Below, in pieces: positions 1 to 64,000 of a stretch of DNA of 64,000 nt. Below the pieces are notes generated by a model. It saw only the letters and a list, made by a program, of their open reading frames with translations. It did not search any database and had not been told where the DNA came from. How positions within the stretch are numbered: the stretch's first letter is position 1; each line of letters opens with the position of its first letter. Source of the stretch: Acidobacteriota bacterium (GTDB taxonomy: Bacteria > Acidobacteriota > Terriglobia > Acidiferrales > UBA7541); NCBI GenBank assembly GCA_013289835.1, contig JABCZG010000005.1:1-64000 (forward strand), in the 5' to 3' direction. The position numbers were made by a program, and so were the translations under genes.

Positions 1-871
1 CGCGACCGGGCTGCTCTCGGGCGAGACCGGCACCGGCAAGGAAGTCATAGCGCGCGCGATTCATGAACTCAGTCCTCGCCGCAACCGAAATCTCGTCAAG
101 GTGAACTGTGCGGCGATGCCCGCCGGGCTTCTCGAAAGCGAGCTGTTCGGACATGAACGGGGAGCGTTCACCGGCGCGGTCACTTCACACGTGGGCCGCT
201 TTGCGCTTGCCGATCGCGGGACATTGCTCCTCGATGAAATTGGAGATATGCCGCTGGAACTTCAGCCCAAGCTGCTGCGCGTACTCCAGGAACACGAATT
301 CGAGGCCGTCGGTTGCACACGTACCACGCAGGTGGATGTCCGCGTTGTTGTCGCTACCAACCGAGACTTGCGGCAAATGGTTCGCGACCGTGAGTTCCGG
401 GAAGATCTTTACTATCGGCTGAATACTTTCCCGATTTCCTTGCCGCCGCTCCGCGAAAGGAAAGAGGACGTCCGGGAATTCGTGAAGTACTTCGTTGAAC
501 AGTTCGCTACCTCCATGGACAAATTCATTAATACAATCCCCGAGGAGGTCATGAGTGCCATCGTCCGTCACCCTTGGCCCGGGAACGTTCGCGAACTTCA
601 AAACCATGTTGCGCGTGGGGTCATCCTTTCCACGGATGGAGTGTTCGCACCGATAGTGCCGGAGAATTGTGATCCATCACCGGTCGAGATTTCCAATCCG
701 ACGCTGGAGGACAAAGTGCGCCAGGAGATTCTTGCTGCTTGTCAGCGAGCGAATTGGAAGCTGGGTGGTCCGCGGGGAGCAGCGGCGAGACTGGGTCTGA
801 AACGCACCACGTTGTTTTACAAGATGAAACGACTCGGGATTGCGCCGCCTTCGGACAATTGGGAAAACTGA
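1..871 (+). CDS. Sigma-54-dependent transcriptional activator (NtrC-type AAA+ and Fis-like HTH), 5' truncated by window
   Basis: Frame is open from base 2: GETGTGKE Walker [16 protein letters not shown] (GAFTGA loop), [33 protein letters not shown]-terminal Fis-like HTH ([26 protein letters not shown]). Confidence 0.96.
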
Positions 872-995
872 ACTGCGAGTCGAGGCGGAAAGAAGTTACA
901 GGGGACACTGCGGCGGCTTCAAAGCGAGCGCAAATCCAGCTGTTGAGGGAGGGTTGCAAATTCGAATCTAGTTCAGGAGATGATTTTGCACGAAA

Positions 996-1022
996 AAGGC
1001 CGGAATTCTGGATTCCGGCCTT
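996..1022 (-). terminator. Rho-independent terminator, oriented for leftward transcription out of the tRNA-fMet fragment
   Basis: AAGGCCGGAAT-TCTGG-ATTCCGGCCTT perfect 11-bp stem. On the minus strand it is followed by a T run. It lies 13 bp downstream of the tRNA 3' end copy at 1036. Confidence 0.75.
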
Positions 1023-1035
1023 GTCGATCACGAAA

Positions 1036-1090
1036 TGGTTGCGGGGGTCAGATTTGAACTGACGACCTTCGGGTTATGAGCTCGACGAGC
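1036..1090 (-). repeat. Distal attachment site: 3' 55 nt of tRNA-fMet, outer left end of island
   Basis: Matches 39317-39371 of the intact tRNA-fMet with one mismatch (position 1082), including the CCA end. Confidence 0.9.
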
Positions 1091-1163
1091 AAACCCTAAG
1101 TCTTGATGATTCAATTGCCCTTACAGTTCGGAGACCCCCTAAAACCACCCCCAAAACACGGGG

Positions 1164-1183
1164 TTTTGGACGCTAGTTGGACG
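1164..1183 (+). repeat. 20-mer TTTTGGACGCTAGTTGGACG, candidate integrase arm-type site
   Basis: Identical to 39240-39259 (inside the integrase 3' end). 13574-13593 differs by one base. Contains TTGGACG twice, 11 bp apart. Confidence 0.5.
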
Positions 1184-1264
1184 CCAACCATGGTGGGATC
1201 TTCCAGACCCCATTCAACAACAACGGCCTAGGAAACTGCCGTCACACCTTGCTGGACCTGCGAA

Positions 1265-2179
1265 TTAGTTGACCACACCATTCACGTTAACTTGTGCTGC
1301 GTGGCAGTCTGCCCTGCCGGGAGCGCGTTTCTGTTGGTGGCCCGGGACTTTAGGTGCGAAAACGTTGGCAGAATTAGCCTTGCCTTGATCGCATGTGTAG
1401 TCATACGAAGAGAGTTGCTGGTTTGAGGTCGCTAATGGCTTCAATTTGGGGAAGACACGATAGACGTGCGGAGCATTCCACATCTGGAGAACTGCATCGA
1501 AGATTGCTGCGGAATGCGAATCGCACCGCGTGTCGGGGCCGATGCTGGGACTCACATATAGAGTGACGCTGATTGCATTCTTAGTTGAACCACTGTTTGT
1601 GCCGAATTGAATCGTCGAAGCACTCCCAGTCCCCTTATCTAAGTCTGCGGGAACCGTCTGGTCTGTCACGCTGTAGTGAAGAATCATCCAAGTAGTGAAA
1701 CTGCCTTCGGGGTCGGCTTGAGTGACGGGCTGAGTAGCGTTGTACCTAAACTGGGAAGTCATCTTGCTTTCATAGGCGCAGGGCTTGGGTAAAGACAAAG
1801 AGTATGCGGAAGTTGATTGTAAGGCAGCTGTGACAGTACTCGGAGTGACTCCGGTCAGGGGATACAGATATTTCTTGGAAGGCGATGTAGCACTGCAGGG
1901 CAGAGTCGAGAAATCCAAGCGATGAGATCCTATCGATGGCTCTGTGGCATTCGAATAATTGAACCCATCATCTCCTTTGAAGACTGCCATTGTGTGCCCC
2001 AGTTGGGGTGCAACCAAGATGACCCTATTAGTGTCGCCTGGGTCCTGCACGTAGCTCCAGGGCCCGACTACCTCTATTTCGATATTGGTTTGTGCATGCG
2101 ACGCTGTGGAAACAAGACTCAGAAACATAAGGCATAAGACTAACTTGGAAGAGAGAGTGGTCAGCGAACTCGGTGTCAT
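1265..2179 (-). CDS. Exported hypothetical protein, third gene of sigma/CHAT operon
   Basis: Signal-peptide-like N terminus (SSKLVLCLMFLSLVSTASHAQ). Same strand and about 50 bp after the CHAT gene. Confidence 0.7.
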   Translation of the reverse strand: MTPSSLTTLSSKLVLCLMFLSLVSTASHAQTNIEIEVVGPWSYVQDPGDTNRVILVAPQLGHTMAVFKGDDGFNYSNATEPSIGSHRLDFSTLPCSATSPSKKYLYPLTGVTPSTVTAALQSTSAYSLSLPKPCAYESKMTSQFRYNATQPVTQADPEGSFTTWMILHYSVTDQTVPADLDKGTGSASTIQFGTNSGSTKNAISVTLYVSPSIGPDTRCDSHSAAIFDAVLQMWNAPHVYRVFPKLKPLATSNQQLSSYDYTCDQGKANSANVFAPKVPGHQQKRAPGRADCHAAQVNVNGVVN

Positions 2180-2231
2180 TGTGGCCTCCTATACTCGTGC
2201 AATTGTTGAGCCTTATCGATCACAACGAAAC

Positions 2232-5200
2232 TCATGTGGTAGCTGCCTGGGCGCCGAAAACCGTGAAGGCAGCCCAATAGAAAGGATGGCCGGACGAGAC
2301 CTGCCCGCGCAGAGCGTTCTGCGCCTCGAACAGAGACTCTTCCACAGACGAGCCGTGCAACAGCTGTGTGTAGAATTCGACCATGAAGCGGCGGGTTAGG
2401 CCGGAATCGACGTCCCACCGGCTCGCAACGACGCGCGGTATACCTGCACGAACCAAATACACAACAAGGCTGTCGGGAGCGTCGACGCTTCCAAGCGCGC
2501 CGGCCTCGGTGTTACAGGCCGAAAGAACCACGAGGCGGGTACTCGACACGGTTAGTTTTTCTAGGGAGTTGGCCGTGAGGGCTGAATCGGAGAGCAGGAG
2601 TCCGGGCGTTAAGTAGGAGTTCGAAGCGTGCCCGGCAAAATGAAAAACACCGGCGAGAGGAATCTCTCGTAGTGTGTGTTGTAGCGTGGCGGTGCGACCT
2701 ATGAGCAAGTGAGCAGACTTAAACATGCTAGCGACAGCCTGGCCCTCAGGAACGACGTCCGGCAACCCAAGGAGTTGGTTCCCAGTGTCCCGATGAGGAG
2801 CTGAGACTGCGACAACCAAAGCCGGCGTCTCACGGCTTATCCTGAGAACAAGCGTTTCCTGTCGCGAGTAAAGGACCCCAAGTGATGACATGATCGGGCC
2901 GCGTTCCCCTAAGTAGTGGTTGTTTCTGTCAAGCAGAGCTTCCATGGGAAGGCCGTCGAGTCCTTCGTCGAGTTCGACTATCAGAGTCCGACCGGGTTGC
3001 AAGTAGGGTTCAATGGGAGCGACCAGAAGCTCATATAGGTGCTCCGCCTGATGCCGAACGAGGACGAGATCGGACCCAGGACGCGAGCACAGGTCGCGGA
3101 AGGTCTCTGCGGAGGCTAAGAGTTCCGCGGCGGATACGGAGATGCGCTCGAAATGGACGCCGCGGTTGTCGGAAGCCCATATGAGCAGTTGTTTTGGAAA
3201 AATGACGTAGGTGATTAAGGTGGCTCTGGACAATCCGGGTAAATATGAACTCACTTGCCAAAGAGCTGCGTTTCTAAGCATTGCCTTATCTCCGGATTCT
3301 TGGGAACTGAGATTCGGAATACGTGCCGGAGCCGCCTTGAATGCTTCCCAAGACTGGAGGGCGCCTTCCGCATCGCCTTTTGAAACGAGGAGAGAAACCA
3401 AGTCGCGATATGGCTCGGAGGAACGGAGCTTCCATTCAAGTCGTGATTTGACGTCCCGTACCGATTGCAACTGCAATTCAGCTAGTCGAATGGCTGAGCG
3501 CAAGGATGCCTCGGCCTCTTTGGTATCTCCTTCGGTCACCAACGCCTTGGCGAAGTTGTCGTAGAAGAGAACCTTAAGGTAGTTGTCGGAAAGCCGATTT
3601 ACCTCCGCCGAAATCAAGCGAAGTCGCGAGAGCGCAGACTCGCTCTGACCTGTTGACGTCTCGACCCCAGCAAGTCTCGTTTCTGCCTCCAGGTGAGCCA
3701 ACCGTGTGGCCTCCGTTTTTGGAGAACGTGCGAACAGTTCGGTCGCCCGCTCAAACTCGCGGAGTGCTTCGAATGAGTCTTGAGTGGCCAACGAGGAATT
3801 GGCGGATAGTGAGTGGGCGACCGCGACTTGCGCCAAATCGGGAGATGATTCTGCAAGTGGAATGGCTTCTTTCCAAATCGATACCTCCAGAAATGGTTCC
3901 TGTCTGAAGCGTGCGGTCTCATATAGGCTGTAGTAAAAGTTGTAGCCTCGGACATCGGAGAAGTTTCCACCCCAGAACTCTTTTAGCCCGTCGGTGGCGA
4001 GCCGCCATGCCAAGGCATAATCTCCGCTGGCACCGGCCGCCATAGACCAGTGGTCTTGGGCCCCAAGCAGAATAGTTCCGTAGTTGGTTGCTTTCGCTTG
4101 CGTTGCGGCGGACGAATACGAGTCCAGCGCACCTCCTAGATTTTCGTGAAGCCACTGACAATTTCCTTCTTGGATGCGGTATTTGATCCCTAACCAGGGA
4201 TAGAGACGCAGTTGAGGGTTATCGCGAAGTGGTCCGAGTCGGCTAGCACATTGATCTGCGTTTTGTCCCAGGTTGGAGGCGTAGAGGTCCTCGATGTTTG
4301 CTCGAACTATCGCCGCCTTATTCCAGCCGCCTCGACGGGAGTATTGAACTGCGAGAACAGCGTTCTTGTGAGCTGCATCCGTGGACCCGCTTTCGTTGGC
4401 TTGAATCGCAGAGGAAAGATACCTTAGCGCGGCGGGAAATAGAGGCGAGGAAGACCCGCTCAAAAGGTCTGTCCACCAGCGATCAGAGTGTCGGGTCAGG
4501 GAAATGGCAGCCAGTTTTTGCAATGCGGCGCGGGCATCTGCTGATTCGACTGAGCTAGAGGCTGCAATTGGAAACGCGAGAGGGAGCCACTGCGAGACCG
4601 CCGTATCGTAATAGGTCTCCAAGTGCTGATCAACCGCATCGATCACCACGGGCTGATCAAGGTCCAAAGCGGCGAATTGACTTGGCGTGAGCAGCGGCTG
4701 AAGGCTGCCCTGTTTTCTCTTTCCTTGTTCCTGCTTCGCCTCAACTAGTCTCGAACGAGCCTCGTCTGCCCATGGACCCGTCGGGTCAATTTGAAGATAG
4801 GCTTGCCAGTCCTCAATTGTCTGGGAGAAGAGGAGGGCCTTGCGCGAGATTATCGCGCGATTGAATAAGACAACCGGGTCGCGAGGGGAGTTCTGCAGCG
4901 CCTTACCAAGAACGTCGACGGCCTGTCCGTAGTCCTGTGGGTTGCCGGTCGCATCCCCACGTTGGGAATAGGCGGTACCAAGGTCAACAAGAAGAGATGG
5001 AGAATTCGGTTTCGCAGCGAGGGCTTCACGAAGTGCGTCAATCGCACCGCTATAGTTTCCTTCGAGGAGCTCTGCTCGTGCGCGGCTTTGCAGCCAGAAC
5101 GGGTCGGATGGGTTCTTTGCCAGATTGTTTGTAATCTCTTTTTCAGCTTCGAGGAGAGACGGTGGACTGTCCAAGTGCGAAGTCTCCACAGCACGTTGAA

Positions 5201-5876
5201 TTCTAAGCGGAGCACACGCGGCGCCGGGCATCCTAGGCTCGAAGTTGCGCCGTTCAGTATAAGCGGTGACTAGGAGCTTTTCGACGCGACGCTCGGGACG
5301 CGGTAACAAAATCCAAATGAGAACAGCGAACAACGCGACGACCGAACATGCAAAAACTGGCAACTTCCATGACCACCTGGCCTGGTACATGCGAGTGCTT
5401 TGTTCTCGGGGACACGCTGATGCGCTTAATTGGTTTGACATCCTCTTCTGCCATTCCAGGGAACTGCTTTTTAAGTTGGCGACGATCTGCGTTTCCTCCG
5501 GGGAGGTGGGGTCAGAGAAGTCTTGAATAACCTGTTTCAACAGGGGGCCACAATGGTCGCACTGAACTGCATGGTCCAGCATCGTTTGCGACATATCTTG
5601 CTGCACAAGTCCAGCCGCTACCTTCAACCATTCTTCATTGCTCGGACACAATTCAGTCCTGTCCGCCGAAACCAACGTCTCCAGGCATGCAAGCTTCTGA
5701 ATCATTGCCAGCCGTTCTTCAACGCGGCGGCGGCAATCGAGACAGGTTGAGAGATGGCTTGCGGCCGTTGGAGCGACAACAGCCGATTGACCAGAAGTCG
5801 CATGGCCCGGGCCCGAGATGCCTGCTAGCCGGTCAAGCTCATCTTCGGTCAGGTGTTGATCACCTGGTTTGAGCAT
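2232..5876 (-). CDS. Membrane protein: anti-sigma-type zinc finger motifs, TM helix, TPR region, C-terminal CHAT (caspase-like) protease
   Basis: N terminus has HLSTCLDC and HAVQCDHC (two HxxxCxxC motifs), TM segment LPVFACSVVALFAVLIWILLP, TPR-like repeats, then CHAT His/Cys dyad VFHFAGHASNSY...RLVVLSACNTEAG. Start set at the ATG at 5876 (AAGGAG upstream), not the longer ORF. Confidence 0.88.
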   Translation of the reverse strand: MLKPGDQHLTEDELDRLAGISGPGHATSGQSAVVAPTAASHLSTCLDCRRRVEERLAMIQKLACLETLVSADRTELCPSNEEWLKVAAGLVQQDMSQTMLDHAVQCDHCGPLLKQVIQDFSDPTSPEETQIVANLKSSSLEWQKRMSNQLSASACPREQSTRMYQARWSWKLPVFACSVVALFAVLIWILLPRPERRVEKLLVTAYTERRNFEPRMPGAACAPLRIQRAVETSHLDSPPSLLEAEKEITNNLAKNPSDPFWLQSRARAELLEGNYSGAIDALREALAAKPNSPSLLVDLGTAYSQRGDATGNPQDYGQAVDVLGKALQNSPRDPVVLFNRAIISRKALLFSQTIEDWQAYLQIDPTGPWADEARSRLVEAKQEQGKRKQGSLQPLLTPSQFAALDLDQPVVIDAVDQHLETYYDTAVSQWLPLAFPIAASSSVESADARAALQKLAAISLTRHSDRWWTDLLSGSSSPLFPAALRYLSSAIQANESGSTDAAHKNAVLAVQYSRRGGWNKAAIVRANIEDLYASNLGQNADQCASRLGPLRDNPQLRLYPWLGIKYRIQEGNCQWLHENLGGALDSYSSAATQAKATNYGTILLGAQDHWSMAAGASGDYALAWRLATDGLKEFWGGNFSDVRGYNFYYSLYETARFRQEPFLEVSIWKEAIPLAESSPDLAQVAVAHSLSANSSLATQDSFEALREFERATELFARSPKTEATRLAHLEAETRLAGVETSTGQSESALSRLRLISAEVNRLSDNYLKVLFYDNFAKALVTEGDTKEAEASLRSAIRLAELQLQSVRDVKSRLEWKLRSSEPYRDLVSLLVSKGDAEGALQSWEAFKAAPARIPNLSSQESGDKAMLRNAALWQVSSYLPGLSRATLITYVIFPKQLLIWASDNRGVHFERISVSAAELLASAETFRDLCSRPGSDLVLVRHQAEHLYELLVAPIEPYLQPGRTLIVELDEGLDGLPMEALLDRNNHYLGERGPIMSSLGVLYSRQETLVLRISRETPALVVAVSAPHRDTGNQLLGLPDVVPEGQAVASMFKSAHLLIGRTATLQHTLREIPLAGVFHFAGHASNSYLTPGLLLSDSALTANSLEKLTVSSTRLVVLSACNTEAGALGSVDAPDSLVVYLVRAGIPRVVASRWDVDSGLTRRFMVEFYTQLLHGSSVEESLFEAQNALRGQVSSGHPFYWAAFTVFGAQAATT

Positions 5877-5893
5877 GCTACTGCGCTCCTTCC

Positions 5894-6574
5894 CTATAAC
5901 GACTCCGCTTGATGAAATCCTTTTGCTCCCTGAGCATCCGGTCCGCCAGGACCGGAGATGCTTTCTCGGATCAATCGGGTCAAGCGAAATAACACACTCT
6001 CCACGCCCTTCGTAGTCAGACCCACTGTGGGAAGTGACGCGATGGCGCTCGCCGTCAATCCCGAACGGTAGTACAGCCAAAAAACGGTGCGATCACGTTG
6101 GAACTCGCGCTCAGGCACAACCTCCTTCAACTTGCGATCGATCTGATCGATAAGCACGGCTCGCTCGGGGTCGTTCAAGGAGCTCTTCGGAGGTTCCCAA
6201 CCAACTGTTGCCGATGTCTCCTCGACTGAGTCCGCTGTTGATTCGGGTGCTCGCTTGTCAGCGAGACGCGACTTAAAGTGATCCTGCGCGACATTTGCTG
6301 CGACGACTTTAAGGAATGCAAAGGCCGACTCAGGCTGCCTCGGACTGAACCTTCGAAGTAGCGCGCATTCGTTGGCACAAATCCTCAGGTAGGTCTCTTG
6401 CACGAGGTCGTCAACAAGCGCTTTATTGGAAATTCCATAGCGCATGGCGACGCGCAGCACCGTGCGCGCAATCAGCGGATTGAAACGGCGGATGAATTCT
6501 TGCCAGCAGGCCGCATCACCGGCGCCAGAACAGAGAGAAAAAAGCTCCGGTGAGGATAGATCCGCATAATTCAT
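5894..6574 (-). CDS. RNA polymerase ECF-type sigma-70 family factor
   Basis: Region 2 (ALVDDLVQETYLRICANE), region 4 (VFWLYYRSGLTASAIASLPTVGLTTKGVESVLFRLTRLIR). Stop is 17 bp before the CHAT gene start. Confidence 0.85.
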   Translation of the reverse strand: MNYADLSSPELFSLCSGAGDAACWQEFIRRFNPLIARTVLRVAMRYGISNKALVDDLVQETYLRICANECALLRRFSPRQPESAFAFLKVVAANVAQDHFKSRLADKRAPESTADSVEETSATVGWEPPKSSLNDPERAVLIDQIDRKLKEVVPEREFQRDRTVFWLYYRSGLTASAIASLPTVGLTTKGVESVLFRLTRLIRESISGPGGPDAQGAKGFHQAESL

Positions 6575-6909
6575 CGAGGGCCGGGACCTCCAGATGACGC
6601 CGATTGTACCTTACACCGCGGCAATTCACTTACAAGGTACTCGCCATCTATCGTGGGGATTTCACCGCCCGCTTCGTGCGCGAATGGTGCAATCGTAACC
6701 GATCTCAGTCAAAGAACTTTGTTCCATCGTCATTGCGCTCTCCGGGTATAACGATTTCGCTCGGTTGTCGAAAGGGATTTTCTTTGCCCTGTCGTTTTTG
6801 ATGACATGCGTCGCTGTCGGGCGGAGGCCCAAAGTTCGTTTTCCGCCTCGGAATCCTTCGTTCTGACGCGGACCCGGAAGTGTGCTTAGAGATTGGGGAG
6901 GAAATATAC

Positions 6910-7908
6910 ATGCAGATTTCGAAGATTTTGGGACTCGGAACCATCTGTTTTTTGCTTGCAAGTTCTGCTAGCTATACGCGCGCCCAAACAATCAGAGTCC
7001 CGACATATCAGATCACTCCGTCTCCTGTACCGGCCGCACCTGGTGCACCAGCAGCAGCTCCACCTCCTACTCCACCTGCTGGTTGTTGGCTACTGCCAAC
7101 CCGATCACATTGTATGGACTTCGGATCAGGCATAGATTCGAACATAAATACGTTCTTTGGCACCAATGGCTCGCTCTCGTATTTCAACCAAATCAAGTCC
7201 ATTTACAATGGAGCGTCTGGTTCTGCGACTGTTTCAGCCGATTTGGCATCCCTCAACTTCTCTAAAGGAGTACAGGTAACGGTCGGGACTAATATACAAG
7301 CGGGATCCTCGGGCACGACGACCGTCAGCTCGGGTACCATCCCTACGTTATCCGCCAATGGCGCCGGGCAAGCGACTCAAAATGTGTTATATGGAGGAAC
7401 GTTTCTTGTCTCAGCGCTTTATCCGTTGCTTGCAACGGGAGGAAATAAGCTGGGCTCAACTGGAGGTCTCGGCACACTAATAGACGTGATAGCCAAGGAA
7501 GGCGTTGATATACAGAACTTTAAGTCCGGGACGAATGTCAATGTTACATCCCCTCCCTCTCACACTAGCGTACAAATCGAAGGATATCTTCAATACAACT
7601 CTATTAATTTGGCGCCTAATTCCAAGAATTTTGCAGGTGCGTTGTTTGTGGGCGGCAGTTATGGCTACGGCTTCATGTCTCATGGCTACGCGAGAGACTA
7701 TGGATTCGGAAATGATGTCAATAACGGGATCGGTCAAGTTTCATTCGGTATTTTGATAAGTGGCGTAGCCAAGATTGCGTTTTCCCGTGCGTTTGGGCCG
7801 TCGCAGACCTATATCGATAATACCTCGATGGTGAAAACGACAGTAAACAACTTCAAATCTTGGTCATTTGGAATATCGTATCAATCTCCCCCGCCCGCCT
7901 CGAAATAA
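6910..7908 (+). CDS. Exported hypothetical protein with proline-rich segment, divergent from the sigma operon
   Basis: Signal peptide MQISKILGLGTICFLLASSASYTRAQ; PAAPGAPAAAPPPTPPAG tract. RBS GGAGG before ATG 6910. Confidence 0.7.
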   Translation: MQISKILGLGTICFLLASSASYTRAQTIRVPTYQITPSPVPAAPGAPAAAPPPTPPAGCWLLPTRSHCMDFGSGIDSNINTFFGTNGSLSYFNQIKSIYNGASGSATVSADLASLNFSKGVQVTVGTNIQAGSSGTTTVSSGTIPTLSANGAGQATQNVLYGGTFLVSALYPLLATGGNKLGSTGGLGTLIDVIAKEGVDIQNFKSGTNVNVTSPPSHTSVQIEGYLQYNSINLAPNSKNFAGALFVGGSYGYGFMSHGYARDYGFGNDVNNGIGQVSFGILISGVAKIAFSRAFGPSQTYIDNTSMVKTTVNNFKSWSFGISYQSPPPASK

Positions 7909-7953
7909 ACCACGGAATCTCGGGATTCTGGACCAACGGAATATGTTTGGAGG

Positions 7954-9333
7954 GTGGAGATGAAGATTTTCAATAGTGCGGCGAGGTTCAGTGCAACTAG
8001 TGTCTTTTGTCTAGTCATCATGTGTGCGGCCCACGGTCAAACTGTGACAAAGGTCGTCGATCATGGGCCCGACGGCGAGAAGCTTACATTCGTGGTGCTT
8101 GGCGATGGTTATGCAGCAGGTGACCAAACCAAGTTCGCACAAGATGTTAATCGATTGCTTGTCAACGGCGTATTCGGCCACGATTTCTACAAAGATAACT
8201 TCCCGGCTTTCAATATGTATCGGGTTGACTTGGTGTCGCACGAATCCGGTGTTAGTTCGCCGAGCGATTCAAAAGACACTGCACTGAAGGTCATTTACAG
8301 CGGCGATTGGAGCCGTTGCTGGCTGGAAGAGTCGCGAGATACAGACCAACTAATTGTCGATGCAACTGTCGGCGTGAAGAAAATCGATTTCGTCCTGATT
8401 ATTGCGAACGAAGCCGGGTATGGAGGTTGCCAGCGTGGTGGGCGGCTCTACATCACTGCAGGTGACGACTGGGATGTTGTCGCTCATGAATACGGCCATG
8501 GGATAGCAGGATTGTACGACGAGTATAGCGTGAGCGGGGCTTACAGCACGCCGCCGATCAACGTGAAAAACTGTTCCACGGTGACCAGTCGAACTGGAGT
8601 TTCATGGGCCAAACTTATTGCGAGCACCACGCCTGTGCCTTCGGACAAAGCAAAGGGGCTGGATCCAAATCAGACTGTCGGCATATTCACAGGCTGCGAC
8701 TATGCTTTGTCGGGGATCTATCGGCCTGTCTCGGACTGCAGAATGAAATCAAACACTCCTCACTTTTGCCCTGTGTGTCTCGGACTGATGAACCGAGCTG
8801 TCAAGCCCTATCTGCCAACCCCCACCGGGGGTAGAGCGGCGGCAGCCAACCCTGGCTCGCCTACTAAATATGTGAACCTCGTCGTGAGAATGAGCCTTAC
8901 AGGACAGCCGCAAATACTGCGGGCGACTCAACTTGACGGGCGCGTTGTGCCCACAACGAACTCAATTCCCGCATATATATTCGCCTTCTCAAAAAACGAG
9001 AAACCGAGCTTTGTACAATACTTGCCTGACAGTCCGTTTGTAGTACGAGGATTTGTAGATCCAAGGCACCCGGAGAAGGGAGAAAGCCTGTCTCAGTCAG
9101 ACTCGGCTACCGTTATTGTAAATGTTCCCGAAACAGATATAAGTTCGGCAATGCAAAATTTGGGTTTGCAGGTGTACAAGGTAGAACCGGACGCCGCAAG
9201 CATGTTTAAGGAGCAAAGGGCCACGGACGTGGGTTCGCTGTTGAACGCCCTCATCAAGAATAAAGCCATCGCACTACAGTCGGAACTCCCTAAATCAAAG
9301 ATGGGGGACGCACTGAGAGCAGTACAACCATAG
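7954..9333 (+). CDS. Exported M64-family-like metallopeptidase
   Basis: Signal peptide; DWDVVAHEYGHGIAGLYDEY (HExxH and downstream DEY); early VVLGDGYAAGDQTKFAQDVNRL typical of M64. Confidence 0.88.
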   Translation: MEMKIFNSAARFSATSVFCLVIMCAAHGQTVTKVVDHGPDGEKLTFVVLGDGYAAGDQTKFAQDVNRLLVNGVFGHDFYKDNFPAFNMYRVDLVSHESGVSSPSDSKDTALKVIYSGDWSRCWLEESRDTDQLIVDATVGVKKIDFVLIIANEAGYGGCQRGGRLYITAGDDWDVVAHEYGHGIAGLYDEYSVSGAYSTPPINVKNCSTVTSRTGVSWAKLIASTTPVPSDKAKGLDPNQTVGIFTGCDYALSGIYRPVSDCRMKSNTPHFCPVCLGLMNRAVKPYLPTPTGGRAAAANPGSPTKYVNLVVRMSLTGQPQILRATQLDGRVVPTTNSIPAYIFAFSKNEKPSFVQYLPDSPFVVRGFVDPRHPEKGESLSQSDSATVIVNVPETDISSAMQNLGLQVYKVEPDAASMFKEQRATDVGSLLNALIKNKAIALQSELPKSKMGDALRAVQP

Positions 9334-9416
9334 ATTGCTGTCCCGGCGAGACTGCTGGCGAGAATTAAGGAACATTGCCTCGGAGAGAATCTAGGACGCA
9401 CAATTGACCTGATGCC

Positions 9417-10034
9417 ATGTTCTATGATTCGCGTCTGATGATTGTTTTTAGCCTGCTGCTCTGGCCCGGAATCTTCGAGATGGGATTACGACCTGTCGAT
9501 TGGGCGATCCGGACCCTCGTTTCGTTTTCTGTGTGCGAACCCCAGCAACGCTCAGGTGCGAAACAAACAGACTCTGAACGTGAGACTTACGTGAACGTCA
9601 CCTTAAGACTGCGAACCGGCGAAAAACCAGAGATCGTCCGAACAACGCAAGTTGAGGGAAAGTTGATTGTGAGAGAGGCTCCTTCGTCCAAGTTTGTATA
9701 TGAGGTTGTTAAGGATAACACTTCGTACGCTGTCGGGTTCCTGCCGCAGGGGGGCTTCGAACTGAGAGGATTCAGCGATCGGACGAGCAGTCGGGAAGAA
9801 AAGAAGAGCGAGACGAGCTCCACGACTGTTACGTTAGCCATTCCCAACATGCGACTAGAGACGCTGCGAAATGGACAGGTCGGATTTCGCATCTATGAGA
9901 TACGTTCGGGAGTCGAGTTAGAACCGATCTCCAAAGATGCTCTCAAGCGCTTAGTCTCCAACAAATCAGCCTTCATTCGATCTGAAATTACGGGTTCCGC
10001 GGTTGCCAATGGTATGCGTGAAAAATCGCGGTAG
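9417..10034 (+). CDS. Hypothetical protein homologous to C-terminal domain of the M64 peptidase
   Basis: VNVTLRLRTGEKPEIVRTTQVEGKLIVRE...FLPQGGFELRGFSDR aligns by eye with VNLVVRMSLTGQPQILRATQLDGRVVPT...YLPDSPFVVRGFVDP of the preceding gene. Confidence 0.7.
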   Translation: MFYDSRLMIVFSLLLWPGIFEMGLRPVDWAIRTLVSFSVCEPQQRSGAKQTDSERETYVNVTLRLRTGEKPEIVRTTQVEGKLIVREAPSSKFVYEVVKDNTSYAVGFLPQGGFELRGFSDRTSSREEKKSETSSTTVTLAIPNMRLETLRNGQVGFRIYEIRSGVELEPISKDALKRLVSNKSAFIRSEITGSAVANGMREKSR

Positions 10035-10352
10035 CTAATGCAACTAACTGAGGCGGAAATACTCGCGCCAGGCGAGAAGAACTTGACGTAGCGATGGCAG
10101 CCCCCGAGGCTTCAGGCTGGCTTGGCCTGATCCTACGTAACGCCTGGATTCTCAATCACGGCCATCTAAGAACTGAACCATTTGGACGGCGCGCTTGAAA
10201 GATAAATGCTGGCTGCTGTGCTGAGCCTGCAGCCATAAATCAGGTCCGTTTTCGGCGGAGTGCAAGAAGGGAATTCTTCCTGGAGGTCGTTATTTCAATT
10301 GTAGGCTCGTCATAAGTCGAACTGATCGTCGTTGACGAAAGTTGGGGACATC

Positions 10353-11771
10353 ATGAGAACCCGCGAACAATGGACTGTATTCGTCATAGCTGTGCTTTTC
10401 CTTGCCTGCGCGTCGCCGTACGCTGATGCCGCTAGTGCATCACAAGCGAAATGGACAATATTGATTTTCATGAACGGCGATAACAATCTGGAGCCCGATG
10501 CGCTGATCAATTTTAAGCAACTTTCCAGAGTTGGGAGTTCGGATGCGGTGAATGTCGTGGTCCAGTTTGATCGAATCGCGAAATACGATCATAGCTTTGG
10601 AAACTGGCCGCAAACTCTACGTTTCCGGGTTACGAAAGACATGGATCCGCTGCCGGCAAATGCTTTGGAAGACATCGGTGAGGCGGACATGGGCGATGGC
10701 AAAGTCCTCGCGGACTTCGTGCTCTGGGGAATGCAGAAATTCCCAGCGAAGCATTACATGCTCATAATTTGGGACCACGGGCAGGGCTGGCGCTTATTCA
10801 CCGCAAACCTATTGAGGCGCGCGCGAACGGTTTCTAAGTCGCGGGCAATAGCACCGGCGGACAATGCTCGTGGCCTGCGTGCCGAATCGGTATTAGTTCG
10901 AAATGCTGACGGAGTCGCCTCATCGCAAGGTCAGACGGCGCCGTTCCGGAGTGCCCCAGGAGCTCCATATCGCTCGGTGTCCAACGACGAGACAAATCAG
11001 GATGTTCTGTACAACCGAAAGATTCAAGACTCATTGGAGGAGGCACTCCATGGCAAGAAGCTGGACGTTATAGGCTTTGATGCTTGTTTGATGTCGATGA
11101 TTGAGACAGCCTATGCCCTCCGGAATATTGGCGACTACATGATAGGCAGCGAAGAACTTGAGCCGGGTCTTGGGTGGAAGTATGACGACTGGCTAAAGGC
11201 GGTCGAAGCCAACGCAGATGCGGACGGTGAGACCTTGGCCAAGGTTACCGTCGATGAGTACAAGCAAACCTATACAGCGGAAGCGACTGCGGATCCGGCA
11301 ACGACACTTGCGGTATTTGATTTGACGAAGACCGCCCAGTTAGCGAAGGCTGTTTCTGACCTAGGCACCTCTTTGACTGCAAAGCTCGATTCTGAACTTC
11401 AGGGAATCATAGAAGCACGCTCCAGCACGATGACTTATGCGCCGGGCTACGATTTTTATCACGTTGACCTCGGAGAGTTTGTCAGACAGCTGGCCAACAA
11501 GACTTCTGACCAGAATGTTCTCTCCAATATAAAGACTATTCAAAATGTACTATCGGCTGGCGTGGTAGCGAACTACGCCGGACAAGACAGATTGGGAGCG
11601 TATGGTTCGACAGGCCTGGCGATCTACTTCCCTGCAACCGAACGTGACCATTTGAATGATCCTTACTCCGAAGGGGGATACGAGAAGGACAACACTTACT
11701 TCCCAGTTCAGTTTGTCCAGAACGAAAAATGGGCCGATTTTCTGCATGCCTACTGGAGTAGGGTGCCATGA
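10353..11771 (+). CDS. Exported C11 (clostripain-family) cysteine protease
   Basis: Signal peptide (FVIAVLFLACASPYADAA), TILIFMNGDNNLE, catalytic-type MLIIWDHGQGW (His) and DVIGFDACLMSMIETAYAL (Cys). Confidence 0.9.
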   Translation: MRTREQWTVFVIAVLFLACASPYADAASASQAKWTILIFMNGDNNLEPDALINFKQLSRVGSSDAVNVVVQFDRIAKYDHSFGNWPQTLRFRVTKDMDPLPANALEDIGEADMGDGKVLADFVLWGMQKFPAKHYMLIIWDHGQGWRLFTANLLRRARTVSKSRAIAPADNARGLRAESVLVRNADGVASSQGQTAPFRSAPGAPYRSVSNDETNQDVLYNRKIQDSLEEALHGKKLDVIGFDACLMSMIETAYALRNIGDYMIGSEELEPGLGWKYDDWLKAVEANADADGETLAKVTVDEYKQTYTAEATADPATTLAVFDLTKTAQLAKAVSDLGTSLTAKLDSELQGIIEARSSTMTYAPGYDFYHVDLGEFVRQLANKTSDQNVLSNIKTIQNVLSAGVVANYAGQDRLGAYGSTGLAIYFPATERDHLNDPYSEGGYEKDNTYFPVQFVQNEKWADFLHAYWSRVP

Positions 11772-12937
11772 TTTCATGGGTTATACTCGCCGCGACGCTT
11801 TTTTCAAGTGTTACACCAACGAAATGCACTCTGAGCGATTCTACCGGGCATGACAGGGGATTGGCGCTTGTCATCGGAAACGCTTCCTATCCTGCGGCCG
11901 GACTGAAGACCACATACGCGGATGCTTGCGAGTTCGGTCAGACGTTAAGCACTTTAGGCTACAGCGTCGATCTGCGATTTGACTTAGGAGGTGCAGAGTT
12001 AACCAGTGCCGTCCAGCGACTGGCGCAAGGCGCGGCTGGAAAGAACCTGCCTGTGGTCTTCTATTTTGCGGGTCACGGATTTCAAATCAACGGTGTCAAC
12101 TATCTTCTGCCAGTCGATTTCAACGCTGCACATCCCGAAGAGATCGCTCCACATACACTAAGTCTCGATACGATCCTCACGTCCATGAAAGCGCTAGGTA
12201 GCGGCACCAAGATTGTCATTCTCGATGCCTGCAGAGCCGATCCCCTGGCTCAGAACACGCCAACCGACTGGGAGGTTGGTTTTGCACCGCCAACAAATCT
12301 ACCACCGAATACACTGGTCGCTTACTCGACGGCCGCAGGAAGCATTGCCGCTGACGGCGGAGTCGGATCACATTCGCCCTACGCCCGAGCTCTTTTAAAG
12401 TACAGTTCGCAACCTGGAATGGCCGTGGAAGACGTATTTAAGAGTGTCCGCGATAGCGTGATCGCAAATACCGATGGTGAACAGACGCCCTCGGAATACA
12501 CTTCTCTGCTGAAGACTTTCTATTTTAGGGATCCGATTTATGCCGTTGCTCGGATCACGGACGGGGACGATGACGTAATCGTTATGGTGAATAGCGTGGA
12601 AGTTGCGGAGTGGAGCTTGGATGGAAGCAACGTCAAGCGCGCTATCCTCAAGACGGGCCTCAATCCTGTCGAGATCAAGGTCTATAACCAACGCAGCTAC
12701 ACAGGCGGGATTCCGCCGTTTGGTCATCAGCCTGAAGGCTGGCGATATAGCGTCGATCTGATGGATACACTCAACCGTTCGCTAGTTCACTTACAGGATG
12801 GAGAAGATCGTCCAGCCGACAACGGTCCACGTCACGGAAAGACCTTTACGGTGGCTAGGTTCAACCTGCTGGTGCATGAGGATACGGGCGCCATCGACGT
12901 AGTCGATCGCGACTTCGACTATTGGAAACATCACTAG
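11768..12937 (+). CDS. Exported C14 caspase-like protease
   Basis: LALVIGNASYPAAGLKTTYADACEFGQTL, FYFAGHGFQINGVNYLLP (His), KIVILDACRADP (Cys). ATGA overlap with the C11 gene. Confidence 0.9.
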   Translation: MISWVILAATLFSSVTPTKCTLSDSTGHDRGLALVIGNASYPAAGLKTTYADACEFGQTLSTLGYSVDLRFDLGGAELTSAVQRLAQGAAGKNLPVVFYFAGHGFQINGVNYLLPVDFNAAHPEEIAPHTLSLDTILTSMKALGSGTKIVILDACRADPLAQNTPTDWEVGFAPPTNLPPNTLVAYSTAAGSIAADGGVGSHSPYARALLKYSSQPGMAVEDVFKSVRDSVIANTDGEQTPSEYTSLLKTFYFRDPIYAVARITDGDDDVIVMVNSVEVAEWSLDGSNVKRAILKTGLNPVEIKVYNQRSYTGGIPPFGHQPEGWRYSVDLMDTLNRSLVHLQDGEDRPADNGPRHGKTFTVARFNLLVHEDTGAIDVVDRDFDYWKHH

Positions 12938-12992
12938 ACTCACCGTTCGCCACGGCTCGCAGGATCTTTTCAACACGACAAATTCGTGCGAA

Positions 12993-13421
12993 GTGATGCA
13001 ACCGTTCGCGCGTGCATTTCGTTTCACGAAGGGCCTCGTCGACCGCTTTCGAGAGCACCGCGCTGGCCAGCTTGCGCCGGTATTTGAGACAGTCCGCGAT
13101 TGTCTTAGCGACACTGTAGACGCGGACGGGTTTCTGGACTCGCGCAATGTCCTGGATGTGTTGCAGCGAGCGGGGAGACAAGGCGGATACCACGCCTTCC
13201 GCCGCTTTCGTTTTGCGGTACTCCGCAAGGCGGGAGTGCCGGACGGCCTCATCAAACTGTGGCCGGGCCATTCGCAAAACTTGATCGACCTCTACGCGGC
13301 GCAACTGCGGTACGACGACACTTATCGGAGAGGATGGTGCGAGAGAGCTGGTTTGGGATTTGAGTTGGGCGAATTGGGCTATAAATTGCACGTGCCGATT
13401 CGCCCGGCGCTCGTTGCGTAA
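12993..13421 (+). pseudogene. C-terminal relic of tyrosine recombinase (relic 1)
   Basis: GGYHAFRRFRFAVLRKAGVPDGLIKLWPGHSQNLIDLYAAQL retains HxxR/GH/Y-type motifs but the N-terminal and core domains are absent. Ends 27 bp before the att copy at 13448. Confidence 0.7.
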
Positions 13422-13447
13422 GACTTTCCTGAAACAGGACTTAGAAA

Positions 13448-13493
13448 TGGTTGCGGGGGGCAGATTTGAACTGACGACCTTCGGGTTATGAGC
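13448..13493 (-). repeat. Internal attachment site: tRNA-fMet 3' end fragment
   Basis: 46-nt match to 39317-39362 with one mismatch. Shares downstream TAAGTCTTGATGATTCAATTGCCCTT with the copy at 1036. Confidence 0.88.
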
Positions 13494-13794
13494 GAAGGGC
13501 ACACGCTAAGTCTTGATGATTCAATTGCCCTTCCGGTTCGTCTACCCCCCAAAAACCAGCTCTCCAAACGGAGTTTTGGACGCTTGTTGGACGCCAGCTC
13601 GTTAGACTGATCCTAAAGCACCCCACTCCCTCACACCACAGCAATGGCTTGATCCGGGATTGGCCTCCAGAATTGTCCCAGAGGGGCGATCGTTACTCCT
13701 TCGCGGGCTTAACTTGCGCTTTAATGCAAAACGTCTGATATGTGTAAGATCATGGGCTCTCCTAGCCGATGGTGGCGGGCCTCATTTATAAAGT

Positions 13795-15018
13795 GTGGCA
13801 AGGGAGGAGGACGCAGTGGCCGCTGAGCCTGATGGACCTTGGAAAGATTGGGTTCCGGGAGTATTGAACAATGTTCAGCTTACCAATCTTTGTGAGAAAG
13901 GGTTGATTACGGGGAAGAGCTTGGCCGGTCTAAGAGAGGCCATTGGGCTTTCTTCCATCGATTTGTCACTCTCTGATGAAGGCTATGAGCTTGTCGATGG
14001 TGCAGTCAAACCGGTAGGGCCGGACGCCTACGACTGGTTCATTAAGAATCATGGCCTTGCAAAGCAGTTGGAAAAATCAGATCCAGAAGGCTACACGCTG
14101 AAGAGTGGTAAGACTTACGTTTTCAGACTAAACGAAAACCTAGACAGGCGACTTGCCGATGCAGGTATCTATGGTCAAGCAACTGCGAAAAGTTCGGTGG
14201 GTCGGGTGGACGTACTTGCAAGATTAATTGTAGATGGAATGGATACCTATGAAGGCTTCGACCCAGAAGGATTGGATCGCAGATGCGGCAATTTGTATCT
14301 CGAAATTACACCGATTACCTTCGATGTCAAAGTGAAAGCCGATATCAAGCTGTCCCAGCTGAGATTGTTTTATGGCAGACCGGAGAATGTCGAAATAAGA
14401 GGGCCAGAAGTCTTCAAGACCATTTTTCGAGGGGCGGGGCAGCGAGACGGTACCCTGAGCGTCGACCTTACAAACGTTAAAGAAGGAACATTGGAAGTAG
14501 CGGCGTTTTGCTCCCACCGTGGTCGGTCGGTTGAACCGATACCACTTTGGAAGAAAGATGTCAGGCCTGATCCTTGTAAGCACTGGAAATTTATCACTGC
14601 GACTTCAGCGAAGCGGTTGAAGATTGAAGATACGAAGTTTTACATCCTTAGATCGAAAGAGACGCTTGCAGTCCCACGCGGAATAGCAGTCTACTGCAGG
14701 GCCAGCGATGAGACGATTGGGGAGATGAGGATCCACTACGCGGGATTCGCCCACCCTCTCTTTGGAAGGGAACGAACAGACGGAAGGGTTGGAACTCCCC
14801 TAATATTTGAGGTCCGTGGCCATCAAGTGAATGTGAGTCTGGCAGATGGCGAAAAAATGGCGAATATAATACTCTATCGAATGTCTGAGGATTGCAGCGT
14901 CCCAGACAAAAAAGACAAGCCGTATGAAGAACAAACGCTTAAACTTTCCGACTTTTTCGCGAAGTGGCCAGACAAGTTAAAGAAGATGGATGAGGACGGC
15001 ACAGTTGAACCAGCTTAA
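13795..15018 (+). CDS. dCTP deaminase-like protein (long form), GTG start
   Basis: SSIDLSLS, GYTLKSGKTYVFRLNENLD, IYGQATAKSSVGRVDVLARLIVDGMDTYEGF, C-terminal PYEEQTLKLSDFFAKW. Confidence 0.72.
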   Translation: MAREEDAVAAEPDGPWKDWVPGVLNNVQLTNLCEKGLITGKSLAGLREAIGLSSIDLSLSDEGYELVDGAVKPVGPDAYDWFIKNHGLAKQLEKSDPEGYTLKSGKTYVFRLNENLDRRLADAGIYGQATAKSSVGRVDVLARLIVDGMDTYEGFDPEGLDRRCGNLYLEITPITFDVKVKADIKLSQLRLFYGRPENVEIRGPEVFKTIFRGAGQRDGTLSVDLTNVKEGTLEVAAFCSHRGRSVEPIPLWKKDVRPDPCKHWKFITATSAKRLKIEDTKFYILRSKETLAVPRGIAVYCRASDETIGEMRIHYAGFAHPLFGRERTDGRVGTPLIFEVRGHQVNVSLADGEKMANIILYRMSEDCSVPDKKDKPYEEQTLKLSDFFAKWPDKLKKMDEDGTVEPA

Positions 15019-16093
15019 GTGGAATGAAAAAAGATTTCTTTTTCCTCTCAAGGCCGACGTGCGTGTGATCGAGCTTGGGGAAAAGGATGCCAGTACTGAG
15101 AACGATTATATCCGAGACTTGAAAGGCTTAATTTCTTCAAGTCAAGAGATGTATCCCGGTATCGACCGTTGGTTCAAAGAAAAAGTAATCCCGGGTCTGA
15201 GGTCGTCGGAGCGCATCGCCTATCTTGGTTACGAGAACAATAGGCCAATCGCGTCCGCGGTTTTGAAGCGTGGTGCAAAGTCCAAAATTTGCCATTTGAA
15301 GATTGACCAAACTTTTCAGGATCTGTATTTAGGTCAGATGTTTTTCATACAAATGACAGCTGAGATCTTGCATCAGGCCGAGCAAATACATTTCACTCTT
15401 CCCGAGAGTTTGTGGGCAAGCAGAAGCGGGTTTTTTGAATCATTCGGTTTTATGGGTGTCACAAAAGCGTTGCGTCAATACCGATCCGGTGACGACGAAC
15501 TAGTGTGCAGGGCTCCCATTAGTCTTGTTTGGTCCGCAGCTCTGGAAAAATTGCCTCAGCTACTTAAAAGGTTTTCTGTGGATGGGCGTACGGGAGACAG
15601 CAGCGTTCTATTGAGCATCAAACCGAAATACGCTGAGCGAATACTTGGTGGAGAGAAATCGATCGAGATAAGGAAGAAATTTTCCAAAAAATGGTTAGGC
15701 AAGAAAGTAGTCCTCTATGCCTCTCGGCCGATTAGCGCAGTCGTCGGCGAAGCCACAATCGCGTCAATTGTGGAGGGACAACCCTCCGAAATCTGGGCGC
15801 ATTGTGCACCAGGCCTCGGATGCTCAAGGTCAGAATACGAAGAATATGCAGCTTCATGCTTGCGTGTGAGCGCAATTGAACTATGTAATGTGCAGCGATA
15901 TCAACCCGCGATTCCACGAGCCCAGATGTCAGATCTAGTTGGTCGACCCCTCTTGCCGCCGCAGTCGTACCTCGAGCTGAATTGCAGGAAGCACGGAGGT
16001 TGGGAAAGTGCTATCTCGCTTATAACTATGCTAGATGGAAGCGTTGGACGTCAGCGAGCCATCGAAGCCATGAAAAGCCATGAAAAGCCATGA
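14990..16093 (+). CDS. GNAT-like N-terminal domain fused to ASCH domain
   Basis: C-terminal LLSIKPKYAERILGGEKSIEIRKKF...VVLYASRPISAVVGEATI is ASCH-like. N terminus resembles GNAT (IAYLGYENNRPIASAVLKRG...). Overlaps the deaminase gene by 29 bp. Confidence 0.7.
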   Translation: MRTAQLNQLKWNEKRFLFPLKADVRVIELGEKDASTENDYIRDLKGLISSSQEMYPGIDRWFKEKVIPGLRSSERIAYLGYENNRPIASAVLKRGAKSKICHLKIDQTFQDLYLGQMFFIQMTAEILHQAEQIHFTLPESLWASRSGFFESFGFMGVTKALRQYRSGDDELVCRAPISLVWSAALEKLPQLLKRFSVDGRTGDSSVLLSIKPKYAERILGGEKSIEIRKKFSKKWLGKKVVLYASRPISAVVGEATIASIVEGQPSEIWAHCAPGLGCSRSEYEEYAASCLRVSAIELCNVQRYQPAIPRAQMSDLVGRPLLPPQSYLELNCRKHGGWESAISLITMLDGSVGRQRAIEAMKSHEKP

Positions 16094-16372
16094 AATGGTT
16101 CCTGCTCAGCATGTCGGGTAGCACGGTCCGCCTGCGCCTGAACGGCTGACCGCGGCTACTCGTCGGTCAGTTTCTCCAGCATGTCCGCCCTCGTTCGGCT
16201 TGCTGTCTATTGCGCTTTGACGGATGCGCTATTGGCAGGCGCTCGGCCCGCAGACCGCGGACAGCCCCCAATGAATTGGTTCGGCACCCGACTCTTCAGG
16301 GCTCTCAAAGCCGATCCATAAATCCCTGCGGCATGAATTGGGAGAAGCTCCTCCCAACCATGGAGAGGAGCG

Positions 16373-16432
16373 TTAACGGAACACGCTATTCTGGAAATCG
16401 GCAGAACGGGCGACGAGTGATTGGCGTTCACG
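16373..16432 (-). pseudogene. 3' relic of an HNH endonuclease gene
   Basis: Minus-strand ...DFQNSVFR* matches ...AFHNSVFR* of the HNH gene at 19302; shared 17-nt TAACGGAACACGCTATT. Confidence 0.45.
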
Positions 16433-16450
16433 CACCTGTGAGGCAGGGAA

Positions 16451-16537
16451 TGGTGCGAGAGGACTGTCTTGGCCTTTGAGTTGGGCGAATTGGTTTACAA
16501 ATGCCTTGTCCCAATTCGCCCGTCACTCGTCGCGTAA
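16451..16537 (+). pseudogene. C-terminal relic of tyrosine recombinase (relic 2)
   Basis: WCERTVLAFELGELVYKCLVPIRPSLVA* versus relic 1 WCERAGLGFELGELGYKLHVPIRPALVA*. Confidence 0.7.
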
Positions 16538-17515
16538 ACTTATCTTGAGACAGGTTTTGGAAATGGTTGCGGGGGCTTGCAATGCACCGAAGACGCTAGT
16601 GCTACCATTTATTGAAGGTATAGGTTGGAAGTTACCGGTCATCCGAGGTTCAGGCGAGTCGCTTAACCTGCTGAATCCAATTGGGATGCGAGCCTGAGAA
16701 CTGGTTGGTCTTCGGGGACGCTTCTTGTAAGGTTTTCGTTGTCGCGGCGCTGGCTCACCGTTCAGGAAACACTTGGCCAACTGGTTTAATCGAGTACGCC
16801 TCCGACCAAACCCGCTTTCCGTGATCCCCAGCCAATCGGCTGCATCACGGTATGTTCCGGTCGCGAGGACCGCCTCTATCGCGGACAAAACCTTCGGGTC
16901 TTCCTGCCGCACGAAATCCACGAACTCGTTAAGAAATGTTCTATCATGAGCCTGTTTTTCGGAAGCATTCGCCACCCTTCGCAAGTACTCCGAATGGGAA
17001 TGGCAGTATTCGTCATCCACGCTGCGGAGGTCTTCACCGTCAGTCTGTCCGTCGAGTGAGAGGTTTCCGGGGTAGAACAGGGCGTCCTTTGTGCGCTTCG
17101 AATGCATGGTTCTGAACTTATTCGTGAGGCAGAGATTCACATAATTCCGGAACCGGGCTTCGTTCGCGCCATAGTGCTTTACCGGGTCGAACGTTTGAAC
17201 GGTGTCCTCCTTGCCACTCTCGCGGTGCTTGGACGTTTGTGGCAGGTGATAGAGGTGGATCAGCAGGTCTTGTGCCCAGTCCTCCAAGTCCTCCTTCGGT
17301 GCCGACCTGTCCGCGTGTTTGCTGACCCATTTGCGGACATAATCGGGAAATCGTTCGTAGAACTCCTCGAAATCTTTCGGGACGACAAACCCGTCGCTTC
17401 CGATATAGTGACCATCTCTAATCCTGAAGGGATCGGACTTGTACGTTTTCTTTTCAACGGGCAAATTGGGGAAATTAACGGGTTGATTTTCAATTGCGAC
17501 AGTATTGCTCTGCAT
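16523..17515 (-). CDS. Sigma-70-like/HTH regulatory protein; C-terminal codons run through the truncated att and relic
   Basis: Region-2-like PKEDLEDWAQDLLIHLYHL; region-4-like GTYRDAADWLGITESGFGRRRTRLNQLA. Confidence 0.5.
   Translation of the reverse strand: MQSNTVAIENQPVNFPNLPVEKKTYKSDPFRIRDGHYIGSDGFVVPKDFEEFYERFPDYVRKWVSKHADRSAPKEDLEDWAQDLLIHLYHLPQTSKHRESGKEDTVQTFDPVKHYGANEARFRNYVNLCLTNKFRTMHSKRTKDALFYPGNLSLDGQTDGEDLRSVDDEYCHSHSEYLRRVANASEKQAHDRTFLNEFVDFVRQEDPKVLSAIEAVLATGTYRDAADWLGITESGFGRRRTRLNQLAKCFLNGEPAPRQRKPYKKRPRRPTSSQARIPIGFSRLSDSPEPRMTGNFQPIPSINGSTSVFGALQAPATISKTCLKISLRDE
16561..16575 (-). repeat. Truncated attachment site
   Basis: AAATGGTTGCGGGGG, same position relative to integrase relic 2 as the att copy at 13448 has relative to relic 1. 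Confidence 0.6.
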
Positions 17516-17549
17516 GGGGACAATCTCCTTCGAAAGGAATTTGAACTAC

Positions 17550-17903
17550 ATGCGAGCAAGCATAAGAGGTCGAGACGAGTTGGCAGTTAGGGTTCAGACT
17601 GCTTTGTCTTTGCCGACGAAGAAAGAAGCTGAGCACGTCGTCGATTCCGTGATCACGAGCTTGGAGACCACGCTACTCAATCATCTGAGCACGGATGGAT
17701 TCACGCTGAAGCTCAACGGCTTTGGCAAGTTCTACGTGCGTCACAGGCCGGGGATTCGCCGAAAGATTGGATTCACCGGAGAGACCATTCAGACGAAGAT
17801 GAAGCGGAAGATCAGGTTCATCAGTTCATCAGTATGGGTGCGCTTCGCCAACGGGAGAGGGTTGACTGATATGAGTGGCCATACTGTTTTAAGGGCCTTA
17901 TAA
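17550..17903 (+). CDS. HU-family DNA-binding-like protein
   Basis: KKEAEHVVDSVITSLETTLLNHLSTDGFTLKLNGFGKFYVRHRPGI...KRKIRFISS is HU/IHF-like. Confidence 0.65.
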   Translation: MRASIRGRDELAVRVQTALSLPTKKEAEHVVDSVITSLETTLLNHLSTDGFTLKLNGFGKFYVRHRPGIRRKIGFTGETIQTKMKRKIRFISSSVWVRFANGRGLTDMSGHTVLRAL

Positions 17904-17915
17904 AGTTCGTGCGGC

Positions 17916-18470
17916 TTATGGATTGAGTCCAGTAAATCGTAGATGCTCTGTCGCCACAAGTTTGCTTTCCAGAGAAGCCAAGACTGCCGCCACATCCCTA
18001 ATTCCGATCGCTCTTAAGGTATGGTCAAGGTCTCCTGCCGTACGCAAGGTGAAGAATTGCTTCTTCGGAGCACTGAAAAGCAATACCTTTTTGTTGTAAT
18101 CAAGGAGATTTATTACGTTTGTGAGAGTTCCCTTGCTGATTCCGTCCCAGAGCATGAATCCGCAACTAGCATCTTTCGCCATGGCACAATCTTTGATTCC
18201 GTAATAATGGCGATCTCGCTTGACGGCCGGATCAGCGGAATGCGAGTGGATAGGCCAATTGCCCACATTGTTGCGACAGACCTCCATGCAATAAACAACT
18301 ACGTGTCCGTACCCGCGTTCCGCGAGGTAGCGTTGCACAGCCTTATCAGCGCCGTTTGCATCGCCGACTAACACGGTGAACTCTTTTCTCAGGATGTTGT
18401 CGAGGCGCTCTTTCACCTGCGCATTCAGCTTCGACAATGCACGTGAGCCAGCCACAAAGACGGAATGCAT
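17916..18470 (-). CDS. SLOG/DUF2493-like putative nucleotide-ligand-binding protein
   Basis: VFVAGSRALSKL...VLVGDANGADKAVQRYLAERGYGHVVVY... Confidence 0.65.
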   Translation of the reverse strand: MHSVFVAGSRALSKLNAQVKERLDNILRKEFTVLVGDANGADKAVQRYLAERGYGHVVVYCMEVCRNNVGNWPIHSHSADPAVKRDRHYYGIKDCAMAKDASCGFMLWDGISKGTLTNVINLLDYNKKVLLFSAPKKQFFTLRTAGDLDHTLRAIGIRDVAAVLASLESKLVATEHLRFTGLNP

Positions 18471-18473
18471 TTT

Positions 18474-19115
18474 TCAGCTCCTCGTACGAGTGAGTGCAAG
18501 GGCAAAAACTGACTTGACCAACCCTTGGCGTTTCAAAGTCCGAGCTGCGACGTTCATAGTTGCGCCGGATTGAAAAAGATCGTCCAGTAACAGTACGGAT
18601 CTCCCTTCGAGATCTCGGTCACTCACGAAGGCAGCTTCCAAAGCGGCGACTCGCGCAGAAAAATCACCAACGTCCTTCATTTGTGGTGTCGACTTTGATT
18701 TCTTAAGGGACGTCGCATTAAAGGTGATTCCAAGAGCCTTGGCCAACTCGGTGCCAACCTCAATAACCGGTTGGAAAGGACGTTGCAACTTTGATGGTGG
18801 CATCGGAACGACCACATCAGGTTTGATCTCTGAAGTCTTCATGAAGACTGTAATCGCCTCTGCAATGGAAGGTATCGCGCCTTTGTCTCCTCTATATTTC
18901 AAGCGGTACACGAGTTCGCCCAAGGGTGATCGAACAGTGTCGAATTCGGGATGTCCGAATTCGTTGTACCCAATCATGGTACTTGAAATCGTGTGTAGGT
19001 CGAGCACATATCCTTGGTCCCAAGACCCTTTAATTTCTTTCGGGTGAATCTCAATCACGGTACCTCCAACTTGAAATGACGTGGCCCGAACGAGAATACA
19101 GCTGTCCATCAGCAT
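18474..19115 (-). CDS. Phosphoribosyltransferase (ComF-like)
   Basis: LVYRLKYRGDKGAIPSIAEAI...VVVPMPPSKLQRPFQPVIEVGTELAKAL...VLLLDDLFQSGATMNVAARTL (PRPP-binding loop). Confidence 0.8.
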   Translation of the reverse strand: MLMDSCILVRATSFQVGGTVIEIHPKEIKGSWDQGYVLDLHTISSTMIGYNEFGHPEFDTVRSPLGELVYRLKYRGDKGAIPSIAEAITVFMKTSEIKPDVVVPMPPSKLQRPFQPVIEVGTELAKALGITFNATSLKKSKSTPQMKDVGDFSARVAALEAAFVSDRDLEGRSVLLLDDLFQSGATMNVAARTLKRQGLVKSVFALALTRTRS

Positions 19116-19301
19116 ATCCCAACGATAGGGTCCTGAATAAGGATGCTGGAATGGCCATAAAACCGCATGGTCCGAGAAGCACGGCTACTACGCCGCGGGT
19201 GTCCGGAACTGATAGTAAATGGTGTAATAATGGTTCAAGAATAAGGCGCCGGAGGCCGACGCCAGCAAAAAGGGCCACCTCACAGGGGAGAAAAGCTCCT
19301 G

Positions 19302-20243
19302 CTAACGGAACACGCTATTGTGGAAAGCCAAATATTCATGCGATGGCAAGCTGTTACTCCCGCGCGGCAGGCGTATGGCTCTTCCGTGGAGATGATAGTA
19401 GTCACGTCCGTTCTCAAACTCTTCTCGAATGCGACTACTGACGACCACTTTCAGTTGATCCGCGTCAACGGTCACGTATCCCTGATCGAACAACGTGTGC
19501 AGGTCGCTTCGCAAAAGCAGACCATTCTCGAGTTCATGCGGACCACCAGAGCCGTAAGGCTTGATGTGCGCAGCCTCTAACACCGGCAGTGTACGCTCGC
19601 CCGTGATCGCACATCTACGTTCATAAGCGTCGGTGACAATCACTCTGAATGTGCCTTGGCCGAGTCTCGGTCGAACGACCATGGGTTCTCCGTAGCGGAT
19701 ACTCTGGACCGCTGCGGTAGTCGCTGGGCCGGGGTCAAGGTTCGCAGTAGCCCGTGTCGCCAATCTTTCGGTGACCGCTCCCCAGAGTGCCTTGCCCGTA
19801 GTTCCGTCTTCGCTGTCGTATCCTTTTCCTTGGACAATATTAAGGCTGAAATTCGAGGGTACCGGAATCCATTCTGCTTCCTTAAAAAAGAATGGTTCCG
19901 CCAAGAGTATGCAACCGATCTTTGGGTTCTCTATCGGTTCGATGGGCACACGTCTGTACTTCGCGATCCTTTCGCGCATTTCCGAAAGAGATCGAACTCC
20001 GTTGCCTTCACCGAAAGCTTCCCATGAGAGCGAGATCGGCAAATGGACAAAGCGGGTGAAGAACCCGCCACCGACTATAAAATTGCGCGGCGAATGAAGT
20101 TTAAATAACAGCATTTCACCGGCGTTGAGAGCTTTGAATGACGCCTCAGGAGATGGGCGCCAGAAATTTACTTCAACCACAGAAGACTTGGACGCATGCA
20201 ATTGGAACCAATCGTAATCCGTGACCGCGACAAAGAAATTCAT
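19302..20243 (-). CDS. HNH endonuclease with N-terminal PUA/EVE-like domain
   Basis: N-terminal MNFFVAVTDYDWFQLHA...ELLFKLHSPRNFIVGGGFFT; C-terminal YERRCAITGERTLPVLEAAHIKPYGSGGPHELENGLLLRSDLHTLFDQGYVTV. Confidence 0.85.
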   Translation of the reverse strand: MNFFVAVTDYDWFQLHASKSSVVEVNFWRPSPEASFKALNAGEMLLFKLHSPRNFIVGGGFFTRFVHLPISLSWEAFGEGNGVRSLSEMRERIAKYRRVPIEPIENPKIGCILLAEPFFFKEAEWIPVPSNFSLNIVQGKGYDSEDGTTGKALWGAVTERLATRATANLDPGPATTAAVQSIRYGEPMVVRPRLGQGTFRVIVTDAYERRCAITGERTLPVLEAAHIKPYGSGGPHELENGLLLRSDLHTLFDQGYVTVDADQLKVVVSSRIREEFENGRDYYHLHGRAIRLPRGSNSLPSHEYLAFHNSVFR

Positions 20244-21220
20244 CGAGCGACTCTCAGCAAAATGGCGTTGCGGTGAAACTCAAGAAATTGTCGCTGGCCA
20301 TTAGTAAAGGGACCGACGTTGGTGATCCCCTTCGTTTCGAGGCCCATCCTTTGCAAGGAAGGCCTATGGGCGACCGGCGAGATGATGAGATTTCCGGAAT
20401 CCTCAAACCCAATAAATCCGCGGTCGAACAAATGGTCAATACTAGGCGTCAGGAGTAAGCCGTTTTCGCCGTCGAGTCGCTCTTCATTTGAAGAATCTCG
20501 CCAGGGCTTACAATGGCTGGCCAGAAGGTAATTCGGATTATCGACACCCGTTATTCGGCAGTGAGTTTCAATTCGCATGACGCGCTGCTTGAAAAGGCCT
20601 TGGCCACGCCGTGCTCGGACAATTGCCTCTCGGTCTGTTTCATTCACCGATGGATCAGTCTCAATTTGCTGTTCGATCCTGCTTTCCCAGACATCCAGTT
20701 CGTCGCCTGTCACGATCCTATCGCTTTCAATAGCGGCGCAAGCCTCCGCTGCGGCGATGAGTAAGCGGGCCTCTTCTCCAATCAAACCGCAGAGGACTTC
20801 CGCGAAGTCTTCGGAGAGTTCTGTCAAGTAGATTGACTGGATTCCGTTTCCGTTGGCCTGAAGAGGTGAATAGCGATCCGGTAAAACTTCCCTCAATACT
20901 GCCATATGATCTTTGGGACGGATCTTGTTCAGGAGCCGAGAAAACGATACGTTCACTCTCCATCCGACATTTTCCCAGTTCTGCCCCACAGAACCAAACT
21001 CAATTGGTTTCGGACACTCCCAACAATAGGACTTGGAGATTCCAATAGCGGCAACCCGAGTATCTACGAAGGAAAATATTAGGTCTCCAGGTGAGACTTC
21101 TCGCATCGACTCGTAGAACGGATTGCGCGCGCCATTGGCGTTGCGCTTAGGAGACCAGAGGTACCCACCCGCAATCTCTTGGCGGAATGTTTGATTCTGG
21201 TTGACCCACCAATATCGCAT
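20240..21220 (-). CDS. HNH endonuclease with N-terminal EVE-like domain
   Basis: N-terminal YWWVNQNQTFRQEIAGGYLWSPKRNANGARNPFYESMREVSPGDLIFSFVDTRVAAIG; C-terminal ETHCRITGVDNPNYLLASHCKPWRDSSNEERLDGENGLLLTPSIDHLFDRGFIGF. 4-bp overlap with next gene. Confidence 0.85.
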   Translation of the reverse strand: MRYWWVNQNQTFRQEIAGGYLWSPKRNANGARNPFYESMREVSPGDLIFSFVDTRVAAIGISKSYCWECPKPIEFGSVGQNWENVGWRVNVSFSRLLNKIRPKDHMAVLREVLPDRYSPLQANGNGIQSIYLTELSEDFAEVLCGLIGEEARLLIAAAEACAAIESDRIVTGDELDVWESRIEQQIETDPSVNETDREAIVRARRGQGLFKQRVMRIETHCRITGVDNPNYLLASHCKPWRDSSNEERLDGENGLLLTPSIDHLFDRGFIGFEDSGNLIISPVAHRPSLQRMGLETKGITNVGPFTNGQRQFLEFHRNAILLRVAR

Positions 21221-21639
21221 CCCGACTCCGCAGTTCGAGATAAGCCAGGATTTCCACTTTGCGTTCTTGTCCGGCTAATGAGGATACACCATATGCCCTC
21301 AGCCTAAAGAGCAGCACAGACACCAACTAAGTGAACCCCTGCGCTATTGTGCGGTCGCGATTTCCTTCCTGAATCCCGCCCGCACTTTGCGTGTGTGACT
21401 ACGACAAGTCACGATTGCAGGGAATAGGTCCGATGGGCGGTAGGCAAGCACCCCACGACCCGTGATGGAACGGCCTAGAGTGAGGCTCATAATCTTGGGA
21501 TCCCCTAGAGCCGCACCAGGAGCTCGATTGTGTCGGGGATTGACCTACTTACGGGCGTCACATTTCTACACTGATTTCGAGGCTGGCCCCGCGCTGTCTG
21601 CCGGCAGATTCACCGAAGCACGGGAAACACTCAAGTAGC

Positions 21640-21731
21640 GCAGCGGGTGGGATTCGAACCCACGGCTCCCCTGTCCTTCCCGTAAGATACAGATTCTACG
21701 TCGCTAGGAGTGCCAAGAATACCACCGCTGC
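21640..21731 (-). tRNA. Candidate class II-like tRNA or tRNA-like relic (92 nt), no encoded CCA
   Basis: Minus strand GCAGCGG...CCGCTGC (7-bp acceptor), T arm GTGGG-TTCGAAT-CCCAC, TGG...TTGGCA D-loop-like element, long variable region. Anticodon arm has a bulge. Confidence 0.45.
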
Positions 21732-22185
21732 TGCGGAGCATTGCCCGCTGGCCATCTGCGGCGCACGCTATTCGTATTCGGGCTTGACAGCTTTTCGCGT
21801 AACCGCGAAATCCGGGCCTCGAAGAAGCGGTTCGCTCCCGCGCCAATCTGGCCCGCGAACCGCAAACGGGAACCGATTGACTTGCTATCAGCGCGTCTCT
21901 TCTGGGGGAATCGGTTCCCAACCCGGAACGCCCTGAAGAATACGATCTACATTTTTGGTTGGGGTGATATGTCCGTAATGATTTTCGATCGTCTTGACGG
22001 ACGTTCCATCCTGCATCGATATAGCTCCTAGGCGGGATCGGGGAATAAGCTCGATTGGGGGACAAACGGCGATAGCACGTTATCCCCTCTTTCGCAATTA
22101 AAGCAGCTAGTTGGGTCTAAATTCACAGCAGGACGACAAAGCCTGTGTGGAGACATGGACGCCATTTGAATTGTGGTAAGGTGAC

Positions 22186-23178
22186 GTGGTCACAACTGAA
22201 GCGGCTCTGACCCTCGCTCTGGCCCAGGAGAAAGAACAGGTGGCCGTTCAATCTTTATGGAAGCATTTTCAATCGTTTTTTGGTCGTTTGAATCCTGGAT
22301 CTTCCTTCGAGCTGACGGCATCAAGTCAGCACAACACAATTCGGGGATTGATCGAAAATCGAAATGGACCTGCGGCCGAGTTGTGGCCGACTACATTTCT
22401 GCAAGGATCGTACCGACAACAGACGGCGATCTATACGATCAGTGACGTCGATATCGTTGCCCTCTGCAATTTGAGTTTTCCCGGAGCACCAGGCGGGGGC
22501 GGCAGGTCGTATGGCCGCGATGAGATTTTCCGAATTATCGCGGCACCGTTGTTTGCCGATGGCCGGTATCGCGACAAGGTAATCTACAGACCCCAAAGTA
22601 TGTGTATCAAAGTTGATCTAGGGATCAAAATCGAGATTTTACCGGTTGTATTCAAGGCCGGTACGACAGACATAGATGTTGAACCGTTCGTCTTGTATCG
22701 ACCCGAAAGCGCAAAATGGGAAGACGGCTTTGCGCGATATCATCAGAGATGGCTTTCGTACAAAAACTCTGCGGAGAGAACGAACGGAAACTTCATTCCG
22801 GCAATTAAAGTACTGAAGCACATTCGCACGATGTTCGGCCTTAACGCAGCGTCATTTCATATCGAATGCCTTCTCTACTTCCTCGCGGATACTGTATTTC
22901 AAGGTGGCCCAGCAGACTACATCGCTTCATTTCTCCGAACTATAGCCATGTACACGCCAGACGCATGGTATAAGGCGAACGTCATGACTCCGTGCGGCGA
23001 TCGCGATATTTTCACGTGTACCGAATGGGGTGCTCAGGATTGGTGGAAGTTTCACGCCATTGTCTCGAAATGCTCAAACCTCGCACAGGCCGCAATAAGC
23101 ACCCAGAGCGAAAGTCAAGCAATTGAGGTATGGCAGACAATCTTGGGCAAGGACTTCTTTCCTGCGAGGGTAGAATGA
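22186..23178 (+). CDS. CD-NTase (cGAS/DncV-like nucleotidyltransferase), CBASS
   Basis: FLQGSYRQQTAIYTISDVDIVALC (GS...DxD) and conserved KVDLGIKIEILPVVF region; adjacent patatin effector. Confidence 0.85.
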   Translation: MVTTEAALTLALAQEKEQVAVQSLWKHFQSFFGRLNPGSSFELTASSQHNTIRGLIENRNGPAAELWPTTFLQGSYRQQTAIYTISDVDIVALCNLSFPGAPGGGGRSYGRDEIFRIIAAPLFADGRYRDKVIYRPQSMCIKVDLGIKIEILPVVFKAGTTDIDVEPFVLYRPESAKWEDGFARYHQRWLSYKNSAERTNGNFIPAIKVLKHIRTMFGLNAASFHIECLLYFLADTVFQGGPADYIASFLRTIAMYTPDAWYKANVMTPCGDRDIFTCTEWGAQDWWKFHAIVSKCSNLAQAAISTQSESQAIEVWQTILGKDFFPARVE

Positions 23179-24113
23179 GGCGCATTCTTGTCATCGACGG
23201 AGGAGGAATCAAAGGAGTGGTACCGGCGTCGCTCTTGGCGCATGTCGAGGAGTCGCTCCCACACAAAATCTCGGATTACTTTGATCTCATCGCTGGAACT
23301 TCGACGGGCGGTATCATCGCCTTGGGACTTGGACTTGGCTTGTCAGCGCGGGAAACGCTCGCATTCTACGAAGCACACGGCCCAGCAATCTTCCACGGCA
23401 ACGCGAAGTTCCGAGCTTTTCGCGCATGGTTTCGCGCGAAATACGATCCAAGACCGCTCCGATTGGCTCTTCAAACGGTCTTTGGCGAGCGTTCTCTCGG
23501 CGAGAGCACAAAACGATTGGTGATTCCTTCATTCAACGTGGACACCGGAGAAGTTCATGTCTGGAAAACTGCCCACGATCCGAAGCTTGAGCGAGACTAT
23601 CGGAGTCTCGTCGTCGATGTTGCAATGTCCACGGCAGCCGCGCCGACATACTTTCCAACCCATCAGCTCGATTGCGGGACACCTCTAATTGATGGAGGGA
23701 TGTGGGCAAATAATCCGATCGCAGTTGCGGTGGTCGAAGCAATAGGGATTTTGAAATGGGCGGCCGCCGATTTGAGGGTTCTTAGCTTGGGATGCACGAC
23801 CAAGGCTTTGAACATAGATTGGGGACGACGACATTCACTGGGAAAGTTCGGCTGGGCCGAAAAGGTTGCTGAGGTGTTTCTTGCCGGACAATCGTCGGGG
23901 GCCACGGGCATGGCTCAGCATTTAGTACCAGACCGCGGCAATGTTGTGCGAATTTCACCTTTGGTAGGCGATCGGTACGAGCTCGATAGCTGCACAGACA
24001 TTCCTTCGTTGAAAGGACTTGGGGCATCCGAAGCGCGAAAGGCCCTCCCGCAGCTTAAGCCGATGTTTTTTACGGAACCGGTAAGTGAGATATTCAAGCC
24101 ATTCCACACTTGA
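23175..24113 (+). CDS. Patatin-like phospholipase, CapV-like CBASS effector
   Basis: ILVIDGGGIKGVVPASLL, LIAGTSTGGIIAL (GxSxG), LIDGGMWANNPI (DGG). ATGA overlap with CD-NTase. Confidence 0.9.
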   Translation: MRRILVIDGGGIKGVVPASLLAHVEESLPHKISDYFDLIAGTSTGGIIALGLGLGLSARETLAFYEAHGPAIFHGNAKFRAFRAWFRAKYDPRPLRLALQTVFGERSLGESTKRLVIPSFNVDTGEVHVWKTAHDPKLERDYRSLVVDVAMSTAAAPTYFPTHQLDCGTPLIDGGMWANNPIAVAVVEAIGILKWAAADLRVLSLGCTTKALNIDWGRRHSLGKFGWAEKVAEVFLAGQSSGATGMAQHLVPDRGNVVRISPLVGDRYELDSCTDIPSLKGLGASEARKALPQLKPMFFTEPVSEIFKPFHT

Positions 24114-24141
24114 GCTTGCGCGCTAGCATTCCAATTTCGAG

Positions 24142-25926
24142 GTGGTATCGCACCGAGCAACTGAGGAATCGACGACTATTTCTCGTGCCAGTATCGGGGG
24201 AGAAGTTTTGAAACCCACGCCGACAAGAACACTGAACCCCCTGCCTTTCGGGGACTTGGAACCTCATCGTTTTGAGGATTTGGTCCGACAGCTAGCTTAC
24301 GACCTTCGCCGATGGAAATCTTTGGAAGCGACGGGCCGCGGTGGTTCCGATAGCGGCATGGACATTCGTGGCGTTGAGCTTGTCCCACTGGATGGAGAGG
24401 AGTGGGGCGACGACCAAGAGTTGGAAGAAGGCTTTCTGGAACGGCTCTGGATTTTTCAGTGCAAGCGCGAAAAGTCGCTGGCGCCGAAACGCATACGGAA
24501 GATTGTCGCGGATAGCCTGCCGTCGGCGCAAACCCCTCCGCATGGTTTTATTCTCGCAGCGGCATGCGACATTTCGAAGGAAGGGCGAGATGCCTTTCGC
24601 GAAGAGATGGTCGCGCGAAGCGTCGAAGAGTTTGCCGTCTGGGCCAAGAGTGAGCTCGAAGACTTACTTTTTCAACCCAAGAACGACCGCTTGCTTTTTG
24701 CTTACTTCGGCATCGCCCTGCAACCAAAACGGAGAAACCTGTCCACGGTGCTCCGGGCAGAGATCACGAAGAAGAAGCAGCTAACCGCATTAATCGCCGA
24801 TGAGGAACAACGAGACGGCAAACTGGTCTTGTTGCGCGACCCGAGTGACGATCGGTACCCGTATGAACCAAAGGGCGGCGAGCCTCCGGCGCGTTGGTTG
24901 CTGTGCCGCGCGTTAACGATGCGGAAGCCGGGCCACCTGATTGTTCTGCAGCGTGAGCACTTGGCGGCAATAAGCGAAGATGGCAAAAACTGGGACGCTA
25001 TCTTGGACTTCGACACGATGTTGTACAGGGCTGAGAACGATCTTCGAAACGCACACGCTTGGAACCTAACTGAATACGATCACAACGACCGATCGCCATA
25101 TGACTTTTGGAACGAATACATCGCCGAGTCTCGGAGAGCGTATCTCAAGATAAGCCGTGCTGTTCCGCTTGATCGGATATTGGTTCTTGATCCGCTCGGC
25201 GATGGCTTTTTCCCGATTCCCCACATACTCGTTGATTTTGCCGAGAAGACCGGGCCTTTCACCGCTGAGAAATACCCGAGGTTAGAATCGATCAGCAACG
25301 TGGCTCGGCCTATTGATATCAACGTAACGGATGAAAACCGAGGCGCGATTTTTCCGAATCCGTTGCCAGATGGAAATGGGCCGGAGCCCGCAGGTTTTGA
25401 CGACACGGGAAAGGCATCGCCGCTGACAGGCCAGAGCGATGCAAGGTTGCAGGTACTGTTAGCGAAGGCAGCTCCTCGGGAAGAAACGTCAGTTGCCGAT
25501 GCAAACACGAATGCGAAAGAGGATAAGGAGAGCCGGAACGCGCTTGATGAGTTTCGAGATTGGCGTGAGAAGGTGGGAGTTCCCGTCTTCTCGGCTTTCG
25601 TCCACAAGCTTCGAAGTGCCGGTCATCGTGCCCGGGTTGTTGTTCGGTCGGCTTCACCCGATCCCGAAGTTGGTTTTCGACAAGGGTTTGAAAGCGTAGA
25701 GATGCGAGTTCGATTTCGTGGGGGGCACTATTTTCGTGGCGGCAGTGTCTCTGTCACGGTTCATGGCCATAGGCCCGTGTGGCGAACGGAGATTTCACCG
25801 GCAGAACGGGATTCGCGCGGGAACTCTCGGCCCTCTAATAGCGACACGAATGTGGAAAAGAGCACAACGAAGGAACAGCTTGAAACGCTAATTTTAAATA
25901 TGTTGGCGCGGATGCAGGCTGAGTAA
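24142..25926 (+). CDS. PD-(D/E)XK (Mrr-like) nuclease-domain protein, third gene of CBASS-like operon
   Basis: LEPHRFEDLVRQLAYDLRRWKSLEATGRGGSDSGMDIRGVE...LWIFQCKREKSLAPKRIRKIV (D...QxK arrangement). Gap of 28 bp after the patatin gene. Confidence 0.65.
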   Translation: MVSHRATEESTTISRASIGGEVLKPTPTRTLNPLPFGDLEPHRFEDLVRQLAYDLRRWKSLEATGRGGSDSGMDIRGVELVPLDGEEWGDDQELEEGFLERLWIFQCKREKSLAPKRIRKIVADSLPSAQTPPHGFILAAACDISKEGRDAFREEMVARSVEEFAVWAKSELEDLLFQPKNDRLLFAYFGIALQPKRRNLSTVLRAEITKKKQLTALIADEEQRDGKLVLLRDPSDDRYPYEPKGGEPPARWLLCRALTMRKPGHLIVLQREHLAAISEDGKNWDAILDFDTMLYRAENDLRNAHAWNLTEYDHNDRSPYDFWNEYIAESRRAYLKISRAVPLDRILVLDPLGDGFFPIPHILVDFAEKTGPFTAEKYPRLESISNVARPIDINVTDENRGAIFPNPLPDGNGPEPAGFDDTGKASPLTGQSDARLQVLLAKAAPREETSVADANTNAKEDKESRNALDEFRDWREKVGVPVFSAFVHKLRSAGHRARVVVRSASPDPEVGFRQGFESVEMRVRFRGGHYFRGGSVSVTVHGHRPVWRTEISPAERDSRGNSRPSNSDTNVEKSTTKEQLETLILNMLARMQAE

Positions 25927-25956
25927 AGCACTGATTGGGAAGCCGTGCGCTGGTAC

Positions 25957-26484
25957 TCAAGACCGCCGAAAGTGTCCCCTTGCATGCTGACGACCCTCAA
26001 GCGCCTTGCCTAAGAGACAGAGTCTTCGGCAAACGTGCAAAATATCCCAGGGCTCACTACCAGGGATTTGATCGGATATTTCTTCGGCTGATTGGTCACG
26101 GTCGGATAGAACTTCTAGCACTCGCTGCAAGAGATCGTCCTCGTCTTCTTCGACCTCGTCTGCCCATGACTCACCGTACCGCGCCCCAATCATATGAATG
26201 TTGTCACGCCATATGATGAAGTGGCTCTCGCAATCAGTGTCGCGCCACACTGACGGGTAAACACTCGTTCCCTTAGGCGATTCATATAAGCGCCATGCGG
26301 GGCCGGCGCGCCGGTCGAGATTCACGGGCACTTCAGAACCGCACCCGCAAGGACAAGACAAGACTAACCAGCGCGGCCCTTGCCGATCCACAATGACCGC
26401 ATCTCCAGGCCGTTTTAAATACGCGCTGGCATTTGCGCGTGAGTTTACTCTAGCTCTGATTGTAAGGGTTCTGTCTGTCATCAT
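25957..26484 (-). CDS. DUF6527-like protein
   Basis: CPCGCGSEVPVNLDRRAGPAWRLYESPKGTSVYPSVWRDTDCESHFIIWRDNI. Confidence 0.7.
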   Translation of the reverse strand: MMTDRTLTIRARVNSRANASAYLKRPGDAVIVDRQGPRWLVLSCPCGCGSEVPVNLDRRAGPAWRLYESPKGTSVYPSVWRDTDCESHFIIWRDNIHMIGARYGESWADEVEEDEDDLLQRVLEVLSDRDQSAEEISDQIPGSEPWDILHVCRRLCLLGKALEGRQHARGHFRRS

Positions 26485-26523
26485 TTCGTTACCTTAAACC
26501 AAGAAGTCGCTTCACCTGAAGCC

Positions 26524-28221
26524 CTAGGGTTTTCCAGCTATTTCACGCAGAATTTTTTGGGCAAAGAAAAACGCGATTGCGCGTGATTTGGTAGGCGCAT
26601 CCGCCTGAAGGTTCCCATGAATGTTGCATCCTTTGCGAATAAGACAAAGTGCGAGCGTGAGGGCGTATTGCCCAGGCTCGTTTTCCGTCACCAAGCTCAA
26701 GGTTCGAATTTGGTTGACCGCGTCGTAGTACCATTCTGCGGGCTCTCCTCGCCGACAGTGCGTCGTCTGGCTACCTTTGAGTGCCGATTGCTCATAAAGC
26801 GGTTGGATCAATTTAACAAGCTCGTCTACCGTAAATCTGTCCTTCTCGAAATCCTCTATGAAGCCTTCGACCAAGAGCCCTCCTTCCAAAGACGCCGGGT
26901 CGTAGGTCAGAGGATAATGCTGTTCTAACTTCTCAAAATCTATGAGGATGGCATCGCCGTGGCGGACGAGAACGTTCGTCGCATGCATATCGCCATGCGC
27001 CGGCGCAACTAGCGGCGCGGTGTCTCCATGTTTCTCAAACAGCTCCTTAAATTGCGCAATATCAGTAGTTCCTCCAAGATTTCGAACAATTTCTGCTCGT
27101 TTGTCAGGCAATGCGATCAGGGTGTCCGAAGCTTCGGTGCGCCATTTTTCCTCTAAATAATCACCGAGCGATCGACTCGTGTTAGGAAACCTCTGTTTGC
27201 GCCATCCGCCAAGCGTCTTGTCAAATAAATTAGAAATTGCGTGACCGCAGCGCGCTCCCCGTGCGCAAGTTATCAGGGACTCAGTACCTTCGACGAAATC
27301 GCCCACAAGAATTCCTTGCGTGGACCCGAGATTGCAGCGGTCCAGCCGTAGGCGCGGCCGGAGATAAAAAGGCACGTACTCGGATATGTGCGAGATATAT
27401 TTGTCGTACTCGTCCGTGATTTTCTTGCGAGGGCCGATTTTTACAAAGTAGAGGTGCGGGTAACCACCCGTCTCACCCTGTGGCACCAATGCAGCTTCTA
27501 ACGACCCGTACGCTTTAAAGACTGGCGCACCAGACATCCCGCTAGGAAGCGCTATCAGCCGGAGCTCCGAGCAATTCCAAAATGCTCTTTGGAGCAACAT
27601 AACTCGTTCCGGATGTCCCTCGGGATCAAATTTGTCGCGAAGAAATTCTTCATCAAACTTCAAATTAGATTTCGGAGGCGGACCGGCGGGTCGATCGCAC
27701 ACCAAAGCTGCAATTTCCGGCCATGACCACGCCGATTCGCAAATATAAACGCACGGCATTGAGAAGCTGTTTTCTCTCTCTTGACGGTTCTCAGGTATCG
27801 CTCGCCATTCTTCCGGTAGAAGATTTGCCACGGGAATCGCGCCGTCTATTAGTGTGTTCACGACGAGGGCACGGGCTGTTGCGAGGCGAATATAGACACG
27901 GACGTCATGGTTCAGCAGGTTAGCGGCAATAATTCGTAGCTCTTGAGGCAAACTGTTGAGCTTTTTTGGATCCTGGGTCCAAATCACTGCGTCCAATTGC
28001 TTAGGATATTCGGCGCCGCGAAGCTGTTCCAGCGTGCATCGCTCGTATTGAAAGTTTCGCTTTTTGAACCAATCCAAACACTCTTGCGGATAGTCGCCGT
28101 CAAATGCAATTTTGAAGCTCCGGTCTGTAAACCGGTCCAAGTATTCCGCTTGTGGCAAGTCACCGATGAAAGCGATTTTCGAACGCGTTGTCCCGTCCGG
28201 CGAAAATTCACGAATGGCCAT
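26524..28221 (-). CDS. APH/choline-kinase-fold phosphotransferase-like protein with long N-terminal region
   Basis: PAHGDMHATNVLVRHGDAILIDFEKL (Brenner motif HGDxHxxN and DFE); N-lobe-like SGAPVFKA...LYFVKIG. Confidence 0.7.
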   Translation of the reverse strand: MAIREFSPDGTTRSKIAFIGDLPQAEYLDRFTDRSFKIAFDGDYPQECLDWFKKRNFQYERCTLEQLRGAEYPKQLDAVIWTQDPKKLNSLPQELRIIAANLLNHDVRVYIRLATARALVVNTLIDGAIPVANLLPEEWRAIPENRQERENSFSMPCVYICESAWSWPEIAALVCDRPAGPPPKSNLKFDEEFLRDKFDPEGHPERVMLLQRAFWNCSELRLIALPSGMSGAPVFKAYGSLEAALVPQGETGGYPHLYFVKIGPRKKITDEYDKYISHISEYVPFYLRPRLRLDRCNLGSTQGILVGDFVEGTESLITCARGARCGHAISNLFDKTLGGWRKQRFPNTSRSLGDYLEEKWRTEASDTLIALPDKRAEIVRNLGGTTDIAQFKELFEKHGDTAPLVAPAHGDMHATNVLVRHGDAILIDFEKLEQHYPLTYDPASLEGGLLVEGFIEDFEKDRFTVDELVKLIQPLYEQSALKGSQTTHCRRGEPAEWYYDAVNQIRTLSLVTENEPGQYALTLALCLIRKGCNIHGNLQADAPTKSRAIAFFFAQKILREIAGKP

Positions 28222-29557
28222 CTGAATCGTCCCGCGTGAAGAGAGGTTGTGCATCTCCCCGCGCGAGGACGCCCCGTGAAGAGCAAATATAGCAATTGGG
28301 ATTTCGAGTGAATGCTACGGCTCGCAAAGATGGAGTCCGCGCGTTGTAAAGGATGTGTCGACCGTCGCTCGGTACACCCACTGTCATAGCCAGAAACATC
28401 GTCATCGCGATCGAGGTTACCGTTCCATTGATCGACACGACGGCCGGCGCAGGTTCATTCGCGCCTTGAATGTAGACATCCCGTTGGCGTTCTTCGGAAT
28501 TCATCATATCTCGCCGGACCTCTTCAGAGTCCAGCAGTTCACAGCAGGTGAAGCATGGCAGCCCAGGCGCGAGCGCCTGAATGCGGCCGTGTATGCCGGT
28601 TATGTGGCCCTCGCTCGCCGAGATGACTGATCCCACGTCGATGCACGGAATGAGGTACTGATAAGCAATCTGTTGAATAACGGCACGGCTTCCATGGGAA
28701 TCCGTACAAGAGAAGATGAAATCTGCATGCCGCAATTCGCGGGCGAATCGCGTTCTTGTGACATCGCCCACGATCCGCTGTGAGACCTGGTCGGGTAAGA
28801 TCTGCGCAATCATATCCGCAGCTACATCCGTCTTAAAGCGGCCGACATCGCTCGTATGGGCCCCGACCACCCGGTTCAGATTAGTCAAGTCGATGCGATC
28901 AGGATCGATGAGAATGAATTTGCGTACACCCAAATAGGCGAGCTGTTCAGCAGCTATCGAACCGGTGCCGCCGAGACCGACTATGGTCACAGTCAACGAT
29001 TCAAGATGCTTCTGTCCCGCCGCACCTAATGCACGAATCTGGCGGTCGAATCTCGGGGAAGCAGAAGGATGAGAATTTGTCGGGTCGAACAAAACCTGTA
29101 GCTGCGCTCCTACCGAAGTGATGCGTAGCGGCGTCTTTGTCCCGAGACACCGTGCCCGCCATCCACCAGCGCTGACCACCACGGCGACAGGCTTTGTATT
29201 TGGAGCGCGTACGGACATGAACTTCGCCAGATGAATTTCGCCTTGGTCATCTATTCGGGAGAACTCCGGCGGTGCGGACCCAGGATGCGAGTGTACGAAA
29301 ACGACGGAAAGGTTTTCGCGGGCGGCGACTTTACCGATATGAGCAACATAGTCCGGCTTGAGTTGCGCACTCAGTGGGCCGCGGTCTGAATAGCAATCAT
29401 CATCAGGATATTCTATGCGGGTGACAACGAACCGCTCCAGGTCGGCGGACAGAGCTACGTGGGACGCAAGCATGATGGCGCACCGCTCGGTTTCGCGTCC
29501 TACGAGTTCGCCTACAATTCGGCTAACGTCACTATCTTGAAGCCTAAGCTCGATCAT
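28208..29557 (-). CDS. JAB/JAMM peptidase fused to ThiF/E1-like ubiquitin-activating domain
   Basis: JAMM-like VFVHSHPGSAPPEFSRIDD; E1 nucleotide-binding VTIVGLGGTGSIAAEQLAYLGVRKFILIDPDRIDLTNLNR; CFTCC and CYICS zinc-binding-like cysteines. Confidence 0.9.
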   Translation of the reverse strand: MIELRLQDSDVSRIVGELVGRETERCAIMLASHVALSADLERFVVTRIEYPDDDCYSDRGPLSAQLKPDYVAHIGKVAARENLSVVFVHSHPGSAPPEFSRIDDQGEIHLAKFMSVRAPNTKPVAVVVSAGGWRARCLGTKTPLRITSVGAQLQVLFDPTNSHPSASPRFDRQIRALGAAGQKHLESLTVTIVGLGGTGSIAAEQLAYLGVRKFILIDPDRIDLTNLNRVVGAHTSDVGRFKTDVAADMIAQILPDQVSQRIVGDVTRTRFARELRHADFIFSCTDSHGSRAVIQQIAYQYLIPCIDVGSVISASEGHITGIHGRIQALAPGLPCFTCCELLDSEEVRRDMMNSEERQRDVYIQGANEPAPAVVSINGTVTSIAMTMFLAMTVGVPSDGRHILYNARTPSLRAVAFTRNPNCYICSSRGVLARGDAQPLFTRDDSDGHS

Positions 29558-29952
29558 CGTGGTGGATTCAATCGTTGAACGATTGCCCGGTAGTAATGTT
29601 CAAGGCGGCTTCGGTTCGGATCCCACATCTGAAGATGCCAAGAAAACCATGTCATAGGACGTCCCGGAGGGACATCGTAGGGCAGCGGCGTCCCTTCGTT
29701 CGCGCTCTGGGGAATCGCGCCATTGGAAAGGCGTACCGGAGGGGAAACCCAGAAGCAATCCGGCTTCGCGGCAGGATACCCGGGCGGCGCGATAAAAAGG
29801 ATGTCAACTTTTCGAGGGTTCCAGCCCGCCGGCAGGTCGAGACCCTTAATTGTGACGAGATACGAGCCATCTGCACGGCGCTGAATCTCAGCGCTCTGAT
29901 TCTTGAACTCCTTCAGATAACCCTGAAGTTCCAAAAATTGCTCGCTAATCAT
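29554..29952 (-). CDS. Prokaryotic E2-like (Prok-E2_E-type) protein
   Basis: DILFIAPPGYPAAKPDCFWVSPPVRL...TWFSWHLQMWDPNRSRLEHYYRAIVQRL; ATGA overlap with E1. Confidence 0.8.
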   Translation of the reverse strand: MISEQFLELQGYLKEFKNQSAEIQRRADGSYLVTIKGLDLPAGWNPRKVDILFIAPPGYPAAKPDCFWVSPPVRLSNGAIPQSANEGTPLPYDVPPGRPMTWFSWHLQMWDPNRSRLEHYYRAIVQRLNPPR

Positions 29953-30193
29953 AGAAACCAAACGTCGCTGGAGGGACAGCAAAGAAATGCTTCACACGCT
30001 CGGTAATATCCACCGCTTCACCGTCACTAATTCCCTTGTCCGGCCTATCGCCCTCCTCTTCGAGGAAGAGCTGGTAGTTTGGCGCGACGGTGGCTATGGC
30101 CTTTATCTCGGCCCCGGTGAGTGCGGTCTTGGCGCTTTCGTAACGCTTGGCGTCTACAAAGAACGGGTGGAGTGATTTGGCTTCTTCAGGCAT
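29945..30193 (-). CDS. Single-domain ubiquitin-like protein (multiubiquitin family type)
   Basis: TGAEIKAIATVAPNYQLFLEEEGDRPDKGISDGEAVDITERVKHFFAVPPATFG-FYD; overlaps the E2 start. Confidence 0.75.
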   Translation of the reverse strand: MPEEAKSLHPFFVDAKRYESAKTALTGAEIKAIATVAPNYQLFLEEEGDRPDKGISDGEAVDITERVKHFFAVPPATFGFYD

Positions 30194-30217
30194 GCGATGC
30201 TCCTTTTGTTGTGGTCT

Positions 30218-31096
30218 TCATTCGTCGTGTTTCAGGTCTTCAAATTGACTGCGGTTGGTCCACACGATTGGCTCAGCTTTCTGGGCTCCGTCAATCCGTA
30301 GGTGCCGAACAAAATAAGAAACCAAGGCGCGGCGGATTGTCTTGGAAAGCTTTCCATCCACCATGCCAAAATCATTGATAACAGAATCCCTCTGGCTGGT
30401 CGTCAGATTCGGGTTGGGTTCAATTTCGACCACGAAAAAAGTCTGCCATTCCACGTCATCGTGCGGATTGACGGTGCTTGAACGTCGTCCATGAATCTGT
30501 TGGAATCGCGTTAGAACGAAATCACGAAATCGAGAAGATTCGTAAGACCATGCGCGCGCATGCCAACGCGTACCGTCGAAGGCTAGCGAATGTGGAGCAA
30601 TCCATTGACGTGTCGGTTCGGGGCTACGCATCGATTGGTACGTTGCGTCGATCTCTGTGTCGTCACGAATCGCCCATAGAATCGGCAATAGCGCTTCCTT
30701 GCGGACGCGTCGGACCGGCAAAGTTACGACGTCGCATGGTGGACGAACTCCCATGAAACTGAACGACGGCGAAATTGTTCCGGCAGCCAATCCTGAAAGT
30801 TCGTTGAGATAGGTCTGGGTGTCGGGCGCGACAAATAGGGGTGTGAATTGTTTTGTCGCACGATAGACCTTTTCGCGGCGGTCATATTCCATGTTGTCCT
30901 TGGCCAGCACCATATACCTCGAAAAATCCAGTGATGCCTGTTGAATCGAGACGTTGAAATATTCGGCCACTTCGCCGCGGTTGATTTTTCCATCCCACAG
31001 CAATCGAAATTCGATGAATTCCAGTCGCCGATCTTGGCCCCATGGCCGGGGCCGCTGGTTTTGGGCTTCTTCTACGGTGTCATTCTTGAGGAGCAT
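30218..31096 (-). CDS. WYL-domain transcriptional regulator, CapW/BrxR-like
   Basis: DRRLEFIEFRLLWDGKINRGEVAEYFNVSIQQASLDFSRYM (wHTH) and WYL-type core YQSMRSPEPTRQWIAPHSLAFDGTRWHARAWSYESSRFRDFVLTRF. Heads the Ubl operon. Confidence 0.85.
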   Translation of the reverse strand: MLLKNDTVEEAQNQRPRPWGQDRRLEFIEFRLLWDGKINRGEVAEYFNVSIQQASLDFSRYMVLAKDNMEYDRREKVYRATKQFTPLFVAPDTQTYLNELSGLAAGTISPSFSFMGVRPPCDVVTLPVRRVRKEALLPILWAIRDDTEIDATYQSMRSPEPTRQWIAPHSLAFDGTRWHARAWSYESSRFRDFVLTRFQQIHGRRSSTVNPHDDVEWQTFFVVEIEPNPNLTTSQRDSVINDFGMVDGKLSKTIRRALVSYFVRHLRIDGAQKAEPIVWTNRSQFEDLKHDE

Positions 31097-31103
31097 GCCA
31101 ATT

Positions 31104-31158
31104 TGACCTATGCGTCGTGTATTACGACTAATCGTATAATACGACGCATCCTAGGTCA
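31104..31158 (-). promoter_or_regulatory. 55-bp palindromic operator/promoter upstream of the CapW-like gene
   Basis: TGACCTATGCGTCGTGTATTACGACTAATCGTATAATACGACGCATCCTAGGTCA: near-perfect inverted repeat. Minus-strand TTGACC-N17-TACGAT is promoter-like and lies within it. Confidence 0.8.
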
Positions 31159-31298
31159 AGGCAAAAAACGGGTTAAGAGGCTCCTGTCCTCTCTGTCCTC
31201 TCTGGGTGACCGAAAACGCTGGGAGACCTGGCTTGATACGGATTTGGCTGCTCGTGCAAGCTCTCCGAACAGATTTCGACCGGGGGGCCGGGAGGTCG

Positions 31299-31757
31299 CT
31301 AATACGCAAAGTATCCCGACCGCCCGTAGCAGGGGTTCCCATACTGATCCTTGTGAGGGCGTAACCTCGTGCTGTATCGCTTTCGCGGGAAACGCTTTCC
31401 GCAATATGAGCATTCGACGAGATACACACGAGCGTTTGTCACTCGACGTTGAGAGGCGTGTATCGGCCCTCTGCGGAAGCCGACACCAAAATAAGCCTTG
31501 CCGGCGAATTCACCAACCTTCCCGAGTTCGATCGGCATCCGTGGCTCAAACCCCTGCTCGGTCTTGGCGAGGGATTGTATTTTGGGATGAAGGAAAGTCT
31601 TGACGCCGGGTACGCCGGTGCGTCCGCCGGTCCGATCGTAGGCGTAGAAATACTCCTGCCCGAATCCGTCTTTCCGTCGCTTGAACACAAGCGAATAGGG
31701 TTCGATCAGACGGCGGTAGCCATCGTATAGATCACAGAGTGGCAAGCCGGCTTTCAA
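31299..31757 (-). CDS. WYL-like domain protein with C-terminal Cys/His zinc-finger-like motif
   Basis: YRRLIEPYSLVFKRRKDGFGQEYFYAYDRTGG...; CSYCGKRFPRKRYSTRLRPHKDQYGNPC. Confidence 0.5.
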   Translation of the reverse strand: MKAGLPLCDLYDGYRRLIEPYSLVFKRRKDGFGQEYFYAYDRTGGRTGVPGVKTFLHPKIQSLAKTEQGFEPRMPIELGKVGEFAGKAYFGVGFRRGPIHASQRRVTNARVYLVECSYCGKRFPRKRYSTRLRPHKDQYGNPCYGRSGYFAY

Positions 31758-32040
31758 CCACTCTTCGCACTAAATCCGAAGGGTTTTGCCCAATGCCATA
31801 CAACGATTGGTAACAAGGTGCTACAAGAACTCACAACACCTGTCACCGTAGATACCAGTACCGCGTCTTTCGCGAAATCTCCTGTCCCTCAGCGTGAAAC
31901 CTTTTCTATGGAGTTGCGTTCTATATGGAAATGGGTGTTATTCCGGAGTGGGCGTACCGCGTACTTTATCTTCACAGACCTCAGTCTTCAGAATTCCTTC
32001 GCGTACGTCCATGGGGAGGTTTTGACACCGAACAATCCGT

Positions 32041-32787
32041 ATGGCGGTATTCATGAAATCGACCCAAGACGTTCCCTCAGACCAACAGCACTTTTTGAAT
32101 GCGGTAGCCCCTTCCGGCCGCAGCATAGAGCCATGCGTGGTTTTGGTTGCCCAGGGCATCGCCAACCAAGCAGTTTCCTACGCGGAAAAGTTCCTCGGTG
32201 ATTCGTGTGTTGCCGTCAACCTTTTAGAAGAGGCTGCTGCAACCGTTTCGGAAGTAATTCGTGCCAAAGAAGCCGCTCAGATTGCTCCTATTCGGGACGT
32301 GCGCCGGTACCTCTTTCGGGTCTTCTTGCGGAAGGTGGCCGAAGCAAGGCGAAACGAGACCACATACGAAGAGGTCAGCGAGTGGCATTCCGATCCGCGC
32401 GATGACAGCTACGTTGACGAGCTGGATTCGCAGATAGTTCTGGACCAGATTTTGGGCCATTTCGACAGCGTTACGCGAGAGATGATCCTGCGCCGAGTCG
32501 AAGGTCATTCCTGGGGCGAAATCGCTTCAGAATTTGAACTGTCAAACCATGCGGCGAGGGTTAGGTTCAGTAAAGCCCTCCAGTGGCTGCGAAGCACAGC
32601 CGAAACTTCGAGGAATGGGAGCTCCAAATCGACGCCGCAAAGAAGCAAGAAATGCCACAGACCACGAGACACAAAGGCGCAAAGAGTAGCAGCGTTCGAG
32701 AGAAGGCTAGACCGAATGTTTACGCCAGCCTTTTACCGAGAATTTCATCAGCTCCTGAAGGCATCGAGAGCCACGGAATCGCTCTGA
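32041..32787 (+). CDS. Sigma-70-like protein (region 4 HTH) of the mobile element
   Basis: ILGHFDSVTREMILRRVEGHSWGEIASEFELSNHAARVRFSKALQWLR. Confidence 0.6.
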   Translation: MAVFMKSTQDVPSDQQHFLNAVAPSGRSIEPCVVLVAQGIANQAVSYAEKFLGDSCVAVNLLEEAAATVSEVIRAKEAAQIAPIRDVRRYLFRVFLRKVAEARRNETTYEEVSEWHSDPRDDSYVDELDSQIVLDQILGHFDSVTREMILRRVEGHSWGEIASEFELSNHAARVRFSKALQWLRSTAETSRNGSSKSTPQRSKKCHRPRDTKAQRVAAFERRLDRMFTPAFYREFHQLLKASRATESL

Positions 32788-32797
32788 GCGATTCCTA

Positions 32798-32833
32798 AGA
32801 ATTCCAAGAATTACCGAGAATTCCTCCGAATTC
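32798..32833. repeat. Four iteron-like GAATTCC/GAATTACC repeats, spacing 9-10 bp
   Basis: GAATTCC at 32798, GAATTACC at 32807, GAATTCC at 32817 and 32827. Confidence 0.45.
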
Positions 32834-33202
32834 CTTTAAACATAGAAAAAATCGCATCCCGAAAATAGTTTGGAGACATTCGTCTTCAAAAAACCCTCTA
32901 TAGGAATAAGGGAGAATTGTCTTTCGATTCTCCCTTTTCGCTTGGTGGAGCCGTTGCCCACTTCGGTCAGCCACCCGGCGAAGTAGCGTTCGGTTCGAAG
33001 ATCCCGAGCTGAACGCGAAGGCGAGAAGCCGTCGAAGAGCCGCCTGGGGACGAAGGCTTGGCTCTTGGACCACGACAGCGGTTCTTCCTTAATTCATTCG
33101 ACGACAGGACGAGGCAATGGCTGTGAGGACATCAGGGAAAACTGTGCTTCAAACAGGCCGAAAAATCGGCACGAATTTCTGCATGAAAGAGAGGGCCAAA
33201 TC

Positions 33203-33496
33203 ATGATCGCAAATGCACTGCTTATCGCACTCGCGGTTGTACTCGCCTGTTTGTTTGGGCTCATGGGCGAGCTGAAGTTTCTGGTGCCGTACAAACGGCT
33301 TATTTTTCATCAATACGGGACCGTGCTTCTCGCGTGGCTCGGCATCCTCTTCCTAAACCTCTTCGCCACGGTCTATTGGATTCAGCGCAAATTCTTCTTG
33401 AAGGATACGGGCCGCAAGTTGAGGCATATCGACGACCAGGCAAGCGGCGGCCACACGTCGATGCCGTTGCCGAACGGCGATTGGAACGCACGCTGA
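33203..33496 (+). CDS. Small membrane protein
   Basis: MIANALLIALAVVLACLFGLMGELKFLV...GTVLLAWLGILFLNLFATVYWI, two hydrophobic segments; clustered with mobility genes. Confidence 0.55.
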   Translation: MIANALLIALAVVLACLFGLMGELKFLVPYKRLIFHQYGTVLLAWLGILFLNLFATVYWIQRKFFLKDTGRKLRHIDDQASGGHTSMPLPNGDWNAR

Positions 33497-33497
33497 T

Positions 33498-34430
33498 ATG
33501 TCACGCGATTTCACACCCGATTTGAATGAGTTCCGCGAGCCATTGCCCGGCCCGCGCGAATCGTCGCGTCCGTCGCCCGTTGCCAGACGTGGCACCGAAA
33601 GGGCCAGAGGGGAAACCCCACGTCCAGAGGAACGGTCCGCGTATGTTCGGGAACCCCGCTCCAAAGATGTTCCGTCGAGGGATTCGCGAGCCGTCCTGTA
33701 CGACCGCTACCGGGGCTATGACTTGCGTGAGTCAGAAATCCAGACCCTCGCGGACCTGGGCAAATTCCGCGTCATCAATGCAGAGGATTTGACACGTCAC
33801 GGCTATGGAGGCGACAGGGGCCGGATGGAGCGTGAAACCGAGACCCTCGTGCGGCAAGGTTTGGTGGAGGAGAAACGGTTCGAAATCTCGCTCAGCAAGA
33901 GCACCCGGATGTACACGCTAACGAAGGCTGGCCGGAGACTCATGCAGAGGTCGGGAAGAGTTCCGAATGACCAGGAAATCTATGCTGGTTTTGTGAAGCC
34001 GCGAGAGGCCAAGCACGACGCGGAACTGTACCGGGTCTATCAGAAGGAAGAAGACCGGATCGAGCGGCGGGGAGGCAGAGTGCGCCGCGTGATCCTCGAC
34101 TTCGAACTGAAAAGGAAAGTGAACCGCGATCTTGTGCGGCTCGGCCCCGAAAAGGATGACCCAGACAAGAAGCGCAACATTGCCGAGCGGCACGGTTTGC
34201 GCGTAGTTCATGGGCGCATTCCCGTGCCCGACTTGCAGATCGAATACGAGATGCCAGATCAAAGTATGGCGCGAATCAATTTGGAGTTGACGACGGACGA
34301 CTATCGGCCACGCCAACTTGCCGACAAAGCACGGGCTGGATTCACGCTCTACAGCCACGGCGATGACGCTTCGCACGTGCGCCGGGTTTTGAGTGACCGC
34401 GAGCTGACGGCGGAGATCCTTTCCCTATGA
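33498..34430 (+). CDS. Replication-relaxation-like winged-helix protein
   Basis: IQTLADLGKFRVINAEDLTRHGYGGDRGRMERETETLVRQGLVEEKRFEIS...TKAGRRLM; followed by PDLQIEYEMPD...RINLELTTDDYR. Confidence 0.55.
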   Translation: MSRDFTPDLNEFREPLPGPRESSRPSPVARRGTERARGETPRPEERSAYVREPRSKDVPSRDSRAVLYDRYRGYDLRESEIQTLADLGKFRVINAEDLTRHGYGGDRGRMERETETLVRQGLVEEKRFEISLSKSTRMYTLTKAGRRLMQRSGRVPNDQEIYAGFVKPREAKHDAELYRVYQKEEDRIERRGGRVRRVILDFELKRKVNRDLVRLGPEKDDPDKKRNIAERHGLRVVHGRIPVPDLQIEYEMPDQSMARINLELTTDDYRPRQLADKARAGFTLYSHGDDASHVRRVLSDRELTAEILSL

Positions 34431-35437
34431 ACATTCCTCAGTGCCAAATCGAGGCCTTGACTGCGTTTGGTTATACCCAGTCCGAGGCACGCTTCCTCTA
34501 TATCGTGGCCATGCATTCCGGGTACTTCACTGCCCGCCAGTTCCTGGGCTATGTCGATGCCAAGCGGGGCTATCGAACTCATTCGCTGGCGCGGAAGCTC
34601 ATTACCCAGGGACACGCCACGATGCGCGAATACAGACGCAGCGGATGCATATATCATTTGTACTCGCGTAAGCTTTACGCCCAGCTTGGTCATGAGAACC
34701 TGCGCAACCGCCGTCGGCATCGACTGGAAGCGATCCGGACACGGCTTCTAGCTCTTGATTTCATCCTTGGCAACCAGGGGTATCGGTACCTCGAAACGGA
34801 AGCGGAAAAGGTCACCTATTTCTGCGACCAATTGCACATCGAAAAGGCCTGCCTTCCGGTGAAGCTGTATATGGGTGGACCTACCACCCAACCCACCCTG
34901 CGCTATTTCGTGGACAAGTTCCCGTTGTTCATGAGTTCTCCCCATCCCGGCTTCTCCCCTGTGGTCACGTTTTCCTATGTCGATCCGGGGCTCGAAACGC
35001 TCACCGGATTTGTTACTCATCTCGGGCAATACCAGCCGCTCTTTCGTGAGCTTGCCGACTTCCGTTTCGTCTACGTTTCGAGCACAGCAGCACACTTTGA
35101 AAAAGCTACGGAACTTTTCAATTCTGCGGTCAAGATTCCGCTCGAATCGGACATCGCTGCGGACCTCATCCGGTATTTCCGAGCGCGCAGCATTTGGAAC
35201 AGTTCCGAGTTCAGAACTGTAAGCAAGGCCGAGTTGTTGTTCTTCAACGAAGCGAAGCGCAGATTTGCCGGCGATCGCTTTGAAACGCTTTTCAAAACCT
35301 GGAAGGCCGGACGGATTACTGAGGCCGAACTCCGAGCCGAGTTTCCGTCGAAGGCGCCGAACCGGAAGGTGTACTTCGAAACTTGTTTGGTTCCGAAGCA
35401 GCCGGATTTTCGAGCCAAGGACGACGAATCAGGGTGA
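34427..35437 (+). CDS. Hypothetical protein of the mobility module
   Basis: ATGA overlap with previous ORF; long ORF with consistent codon use; no recognised motif. Confidence 0.6.
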   Translation: MNIPQCQIEALTAFGYTQSEARFLYIVAMHSGYFTARQFLGYVDAKRGYRTHSLARKLITQGHATMREYRRSGCIYHLYSRKLYAQLGHENLRNRRRHRLEAIRTRLLALDFILGNQGYRYLETEAEKVTYFCDQLHIEKACLPVKLYMGGPTTQPTLRYFVDKFPLFMSSPHPGFSPVVTFSYVDPGLETLTGFVTHLGQYQPLFRELADFRFVYVSSTAAHFEKATELFNSAVKIPLESDIAADLIRYFRARSIWNSSEFRTVSKAELLFFNEAKRRFAGDRFETLFKTWKAGRITEAELRAEFPSKAPNRKVYFETCLVPKQPDFRAKDDESG

Positions 35438-35545
35438 ACGGGGTGCAAAGAATGGTGTTCAGGGGGCCGTTCTGTTTGGGCGTCACCCGGAAACCGGGCG
35501 AAGCCGAGAGAAGCCAAAGAGATGCAAGAGAGATGGCAGAGAAAA

Positions 35546-35676
35546 GCGACGGAGCCAAAACACGGAGTTGGGCGGGAGCGACCCCACTTTTCGGCCCTTC
35601 GGTCTCGAAAGTGACCCATGGGGTCGCTCCCGCCCAGCGGCGCAGCAACCAGCGCCGCGTGTTTTGGCCCCGTCGC
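35546..35676. repeat. 131-bp compound inverted repeat
   Basis: GCGACGGAGCCAAAACACG...TGGGCGGGAGCGACCCCA...TGGGGTCGCTCCCGCCCA...CGTGTTTTGGCCCCGTCGC, with nested hairpin GCGGCGCAGCAACCAGCGCCGC. Confidence 0.85.
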
Positions 35677-35732
35677 CACAGGGAGAAAAAAGAGAAGGGA
35701 ACTAGAAGAGAGGAAGGAGAAAGCAAGTGCTA

Positions 35733-35978
35733 ATGGATTCTGAACAGCCAGTCATCCTGAAGCGGAAAGTCCGGCTCGAACAAGACACGAGCGAACTGGT
35801 CGAAGACTATGCCCGGTACATCGGAATCAGTGCGGAGGATGTGCTGAATATCGTGCTGAAAAAGATGATCGCCAATGACATGGAATTCCAGTCCTGGTTG
35901 AGTCAGCAGAACGTCCGGCAACAGGGCCAATCTCCTCTCGGGCTGCCTGCGAGTGTGGTGGAAACGGAGGCGGCATGA
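35733..35978 (+). CDS. Small protein, possibly ribbon-helix-helix-like
   Basis: KRKVRLEQDTSELVEDYARYIGISAEDVLNIVLKKMI; ATGA overlap with the coupling protein gene. Confidence 0.5.
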   Translation: MDSEQPVILKRKVRLEQDTSELVEDYARYIGISAEDVLNIVLKKMIANDMEFQSWLSQQNVRQQGQSPLGLPASVVETEAA

Positions 35979-37978
35979 TGCATCGATTTCTCAATTCTAG
36001 AGGCATGGTCGCATGCCTATTGGCAATGGCGACAGGAATGACTTTGTATTTCCGTATGCCATTCCCCGAAGACAACGTCCTCTTCGAACTTATGTATCTC
36101 AGGGCAAACCCCGTCTTCTGGGGATTCAAGTACACCTACATCCTTCTTCTATATACGACGCCCTTCATCGGGTATTCCATTGTGCTCTCGGGCTTGTACG
36201 TTTTTGCATCGAAAATTCGCCGCCCGGACAAGCCCGGGCGACTACCGCGTTACCCCGACCCGCGTAAGCGCAACGACCTCTATATAGTGCTCGGAGAGGT
36301 CCACAATCCACGTAGGCCAACACCCTCTCGAGATCCCCAGTGGTTGATGATTCCCGCGCGCGGACTCTTCACGGGCATTGCGATCCTCGGCGCGGTTGGC
36401 AGCGGCAAGACGAGTTGCTGCATGTATCCCTTTGCGGAACAGCTGATTGCCTATCAGGCCCATGACCGCGGGAAGCGGATCGGCGGCCTGGTCCTGGAAG
36501 TGAAGGGAGACTTCTGCCACAAAGTGCGGGACATATTGCAGCGCTACAGGAGGGAAGGCGACTACGTCGAAGTCAGCCTCGATTCTGAGTACCGCTACAA
36601 CCCCCTGCACAATGACCTCGACGCGCATGCCCTGGCCTACAACATCGCATCCTTATTGAATAACCTCTTCGGCAAAGGCAAGGAACCCTTCTGGCAACAG
36701 GCCTACACGAACCTTGTGAAGTTCATCATCCTGCTCCACAAGGTGGCCTTCGATTACGTGACCCTCTTCGATGTTTATCACTGTGCGATTTCGCCTGAGC
36801 TTTTGCAGCAGCGAATCGAGCAGGCGGAAGAGCTGCTTTTTGATCAGCATTTCGTCCTCATTCCCAAAACCACTTACGAAGAGCATATCCAGGTGCTCAT
36901 CGATTTCGATTTCCTTCCGGATGAAGCCAAAGATACGGACCAGTACCGGGCCCCAGCTACGCCGGTGCTGGAACGGCACCTGAAGAAGCACGCGGTTGAG
37001 TTCCAGAAGAAGACCGTCCCGGCACCTGAGAAATCTGACCCGGACAAGCGTGCCCAACTAGAGGCCGTCAAGCGTTGGTTTCATGACGACTGGCAACGGA
37101 TCGAACCGAAGCTCAGGACTTCGATTGTCGAGGGGATTTCCGTGTTCCTTTCGCTCTTCGACGACAACCCAAAAGTGAAGCGGGTTTTCTGCCCGCCGAA
37201 GGAGTGCTACGACAAGGAGGCCAACGCAGATGGCAAATACGGCAAGCCTCTGCCTTCGTTCTCCTGGCTCATCGAAACCGGCAAAGTGTGCGCGTTGAAT
37301 TTCCCCATCGGCATGAACCCGGGCTTGGCCAAGGCGATTGGCGTGATGATGAAGCTCGACTTCGAGCGAGCGGTGTTGAACCGCGTGCCCCAGATCGAGG
37401 CTCACCCGGAGCAGTATTTCCGCCAAGTGTTCTTCATCTGTGACGAGTACCAGCATTTCGCAACTGTGGGGGAGAACGAGCCGACCGGGGATGAAAAGTT
37501 CTTCAGCCTGTCGCGTCAGGGGAAGTGCATTCCGATCATCGCTACGCAGAGCATCAGCTCGCTGAAATCTTCCTTGCCCGGTGAGACCTGGCGCACGCTT
37601 TTGCAGACCTTCCGCACGAAGATTTTTCTGGCCCTTTCGGATGACTTTTCCGCGAAGATTGCGAGCGAGCTTTGCGGCAGGGAAGACCAGCTCAAGGTTG
37701 GCTACAACCTGTCCGAAACTGGCCACGATACCAATGTCAGTTTCCTGACCGGCAGAGCTCAATCCAACAAGGCCAACCTCACTACATCGAAGACCTACTA
37801 CCAGCAGAGCGATTATCGTTTCGATATGAAGACCTTCACGGAGCTGCGCAACGCACAATCGGTGACGATTGCCTACGACGGCCTCAATCCGATGCCGCCA
37901 ATGTTCTGTTATCTCAAGCCCTATTTCAACGACCCAAACAAGTCTTATTTCCGGCAGGCAGCAGACGGGGAGTTGTGA
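35975..37978 (+). CDS. VirD4/TraG-like type IV coupling protein (conjugative transfer ATPase)
   Basis: GIAILGAVGSGKTSCCMYPFAEQL (Walker A), FICDEYQHFAT (Walker B-like), two N-terminal TM segments. Confidence 0.85.
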   Translation: MMHRFLNSRGMVACLLAMATGMTLYFRMPFPEDNVLFELMYLRANPVFWGFKYTYILLLYTTPFIGYSIVLSGLYVFASKIRRPDKPGRLPRYPDPRKRNDLYIVLGEVHNPRRPTPSRDPQWLMIPARGLFTGIAILGAVGSGKTSCCMYPFAEQLIAYQAHDRGKRIGGLVLEVKGDFCHKVRDILQRYRREGDYVEVSLDSEYRYNPLHNDLDAHALAYNIASLLNNLFGKGKEPFWQQAYTNLVKFIILLHKVAFDYVTLFDVYHCAISPELLQQRIEQAEELLFDQHFVLIPKTTYEEHIQVLIDFDFLPDEAKDTDQYRAPATPVLERHLKKHAVEFQKKTVPAPEKSDPDKRAQLEAVKRWFHDDWQRIEPKLRTSIVEGISVFLSLFDDNPKVKRVFCPPKECYDKEANADGKYGKPLPSFSWLIETGKVCALNFPIGMNPGLAKAIGVMMKLDFERAVLNRVPQIEAHPEQYFRQVFFICDEYQHFATVGENEPTGDEKFFSLSRQGKCIPIIATQSISSLKSSLPGETWRTLLQTFRTKIFLALSDDFSAKIASELCGREDQLKVGYNLSETGHDTNVSFLTGRAQSNKANLTTSKTYYQQSDYRFDMKTFTELRNAQSVTIAYDGLNPMPPMFCYLKPYFNDPNKSYFRQAADGEL

Positions 37979-38125
37979 ACACGGAGAGCAATGGCGAGTG
38001 CCCCGAACGGATAGAAGCAATTGCTTTTGCACAGGCCGGCGGATTTGATGCGTGACCCTATGCACCTGGACTCTGATAAACTTTCGCCCCATAGGGCGAT
38101 TGAGTCATCGAGAGAAAGAGACTCG

Positions 38126-39313
38126 ATGGCGAGACGCAGGTATCAGAAGGGACAGTTGTGGCTTGAAGGAAAGACCTGGTATGGCCGATGGCGTGAAGAC
38201 GTTCTCGTGGGCGGGGTTCGGAAGCGTATCCGACACCAAGAGGCGATTGGTTCGCTTAAGGACTATCCAACGAAACGGCTTGCTCAGCGTGCGTTGGATG
38301 ACCGAATCGCTCACGTCAACAAAGTCAGCTATAAGCCAAGGCCAACGGCCAAGTTCGCAGACTTCGCTCGGAATTGGGAGCAAAAAGTGTTGAGCCAGTA
38401 CGGGGATTCGACGGCAATCAATTATCGGACTCACATTCGGAAGCACCTTGTTCCGTTCTTTGGTGAGTACCCGATGAAGGACCTCAATCCAGAGATGGTT
38501 CAGCAGTTTGTTTCCAGTTCTGCGGTGGGCGCGAAAACTACCCGAAACATTTGCATCACACTCCAGAGCATGTGGACCACGGCCAAAGCGTGGGGCTATG
38601 TTGCTCACAACCTCATGGAAGGCGTCGTACTCCCGGACGTAAAGCGAGTACAGCGATTCTTCTTCGCTCAACGGGAAATCCAACTCATTCTTGCCAAGGC
38701 TAAAGAGCCGTACCGCACCTGGTACGGACTTGCGGCGGAAACCGGCCTGCGAGCTGGCGAACTGTGCGGACTGACAATCGATGACATAGACCTAGAACGT
38801 GGAATGCTTCAAGTGCGGCAAAGCGCATGGCGGGGAAAACTAGGCGATCCGAAAACAACTGAGTCCATTCGGGTGGTCGAGCTTTCACCTCAAGCCTCGA
38901 GGCACCTGAGGACGTTCTTGGAATCTTGGCATCCGAACGAACGTCGGTTGCTCTTCGCCACCCGCAACGGAACACCGTGGGATCAGAACTTGTTGCTCAG
39001 GCGAAAGTTCAGGCCTCTGCTTCGGGCGCTTGGTATCCAGGTGCCACGCGGCAATGGCTTCCATGCGTTCCGTCATGCGAACGCAACTCTGATGAACAGT
39101 TTCGGAGCATCGCAGAAATTGCGTCAGCAGAGACTGGGACACGCTGATGGGTCGCCAGTTACGGACACGATTTACACGCACGTGATCAGCGAGGACGGAA
39201 AGCGAATTGCGGCGCAACTTGGCGATGCAGTTTGGGGAATTTTGGACGCTAGTTGGACGGAAAAGGAAAACGGCTCGAGAGTGGAGTCTCCCAAGCCGTT
39301 TGTTATCAACTAA
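38126..39313 (+). CDS. Tyrosine recombinase/integrase of the island
   Basis: TGLRAGELCGLTIDDID, FHAFRHANATLM, LGHADGSPVTDTIYTHV. Ends 3 bp before the tRNA-fMet CCA end. Confidence 0.95.
   Translation: MARRRYQKGQLWLEGKTWYGRWREDVLVGGVRKRIRHQEAIGSLKDYPTKRLAQRALDDRIAHVNKVSYKPRPTAKFADFARNWEQKVLSQYGDSTAINYRTHIRKHLVPFFGEYPMKDLNPEMVQQFVSSSAVGAKTTRNICITLQSMWTTAKAWGYVAHNLMEGVVLPDVKRVQRFFFAQREIQLILAKAKEPYRTWYGLAAETGLRAGELCGLTIDDIDLERGMLQVRQSAWRGKLGDPKTTESIRVVELSPQASRHLRTFLESWHPNERRLLFATRNGTPWDQNLLLRRKFRPLLRALGIQVPRGNGFHAFRHANATLMNSFGASQKLRQQRLGHADGSPVTDTIYTHVISEDGKRIAAQLGDAVWGILDASWTEKENGSRVESPKPFVIN
39268..39301 (-). terminator. Terminator-like hairpin inside integrase 3' end, downstream of tRNA-fMet
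   Basis: AAACGGCT...GAGA-GTGGAG-TCTC...AGCCGTTT; minus strand continues TTTTCCTTTTCC. Confidence 0.55.
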
Positions 39314-39316
39314 AAA

Positions 39317-39393
<77 letters not shown>

Positions 39394-39487
39394 CATCCAC
39401 TATAGCGGACGCACACCATTCCGTCAAACTTGAGCACGCCGCGCACAAAAGTCTTGAAGAGTTTTCTCGCGCTTACAAAGAGGAGAG

Positions 39488-39931
39488 CTACCACTCGCTA
39501 TACGGTGTTCCATTCGAAGAGGGTCCGGTTGCGTTCGAATGAACATCCACCATCCCGGTGCTCGATTGGTCCGGGCTCAGCACCACGCTGTCGTATTGCG
39601 GCACCCAATCCTTCGCTTGCGTTATGGGGTCAACAGGAATTTGCCGCAGGTAGCCCGACTGCACGAGATCGTCTAGAGACTGCGGCGCAGCCTGTTTATC
39701 CAGCGTGTAGTTGTCAATCGACTGCCGCATGATCGTCAAATCATGCTTCATCGTGGCTTCCCGCGCCCGCAGCACCGACTTTTGATAACTCTGCGCCGCC
39801 ATCCCCACCAGGATGAGGATGATCATAATCACGACCATCAGCTCGATGAGCGTGAATCCCGCTTCGATCCCTCGCCCATAGCGTTTCCGCTCGGTCATGC
39901 AGGTTTTTCGGCTGTGCAACACCATCTTCAA
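39488..39931 (-). CDS. Type II secretion pseudopilin (GspG-like)
   Basis: GFTLIELMVVIMIILILVGMA prepilin motif; C-terminal SGYLRQIPVDPITQAKDW. Confidence 0.88.
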   Translation of the reverse strand: MKMVLHSRKTCMTERKRYGRGIEAGFTLIELMVVIMIILILVGMAAQSYQKSVLRAREATMKHDLTIMRQSIDNYTLDKQAAPQSLDDLVQSGYLRQIPVDPITQAKDWVPQYDSVVLSPDQSSTGMVDVHSNATGPSSNGTPYSEW

Positions 39932-39949
39932 CTCAATTCCTCGCTCGCA

Positions 39950-40474
39950 TCACCAGTCGGAATACTTCGTTCCGTCCAGCGCCAAACTCGTTGATTTCGA
40001 ATACACGTCAAACACATTCTTCCCGCCCCAGCTCGTCGAATCCGGATCGTCCTGAACGGCCCGCAATCCCCATTCCGCCCGCCCGGTCATCGGGTCCACC
40101 GGAACCTTTCGCAGAAATCGAATCTTCCGGTCGCTTCCCGCCCCAAGCTGGACACCCTTCACCAGCGTTTCCAGATCCGGCGGATAACCTTCGCTTCCGA
40201 TTTCCACGCGAATCTGATTCCGGTCGGCGGTGTCTTTGTACCGGTCGATCGCGTCGCGCATCTCGCGTAAATCGCGGTGCAGTTCCGCCTCTTTCTGTCG
40301 AATAACGGTGAACTTTGCAATAGGCAACGCCGCGGAAGATAAGATCAGCAAAATCGAACAGGCAATGATCAGTTCCAGCAGCGTCATGCCCGCGGCGCGC
40401 GAAAATCTCCGCCGCGCGCCCCGCGAATCAGAACGCTTGTTCGTTTGTCCGGAAAAATGCATGTTGCGCAACAT
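39950..40474 (-). CDS. Type II secretion pseudopilin
   Basis: GMTLLELIIACSILLILSSAALP; LRKVPVDPMTGRAEWGLR. Confidence 0.88.
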   Translation of the reverse strand: MLRNMHFSGQTNKRSDSRGARRRFSRAAGMTLLELIIACSILLILSSAALPIAKFTVIRQKEAELHRDLREMRDAIDRYKDTADRNQIRVEIGSEGYPPDLETLVKGVQLGAGSDRKIRFLRKVPVDPMTGRAEWGLRAVQDDPDSTSWGGKNVFDVYSKSTSLALDGTKYSDW

Positions 40475-40489
40475 TGTTCAGTCGCTCGT

Positions 40490-42787
40490 CTACGGCTGGA
40501 CCTGTACGCTGGCTTCACTGGTCACCAGCGGAATCGATTTTTGCTGCGAGTCTTTCGCATTCACCTGCACGATGGATAGGTTTGATGAACCCGGCGCCAG
40601 CGCCTTCACAACGATTCCGAGCAGCGTCCCGCTTCCGTTCACCCCTGGAGTGTTCGGCTGACGCGTCGCGGAGATGATGGCCTGGCCGTGCTCCTTGTCT
40701 ACCCGCTCCACAATGGCAATCTCCTGCGTTCCGCCGGACAGAAATCCCCCGTGCTGCACCTCTTCTACGCTGATCACCGCAGGGTTGTATTGCAGCAGCA
40801 ATGGAATCGAGAAAAGGTCGTTCACATTTTCGACAACGATCCCCAGCGTCGCCGTTTGCCCTGGTTTCAACGACACCGTCCGCGGCTCAAACCGGATCTT
40901 TGCGGAAGAAACACCCCCAGGGGCCGTGCTCCCTCCCGCCCCATTCGGTGTCTGGCCGGGAGCCATATTTTGATTCGTCTGTGGCCCGGCAGGCACTTGC
41001 GCCGGCGCGTGAATATCACTTTCCTTCCTGACCTGCACCGTCGTTTCCGTCCCCGACCACATGGGCCGCAAATTTTCTTTCGTCCATCCGGGAATCCGCA
41101 CAATTCGCGGCGTCAGCACGATCAACACTTCGTCTTCCTGGAGATCCGTGTTGTTATCGGAGAAGAGCCGGCCCAAAATTGGCAGCTTCGCCAGGCCGGG
41201 CCAGCCATTCACACTCTTTGTATCGGTCCGTTGAATCAACCCCGCAAGGATGCTGGTCTCGCCTTCCTTCAAGCGGATGTCATGTTCAATCACGCGCTGG
41301 CTGATAACCGGTTGCGAGATGCCGCCAATGGTCACGGTATTCGTTTGCGCCGAGACTTCCACTTTCAATTTCAAGCTGACGTCACGATTCGGATGGACTC
41401 GCGGTGTCATGTCAATATTCACGCCCACATCCAGATACGTGAATTGCGTATTCACCAGCGGACTTATGCCGCCCGCGGTCGTCCCTGTAAGTCCAATGCC
41501 AGATGAAAAACTGCCCGTTGCCACTGGTATGCGGTCGCCAATTTTCAGTTTGGCCGTTTGCCCGTCCACGGAGCGGACTTCCGGGTTTTGGAGAATCCTG
41601 GTGCTCGTGTCGGTCAAAACAGCATTCGCCGTAAGGCTCGGCAGGGTCACCGCGTAATCGTTGCTATTCAAATGCCGAAGATTGTTCAAGGTGATTGCGT
41701 TATTCGTCGTAGTGGAAGTCGTCGTTGTGCTGTTTGTCGTGGTGTTGACGTTGGGGTTGATCGCAATGCTGGCGTTTTGCCCCGGCAGGATTCCCAAATC
41801 TCTTAGCCGGTCCGTCCGGGCCTCTAAAACTTCCACCTGCACCACCACTTCGGGCTTTGCCTTGTCCACATCGTCGATCATCTTTTCCGCCAGCATCAGC
41901 CGGTCGGGCGTGTCCCTCACGATGATCGCGTTCTGCGAGTTGAGTTGTTGAACTCTCTTGATGTCCAGCAGCGATCGCAATCCTGTCACGATTTCCGTCA
42001 GGTCCTGCGGCTGCACCGTGTTCGAGAGATAAAATGTCCGAACCACCTGCTCTTCATAGTCCCGCCGCTTCTGCGGCTGATCGGGAATCACGAAGATGAT
42101 GTTCTCCGTGACCGCCTTCACGAACGCCTTGCTTTCCAGTGACACGATTTCCAGCGCCTGTTCCAGCGTCACATCCGTCAAGTCCACCGTGATTCGCCGC
42201 GCAGGGAAGTCCGGGTCATAAATAATCGTCAATCCCGCCAGCTTCCCAATCGTGCCAAAAACAATTTTCGCGTCATCCGACATTTTCAAGGTGATGGGAG
42301 CGCGCGACAGCGGCTTGATCTCCGGCGGCATGGACGCCATCTCGGGTCTATTTGAATCTGTGGCCGGCTGCGCCGCGGCGTCCGCCTGTCGGTTCTTTTC
42401 CGCGATCAGCTGAATCGTAGCTTGCAGCTCTTGCTCCGCAACGGGGCTCGACGGATCAATCGTCTCCGCTCTTTGGAACTCTCCCGCCGCAGCTTGCAGA
42501 TCGCCCTTCTTCCGCAGCGCCAACCCCTGCTTGATGTGGAATTCGCTGGCTTCAAACCGCACTTGATTCAGCCGGATCTTGAAATTGGCGTTGTTCGGGT
42601 CAGCTTTGAGGGCTTTTTGGTAGTAGTTGTAGGCTGCGTCGTAATCCTGCAGCTCCTCAGCCTTTTTGCCTTGATTGAATACAGGCTGGCCCTTCGGGCA
42701 GCCCGCGGCGAGCAGTCCTAATCCGGCACACAAAAATAGGCTTCCCCAGCGACGCATGCACACTCCGAGGCCTCGACGTTTGGCCAA
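40490..42787 (-). CDS. GspD-like secretin with N-terminal TPR and C-terminal cohesin-like domain
   Basis: Secretin core VNIDMTPRVHPNRDVSLKLKVEVSAQ...LKEGETSILAGLIQRTD...NNTDLQEDEVLIVLTPRIVR; C-terminal cohesin-like VSLKPGQTATLGIVVENVNDLFSIPLLLQYNPAVISV. Confidence 0.9.
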   Translation of the reverse strand: MAKRRGLGVCMRRWGSLFLCAGLGLLAAGCPKGQPVFNQGKKAEELQDYDAAYNYYQKALKADPNNANFKIRLNQVRFEASEFHIKQGLALRKKGDLQAAAGEFQRAETIDPSSPVAEQELQATIQLIAEKNRQADAAAQPATDSNRPEMASMPPEIKPLSRAPITLKMSDDAKIVFGTIGKLAGLTIIYDPDFPARRITVDLTDVTLEQALEIVSLESKAFVKAVTENIIFVIPDQPQKRRDYEEQVVRTFYLSNTVQPQDLTEIVTGLRSLLDIKRVQQLNSQNAIIVRDTPDRLMLAEKMIDDVDKAKPEVVVQVEVLEARTDRLRDLGILPGQNASIAINPNVNTTTNSTTTTSTTTNNAITLNNLRHLNSNDYAVTLPSLTANAVLTDTSTRILQNPEVRSVDGQTAKLKIGDRIPVATGSFSSGIGLTGTTAGGISPLVNTQFTYLDVGVNIDMTPRVHPNRDVSLKLKVEVSAQTNTVTIGGISQPVISQRVIEHDIRLKEGETSILAGLIQRTDTKSVNGWPGLAKLPILGRLFSDNNTDLQEDEVLIVLTPRIVRIPGWTKENLRPMWSGTETTVQVRKESDIHAPAQVPAGPQTNQNMAPGQTPNGAGGSTAPGGVSSAKIRFEPRTVSLKPGQTATLGIVVENVNDLFSIPLLLQYNPAVISVEEVQHGGFLSGGTQEIAIVERVDKEHGQAIISATRQPNTPGVNGSGTLLGIVVKALAPGSSNLSIVQVNAKDSQQKSIPLVTSEASVQVQP

Positions 42788-42897
42788 AGCAGTCTAACAT
42801 TCGATTTAGAGGCGCGGCAAGGTTGCTGGGGTTGGCTGTCTTCCAACCGCTAATGCCAACTAGCCAAGATTTCACACAGCAGTTATGATGGGAAGTT

Positions 42898-43395
42898 GTG
42901 GCTAAGCCCTCTAAAACCGCAGAGAAGTCCGCAAAGTCCGGCGAGCACATCGTAGCCCAGAACCGGGCCGCCGGCTATAACTACCATATTCTTGAGAAAC
43001 ATGAGGCCGGTTTGGTCCTCCACGGAACCGAAGTCAAAGCGCTCCGCGAGGGTAAAGCTAACATCCGCGACGCCTACGTCGATTTCAAGCCCAACAGCGC
43101 CTGGCTCGTTAACGCACACATTGCACAGTACTTACCGGGTGGCCCCTGGAACCACGAGCCCCTTGGCTCCCGCAAGCTTTTGCTTCACAAGCGCGAAATT
43201 CTCAAGCTTTACGGCCGCACCGAGGCTAAAGGTTTGACCGTCATCCCCTTGAAAATCTACTTTCGCAACGGTATCGCCAAGGTCGAAATCGCTCTGGCCC
43301 AAGGCAAAAAGTCGTGGGACCGCCGCCAGGACGAGCGCACCAAGGAAGCCCGCCGCGAAGTGGAACAATCCATGTATCGCAATCGGAGGCGATAA
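42898..43395 (+). CDS. smpB: SsrA-binding protein SmpB
   Basis: NRAAGYNYHILEKHEAGLVLHGTEVKALREGKANIRDAYV; C-terminal KSWDRRQDERTKEARREVEQSMYRNRRR. Confidence 0.96.
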   Translation: MAKPSKTAEKSAKSGEHIVAQNRAAGYNYHILEKHEAGLVLHGTEVKALREGKANIRDAYVDFKPNSAWLVNAHIAQYLPGGPWNHEPLGSRKLLLHKREILKLYGRTEAKGLTVIPLKIYFRNGIAKVEIALAQGKKSWDRRQDERTKEARREVEQSMYRNRRR

Positions 43396-43402
43396 ACGCA
43401 CC

Positions 43403-44893
43403 ATGCAGATCACGCTCGATACCAAGCCGTTCGCAGCACTCGAAACCGATGCCCTGGCTTCCTATGTTTTTGAAGAGACTGACCCCATCCAAGGCAGGAT
43501 CGCCGAATTGGATCAGGCCGCCGCAGGCCTGCTTCGCAAACTCGCAAAAAGCGGCGAGCTAACCGGCAAGGCTCTCGAATTTACATTGGTCCACGCGCCC
43601 GGCGGGCTCAAGGCCGCCCGCCTCCTCCTCGTCGGAGCAGGGAAGCGCGAACAATTTAATGGCGCTACTCTCCGCAAAGTCACCGGCGCCGCCTTGCGCT
43701 ATCTCAAATCACGCTCGGTCAAAAACATTGCGTTCGTTGTCCGCGAAGGCGACGCCACGGAAGAAACCGCCCAAGCCATCGCCGAAGCTACCATCGTCTC
43801 CAACTTCGAAACCGACAAATACAAGACCGACAAAAAGAACGAGAAGAACGTCGATACCGTCCTGCTCGCGGGCTACTCCGAAGCCGAACGCGCCGCCGGT
43901 GAAAAAGGCCTTTCGAAAGGCCGCATCATCGCCGAGGCCCAGAATTTCACCCGCGACCTCGTCAACGAGCCCTCCAACAAACTCACTCCTCGCATCCTCG
44001 CCGATAAAGCCGAAGCCATGGCCAAGCAAGCCGGCCTCGCCGTCGAAATCCTCGATGAGAAGAAAATCGCCGACCTGAAGATGGGCGCATTGCTAAGCGT
44101 TGCGCAAGGTGGCCCCGAGCCGCCGCGCGTTATGGTCGTCACCTACACGCCCGCAAATTTGAAACCCGGCGCCCCGGTGATCGGCCTCATCGGCAAGGCC
44201 GTCACCTTTGACACCGGCGGTATCTCCATCAAGCCCGCCGAAGGCATGGAAAAAATGAAGTACGACATGGCCGGCGGCGCCACCATGCTCGGCGTCATGC
44301 GCGCGCTGGCTGCGCTGAAACCAAACGTGAAAGTAATCTGCGTCGTTCCTTCCACCGAAAACATGCCCGGCGGAACCGCGCAAAAGCCCGGCGACATCCA
44401 GACCGCCATGTCTGGCAAAACCATCGAAGTCCTCAACACCGACGCCGAAGGCCGCCTCATCCTCGCCGACGCCGTCCACTACGCCAAGCAACTCGGCGCC
44501 ACTCACTTAGTCGACGCCGCCACCCTCACCGGAGCCATCGTCGTCGCGCTCGCCAACATTAACGTCGGCGTCTTCGGCTCCGATCAAGCCTGGACCGACA
44601 AACTTCTCGCCAGCGCCAAATCCGTCGGCGAAAAAATGTGGCAGCTTCCCATGGACGATGAGTATCGCGAGTTCATCAAGGGCAGTTTCGCCGATATCCA
44701 GAATATCGGCAGCGGCAAAGGCGGCGGCTCCATCACCGGCGCCTGGTTCATCCGCGAATTCGCCGGCGACTCCCCCTGGATCCACTTGGACATCGCCGGC
44801 ACCGCCTGGAACGACGACGCCAAGCCCTGGCTCGCCAAAGGCCCCACCGGCGTAGCCCTCCGCACTCTGGTCCACCTCGTCCTATCGTATTAG
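43403..44893 (+). CDS. pepA: Leucyl aminopeptidase (M17)
   Basis: GLIGKAVTFDTGGISIKPAEGMEKMKYDMAGGA, NTDAEGRLILADA. Confidence 0.95.
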   Translation: MQITLDTKPFAALETDALASYVFEETDPIQGRIAELDQAAAGLLRKLAKSGELTGKALEFTLVHAPGGLKAARLLLVGAGKREQFNGATLRKVTGAALRYLKSRSVKNIAFVVREGDATEETAQAIAEATIVSNFETDKYKTDKKNEKNVDTVLLAGYSEAERAAGEKGLSKGRIIAEAQNFTRDLVNEPSNKLTPRILADKAEAMAKQAGLAVEILDEKKIADLKMGALLSVAQGGPEPPRVMVVTYTPANLKPGAPVIGLIGKAVTFDTGGISIKPAEGMEKMKYDMAGGATMLGVMRALAALKPNVKVICVVPSTENMPGGTAQKPGDIQTAMSGKTIEVLNTDAEGRLILADAVHYAKQLGATHLVDAATLTGAIVVALANINVGVFGSDQAWTDKLLASAKSVGEKMWQLPMDDEYREFIKGSFADIQNIGSGKGGGSITGAWFIREFAGDSPWIHLDIAGTAWNDDAKPWLAKGPTGVALRTLVHLVLSY

Positions 44894-44913
44894 GGGGCAT
44901 TGCGAAAAAAAGT

Positions 44914-44985
44914 GGGACAGACATTCCTGTCTGTCCCGTTATACCCATGCCCCACATTAAGCCGGACAGGCAAGAATGCCTGTCC
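44914..44985. repeat. Paired REP-like hairpins, copy 1
   Basis: GGGACAGACATTCCTGTCTGTCCC (44914-44937) and GGACAGGCAAGAATGCCTGTCC (44964-44985). Confidence 0.85.
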
Positions 44986-44990
44986 TACCG

Positions 44991-47087
44991 TCACATCTTC
45001 TCCGGCGCCTCAATCCCCATCAATCCCAGCGCCCGCACCAGCTGCGCCTCCACCAATTCCGTCAACCGCAGCAAGAACGCCCGCTTCTGCTCATCCCCCT
45101 CCGACAAAATATGGTGCTTGTGATAAAAGTTATTAAACGCCTGCGCCAACTGAAACGCATACTTCGCCACAAACGCCGGCTCCTGCGTTCCAATCGCCGC
45201 GTCCACCGCATAATCCAGCGAACCCGCCGCAACCAGCAGTTCCCACAGCCCGTCTCCCTCGGCCCCGGAAAGCAACGCACCGGCGGATTCCTTTGTCACC
45301 TCAACGCTCGTCGCCCCCGCTTCCACACCCTTGCGCCGAATCCCGCGAATTCGCACCACCGCATACTGGCAATACGGCCCCGTCTCTCCCTCAAAACTCA
45401 GCGCATCCTTGAAATCAAACGCAATGATCGAAGTCCGCGTAAACTTCAGCAGAAAAAATCGCAGCGCGCCCACCGCAATCGCGTGCGCCGTGCGCCTCTG
45501 CTCTTCCGCACTCATGTTCGGATGCCGCTGCTGCACCTCCGCAATCGTCGCCGCCTCTAGTTGGTCCAGCAAATCATCCGCCTTCACGCCAAATCCCTTG
45601 CGCCCGCTCACTTCCACATACGGCTTCTTCGCCTCTTCCGGCGTTAGCTCATAGCCCATCTCCGCCGCACACCGAGGCGTCAGCGCCACAATCTCATACG
45701 ACAAATGAATCGACCGCTCCGCCGCCTCCCCGTGTCCCAGCGCCCGCAACCCCGCCGCCACAACCTTCTGCAAATACGCCTGCCGCGCATCAATCACGTT
45801 ATAAACGCAAGTCGCCGCCTCCCCAAAATGCGGTGCCGTCGGATCATTCTTCCCGCTCGTCGTGGCCCAAACCGTTTCCCCCTCCGAGGCATTCGGCCAT
45901 TTCCGGTAATGAAAATCCTTCCCGAGCAACCCAAACTTCCAAAGCTGATACGCAATATCCTTCCCAACGTACGTCACCGTCCCATTCGACCGCACAATAA
46001 TCTTGTCCTGCGTATTTTCCTCGTCCTCACTCTTCTCTGCGCCCTCTGCGTTCTCCGCGGCCTCCGCGTTAGTTTTTGAAGCTTCTTTCTTTTCCTCTTC
46101 CCAAGGCAAAATCCAACACCCCGCCATTTTGCCGCTAGTAGCCAACTGAATCGCCCCCGACTTCTTCAACATTTCAAACGCCCTATCCCAAAACTTCAAA
46201 TGCAATATCTCGCTCTCCCGCGCCAGCAAATCGTAGTAAATCCCCAGCCGCGCCATCGTCCGTAAATGGCTACCCACAATCGCATCCGCCACCACTTGTG
46301 CCACTTCCGCATCCTCGCCCTTGCCTTCTTCAATCGCCTTCAGTGTCGTGCCGCGCAATTTCTCCGCCCGCGCCTTGTCCTCCGCAAAAAAGTGCGTCGC
46401 CTTCGCATACAAATCCCAGCAGTAGTAATCGAACTTCGGCTCCATCGCCATCATCTTCACGCCGATGGGCGTTCGTTGCTCCATCTGCAGAAACCCAATC
46501 ACCACGTCCGCCACCTGCACCCCGGTGTTATCAATGTAGTTCTGAATCTGCACCCGGTTCCCCGCATGCCGCAGCACCCGCACCATCGTGTCGCCCAGCA
46601 CCGCATTCCGAACATGCCCAATGTGCGCCGCCTTATTCGGATTGATGCTCGTATGCTCGACAATCACCTTCCCTTGCTTGCCGACCGATGGAGTCTCCCG
46701 GCCCTCTCGGCGCAACTCCGCGTTCGGCACCTGCCCCGACCCGGTCGGGGTGTCTCTGCGTTGTCCATTCTCTTTCCCCGCTTTTGCCTCCGCCATAGCG
46801 TTAGTCCAAAACCCCGCCCGATCGAAATATGCATTCAAATACCCCCCGCCCGCCACCTCGACCTTGGCGATCCCCTCCACCGGCCCCAGCCCATTCGCAA
46901 TCTCTTGCGCAATCAGCCGCGGCGGCTTCTTCAGCCGCTTCGCCAATTCAAAACACACCGGCGAAGCCGCCTCCCCCATCTCAATTTTCGGCGGCCGCTC
47001 CAGCACGATCGCGATCTCCACGCCATACTTCTCGCGGATATGCCCCGCCAGCGCCTCGCGCAAGTGATTTGTCAGTGTCTGGTACAC
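44991..47087 (-). CDS. argS: Arginyl-tRNA synthetase
   Basis: SINPNKAAHIGHVRNAVLGDTMVRVLR (HIGH); C-terminal ALRFFLLKFTRTSIIAFDFKDALSFEGETGPYCQYA... Confidence 0.95.
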   Translation of the reverse strand: MYQTLTNHLREALAGHIREKYGVEIAIVLERPPKIEMGEAASPVCFELAKRLKKPPRLIAQEIANGLGPVEGIAKVEVAGGGYLNAYFDRAGFWTNAMAEAKAGKENGQRRDTPTGSGQVPNAELRREGRETPSVGKQGKVIVEHTSINPNKAAHIGHVRNAVLGDTMVRVLRHAGNRVQIQNYIDNTGVQVADVVIGFLQMEQRTPIGVKMMAMEPKFDYYCWDLYAKATHFFAEDKARAEKLRGTTLKAIEEGKGEDAEVAQVVADAIVGSHLRTMARLGIYYDLLARESEILHLKFWDRAFEMLKKSGAIQLATSGKMAGCWILPWEEEKKEASKTNAEAAENAEGAEKSEDEENTQDKIIVRSNGTVTYVGKDIAYQLWKFGLLGKDFHYRKWPNASEGETVWATTSGKNDPTAPHFGEAATCVYNVIDARQAYLQKVVAAGLRALGHGEAAERSIHLSYEIVALTPRCAAEMGYELTPEEAKKPYVEVSGRKGFGVKADDLLDQLEAATIAEVQQRHPNMSAEEQRRTAHAIAVGALRFFLLKFTRTSIIAFDFKDALSFEGETGPYCQYAVVRIRGIRRKGVEAGATSVEVTKESAGALLSGAEGDGLWELLVAAGSLDYAVDAAIGTQEPAFVAKYAFQLAQAFNNFYHKHHILSEGDEQKRAFLLRLTELVEAQLVRALGLMGIEAPEKM

Positions 47088-47273
47088 AGTTCCCCAGTGA
47101 ACCTAAGTCTCATGAATGGAATCACGTCAGTATAGGAGATGCCGCCGAGAAGGGTCAAAGTCAGTAGGAGTGCGCCATCTGTTTGACACCTCTGGTCCGC
47201 GCCGATAGTATCAATTTGTATCCGACGGAGAGACAATTTCGCGCTGTAGTCCTACCGTTCGGCAGCGACCTGA

Positions 47274-48452
47274 ATGAAACTCGCTTATTTTGATTGTTTT
47301 TCCGGCATTAGTGGCGACATGACGCTCGGCGCTTTGGTTGACGCCGGATGCGCTGTCGAGCATCTGCGCGCCGAATTGCAAGGCCTCCAAGTTCCCGGAT
47401 GGGAGATTTCCACCGAAAAAGTGTGGAAGAACGGCATGGCCGCCACCTACGTCAAGGTCAAGACCGAGGATCAGCAGAAACATCGCTCGCTCAGCGCCAT
47501 TCTCGAGATTTTGCAGAAATCGCAACTCGCTCCGAGGGTGCGCGAACGCGCGGCAGCGATCTTTACCAAACTCGGCGAAGCCGAAGCCCGCGTCCACGAC
47601 GTGCCGATCGAAAAGATTCATTTTCATGAAGTTGGCGCCGTTGACGCCATCGTGGACATCGTAGGCGCCTGCATCGGCTTCCAAGCCCTCGGCATCGAAA
47701 AATTCGCCTGCTCCCCCCTGAACGTCGGCGGCGGCACGGCGAGAATGGCGCACGGCGTTTTGCCCGTTCCCGCGCCCGCCACCGCGAATCTGCTGCAAGG
47801 CAAGCCAACCTACTCCAACGGCGTGCAAAAAGAACTTGTCACGCCCACCGGTGCTGCTATCGTCGCGACACTTTGCGATTCCTTCGGTCCGCAGCCGCCC
47901 ATGAGCGTCACCGCCATCGGCTACGGCGCTGGCACCGTCGACCTCGAAGGCCAGCCCAACGTTCTTCGCATTATGATTGGTGAAGCCGCCGAAAAAACCG
48001 TCGCCGGCTTCGACGAAGAGATTGCCGTCATCGAAGCCAACCTCGACGATATGAACCCGCAGATCTACGGCTACTTCCTGGAAAAAGCTTTGGCCGCCGG
48101 TGCCCTCGACGTTTACACCACGCCCGTGCAAATGAAAAAGAACCGTCCCGGCACGCTGCTTACCGTTTTGTGTAAACCTCAAGACACCAACGCGCTGATG
48201 TCGCTGATTTTTGCCGAGACGACCACCTTCGGCGCGCGCACCTATCGCGCACAACGCCGCGTGCTGCCTCGCGAGTTTGTAAGTGTGGCCACGAATTTCG
48301 GCGACGTGCGCATCAAAATCTCCCGCGTGAACGGCCGAATCCTGCACGTCGCCCCCGAATATGACGACTGCCGCAAACTAGCCGTCGAAAAAAACGTCCC
48401 GTTGCAGCGCGTGATCAGCGAAGCGTTGCGCGCCTATCAAGGAGGCTCGTGA
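47274..48452 (+). CDS. larC: Nickel-pincer cofactor biosynthesis protein LarC
   Basis: MKLAYFDCFSGISGDMTLGALVDAG...IHFHEVGAVDAIVDIVGAC...EANLDDMNPQIYGYFLEKAL. Confidence 0.93.
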   Translation: MKLAYFDCFSGISGDMTLGALVDAGCAVEHLRAELQGLQVPGWEISTEKVWKNGMAATYVKVKTEDQQKHRSLSAILEILQKSQLAPRVRERAAAIFTKLGEAEARVHDVPIEKIHFHEVGAVDAIVDIVGACIGFQALGIEKFACSPLNVGGGTARMAHGVLPVPAPATANLLQGKPTYSNGVQKELVTPTGAAIVATLCDSFGPQPPMSVTAIGYGAGTVDLEGQPNVLRIMIGEAAEKTVAGFDEEIAVIEANLDDMNPQIYGYFLEKALAAGALDVYTTPVQMKKNRPGTLLTVLCKPQDTNALMSLIFAETTTFGARTYRAQRRVLPREFVSVATNFGDVRIKISRVNGRILHVAPEYDDCRKLAVEKNVPLQRVISEALRAYQGGS

Positions 48453-48548
48453 ATTATTGTTGCTTCCGTAGGGGCAAGATACTTCGTGCCCCTCTTCGAT
48501 TTTTTCTCGGAACTGAAAACGGACCACTGAAAACTGACAACATTCAAA

Positions 48549-50534
48549 ATGCCCGCTAAACCCAAATATTATTTGACCACGCCGATCTACTACACGAACG
48601 GCTTGCCGCACATCGGCCACACCTATTCGACGATCGTGTGCGACACCATTCGCCGCTACAAGCGGATGCGCGGCTACGACGTGGTGATGACCACCGGTAC
48701 GGACGAGCACGGTGTCAACGTCGAACGCTCCGCAAAAAAAGCCGGCGTTCCCGAGTCCGAATTTGTTGCGAAGATGGCCGCCGAGTGGCGCGCCCTCTGG
48801 GACGAACTCGGCGTGCAGGGCGACGAATTTATCCGCACCACCGATTTAAAACACGCTCATACCGTCCAATGGCTTTTCAAGCAGTGCCGAGACAACGGCT
48901 TCGTCTACCCCGGCCACTACACTGGGCAATACTGCATCTACGACAACGCCTATGTGGACGTCAAACCCGGCGAGAATTGTCCCGACTGCGGCCGCCCCAC
49001 CGAAACCGTCACCGAAGCCAATTTCTATTTCAAGCTTTCCGCATTCCAGAAGCCGCTTCTCGATTGGTACGCCAAGCATCCCAATTTCATTCAACCCGAG
49101 GCGCGCCGCAACGAAGTTCTTAGTTTTGTCGAAGGCGGTCTGCGCGATCTCAGCATCACGCGTACTTCGGTCCGTTGGGGCATTCCCGTTCCTGGCGAGG
49201 AGCCACACGTTTTCTACGTTTGGTTCGACGCGCTCACCGCCTATCTCAGCGCCGTCGGCGGCCCGCAGTACGAAAAAACTGGATACTGGCCTGCGGATGT
49301 GCATCTCGTCGGCAAAGAAATCATTCGTTTCCACGCGGTCTATTGGCCCGCGTTCTTGATGGCCGCCGGACTGCCGCTGCCGAAACAAGTCTGGGCGCAC
49401 GGCTGGCTGCTCATGGACAGCGCGAAAATGAGCAAGTCGCTTGGCAACGTTGTCCGCCCGCGCCCCATCGTGCACGTTCTCGGCATGGACGCGCTTCGCT
49501 ACTATCTTCTGCGCGAAACCGTCTTCGGCCAGGACGGCAATTTTAGTTACGACGCGCTAGTCCAGCGCTACAACAGCGACCTCGCCAACGGCCTCGGCAA
49601 CCTCGCCAGCCGCACCGCCGCAATGATCGAAAAGAATTCCGGCGGCAAGATTCCCAAGCCCGGTGATCTTCAACCCCAGGACACCGCTCTGGCGGCCAAG
49701 GCGCAAGAGACGATTGGTGAAGTCCTCGAGCAGTACGACAAATTGGGATTCTCTCTCGCGCTGGAAGAGCTCTGGTCGCTCATCGCCGCAACAGATAAGT
49801 ATCTGACCACCGAGCACCCCTGGTCGCTCGGCGAAACAGACGCCGACCAGAAACGCCGCGCCACAATTCTTTGGACCACTGCAGAAGTCCTGTGGATCGT
49901 CACGGTATTAACGCATCCCGTCTTACCGGAAAGCACCGCAAAGGTATGGACGCTGCTCGGTCAAACAGGGCAGCCCAGCTCTGTTGCCTTGGACGGACTA
50001 CGCTGGGGACAGCTCGCTCCCGGCACGCCGCTTGGCAAGTCGCAAGCGCTTTTCCCGCGCATTGAGAAAGCAGAAGCAATCGAGAGGATGGAAGCCATGG
50101 AAAAGGAAGAACAAAAGCAACCGTCGCCGGTCACCACGCCCGCGCCTGCGAGCGCACCTGCTGTTGGCGGCGCTGCTACCGCCGCTGCGCCCGCGACCGC
50201 GGAAAAGATCGGCATCGAGGATTTTGCCAAAGTCGAGATGCGCGTCGGCCAGATCAAGACCGCCGAGCGCATCGTCGGCGCAGACAAACTGCTGAAGCTC
50301 ACCGTGGACATCGGCACCGAGATTCGCCAGATCTGTGCCGGCATCGCCCAATATTACGAGCCCGAAAAACTGATCGGCCGCAAAGTCGCCGTCGTAGTGA
50401 ATCTCGCGCCCCGCAAACTCCGCGGCGTCGAATCCAACGGCATGATAGTCGCCGCCTCCGTCGGCCCCGAAGGCCGTCCCGTCCTCGCCGGCTTCCCCGA
50501 CGAAGACGTCGAAATCGGCGCCCGGCTCAAGTAG
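48549..50534 (+). CDS. metG: Methionyl-tRNA synthetase with C-terminal tRNA-binding domain
   Basis: YYLTTPIYYTNGLPHIGHTYSTI, AKMSKSLGNVV (KMSKS), C-terminal EDFAKVEMRVGQIKTAERIVGADKLLKL. Confidence 0.97.
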   Translation: MPAKPKYYLTTPIYYTNGLPHIGHTYSTIVCDTIRRYKRMRGYDVVMTTGTDEHGVNVERSAKKAGVPESEFVAKMAAEWRALWDELGVQGDEFIRTTDLKHAHTVQWLFKQCRDNGFVYPGHYTGQYCIYDNAYVDVKPGENCPDCGRPTETVTEANFYFKLSAFQKPLLDWYAKHPNFIQPEARRNEVLSFVEGGLRDLSITRTSVRWGIPVPGEEPHVFYVWFDALTAYLSAVGGPQYEKTGYWPADVHLVGKEIIRFHAVYWPAFLMAAGLPLPKQVWAHGWLLMDSAKMSKSLGNVVRPRPIVHVLGMDALRYYLLRETVFGQDGNFSYDALVQRYNSDLANGLGNLASRTAAMIEKNSGGKIPKPGDLQPQDTALAAKAQETIGEVLEQYDKLGFSLALEELWSLIAATDKYLTTEHPWSLGETDADQKRRATILWTTAEVLWIVTVLTHPVLPESTAKVWTLLGQTGQPSSVALDGLRWGQLAPGTPLGKSQALFPRIEKAEAIERMEAMEKEEQKQPSPVTTPAPASAPAVGGAATAAAPATAEKIGIEDFAKVEMRVGQIKTAERIVGADKLLKLTVDIGTEIRQICAGIAQYYEPEKLIGRKVAVVVNLAPRKLRGVESNGMIVAASVGPEGRPVLAGFPDEDVEIGARLK

Positions 50535-50605
50535 CACAGACACTCCTGTCTGTGCGGGGTTTGTGCTGAATGAAACGAAAGAGCGCAGGCAAGAGTGCCT
50601 GCGCT
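50534..50605. repeat. Paired REP-like hairpins, copy 2
   Basis: GCACAGACACTCCTGTCTGTGC (50534-50555) and AGCGCAGGCAAGAGTGCCTGCGCT (50582-50605). Confidence 0.85.
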
Positions 50606-50613
50606 ACAAAACC

Positions 50614-51435
50614 ATGGAACTGATCGATTCACACGCGCACATTGATTTTCCGCAATTCACGGAGGACCGCGAGGCCATGCTCGAACGCGCCCGCGCGGCT
50701 GGAGTTTCCACATTGCTCGCCATCGGCACGGGTCCAGGACCAGAAAAATTGGATTCCGCTATCCCCTTCGCTGAGCAGCACGACTGGATTTACGCCACGA
50801 TCGGGATTCATCCGCACGAGGCGGAACAGGTCACGCCAAAACATCTCGAGCAGCTTGCTGCTCTCGCCAAACATGAAAAAGTCATTGCCTGGGGCGAGAT
50901 TGGCCTCGACTATTTCTACGATCACTCTCCGCGCGACGTGCAACAGCGCGTGTTTCGCGATCAAATGGAACTTGCACGCGAAGCAAAACTGCCAATCATC
51001 ATTCATTGCCGCGATGCCTGGTCCGATTGCCTGAATTTGTTGGACGAAGTCTGGCGTCCAACCGGCATTGGTGGAATTCTGCACTGTTTTACCAGCACGC
51101 TCGAGGACGCGCGGCGGGGAATTGAAATGGGCTTTATGGTTTCGTTTGCCGGAAATTCGACTTATCCGAAAACACAGAACATTCGCGACGTTGCGAAGGT
51201 TTTGCCGCTAGAGAAAATTTTGATTGAGACGGACGCTCCGTATCTTGCACCACAGGCCTTCCGCGGCAAACGCAATGAGCCTGCCTATGTAGCGGAAGTG
51301 GCGCGTACAATAGCGAGTGTGAGAAACTTACGGCCAGACGAAGTTGCCGCCGCCACGTCGGACAATTTTCGGCGCTTCTTCGGTCTTGCCCGGCCGGCGC
51401 GTCTCGCGGCCTCAGGTCTCAAGGAAACGAGTTAG
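50614..51435 (+). CDS. tatD: TatD family metal-dependent hydrolase
   Basis: MELIDSHAHIDFPQF, GEIGLDYFYDHSPRDVQQRVFRDQMELA, LIETDAPYLAP. Confidence 0.92.
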   Translation: MELIDSHAHIDFPQFTEDREAMLERARAAGVSTLLAIGTGPGPEKLDSAIPFAEQHDWIYATIGIHPHEAEQVTPKHLEQLAALAKHEKVIAWGEIGLDYFYDHSPRDVQQRVFRDQMELAREAKLPIIIHCRDAWSDCLNLLDEVWRPTGIGGILHCFTSTLEDARRGIEMGFMVSFAGNSTYPKTQNIRDVAKVLPLEKILIETDAPYLAPQAFRGKRNEPAYVAEVARTIASVRNLRPDEVAAATSDNFRRFFGLARPARLAASGLKETS

Positions 51436-51504
51436 CTTGGGAGATACTCTATCGCCCTTCTGACGGTCAAAGAGATTTTTGATCTGGTCCGTGACGACCT
51501 CGCT

Positions 51505-52434
51505 TTGGTCGAAGAGGAACTCGCGCGGCAAAGCGATACGGCATTTCCGGACGTCTCGGAAATCACTGCCTATCTGCTCGGTGGAGGAGGGAAGCGCCTG
51601 CGCCCCGCGCTTTTGCTGCTCTCAGCGCGCCACGCGGGCCGTTCGGATCGCAGCGCCATTCGCCTCGCTGCCGTCGTGGAACTTCTGCACAGCGCAACGC
51701 TCATTCATGACGACGTCATTGACAGCGCGGACACGCGCCGCGGCCGTCCTTCGGCCAACTCACGCTGGGGCAATCATCGCAGCGTCCTTACGGGCGATTG
51801 GCTGTACATGCAGTCCTTCCAAATGGCCTTGGAAGAGCGCAATTTTCGCATTCTCGACATCCTCATCGATCTGACGCAGAAAATGGTCGAAGGCGAACTG
51901 ATTCAACTTTCCAAGATTGGCCGCATTGACGTGACGGAAGATGACGCGCTGCGTTTGGCTACCTACAAAACTGCATGCCTCTTCAGTGGCTGCGCGCGTC
52001 TCGGCGCAGTGCTGGGCGGGCTCGAAGGCGAGGAAGAGCAAGCGCTCGCCGATTACGGCAAGTATGCGGGCTTGGCATTTCAATTGGTGGACGATTTACT
52101 GGATTTTACGGCGTCGGCGCAGCAACTGGGAAAGCCGGTTTTGAGCGATCTGAAAGAAGGCAAAGTCACGCTGCCATTGATTTACGCAATGGAAAATGGT
52201 CATCGTGACGCGCGCGAAATGGTCGCGCGAGTTCTTGCCGAAAAAGAATTCAATTCCGTCCGTCCGGAGACCATCGTTTCACTGGTGCATGAATCGGGCG
52301 CGCTCGATCGCGCGCGAAACCTCGCGCACGACTACGCGCAACGCGCCAAGGCTTGCCTCAACGGCGGCGGAGATTCGGAATATTATCGCGCGCTCGCCAC
52401 GCTCCCAGACTTCATCCTCGAACGCGAGAACTGA
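51505..52434 (+). CDS. Polyprenyl diphosphate synthase (true start probably slightly upstream)
   Basis: LLGGGGKRLRPALLLL, LLHSATLIHDDVIDSADTRRGRPS (DDxxD), GLAFQLVDDLLDFT. Confidence 0.93.
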   Translation: MVEEELARQSDTAFPDVSEITAYLLGGGGKRLRPALLLLSARHAGRSDRSAIRLAAVVELLHSATLIHDDVIDSADTRRGRPSANSRWGNHRSVLTGDWLYMQSFQMALEERNFRILDILIDLTQKMVEGELIQLSKIGRIDVTEDDALRLATYKTACLFSGCARLGAVLGGLEGEEEQALADYGKYAGLAFQLVDDLLDFTASAQQLGKPVLSDLKEGKVTLPLIYAMENGHRDAREMVARVLAEKEFNSVRPETIVSLVHESGALDRARNLAHDYAQRAKACLNGGGDSEYYRALATLPDFILEREN

Positions 52435-52490
52435 GGCGGTTTGCAGTCGACAGTTGATAGTTCACAGTAAGAAACTTCCGATCGTGGGCG

Positions 52491-53435
52491 ATGAAAGTTT
52501 CTCTTCCATTCAAAGTCGTTTACCACGAGCGGTATGATTTGAACCTTGGCCCGCACGTTTTTCCCTCGCAGAAATTCCGTCTTATTTACGAAATGCTCCT
52601 TCGCGAAGGCATCGCGACGAAAGATGATTTTCTCCGCCCCGAACGCGCGAGCGACGAGGACATTCTGCGCGTGCACACCGCGGAGTGGGTGCGCAAACTG
52701 AAGACCGGTGCGCTCACTGCCAGCGATGTGATGCTTTTGGAAGTGCCGTATTCTCCTGAGCTGGTCGAAGCGGTGTGGCTTGCGGCGGGCGGGTCGATTC
52801 TTGCGGGGCAGTCGGCGCTGCGCGACGGGTTCGGTTCGAATCTCAGCGGCGGTTTTCATCACGCGTATCCGGGGCACGGCGAGGGATTCTGCGCGATTCA
52901 TGATGTGGCAGTGGCGATTCGAAAGCTGCAAGCGGATGGCGCGGTGAAAAGAGCCATGGTCGTGGATACGGATGTGCATCATGGCAACGGCACGGCCGCC
53001 ATTTTCAGCAAGAATCAAACAGTTTTTACGATTTCCATTCATCAGGAGAACAACTATCCCGCGCACAAGCCGCCGTCGAGCATTGACTTGAATATGGCGG
53101 ACCGCGTGGGTGATGAGGAATATCTGGATGCGTTGCTTCCGGCGGTTCAAACAGCGCTCGATGAGTTTCAGCCGGAGATTCTCTTTTATGTGGGTGGCGC
53201 CGATCCTTATTGCGAAGACCAACTCGGAGGATTGTCACTGACGAAAAAAGGATTGAAGGAGCGCGACCGCAGAGTTTTTGAGGAAGCGCGCAAGCGCAAG
53301 ATTCCGGTGGCGACAACTCTGGCAGGCGGATACGCGCGGCGCGTCGAAGATACCGTTCAAATTCACGTCAATACGATTCTCGCAGCGCGAGAGGTTGCGG
53401 AAAAGTATCCGCAGACTTCCTCGACGCACGGCTAG
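52491..53435 (+). CDS. Histone deacetylase-like amidohydrolase
   Basis: GGFHHAYPGHGEGFCAIHDVAVAIRKL, VVDTDVHHGNGTAAIF, YVGGADPYCEDQLGGLSLT. Confidence 0.9.
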   Translation: MKVSLPFKVVYHERYDLNLGPHVFPSQKFRLIYEMLLREGIATKDDFLRPERASDEDILRVHTAEWVRKLKTGALTASDVMLLEVPYSPELVEAVWLAAGGSILAGQSALRDGFGSNLSGGFHHAYPGHGEGFCAIHDVAVAIRKLQADGAVKRAMVVDTDVHHGNGTAAIFSKNQTVFTISIHQENNYPAHKPPSSIDLNMADRVGDEEYLDALLPAVQTALDEFQPEILFYVGGADPYCEDQLGGLSLTKKGLKERDRRVFEEARKRKIPVATTLAGGYARRVEDTVQIHVNTILAAREVAEKYPQTSSTHG

Positions 53436-54796
53436 GGCGTCTTGCTGCTAGCCGCCGGAGCAATTGTTGCGGCAAGCGCGCGGCGTACCGCAGCAGTCAG
53501 ATCCTGTTCGAACGCAAGCGGCTCGAAACCGTCCGAGCGGAATGCGGTTTTTCCCTCGCGGTCAATCACAATGACGGTGGGGAAAGAGTTGACGGCAAAC
53601 AGCCGTTCCAAGCCATCGGCAAAGACGACGGTTGTGCGCGGCTTATCCTCCGCGAGGTAGGGCGGCACGAGAGTTTCGTCTTCATCGCAATCGGCCGCGA
53701 GAAATAACGCGTCGGGGTTCCCCTGGAATTCCGATGCCACGTGCGCGAAGAGCGGCTCCAGGTAGTGGCACGGGCCGCACCAGGTAGCCCAAAAATTCAC
53801 GACGAGGACTTTACCCTTTGCGTCTTTCAACGAGAACGGAGTGCCCTCCGGCGCTTTGCGGAGCGTGAACTCCGAGAGTTCATGGGCATCCGCATTTCGT
53901 TTGGTTTTCGGGCCGTTTGCGACCTCGGAGACCTCATCGTACGTTTTGAGGAGATACTCGCCTAATCCGTCGTCGGAGCCGTGCGCGAGCCGCCAAACAT
54001 TTCCCAATTTCTGGCGGATGGCGCGGCGACCGGTGGCGCCGCTCGAGGAATCGCCCAGCGCGAACGCTCGAGCGTATTGTTGAATCGCAGTGTGGAGATC
54101 TTTTTTCAATTCGGCGATTTCGCCGAGCTGTTCGGCGGCCGAAGCGCTGGGCAAGACAGCGTAGCTGGCTTCAAAATCTTTTTGCGCGGCGGAGGCGTCT
54201 TTCAATTTGATCTCAAGCCGTCCGCGCAAAAACAGGACGGAGGAACGATCGCGTTTTCGTTCGGCGGCCCACTCTTCCTGCGAAATCCGCGGGGATTTGT
54301 CCTCAGGGGAACTTCGGTCCACAAAGTCGAGCACGCGGGATGCGTAGTGGGCGGCGCGGCGTAGGCCGGCTTCGTCACCGGTGCGTTCCAGAAGCTGAAT
54401 ACTGAGGATGGTCATGGAGATATCGTCAGATTTAAGGGCAACGATGCGTTCCGCGTAGTTGGCAGCGCAGGCGTTATCGCGCAGCTGAATACATGCTTCG
54501 ACGAGCGCGCGGTAGATTTGAGGCCTCTGCGGCGATTCGGGAAATTTAGACAGATAGTACTCCAGATTGCGGACCAGAGCGGCGCGGTCATTCCCGGCAT
54601 CTGCGATGGCATGCTGAAGTGCCTCCTCAGGCGAGGGCAGCTTTGCAGACGGGGCTTGTTTCGCGGCACCTTCTTTCGAAGTCTGTGCAGGCGGAGCCTG
54701 TTGGTTTTGTGCGGCGGCCACTGCGCGTACCGATACTCCGAGGGCGCAGGAAAATAGCGAGGCGATAGCACGCGCGAAGAAACGCCGGGGTGGCAT
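53432..54796 (-). CDS. TPR protein with C-terminal TlpA-like thioredoxin domain
   Basis: GKVLVVNFWATWCGPCHYLEPLFAHVASEF; SFPTVIVIDREGK. Confidence 0.85.
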   Translation of the reverse strand: MPPRRFFARAIASLFSCALGVSVRAVAAAQNQQAPPAQTSKEGAAKQAPSAKLPSPEEALQHAIADAGNDRAALVRNLEYYLSKFPESPQRPQIYRALVEACIQLRDNACAANYAERIVALKSDDISMTILSIQLLERTGDEAGLRRAAHYASRVLDFVDRSSPEDKSPRISQEEWAAERKRDRSSVLFLRGRLEIKLKDASAAQKDFEASYAVLPSASAAEQLGEIAELKKDLHTAIQQYARAFALGDSSSGATGRRAIRQKLGNVWRLAHGSDDGLGEYLLKTYDEVSEVANGPKTKRNADAHELSEFTLRKAPEGTPFSLKDAKGKVLVVNFWATWCGPCHYLEPLFAHVASEFQGNPDALFLAADCDEDETLVPPYLAEDKPRTTVVFADGLERLFAVNSFPTVIVIDREGKTAFRSDGFEPLAFEQDLTAAVRRALAATIAPAASSKTP

Positions 54797-54858
54797 GGAA
54801 AGAGATTCTAAAGGTATCGGGGAGAATTGTCGCCAGTTCTCGCGCGATTTCTGAAACG

Positions 54859-55866
54859 CTAGGGGGCGCCAGCGGCGCGCGCATCATTCGAACCGCTTAC
54901 GCGAATGTCGCCGGAGACGGTATGCACTTCCACGCGGCCGCCGCCTGTTCCCATGTGGGCGCGCAGAGTGCGCTTGCCCTGTTCCTCGATGACGATGGGA
55001 ATGTCGGCGCGAATTTCGCCGGAGACTGCTTCTGCTGACAGGTGAAAATTCGAAGAAGCGGGAACGTTCAATTGGACGCCGCCGGAAATTGTTTTGAGTT
55101 CCCAGTAGGAGTCCGCGCCGGGGTTTCCCATGACGGAGACGAGGCCCGAGGCGGCATGGGCCTTTACATTATTCATCGCGCCCTGGATTTCGACTTCTCC
55201 GCTGCCAGCATTTGCATCCACCCGTCCACCAGGCTTGGACACGCGAATGACTCCGGCGACGGCATTCGCGATCACATCGCCTTTGACATTTGAAACGGTG
55301 ACGCTTCCAGAGACGCTGGAGATTTTTACGTCGTTGCCAATATCCGTGGCCGAGACCGATCCGCTCGTGCTATTTAGCTGAGCATCGCGATCGATCTTCT
55401 CGACGCTGATCACTCCGGAAACAGCCTGCACTTTGACGGGACCACGTATTCCGCGAATCGTTTGCGCGCCAGACACCACGTTGGCGCTCAGTTCCGTGTC
55501 GTGCGGCACTTGAATGCTGTAGGTGATAGAGAGGTTGCGCAGGTGGGCGTCTTCTTTGCCGATGCGAATGGTGTCGCCCCGCTGCTCGACCGGGGGATTT
55601 GCAAGCGTGTCACTGAGACGTTTCTGAGGCTTGTCAAAACCCATTCCAGAAGCGCGCACGTCTGCGTGGATGTGTACTTTGCCGTCGGCGCTTCCGGTGA
55701 TGTCCACGTCGCCAGCGGTATTTGTGAGTTCCAGGCGAATCGGGCCGGACACAGTAAAAGTGCGCTCAAAGCTGCCGCTGACCGAGGGCCCGACGTTGCA
55801 ACCGACCACGACAAAGGCTGCGGTAAGCACGGCGACGTGCAGGCTAAGATGGCGGTGACGCGGCAT
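54859..55866 (-). CDS. DUF4097-like beta-repeat protein, putative lipoprotein
   Basis: AAFVVVGCNVGPSVSGSFERTF...VSGAQTIRGIRGPVKVQAVSGVISVEKIDRDAQLNSTSGSVSATDIG repeats. Confidence 0.75.
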   Translation of the reverse strand: MPRHRHLSLHVAVLTAAFVVVGCNVGPSVSGSFERTFTVSGPIRLELTNTAGDVDITGSADGKVHIHADVRASGMGFDKPQKRLSDTLANPPVEQRGDTIRIGKEDAHLRNLSITYSIQVPHDTELSANVVSGAQTIRGIRGPVKVQAVSGVISVEKIDRDAQLNSTSGSVSATDIGNDVKISSVSGSVTVSNVKGDVIANAVAGVIRVSKPGGRVDANAGSGEVEIQGAMNNVKAHAASGLVSVMGNPGADSYWELKTISGGVQLNVPASSNFHLSAEAVSGEIRADIPIVIEEQGKRTLRAHMGTGGGRVEVHTVSGDIRVSGSNDARAAGAP

Positions 55867-55934
55867 TCATCCTCCGAAAAGACCCAGAAATCTGCTCTGG
55901 CTACTTCCACTAATAGTTACGCAAGACAAGAGGA

Positions 55935-56822
55935 TTATGTTCCCGAAGTAGCTTTGGCGGAAGGCTTCTTGCGCGACGAAAGAGTCTCGTTCAGGGAGCC
56001 TTGGCGGTAGCCCTCCAAGTCCAAAGCGACGTAAGAGAAGCCGGCGGCTTTCAGGCGTTCCGCGATGGTCGCGGACATTTGCAACGAGAGCGCGCGTGGC
56101 ATCTCTTCCGGCGCAATTTCCACGCGCGCCAGTTGGTCATGCAGGCGCACACGGAATTGGCGGAAGCCCAACTCGCGCATGGCGGCTTCGCCGCGCTCCA
56201 CTAATGCGAGACGCTCCGGGGTGACCTCCGTGCCGTAGGGCAGGCGCGAGGCGAGGCAGGCGGAGGCGGGGCGGTCCCACGTGGGCAGGGCAGCACGCTG
56301 CGAGAGCATTCGAATCTCTGCTTTGCGAAGGCCGGCGTCCAAGAGCGGCGCGAGGACTTGATGATTGGCGGCTGCGCGATGGCCGGGGCGGAAGTCGAGT
56401 GTGTCATCGGCGTTTACGCCGTAGGCGACGGCGGCAAATCCGTGGGCGACCGCGAGCTCGTCGAGTTTGGAGAAGAGCTCGTCCTTGCAGAAGAAGCAGC
56501 GATCGGGCTCGTTCGCGCGGTAGGAGGGATTTTCCATTTCATATGTTTCGATGAATTCGTGCCGAACGGCCAGCTTGTTCACGAACTCTTCCACCATGGT
56601 GCGATCATGGGCGGAAAAGCTGGGCGAGAGCGCGGTAACGATTAAAGCGTGATCGCCAAGCGCTTGGTGCGCTGCCCACGCCAGATACGCGGAATCCGCG
56701 CCGCCCGAGAGAGCAACGATGACGGAAGAAAGGTTAGCAAGCCGAGAAAGAAGCAGGGCTTCTTTTTCATCCGCGCCCGCGAGCGTTCCTTCGCCGGAGA
56801 GAATTTGAATGAGGTTATTCAT
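55935..56822 (-). CDS. larE: ATP-dependent sacrificial sulfur transferase LarE
   Basis: VIVALSGGADSAYLAWAA (PP-loop), RCFFCKDELFSKL, PASACLASRLPYGTEVT. Confidence 0.93.
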   Translation of the reverse strand: MNNLIQILSGEGTLAGADEKEALLLSRLANLSSVIVALSGGADSAYLAWAAHQALGDHALIVTALSPSFSAHDRTMVEEFVNKLAVRHEFIETYEMENPSYRANEPDRCFFCKDELFSKLDELAVAHGFAAVAYGVNADDTLDFRPGHRAAANHQVLAPLLDAGLRKAEIRMLSQRAALPTWDRPASACLASRLPYGTEVTPERLALVERGEAAMRELGFRQFRVRLHDQLARVEIAPEEMPRALSLQMSATIAERLKAAGFSYVALDLEGYRQGSLNETLSSRKKPSAKATSGT

Positions 56823-56886
56823 CGCAGTGCAAAGTATATCGCAGAGTGCGGCTGACGCCGCAGTTTCTCGAAAGCGCGCACGGGCA

Positions 56887-58200
56887 TCACTTGAAATCCA
56901 AGAGAATGTCTACGGTTGCTTTAGCGGGGTCGGTTTGCAACCAGTGTCCTACGTTGTCGTAGTGCACGGGCAATTCGCCGAAAACTTGTTCTTGATGAAC
57001 CTGCAATTTTTGGAGGAGTTCTTCGAACTTGGCCTTGTCGAAGACATTTCCCGAGGCGATGGTCCAGGCGGCGTAGACTTTGCGTTCGCCGGCAAGGGAG
57101 AGCCCGGTGAGGACCATTTTGCCGTAATGATATTGGGCGCCTTCTTGAACGCTCACTGCGTAAGAGACGGTGTGCGCGTCATCGTCATACGTTGGAACAA
57201 AATTCAATTTTGCGTCGAGGTAGCCGTGATGGCCATACTCTTCGCGAATGCGATCCCAGCCTGCTTCCATTTGCATGCCGTCGGCGACGTCACCGGGCTT
57301 GACGCCCAGCAGGCCGGTCAGAGTAAATTCCGACAACAACGTGTTTCCCGTCCAATGAACCTCTTTCCAGTGATATACCCCGCCGGGCGTCACCGGCACG
57401 TAGACAGGAATTTGATCGGGAAGTTTCTGATTGGGATTGCCCATCAGGCGAACTTCCGGTGGCCCGAGTTTGGCGCGCAGATAGCCCTGCTGCAGATAGA
57501 TCGGACGAATGGACTCCGTGAGGAACAGGTCAATGGTCATGCGCGAATAAGGCTTCCCTAAAACTTCGGAGAGATGCTGTTGGACGGCATGCGAGGCGGC
57601 CAGCGAGGAATCGCTGAATTCCACCTTGGACATCGTCATGGTCGCGCCTTCGATGCGGAATTCCTGGACGTTGCCTTCGCCGGCGGGATTGGCGATCACC
57701 AAGTGTTCGAGTGAGACTTGGAGCCCTTTTGCGGCCAGCAATTCGTTCACGGCTTCCGCGGCTAGATCCACCGCGGTGCCGCCTTCGGGCAAAGTTCCGT
57801 CGAAGAAGGAAAGTTTCTTGCGGATGGCGTCGGTGAGTTCGGAGTCCGCGAACCAAGGAATATTGTCAAAGTAAGCCGGGATGCGGGGCGATTCCTCGAC
57901 ATGATACGTCACCGACACGCCTTGGCCGCGCGTTTGAAAGCTGTAATTTACTTTGGAAAAGAGGCCGCTCTTTACGAGCCGGTCGGCGGCGGCTTGGAGA
58001 TCGTCTTTTCCAACTTGCGAGCCAATTTGCAATTCGGTCAGAGATAGCACTTGCGCTTCAGTGAGGATTTTGACGCCCTCGACGTGGAGTTCGCGGAGGG
58101 GCGCGGTTGCCGCTGGAGGCGCTTGAGCATCGGCTGGGCGGGAGGCAGTGAGTAGAAAGAAGGATATGGCGCACACGCACAACCGCGAGATTCGAATCAT
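56887..58200 (-). CDS. POTRA-domain outer membrane assembly-like protein, barrel not evident
   Basis: Signal peptide; LHVEGVKILTEAQVLSLTELQIGSQVGKDDLQAAADRLVKSGLFSKVNYSFQT and further POTRA-like repeats. Confidence 0.7.
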   Translation of the reverse strand: MIRISRLCVCAISFFLLTASRPADAQAPPAATAPLRELHVEGVKILTEAQVLSLTELQIGSQVGKDDLQAAADRLVKSGLFSKVNYSFQTRGQGVSVTYHVEESPRIPAYFDNIPWFADSELTDAIRKKLSFFDGTLPEGGTAVDLAAEAVNELLAAKGLQVSLEHLVIANPAGEGNVQEFRIEGATMTMSKVEFSDSSLAASHAVQQHLSEVLGKPYSRMTIDLFLTESIRPIYLQQGYLRAKLGPPEVRLMGNPNQKLPDQIPVYVPVTPGGVYHWKEVHWTGNTLLSEFTLTGLLGVKPGDVADGMQMEAGWDRIREEYGHHGYLDAKLNFVPTYDDDAHTVSYAVSVQEGAQYHYGKMVLTGLSLAGERKVYAAWTIASGNVFDKAKFEELLQKLQVHQEQVFGELPVHYDNVGHWLQTDPAKATVDILLDFK

Positions 58201-58229
58201 GCGTTTATTTTAGCGGAAAACGGACCCGG

Positions 58230-60095
58230 CTACTCTACTGTGACGGATTTCGCCAGGTTGCGCGGCTGGTCCACGTCGCATCCGCGGCGTACGGCGATGT
58301 GATAAGCCAGCAACTGCAGAGGAATTATTTCGAGCAAGGGTACGAGGATCTCCGGGGCGGGCGGCAGCTCGATGATGTGATCGGAAGCTTCGCGAGCGAG
58401 ATGATCGCCGTTGGTAACGATGGAGATGACGATGCCATCGCGCGCTTTGACTTCTTTAATGTTCGAAACGCTCTTTTCATAGCGAGTCATCGCTTCGGGG
58501 TCGGATTCATCGCGCGTCGCCAGAACCACGACCGGAAGATTTTCATCGATGAGCGCGTTGGGGCCATGCTTCATTTCGCCGGAAGGGTAGCCTTCGGCGT
58601 GAATATAAGAGATTTCCTTCAGCTTCAGAGCGCCTTCGAGCGCGATCGGGTAGTGAATGCCTCTGCCCAGGTAGAGAAAATCGGTGTGGCGGAAAAATTG
58701 GCGGGCGAGATTTTCGTAGAAGCCGGTTTCATCCGCTTGCAAAATCATTTCGATTTTGTGCGGAATGCGCGTGAACTCTTGCATCAACGCTCTGGCGGTT
58801 TCCTCCGTCATTTTGCCGCGCACCTGGCCGAGGTAGGAAGCGAGCAGAAGCAAGGCGGTCAATTGTGCGGTGAAGGCCTTCGTTGAAGCTACGCCGATCT
58901 CCGGGCCGGCGTGCGTTGGAATGGTTCCCGCGGCTTCGCGGGTGATCATGGAGCCGATGACGTTGCAGATCGCAAGAGTCGGAGAGCCTTTGGTTTTTGC
59001 TTCGCGCTGGGCCGCTAGCGTGTCTGCGGTTTCGCCAGACTGGCTGATGCACACGGTCAGCGTTTTCGAGTCGATGATGGGATCGCGATAACGGAATTCG
59101 CTGCCGTAGTCCACTTCGACGGGCACGCGCGCCAGGCGCTCGATCATGAATTTCCCAGCCAGCGCGGCATGCCAGCTGGTGCCGCAAGCCACGATGCGCA
59201 CGTTATGAAATTCGCGGAAATTCTTTTCCGTGATTTGCATTTCATCGAGGAAGACTTTTCCGGTGTCCTGCGAAATGCGGCCGAGCAGGGTGTCGCGCAC
59301 GGCGCGGGGCTGCTCGAAAATCTCCTTCTGCATGAAATGCTTGTAGCCGCCCTTTTCCGCCATGATGGGATCCCACGCCACGTGTTGGGCGGGGCGTTCG
59401 ACGGGGCGGCCGTCGTGGTCCATGACATGCACGCCTTTGGCGGTGAGAACGGCAATATCGCCGTCGGCGAGGAAGAACATCTCGCGGGTGTGCTGAAGCA
59501 GGGCGGGGATGTCGCTGGCGACGAAATACTCTCCCTTACCAAGACCAATCACCGAGGGCGGGCCGAGACGAGCAGCGACGATTTTTTGCGGATCCTTGGC
59601 GGACAGAAAAACCAGGGCGTAAATGCCGCGCAATTCCTTCAGCGAACGGCGCACGGCTTCCTCAAGAGGGACGCCGCCTTGCGAATTCTTTTCCACGAGG
59701 TGCGCCACGATTTCCGTATCAGTTTCCGTGGCGAACTTGTGGCCTTCTTTTTGCAGCTTTTCTTTCAGTTCGAGGTAGTTTTCGATGATTCCATTGTGCA
59801 CGACGACGATCTGGCCGGTGCAGTCGCGGTGCGGATGAGCATTTTCTTCGGTGGGACGGCCATGAGTGGCCCAGCGTGTGTGGCCGATTCCGTAAGTGCC
59901 TTCGATTGGCGATTTAGCGATGACCTCTTCGAGGTTTCGAAGTTTTCCAGGTGCTCGGCGAATCTCGAGCTTGCCATCTTGTGTGACGACAGCGATACCC
60001 GCCGAATCGTAGCCGCGGTATTCCAACTTACGAAGTCCTTCGATGATGACGGGGACAACTTTCTTAGGGCCGATATAGCCGACAATTCCACACAT
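58230..60095 (-). CDS. glmS: Glutamine-fructose-6-phosphate aminotransferase
   Basis: [33 protein letters not shown]...[10 protein letters not shown]...C-terminal [12 protein letters not shown]. Confidence 0.98.
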
Positions 60096-60183
60096 GCCGG
60101 GTTTCTCCTGAGAGCGATTTCAAAAGCGTAACATGCCCGCTGCTTCTGGACCGTGAAATCGCGGCACGGTGACGCGAATGAGC

Positions 60184-60567
60184 TTACGGTTGCTGGGCGG
60201 AATCCGGGGCCTCGACGAGCTCATAGGACTTAAGCTTATCTCCGACATCGAAATGGAGCGTAACGAGCGCCGTCACGGGCTTCAGCGTCTCCGTATCCAC
60301 GTGGTGGACGAGAACCACCACTGCGCGCGGATCATTCGATGCTTGCAAGGGAAAGCCTTGCGAGCTGAGGTAGACGACAACTCGCGATTTTGTCGAGCCC
60401 TCGGGCAGTTGGGCGTCCAGCAATTCGTCAATCTGGCGCAAACGCGGGTCAGAGGTGTGGCCCCCCGCCTTGCAGCCGGTGAGCGGCAGCATCAGGACAA
60501 TTCCCAGCAAGGCGCAGAGCTTCAACGATCTGCTGGAACTCGCGGTGCGGCGGGGCGGTGGAGTCAT
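60184..60567 (-). CDS. Putative lipoprotein, unknown function
   Basis: LCALLGIVLMLPLTGCKAGG lipobox. Confidence 0.65.
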   Translation of the reverse strand: MTPPPRRTASSSRSLKLCALLGIVLMLPLTGCKAGGHTSDPRLRQIDELLDAQLPEGSTKSRVVVYLSSQGFPLQASNDPRAVVVLVHHVDTETLKPVTALVTLHFDVGDKLKSYELVEAPDSAQQP

Positions 60568-60579
60568 AAGTTGGCCAGG

Positions 60580-60822
60580 CTATTCAACGATTTCGAAGCG
60601 ATATTCTTCGATGACCAGGTTGGTGAGGACTTCCTTGGAAATGCGCTCGAGTTGTTTTTGTGCTTCTTCGCGGCTCCAGCCGTCGAGGTTGAGGACGAAG
60701 AATTTTCCCTGGCGGACGTCTTTTATGGCGGCGTAGCCCAGTCCGGCAAGCGCATGCTGAATGGTCTGTCCTTGGGGATCGAGAACGGTTCGTTTGGGCA
60801 TTACCCAGACGTGTGCTTTCAT
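60580..60822 (-). CDS. purS: Phosphoribosylformylglycinamidine synthase subunit PurS
   Basis: MKAHVWVMPKRTVLDPQGQTIQHALAGLGYAAIKDVRQGKFFVLNLDG. Confidence 0.93.
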   Translation of the reverse strand: MKAHVWVMPKRTVLDPQGQTIQHALAGLGYAAIKDVRQGKFFVLNLDGWSREEAQKQLERISKEVLTNLVIEEYRFEIVE

Positions 60823-60843
60823 GCGGCTAGTATAGCATTGCCT

Positions 60844-61851
60844 TCAAGTGCTTCGCGCTTCGCGGCGTTCCGTAGCGAGATCAAATGCGTGGAGGAATCC
60901 CATTTCCACGAGCTTCAGGAGCTCTTCTTGATTGAGCCCCATGCGCGCGGCGTTTTCATACTCCGTTTGCAAGGTGGTATGGAACATGGCGGGATCGTCG
61001 GTGGAGAGGACGACGGGTATTCCGTGGCGCAGGAGCTTGGGCAGCGGATGGTCTTCAATTGTTGCGTGTTTGCGGCCGAGCTGGAGCACGAGTGCGCCGG
61101 TTTTCAGGTTGCTGCCGGGACAGATTTCGAGGGGGAGTCGCCGTTCTGCGAGGAAGTCCATTAAAGCCGGATCGCGGATCGCGGCAATGCCATGGCCGAT
61201 GCGTTCGACGCCCAGAAGTTCGATGGCTTCGCGGATTTTTTCGGGGCCGCCGGTTTCGCCGGCGTGCATCAAGCGATGCAGCCCGAGTTCGGCGGCTTTG
61301 TCGTATGTGGAACGAAACGCTTCGGTGGGAACGCTAAGTTCATCGCCGCCGATGCCGAAGGCGACGATCGCTTTCGAAGCGCAACGCTTGGCGAGTTCGA
61401 CCACTTTCATGGCTGCTTCTGCGCCGAATTGGCGCGCGGCGTCGAAGACCCAGCGAAATCGCAGGCCACGGCGTTCGAACGGCTCGGTGGCGCGGAGGAG
61501 AGCTTCGAAATTGGCTTCGGGTTGCTGCTTTCGCAGGAGCATCACGCCGACGGACAAGGTCACTTCGGTGTAGACCACGTTCTGCGTAAGCAGGTGTTCC
61601 GCGAGATCGCGCGCGATCAGGGCGTAATCCTGCGGGTCGCGAAGAAAAGAAGTCACCCATTTAAAGGCTTCGATGAACTCGGGGAAATTACGATATGCGT
61701 AACGTCCGCGAACTTCCGCCTCTGTCATGGCAACGCCATGACGGGCGGTGAGCGCGCACACGGTTGCCGGCAGGATGGAGCCCTCGAGATGGAGATGAAG
61801 CTCCGCCTTGGGCAGTGAAAGAATGCGATCGGAGAGCAGAGGTGACGTCAT
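60844..61851 (-). CDS. Adenosine deaminase family protein
   Basis: LPKAELHLHLEGSILPATV, LHRLMHAGETGGPEKI, RIGHGI, VVLSTDDPAMF. Confidence 0.92.
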   Translation of the reverse strand: MTSPLLSDRILSLPKAELHLHLEGSILPATVCALTARHGVAMTEAEVRGRYAYRNFPEFIEAFKWVTSFLRDPQDYALIARDLAEHLLTQNVVYTEVTLSVGVMLLRKQQPEANFEALLRATEPFERRGLRFRWVFDAARQFGAEAAMKVVELAKRCASKAIVAFGIGGDELSVPTEAFRSTYDKAAELGLHRLMHAGETGGPEKIREAIELLGVERIGHGIAAIRDPALMDFLAERRLPLEICPGSNLKTGALVLQLGRKHATIEDHPLPKLLRHGIPVVLSTDDPAMFHTTLQTEYENAARMGLNQEELLKLVEMGFLHAFDLATERREARST

Positions 61852-61861
61852 TCGCGAAAGG

Positions 61862-62719
61862 TCAATGTGGTAGCTGCGGCCGTCCGGCGTTCACCCAGGC
61901 GGTAAGCCAAAAGGAGCCAACGTCGGTGGCGGCGTCGGAGAGCTGGCGAATCAGGATGGCTGCGGCTTGGTTGTAGAAGCGATCGTAGTATTCGTCGGTG
62001 AACGAACTTTCGCCGTGGCGCGCGCGGCGGTCGGCTAGAAGAACGGTTTCGAGCCAGCTGTGGGAACTGAGGCAGGCTTCGAAGGCGTAGTCCGTTGGGT
62101 CGCTGATAAAGACGGCGTCATTAGGCCGCATGGGGAAGAAGGAAGAAAAGCGGTCAATCAGCGTGGTTCCGAAACGTTCGTTGATGCCGGTCTGGCCGCT
62201 GAGGTGGCCGTCGAAATTATCTGTGGTGTTGAAGGGGTCGTGGGCCTCGGCCACGTAGTTCGCGAGGATGGCGGCGTCCACTCTTGCGTCATCCCACTTG
62301 CCGGCCTTCATGGCTTCCGTCAGTTTTTCGCTGTAGACGCCGATCTGCCAGGGAAGCAGACCGTTGGCGTCCAGTTTCGCCTTGCCAAATTTGGTGACAG
62401 CGGCTTTGTATTCGCGGGGGAGCGCCTCGAAAGGAAATCGGCCGTACCTGTCGAGAAACAGGAAATGATTGTGGCGCTCCAGGGGGGATTTTGCGATGGA
62501 GTCGAGAGGGTCGGTTACGTGCTGGACGAGCACGCCGCGACTTGATTCGAAAAAGAACCGGATGTCAGACGGCAGAGTGTCGATTGCCTTGTTCACGACC
62601 AGGCGCTGGCCGTTCCTTCCCCAGGCACGCGATGCTTGAGCAGAAGTCAGGAAAAGCACGAAGACCGCAAGCGAGGACGCGGCTCGTTTACAAGGATGGT
62701 GATAAGCCCACCGTTGCAT
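61862..62719 (-). CDS. S1/P1 nuclease or zinc-dependent phospholipase C-like exported protein
   Basis: Signal peptide; WGRNGQRLVVNKAI...ANYVAEAHDPFNTTDNFDGHLSGQTGINERF. Confidence 0.6.
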   Translation of the reverse strand: MQRWAYHHPCKRAASSLAVFVLFLTSAQASRAWGRNGQRLVVNKAIDTLPSDIRFFFESSRGVLVQHVTDPLDSIAKSPLERHNHFLFLDRYGRFPFEALPREYKAAVTKFGKAKLDANGLLPWQIGVYSEKLTEAMKAGKWDDARVDAAILANYVAEAHDPFNTTDNFDGHLSGQTGINERFGTTLIDRFSSFFPMRPNDAVFISDPTDYAFEACLSSHSWLETVLLADRRARHGESSFTDEYYDRFYNQAAAILIRQLSDAATDVGSFWLTAWVNAGRPQLPH

Positions 62720-62732
62720 TCTGCAATTCCCT

Positions 62733-64000
62733 CTAAACGCGATTGGCCGCTCTCAACGTACTGTGCTTCCGGCCATAAAAAGAATAAAGCACCAGCCCCA
62801 GGATCATCCAGACAAAGAAGCGGATCCAATTCATGATCGGCAGGCCCGCCATCAGCAGGACGCACGTGATGATCGTAAGAGCCGGCGCGAGTGGACCGCC
62901 CGGAGCGCGGAAAGCGCGCGGCCTATCCGGCTCGCGATAGCGCAGAATCAGCACTCCTCCCGCTACCAGAGCGAACGCGAACAGCGTGCCGATGTTCGAG
63001 AGATCGGCGAGCGTTCCAATATCGAGAAGGCCTGCGGGAATTCCGACCACGAATCCGGCCATCCAGGTGGAAAAGTCTGGCGTTTGAAAACGTGGATGCA
63101 CGCGGCTGAATATTTTTGGAAACAGGCCGTCGCGCGACATCGCGAACCAGACGCGCGCTTGCCCGAGCTGGAAAACCAACAGGGAAGAGATCATGCCCAT
63201 CAATGCGCCGATCAGAACGATCAGGCGAACACCGGTGAAATGAAGTTTCCTGAGGGTGTTCACAACGGGCGCGGCGTCGTCCACCAGGGTGTCCCACTTC
63301 ACCAGTCCCGTAAGCACCACCACCACCGCTATGTAGAGCAGAGTGCAGATGATTAGAGTTGCGATGATACCAATGGGCAGATCGCGCTGGGGGTTTTTAC
63401 ATTCCTCGGCAGCGGTCGAGACGGAGTCGAACCCGATGTAAGTGAAGAATACGATCGAGCCGCCTGTCAATATGCCGGGCCAGCCATTCGGGGCGAAGGG
63501 ATGATAGTTCGCGGGAATAATCAATTTTGACGCGAAGGTCACGAACACCAGGATGGCGACAATTTTCAGAAACACCATGATGTTGTTGGTGCGCGCGGAT
63601 TCTTTGATGCCGCGCACCAGGATCACGGTTAGGAGCATCACGATGATGAACGCGGGCCAATTGAATCCCATGTGCCAGCCGGGGCCGTAGAGCATGTTGC
63701 CCTGCAGGTCTGATAATCCTGTGGGGAGATAAGCCGGTGAAATCCAGCGAGGATTTGGATGCACGCCGAACCAGTCGAGCAAGTTGACCATGTGCTGGGA
63801 GAAGCCCACGCTGACGGCCATATTGCTGACGGCGTACTCGAGGATCAAGTCCCAGCCGATAATCCAGGCGACGAGTTCTCCCATGGTGGCATATGTGTAT
63901 GTGTACGCACTGCCGGCAATTGGAATCATCGCGGCGAGCTCGGCGTAGCACACCGACGCGAATCCACAGGCGATGGCGACGAGGACAAACGAGAGAGCAA
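62733..64000 (-). CDS. APC family amino acid permease, 5' end beyond window
   Basis: CYAELAAMIPIAGSAYTYTYATMGELVAWIIGWDLILEYAVSN; FFTYIGFDSVSTAAEECKNPQRDLPIGI; frame open to the window edge. Confidence 0.93.
   Translation of the reverse strand, partial: ALSFVLVAIACGFASVCYAELAAMIPIAGSAYTYTYATMGELVAWIIGWDLILEYAVSNMAVSVGFSQHMVNLLDWFGVHPNPRWISPAYLPTGLSDLQGNMLYGPGWHMGFNWPAFIIVMLLTVILVRGIKESARTNNIMVFLKIVAILVFVTFASKLIIPANYHPFAPNGWPGILTGGSIVFFTYIGFDSVSTAAEECKNPQRDLPIGIIATLIICTLLYIAVVVVLTGLVKWDTLVDDAAPVVNTLRKLHFTGVRLIVLIGALMGMISSLLVFQLGQARVWFAMSRDGLFPKIFSRVHPRFQTPDFSTWMAGFVVGIPAGLLDIGTLADLSNIGTLFAFALVAGGVLILRYREPDRPRAFRAPGGPLAPALTIITCVLLMAGLPIMNWIRFFVWMILGLVLYSFYGRKHSTLRAANRV

What the first reader, a model, noticed from the sequence alone, without database searches (positions are those of the whole stretch)
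2232..12937. Exported multi-protease locus with CHAT, C11 and C14 caspase-like proteases plus M64 under a likely ECF sigma switch
Seen: two divergent gene sets share one upstream region (6575-6909). Leftward is an ECF sigma, a membrane anti-sigma/TPR/CHAT fusion and an exported unknown. Rightward is an exported unknown, M64, a stand-alone copy of the M64 C-terminal domain, C11 and C14. Known: CHAT, C11 and C14 all use the clan CD His/Cys dyad, and TPR-CHAT plus sigma control occurs in Craspase (type III-E CRISPR, Csx29/Csx30/CASP-sigma). Inference: this may be an envelope-facing proteolytic cascade coupled to transcription, a CRISPR-independent counterpart, carried on a mobile element. It is the best candidate here for an undescribed system.
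Basis: partly seen in the sequence, partly recalled or inferred. Interest (0 to 1): 0.9.

Follow-up and report, generated by a model that had tools for sequence, protein, structure and literature searches.

The report
Mobile sigma–CHAT switch with peptidases
A small mobile element carries a bacterial gene switch, built from a transcription factor, its membrane-bound inhibitor fused to a caspase-like protease and an undescribed partner protein, together with exported peptidases; relatives of the switch occur across the Acidobacteria-type phylum, often beside a peptidase of ever-changing kind, so it looks like an undescribed protease-based response system that needs no CRISPR.

Summary
Three things change the picture. 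(1) The locus lies between two 50-nt direct repeats (98% identical) of the 3' half of a tRNA-Met: 1032-1081 and 13444-13493. It is the cargo of a 12.4-kb integrative element with a decayed integrase; a second element in the same tRNA carries CBASS-type genes. (2) The left arm is a conserved unit: ECF sigma, a protein fusing anti-sigma, membrane helix, TPRs and CHAT, and the 'exported unknown' 1265-2179, which belongs to an undescribed family found next to TPR-CHAT (72 members in 81 loci; no Pfam, NCBIfam, PADLOC or PDB match). The CHAT His/Cys pair is present in 79 of 79 proteins. (3) The exact set M64+C11+C14 is not shared by relatives, but a peptidase of interchangeable family follows the triad in 23 of 27 same-strand cases in one class, against 2 of 20 distal control genes. 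A 28-bp promoter-like sequence before the right arm is conserved in a congener with a 65%-identical sigma. I read it as a CRISPR-independent sigma/CHAT proteolytic switch with exchangeable peptidase outputs. Substrate, signal and biological role are unproven.

The parts
1032..1081 (-). distal attachment repeat of the element: 46 bp identical to tRNA-Met positions 32-77, inside a 50-nt repeat
1265..2179 (-). third gene of the triad: exported member of an undescribed CHAT-partner family
   Evidence: signal-peptide-like start; iterative HMM from this protein recruits 22 proteins, all at +1 or +2 of a TPR-CHAT gene; no Pfam, NCBIfam, PADLOC or PDB match
2232..5876 (-). anti-sigma (two HX3CX2C fingers) - membrane helix (173-192) - TPR - CHAT protease; H1083 and C1121
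   Evidence: PF12770 1e-50; dyad present in 79/79 relatives; positively charged N-flank, N-in topology
5894..6574 (-). ECF-type sigma factor
   Evidence: PF04542 3e-7; TIGR02937 1e-10, just below its cut-off; sigma at -1 of TPR-CHAT in 69 loci and at -2 in 4
6769..6796 (+). candidate sigma-dependent promoter of the right arm (CGAAAGG-N15-GTCGTT)
   Evidence: 86% over 28 bp with the same place in G001 while the rest of the intergenic region does not align; one match in the window, 0.06 expected
6910..7908 (+). exported unknown, barrel-like C-terminus by eye; first gene of the right arm
   Evidence: no Pfam or NCBIfam match
7954..9333 (+). exported M64-type metallopeptidase (divergent) with a C-terminal domain
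   Evidence: PF09471 1e-30
9417..10034 (+). stand-alone copy of the M64 C-terminal domain
   Evidence: 26% identity, E 4e-16 to the M64 C-terminal part
10332..11771 (+). exported clostripain-type peptidase C11
   Evidence: PF03415 7e-47
11768..12937 (+). exported caspase-type peptidase C14
   Evidence: PF00656 8e-34
12993..13421 (+). remnant of a tyrosine-recombinase C-terminus beside the attachment site
   Evidence: position next to the repeat; short weak match to the intact integrase at 38060-39313 (30% over 33 aa, E 0.04); mainly read from the sequence
13444..13493 (-). proximal attachment repeat (98% identical to 1032-1081)
39317..39393 (-). intact tRNA-Met(CAT), the target of both tandem elements
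   Evidence: same tRNA beside the same pilin gene in congeners

Best explanation
A CRISPR-independent, membrane-anchored sigma/CHAT switch with exchangeable peptidase outputs, carried here by an integrative element. At rest the cytoplasmic zinc-finger part of the 2232-5876 protein holds the ECF sigma. Its extracytoplasmic TPR part senses a signal in the envelope and activates the CHAT protease, which acts on the exported partner protein (1265-2179) and/or on itself. This breaks the anti-sigma's hold; the freed sigma fires the promoter at 6769-6796 and switches on the exported protein, M64, C11 and C14, which then act proteolytically in the envelope or outside the cell. Shown by computation: gene order and conservation, the invariant dyad, the partner family, the peptidase association, the att repeats, the conserved promoter-like site. 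Inferred: that CHAT cleaves the partner, that cleavage releases sigma, that the peptidases are sigma-dependent effectors, and that the role is conflict or defence.
For: Full-length TPR-CHAT relatives in several families of the phylum (14/396, 37/200 and 58/162 genomes, the last two including partial matches), sigma at -1 in 69 loci. The catalytic His/Cys pair is invariant in 79/79 while overall identity to the window protein falls to 18-34%. The partner family lies at +1 to +3 in 71 of 72 cases. Per genome in one class: partner 42, CHAT 58, both 40 of 162, p about 2e-21. Where the order is rearranged (f81), partner and CHAT still sit convergently side by side. In that class 23 of 27 same-strand genes following the triad matched a peptidase (4 of them weakly), 2 did not, 2 untested; 2/20 distal controls. 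Congener G001 with a 65%-identical sigma has a trypsin in its divergent arm and the same 28-bp site. The whole locus is the cargo between tRNA-Met repeats, next to a second element with CBASS-type genes.
Against: No experiment. The exact right arm is found only here. Most partner proteins and neighbouring peptidases of the Blastocatellia-type loci lack signal peptides, although their CHAT is predicted extracytoplasmic, so partner and protease may not share a compartment everywhere. In most Terriglobia-type loci no peptidase lies next to the triad. The promoter rests on two genomes. No promoter motif common to all clades was found. Zinc-finger motifs are absent from the N-terminal part of nearly all Blastocatellia-type proteins.
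Confidence: 0.5

Rival explanations
1. An ordinary envelope-stress or nutrient-scavenging regulon: an ECF sigma with a membrane anti-sigma that turns on secreted proteases; CHAT is only the sensor's shut-off or processing domain.
For: ECF sigma plus membrane anti-sigma is the classical layout; the peptidases here carry signal-peptide-like starts; acidobacterial soil bacteria secrete many proteases (general knowledge).
Against: Does not explain the fast-evolving partner family tied to CHAT, the peptidases without signal peptides in the other class, the exchange of peptidase families at one place, or carriage as the sole cargo of a small integrative element.
Confidence: 0.25
2. An anti-phage or abortive-infection system: on infection CHAT activates the switch and the peptidases kill or disable the cell.
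For: Mobile element beside CBASS-type genes in the same tRNA site; CHAT/sigma pairs occur in type III-E CRISPR (PMC10028731) and sigma release by proteolysis in CalpL/T/S (PMC11229360); diversifying effectors.
Against: PADLOC gives only weak generic hits (SAVED_CHAT 1e-4, caspase 3e-8). Here the peptidases and the partner are exported, which is unusual for phage defence; no relative of the CHAT protein in 50,697 phage records and no full-length one in 72,556 plasmid records.
Confidence: 0.2
3. The partner protein is an inhibitor (immunity protein) of the peptidase, and CHAT destroys it to unleash the peptidase.
For: The partner often lies between CHAT and the peptidase and evolves fast; in the class with cytoplasmic partners the peptidases seem cytoplasmic too.
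Against: The partner is present in many Terriglobia-type loci without a neighbouring peptidase and stays with CHAT where neither sigma nor peptidase is adjacent.
Confidence: 0.2
4. The right arm is an unrelated gene set that happens to lie in the same element; only sigma-CHAT-partner is a unit.
For: M64, C11 and C14 as a set are not seen elsewhere.
Against: Shared short element with nothing else in it, conserved promoter-like site, trypsin in the divergent arm of the nearest sigma relative, strong peptidase association elsewhere.
Confidence: 0.2

Closest known systems
Craspase / CASP (type III-E CRISPR: Cas7-11, Csx29 TPR-CHAT, Csx30, CASP-sigma; PMC10028731)
   Same: TPR-CHAT protease, ECF-type sigma and a small partner protein in one locus; proteolysis proposed to free a sigma
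   Different: No Cas7-11 among the eight genes and no CRISPR-like repeats in 1-16000; the anti-sigma is fused to the protease and membrane-anchored; the partner family has no match to any known family; variable peptidases are added
ECF54 loci of Actinobacteria (CHAT, subtilase, carboxypeptidase in context; PMC8999054 citing Casas-Pastor 2021)
   Same: ECF sigma, CHAT and subtilase genes in one neighbourhood; proteolytic control proposed
   Different: ECF54 is described as lacking an anti-sigma; here there is a membrane anti-sigma fused to CHAT, plus the partner family and many peptidase families.
EACC2-caspase systems with an ECF sigma and a TPR protein (PMC8195603)
   Same: Constant caspase-like module, ECF sigma, TPR protein, variable partner domains including trypsin
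   Different: Different domain architecture; no EACC domain found; CHAT instead of C14 as the constant protease
CalpL/CalpT/CalpS and SAVED-CHAT effectors of type III CRISPR (PMC11229360)
   Same: Protease cleaving an anti-sigma to free a sigma (Calp); CHAT starting a cascade of proteolytic cleavages (SAVED-CHAT)
   Different: No SAVED or CARF sensor; membrane-anchored; not linked to Cas10

Membership tests
Craspase (type III-E CRISPR) | Cas7-11 and crRNA array at the locus | tested here: not met
   no CRISPR-like repeats in 1-16000; no Cas7 domain among the locus proteins
Craspase (type III-E CRISPR) | TPR-CHAT protease with His/Cys dyad | tested here: met
   79/79 dyad
Craspase (type III-E CRISPR) | Csx30-type substrate binding the sigma | not testable with these tools
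   partner has no significant Pfam, NCBIfam, PADLOC or PDB match; binding cannot be tested here
ECF sigma with membrane anti-sigma (ZAS type) | sigma region 2 and ECF profile | tested here: met
   PF04542 over its cut-off; TIGR02937 E 1e-10 but 41.2 bits against a cut-off of 42.9
ECF sigma with membrane anti-sigma (ZAS type) | HX3CX2C cytoplasmic domain followed by one membrane helix, next to the sigma gene | tested here: met
   binding itself not testable
ECF54 | sequence membership of group ECF54 | not tested
   group profiles not available
EACC1/EACC2 systems | EACC domain | tested here: inconclusive
   no such Pfam match in the locus proteins; whether Pfam models both EACC domains was not checked
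Integrative element in a tRNA gene | direct repeats of the tRNA 3' end at both ends, with an integrase | tested here: met
   50-nt repeats 98% identical; the integrase is only a remnant
Known anti-phage systems (PADLOC) | match to a system's core model | tested here: not met
   only weak generic SAVED_CHAT and caspase hits

The most novel reading that the evidence does not exclude
A previously undescribed class of CRISPR-independent protease conflict systems of Acidobacteria-type bacteria: ECF sigma, membrane anti-sigma-TPR-CHAT, a new partner/substrate family and an exchangeable peptidase effector, spread in part by integrative elements.
Probability: 0.4. Interest if true: 0.88.

Novelty: new variant of a known kind. 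Interest (0 to 1): 0.72.

Why it matters
Craspase couples a TPR-CHAT protease to a sigma factor, but only under RNA guidance. A widespread CRISPR-free version in which the protease is fused to the anti-sigma would show what such proteases do without CRISPR, would offer a natural substrate candidate (the partner family), and would make 'which peptidase does what' testable, since nature has swapped at least eight peptidase families into one position.

Tried and rejected
Viral contigs with M64: no relatives. Genome-contig scan with C11: only distant C11 proteins elsewhere. Plasmids and phages with the element or the CHAT protein: nothing near or full length. Third protein folded alone: pLDDT 34, useless; folding with relatives was not tried because the tool's list of allowed sources does not include genomes taken by handle. 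Partner-family profile against PDB: chance-level hits only. Co-variation of partner export with CHAT topology: rejected, CHAT proteins of both clades look N-in with an extracytoplasmic C-part. A promoter motif common to all clades: not found; the apparent motif upstream of the partner gene is, on my reading, the conserved C-terminal codons of CHAT. Empty-site proof with both host flanks: the contig starts at the element's left flank and the sigma-54 activator there is multicopy in congeners, so only the tRNA side was shown.

Full report
OBSERVATION. Pfam confirms sigma-70 region 2, TPR and CHAT (1e-50), M64, C11 and C14, and gives no name to the three remaining proteins. The active-site motifs are intact in M64, C11 and C14. 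The CHAT protein starts at 5876 and has two zinc-finger anti-sigma motifs, one membrane helix, then TPRs and CHAT. The window is the first 64 kb of contig C5 in a 4.53-Mb, 39-contig assembly. No tool named the organism; 'Terriglobia-type' and 'Blastocatellia-type' below are my labels for two clades of one phylum, judged from gene content and recall.

MOBILE ELEMENT. The 3' half of tRNA-Met(CAT) occurs three times in direct orientation: the complete gene at 39317-39393, and copies at 13444-13493 and 1032-1081. The stretch 13494-39316 is a second element with an intact integrase, whose relative in congener G021 is 93% identical and sits at the same tRNA. It carries a CD-NTase, a patatin effector, E1/JAB and E2 proteins and HNH nucleases. 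G+C is 0.53 up to 39.4 kb and 0.58 beyond. The tRNA lies next to the same pilin gene in several congeners with different genes beyond it, so this is an integration hotspot.

LEFT ARM. Relatives that cover the whole or nearly whole TPR-CHAT protein were found in 4 of 88 family members and, with profiles, in 14 of 396 genomes drawn from the phylum, 37 of 200 in one family and 58 of 162 in one class; the profile counts include partial matches. I fetched neighbourhoods and called genes with my own script, so gene starts are approximate. In 81 loci a sigma is at -1 in 69 and at -2 in 4, and a same-strand gene of 180-450 aa follows in 71. A profile started from the window's own 1265-2179 protein and iterated over 1064 neighbouring proteins recruits 22, all at +1 or +2. 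Started from a Blastocatellia-type member it recruits 42, of which 41 lie at +1 to +3. The union is 72. The two halves share no member at threshold; they are linked by position, size and weak similarity below threshold. The family has no Pfam, NCBIfam, PADLOC or PDB match. By genome it co-occurs with TPR-CHAT (40 of 42 partner-bearing genomes; p about 2e-21; related genomes are not independent). In another family with shorter CHAT proteins the partner is convergent with CHAT and no sigma is adjacent. The CHAT dyad is invariant in 79 of 79.

PEPTIDASES. In 41 Blastocatellia-type loci the first same-strand gene after the partner(s) could be judged in 25 cases: 23 match a peptidase family (19 clearly, 4 weakly), one is a radical-SAM protein and one was judged non-peptidase by eye; two more were not tested. 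In the remaining loci the next gene lies on the other strand or is missing; two of those next genes are also peptidases. Families: S8, C14, C39, C70, M91, trypsin and Nal1-like trypsin, retropepsin-like aspartyl, Met-zincin. Some of the first genes tested were chosen by eye, so the full list is what should be quoted. Twenty random distal genes of the same loci gave two peptidases; Fisher p 2e-7, or 7e-5 counting only clear matches. In most Terriglobia-type loci no peptidase follows, but a C11 gene sits convergently next to CHAT in two, a proteasome-like gene is divergent in one (weak), the congener G001 has a trypsin in its divergent arm, and the window has M64, C11 and C14. The precise window set is unique among relatives.

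REGULATION. The window and G001 share a 28-bp, 86% identical sequence in the divergent intergenic region, same orientation towards the right arm, with -35/-10-like blocks 15 bp apart; little else aligns. It occurs once in the window (0.06 expected). Genome-wide the looser pattern has two hits in G000 (reversed-pattern control 2 and 4), so the pattern alone is not specific; the weight lies on the conserved place. That fits a sigma-dependent promoter for the right arm.

MECHANISM. Zinc-finger anti-sigma, N-in helix and outside CHAT suggest envelope sensing and proteolytic release of the sigma. The partner is the best substrate candidate, by analogy with Csx30 (PMC10028731). The weak point is that many Blastocatellia-type partners and peptidases seem cytoplasmic.

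PRIOR ART. In the open papers searched, only ECF54 (CHAT and subtilase near an ECF sigma without anti-sigma, PMC8999054), EACC2-caspase systems (PMC8195603), Craspase (PMC10028731), and SAVED-CHAT and CalpL (PMC11229360) come close. The classification paper behind ECF54 was not readable here. None of the passages read describes the fused membrane anti-sigma-CHAT, the partner family or the exchangeable peptidases; absence from this library is not proof of novelty.

Noticed in passing
window 13494-39316: Second integrative element in the same tRNA-Met: dCTP-deaminase-like protein, two HNH nucleases, CD-NTase (22186-23178), CapV-type patatin (23175-24113), TCAD9-type protein, E1-JAB and E2 proteins, WYL regulator, intact integrase 38060-39313: a CBASS-type defence island.
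   Followed up: partly
L241 5804-6709 and L249 5885-6742: Partner-family genes near a sigma and a ~1000-aa protein that looks like a sigma-linked Ser/Thr kinase instead of TPR-CHAT.
   Followed up: no
L195-L197: Split version: sigma, a separate ~315-aa gene (possible anti-sigma), shorter TPR-CHAT (~1050 aa) and a ~250-aa third gene.
   Followed up: no
window 1265-2179 and family: A Cys in the last 30 residues in 65 of 72 partner proteins (139 of 501 size-matched others) and an invariant His near the N-terminus in the Blastocatellia-type half: possible catalytic or metal site.
   Followed up: partly
L237-L247 (genomes G440, G667): Multicopy convergent pairs of a ~600-800 aa CHAT protein and an often signal-peptide-bearing partner protein, up to 11 partner genes per genome.
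   Followed up: partly
L257 3119-4369: Integrase 93% identical to the window's 38060-39313 at the same tRNA-Met in a congener, with partly different cargo.
   Followed up: no
window 1083-1186 and 13493-13596: 104-nt flanking repeats (80%) beside both tRNA fragments, possibly integrase arm sites.
   Followed up: no

What the first reader, a model, noticed from the sequence alone, without database searches (positions are those of the whole stretch)
25957..31096. Ubiquitin-like conjugation operon with kinase-fold protein, DUF6527 and a CapW-like repressor
In transcription order: CapW-like WYL, Ubl, E2, JAB-E1 fusion, APH-like phosphotransferase, DUF6527-like. Short overlaps run Ubl/E2/E1/kinase. 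Bacterial Ubl pathways (Bil, Bub, type II CBASS Cap2/Cap3) are established or emerging immune systems. The APH-like member with intact HGDMHATN and DFE, and repression by a CapW-type regulator, are not part of the well-known sets as far as I can recall. Kinase-fold control of conjugation would be new.
Basis: partly seen in the sequence, partly recalled or inferred. Interest (0 to 1): 0.8.

Follow-up and report, generated by a model that had tools for sequence, protein, structure and literature searches.

The report
Bub ubiquitin-like operon with dedicated kinase
A mobile island in this bacterium carries a ubiquitin-like protein-tagging operon of the recently named Bub type, switched by a DNA-damage-sensing repressor and carrying an extra kinase gene found only in one branch of these operons; in several close relatives the kinase has been swapped while the rest of the operon stayed put.

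Summary
In detail: minus-strand operon 31096-25957 encodes CapW, a single-domain Ubl, E2, JAB-E1 fusion, APH-fold kinase and DUF6527. Most of it is known. The core is the Bub pathway (closest solved structures are Citrobacter BubCD and BubB), the repressor is a true CapW, and Bub operons under CapW or CapH+CapP control are already reported (219 of 544). What I could not find described is the kinase. It occurs in 36 of 49 fetched relatives of this E1, marks one clade of the Bub E1 tree (one gain, two losses), and every intact copy examined sits in a Bub operon. Its catalytic residues are almost invariant, and its model matches aminoglycoside phosphotransferases; its N-terminal domain is unassigned. 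In some Bradyrhizobium groups, operons about 90% identical carry clearly divergent kinases, with synonymous divergence several-fold above the flanking genes: allele replacement, suggesting an outward-facing module. I favour a target-facing or effector phosphotransferase within a CapW-induced Bub response. Kinase control of conjugation remains possible but unshown. The element is a tRNA-Met-integrated defence island. Caveat: the main Bub papers were not readable here, so a mention of this kinase there is not excluded.

The parts
31103..31164 (-). Promoter with overlapping CapW operator: palindrome 31110-31127/31132-31149 (15 of 18 complementary) plus TTGACCTA/TAGGTCAA outer arms; -35/-10 TTGACC-17-TACGAT (31159-31131)
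   Evidence: similarly placed palindrome upstream of capW in L040, L043, L044, similar but weaker sequence in L041, L042; CapW is known to bind ~20-bp palindromes over the -10 (PMC9122588)
30218..31096 (-). capW, WYL-domain repressor, first gene of the operon
   Evidence: phmmer 6.2e-66 to S. maltophilia CapW 7tb6; PF13280
29945..30193 (-). Ubl (BubA type), single beta-grasp domain, ends PPATFG-FYD: the FG is invariant in the 51 Ubls of kinase-bearing operons, with a short tail after it
   Evidence: PF14452 2.5e-9
29554..29982 (-). E2 (BubB type); TTG 29982 is the ORF caller's start, ATG 29952 the likely one
   Evidence: PF14462 4.6e-13; Citrobacter BubB 1.4e-4 single sequence, 2.3e-8 profile
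28208..29557 (-). JAB-E1 fusion (BubCD type): HSHPGSAPPEFSRID JAMM motif, VGLGGTGS nucleotide loop, CxxC..CxxC metal-site-like cysteines
   Evidence: Citrobacter BubCD 1.7e-33; PF14464, PF00899; alignment A3
26524..28221 (-). APH-fold kinase with N-terminal Rossmann-like domain (residues ~15-180): catalytic K261, E271, H409-G-D411-x-H413, N416, D428
   Evidence: conservation; model pLDDT 85, pTM 0.85; APH(3')-Ia, Foldseek 5e-8; TCAD9/APH
25957..26484 (-). DUF6527 protein: C44, C48, S78, C85, H88 invariant; C-terminal winged-helix-like domain
   Evidence: PF20137 7e-17; 60 of 60 for the five residues; model pLDDT 85, winged-helix matches

Best explanation
A complete, CapW-repressed Bub (bacterial ubiquitination-like) operon of a subclass that carries its own active APH-fold kinase, in a mobile defence island. 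Proposed sequence: (1) CapW sits on a palindrome over the -10 and is released by single-stranded DNA from phage or DNA damage (known for CapW; inferred here). (2) The JAB part of the JAB-E1 protein trims the Ubl tail after ...PATFG; its ThiF part adenylates the glycine; the E2 passes it to a target (inferred from homology to Bub). (3) DUF6527 is a second, probably Ser-His, protease that trims or removes Ubl (from memory of the Bub literature; residues conserved here). (4) The kinase is a dedicated, catalytically competent phosphotransferase made together with E1. Because it is exchanged between otherwise near-identical operons, I think it faces outward: it recognises or phosphorylates a phage-imposed or host target (specificity or effector module), rather than being a fixed regulator of E1, E2 or Ubl. 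Shown: gene content, homology, kinase clade, intact active site, operator-like palindrome, swaps. Inferred: every biochemical step and the immune role.
For: Core identity. CapW and operator. Kinase conserved: in 36 of 49 E1 relatives in genome contigs, in 6 of 7 plasmid loci inspected plus one decayed remnant, across alpha-, beta- and gammaproteobacteria, Acidobacteriota, Verrucomicrobiota, FCPU426 and Deinococcus. One clade of the E1 tree, 3 changes against 18.6 for shuffled labels. No orphan copies: all 26 matches in 24 genomes, and the further hits in the phylum and in the Bradyrhizobium order, lie in Bub operons. Active site: H409, D411, N416, D428, E271 40/40, K261 39/40; fold. Exchange: L041/L044 kinase 71% identical with dS 1.92, against 93-97% and dS 0.28-0.64 for the other Bub genes; sharp edges at both ends of the kinase gene; kinase dS also raised in L151/L122 (1.09 vs 0.40-0.75), L061/L064 (0.30 vs 0.08-0.13) and L152/L153 (1.75 vs 0.69-1.08); dN/dS 0.11-0.16 in the first group, so function is kept. 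Island.
Against: The swap is not universal: kinase and neighbours diverge alike in L117/L149/L150, L056/L057, L005/L059 and L077/L079, and DUF6527 is partly raised in some pairs. Over the whole clade kinase distances track E1 distances best of all gene pairs (Spearman 0.59), which also fits a partner of E1. In six loci the kinase lies behind a second single-domain Ubl, hinting at a Ubl partner. No phage test exists for Bub: PMC13373217 says Bub has not been shown to protect against phage.
Confidence: 0.5

Rival explanations
1. The kinase controls conjugation directly: it phosphorylates the Ubl, E1 or E2 (PINK1-like in logic) to license or stop tagging.
For: Gene overlaps E1 (the kinase frame opens before the E1 stop in most loci); six loci pair the kinase with a second single-domain Ubl; kinase-E1 distances correlate best (0.59); most kinase-bearing operons have a single-domain Ubl, most kinase-less relatives a longer one.
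Against: The only highly conserved Ser/Thr on the Ubl (position 26) is equally conserved without the kinase; two kinase losses leave otherwise intact operons, so conjugation does not need it in general; the kinase is swapped while Ubl, E1 and E2 are not; the Ubl-length association rests on only 2-3 independent contrasts.
Confidence: 0.25
2. The kinase is a small-molecule (or tRNA or nucleotide) phosphotransferase that acts as the toxic or protective effector, and is itself the protein switched by Ubl attachment.
For: Closest folds are small-molecule kinases: APH(3')-Ia, methylthioribose kinase, maltokinase; APH-like domains occur as effectors in other conflict systems (PMC7159879, PMC8195603); TCAD9 family link.
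Against: The same fold list includes LxmK of a lanthipeptide dehydratase complex, so fold does not decide the substrate; no experimental data.
Confidence: 0.2
3. The whole pathway is a general DNA-damage stress response rather than phage defence; the kinase acts on a host target. (Overlaps with the other readings of the kinase.)
For: CapW responds to ssDNA; the authors of PMC13373217 state that Bub may be a stress response rather than immunity.
Against: The operon lies in a defence island with CBASS-like, ShosT/PsyrT-like and HNH genes; sparse, mobile distribution (3 of 249 and 2 of 396 genomes); kinase exchange fits an arms race.
Confidence: 0.25
4. The kinase is an unrelated passenger, for example an antibiotic-resistance gene caught in the operon.
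For: APH homology.
Against: Conserved position and order across phyla, single clade, no orphan copies found, extra N-terminal domain absent from Pfam.
Confidence: 0.02

Closest known systems
Bub (bacterial ubiquitination-like) operons, e.g. Citrobacter BubB/BubCD and Synechocystis PCC 6803 pSYSX
   Same: Ubl, Prok-E2_E, JAB-E1 fusion, DUF6527 in that order; CapW or CapH+CapP-type regulators upstream
   Different: An APH-fold kinase gene between JAB-E1 and DUF6527; single-domain Ubl; E1 keeps MoeB/ThiF-like CxxC cysteines, of which the first pair is absent in the aligned part of Citrobacter BubCD
CapW/BrxR regulators
   Same: Sequence (6e-66 to S. maltophilia CapW) and palindrome over the -10
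   Different: Here and in L040-L045 and L047 capW is the first gene in the same direction as the operon; in CBASS it is reported on the opposite strand, as in L057, L077, L079, L084
TCAD9 / aminoglycoside phosphotransferase-like kinases (PF19974, PF01636)
   Same: Catalytic core HGDxHxxN...IDF; fold
   Different: TCAD9 match covers only ~100 residues of the catalytic core; ~200-residue N-terminal domain without Pfam family; Bub context instead of MoxR-vWA ternary systems
Bil and type II CBASS Cap2/Cap3
   Same: Bacterial E1/E2/JAB logic
   Different: JAB fused to E1, E2 a separate gene of the Prok-E2_E family, own Ubl; BilD model scores only 5e-4 and Cap2-type models match only the adenylation domain

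Membership tests
Bub pathway | Multi_ubiq-type Ubl with C-terminal glycine that can be freed | tested here: met
   PF14452...PPATFG-FYD, FG invariant in kinase-bearing operons
Bub pathway | E2 of the BubB/Prok-E2_E family | tested here: met
   PF14462; Citrobacter BubB 2.3e-8 by profile
Bub pathway | JAB-E1 fusion (BubCD) with intact JAMM and nucleotide loop | tested here: met
   Citrobacter BubCD 1.7e-33; HSHP..S..D and GLGGTG
Bub pathway | DUF6527 gene with conserved Ser and His | tested here: met
   PF20137; S78 and H88 60/60. That it is the Ser-His protease of Bub is recalled, not read
Bub pathway | Oxyester instead of cysteine thioester chemistry (recalled from the Bub literature) | tested here: inconclusive
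   E2 Cys80 is Met in Citrobacter BubB and in 5 of 18 kinase-less relatives, so it is probably not the nucleophile; chemistry itself not testable
Bub pathway | Ubl conjugation to proteins | not testable with these tools
   needs biochemistry
CapW repressor | WYL protein matching solved CapW and palindrome overlapping the -10 | tested here: met
APH-fold kinase, catalytically competent | K, E, HGDxHxxN and D of the active site; APH fold | tested here: met
   activity itself not tested
Bil (BilABCD) | Separate JAB, E1 of BilD type | tested here: not met
   JAB fused to E1; BilD model 5e-4 only; nearest structure is BubCD
Type II CBASS | Cyclase, Cap2 E1-E2 fusion and Cap3 in one operon | tested here: not met
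   E2 separate; the nearby cyclase/phospholipase genes are convergent, and no relative of that cyclase was found in the flanks fetched around related Bub operons
Ubiquitin-kinase (PINK1-like) module | Phospho-acceptor on Ubl specific to kinase-bearing operons | tested here: inconclusive
   no kinase-specific acceptor seen; Thr/Asn77 differs by lineage; other substrates not testable

The most novel reading that the evidence does not exclude
A phosphorylation-dependent bacterial ubiquitin-like immune pathway in which an exchangeable APH-fold kinase chooses or marks the target (E3-like or phospho-licensing role), so that swapping the kinase changes what the conserved conjugation machinery attacks.
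Probability: 0.2. Interest if true: 0.87.

Novelty: new variant of a known kind. Interest (0 to 1): 0.6.

Why it matters
Bub pathways are newly described, and their targets and biological role are open. A dedicated kinase confined to one clade, with an intact active site and signs of allele exchange, gives a concrete handle: it is a testable candidate for the part that decides what gets tagged or what kills. If it phosphorylates the Ubl, the target or an effector, it would tie phosphorylation and ubiquitin-like tagging together in bacteria.

Tried and rejected
Viral contigs: no relative of the JAB-E1 found; phages: no kinase match. A type II CBASS reading (cyclase and patatin next door) was rejected: convergent, not found with related operons. 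Passenger or resistance gene: rejected by conserved position. Search for a kinase-specific phospho-acceptor on the Ubl: none. Pfam on the kinase N-terminal domain alone: nothing. DUF6527 model against PDB: only the C-terminal winged helix matches well. Single-domain Ubl as a strict correlate of the kinase: suggestive by counts, but only 2-3 independent contrasts, not significant. Main Bub papers (Ye 2026, Gong 2025, Chambers 2024) are not held; open-text searches for a Bub kinase of this kind found none. CapK of PMC13373217 is a GHKL-type kinase, not this one. The E1 set was seeded from kinase-bearing operons, so 36 of 49 overstates the frequency in Bub as a whole; in this phylum only 2 of 396 sampled genomes have the kinase.

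Full report
OBSERVATION. The ORF caller's start for the kinase (28254) is probably too early: homologues begin at the equivalent of 28221 (MAIREF). The genes overlap from Ubl through kinase, so they are very likely one transcript from the promoter-like site at 31131-31159.

CORE IDENTITY. The JAB-E1 protein is closest, among solved structures, to Citrobacter BubCD (1.7e-33), and the E2 to Citrobacter BubB (1.4e-4 alone, 2.3e-8 by profile). The Ubl is a Multi_ubiq domain ending PPATFG-FYD. The FG is invariant in the 51 Ubls of kinase-bearing operons and is followed by no or a few residues, as expected for a JAB-trimmed Ubl. DUF6527 keeps C44, C48, S78, C85 and H88 in all 60 relatives compared. 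From memory, the Bub literature describes a Ser-His protease and oxyester chemistry; I could not read those papers. The E2 cysteine (C80) is not conserved outside the clade, which agrees with a non-cysteine mechanism.

REGULATOR. The WYL protein is a real CapW. A palindrome at 31110-31149 overlaps the -10. A similarly placed palindrome is found upstream of capW in L040, L043 and L044, and similar but weaker sequence in L041 and L042. CapW is known to bind such sites (PMC9122588) and to let go on single-stranded DNA (PMC13373217).

KINASE: DISTRIBUTION. Plasmid relatives from Bradyrhizobium, Rhizobium, Mesorhizobium and Deinococcus have the same order Ubl-E2-JAB/E1-kinase-DUF6527, with varying regulators; one further locus is a decayed remnant. 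Of 49 E1 relatives from genome contigs, 36 have the kinase in the operon; this set was seeded from kinase-bearing operons. In an E1 tree of 66 rows the kinase needs 3 changes (shuffled labels 18.6), consistent with one gain at the base of a 56-row branch (95% SH-aLRT) and two losses. Bub operons without it are common elsewhere: same-phylum loci and Synechocystis pSYSX. Every intact kinase found in 24 whole genomes, in the phylum sample and in a sample of the Bradyrhizobium order lies in a Bub operon. The window's nearest relatives are Bradyrhizobium (E1 76% identical), while the host genome is of another phylum group in the searches: horizontal transfer (inference).

KINASE: ANATOMY. Catalytic residues are invariant or nearly so in 40 sequences. 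The AlphaFold2 model (pLDDT 85, pTM 0.85) has an alpha/beta N-terminal domain and a C-terminal kinase that Foldseek matches to APH(3')-Ia (5e-8), methylthioribose kinase, maltokinase and the LxmK kinase of a lanthipeptide dehydratase complex. Fold alone does not tell protein from small-molecule substrate. The N-terminal domain matches no Pfam family.

KINASE: EXCHANGE. Among Bradyrhizobium-type operons that are roughly 80-95% identical in DNA from capW to DUF6527, L040, L041/L042 and L044 carry three distinct kinase alleles: identity falls to 57-87% exactly over the kinase gene, lowest in the N-terminal domain, and recovers in DUF6527. Kinase dS is 1.2-1.9 against 0.2-0.9 for the other Bub genes, with dN/dS 0.11-0.16: replacement by related alleles plus purifying selection. 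Smaller excesses appear in L151/L122, L061/L064 and L152/L153, with DUF6527 also partly raised in the last; other groups show none. I read this as recurrent but not universal exchange, the pattern expected of a specificity or effector module.

A SECOND UBL. In six loci (L074, L075, L081, L083, L085, L121), and in the overlapping or related regions L152-L155, the order is Ubl-E2-E1-DUF6527-second single-domain Ubl-kinase. This links kinase and Ubl and keeps the control-of-conjugation model alive.

SETTING. A 24-nt direct repeat of the tRNA-Met 3' end lies at 1038, 13450 (one mismatch) and 39319, none expected by chance and nowhere else in the genome. With the integrase (38021-39313) and a coupling-protein gene (35975-37978) this marks tandem or composite integrative elements. 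The Bub-bearing unit also has a CBASS-like operon, a ShosT/PsyrT-like gene, two HNH endonucleases and a dCTP deaminase-like gene: a defence island.

VERDICT. Ordinary Bub core with known-type regulation, plus a kinase that defines a subclass I could not find described. Substrate and role are unknown; target-facing or effector function is my first choice, control of conjugation second.

Noticed in passing
window 1038-1061, 13450-13473, 39319-39342: Direct repeats of the tRNA-Met 3' end: two nested or tandem integrative elements, with integrase 38021-39313 next to the tRNA.
   Followed up: partly
window 22186-25926 (+): CBASS-like operon convergent with Bub: CD-NTase-like cyclase, CapV-type phospholipase (NCBIfam CBASS_lipase 9e-77), and a 594-aa protein with weak Mrr / PDC-M58A similarity and an unexplained C-terminal half.
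   Followed up: partly
window 17916-19115 (-): Phosphoribosyltransferase-like protein matching PsyrT/ShosT (1e-16 / 5e-8) next to a small protein that looks DprA/SLOG-like by eye (no Pfam hit): possible ShosTA/PsyrTA-type pair.
   Followed up: no
window 19302-21220 (-): Two adjacent HNH_2 endonuclease genes resembling restriction enzymes.
   Followed up: no
window 13795-16093 (+): dCTP deaminase-like gene (PF22769/PF22569) overlapping a gene with a PDC-M11B match.
   Followed up: no
L074, L075, L081, L083, L085, L121: Bub operons with two Ubl genes; the second, short Ubl sits directly before the kinase.
   Followed up: partly
L042 and L117 (same contig G398:C79, about 15 kb apart, opposite strands): Two different kinase-bearing Bub operons in one Bradyrhizobium cajani genome.
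   Followed up: no
L043 9859-11115: Two DUF6527 genes in tandem after the kinase.
   Followed up: no
L148 (G905): Close relative with E1 and kinase both split over several open frames: a decaying operon.
   Followed up: no
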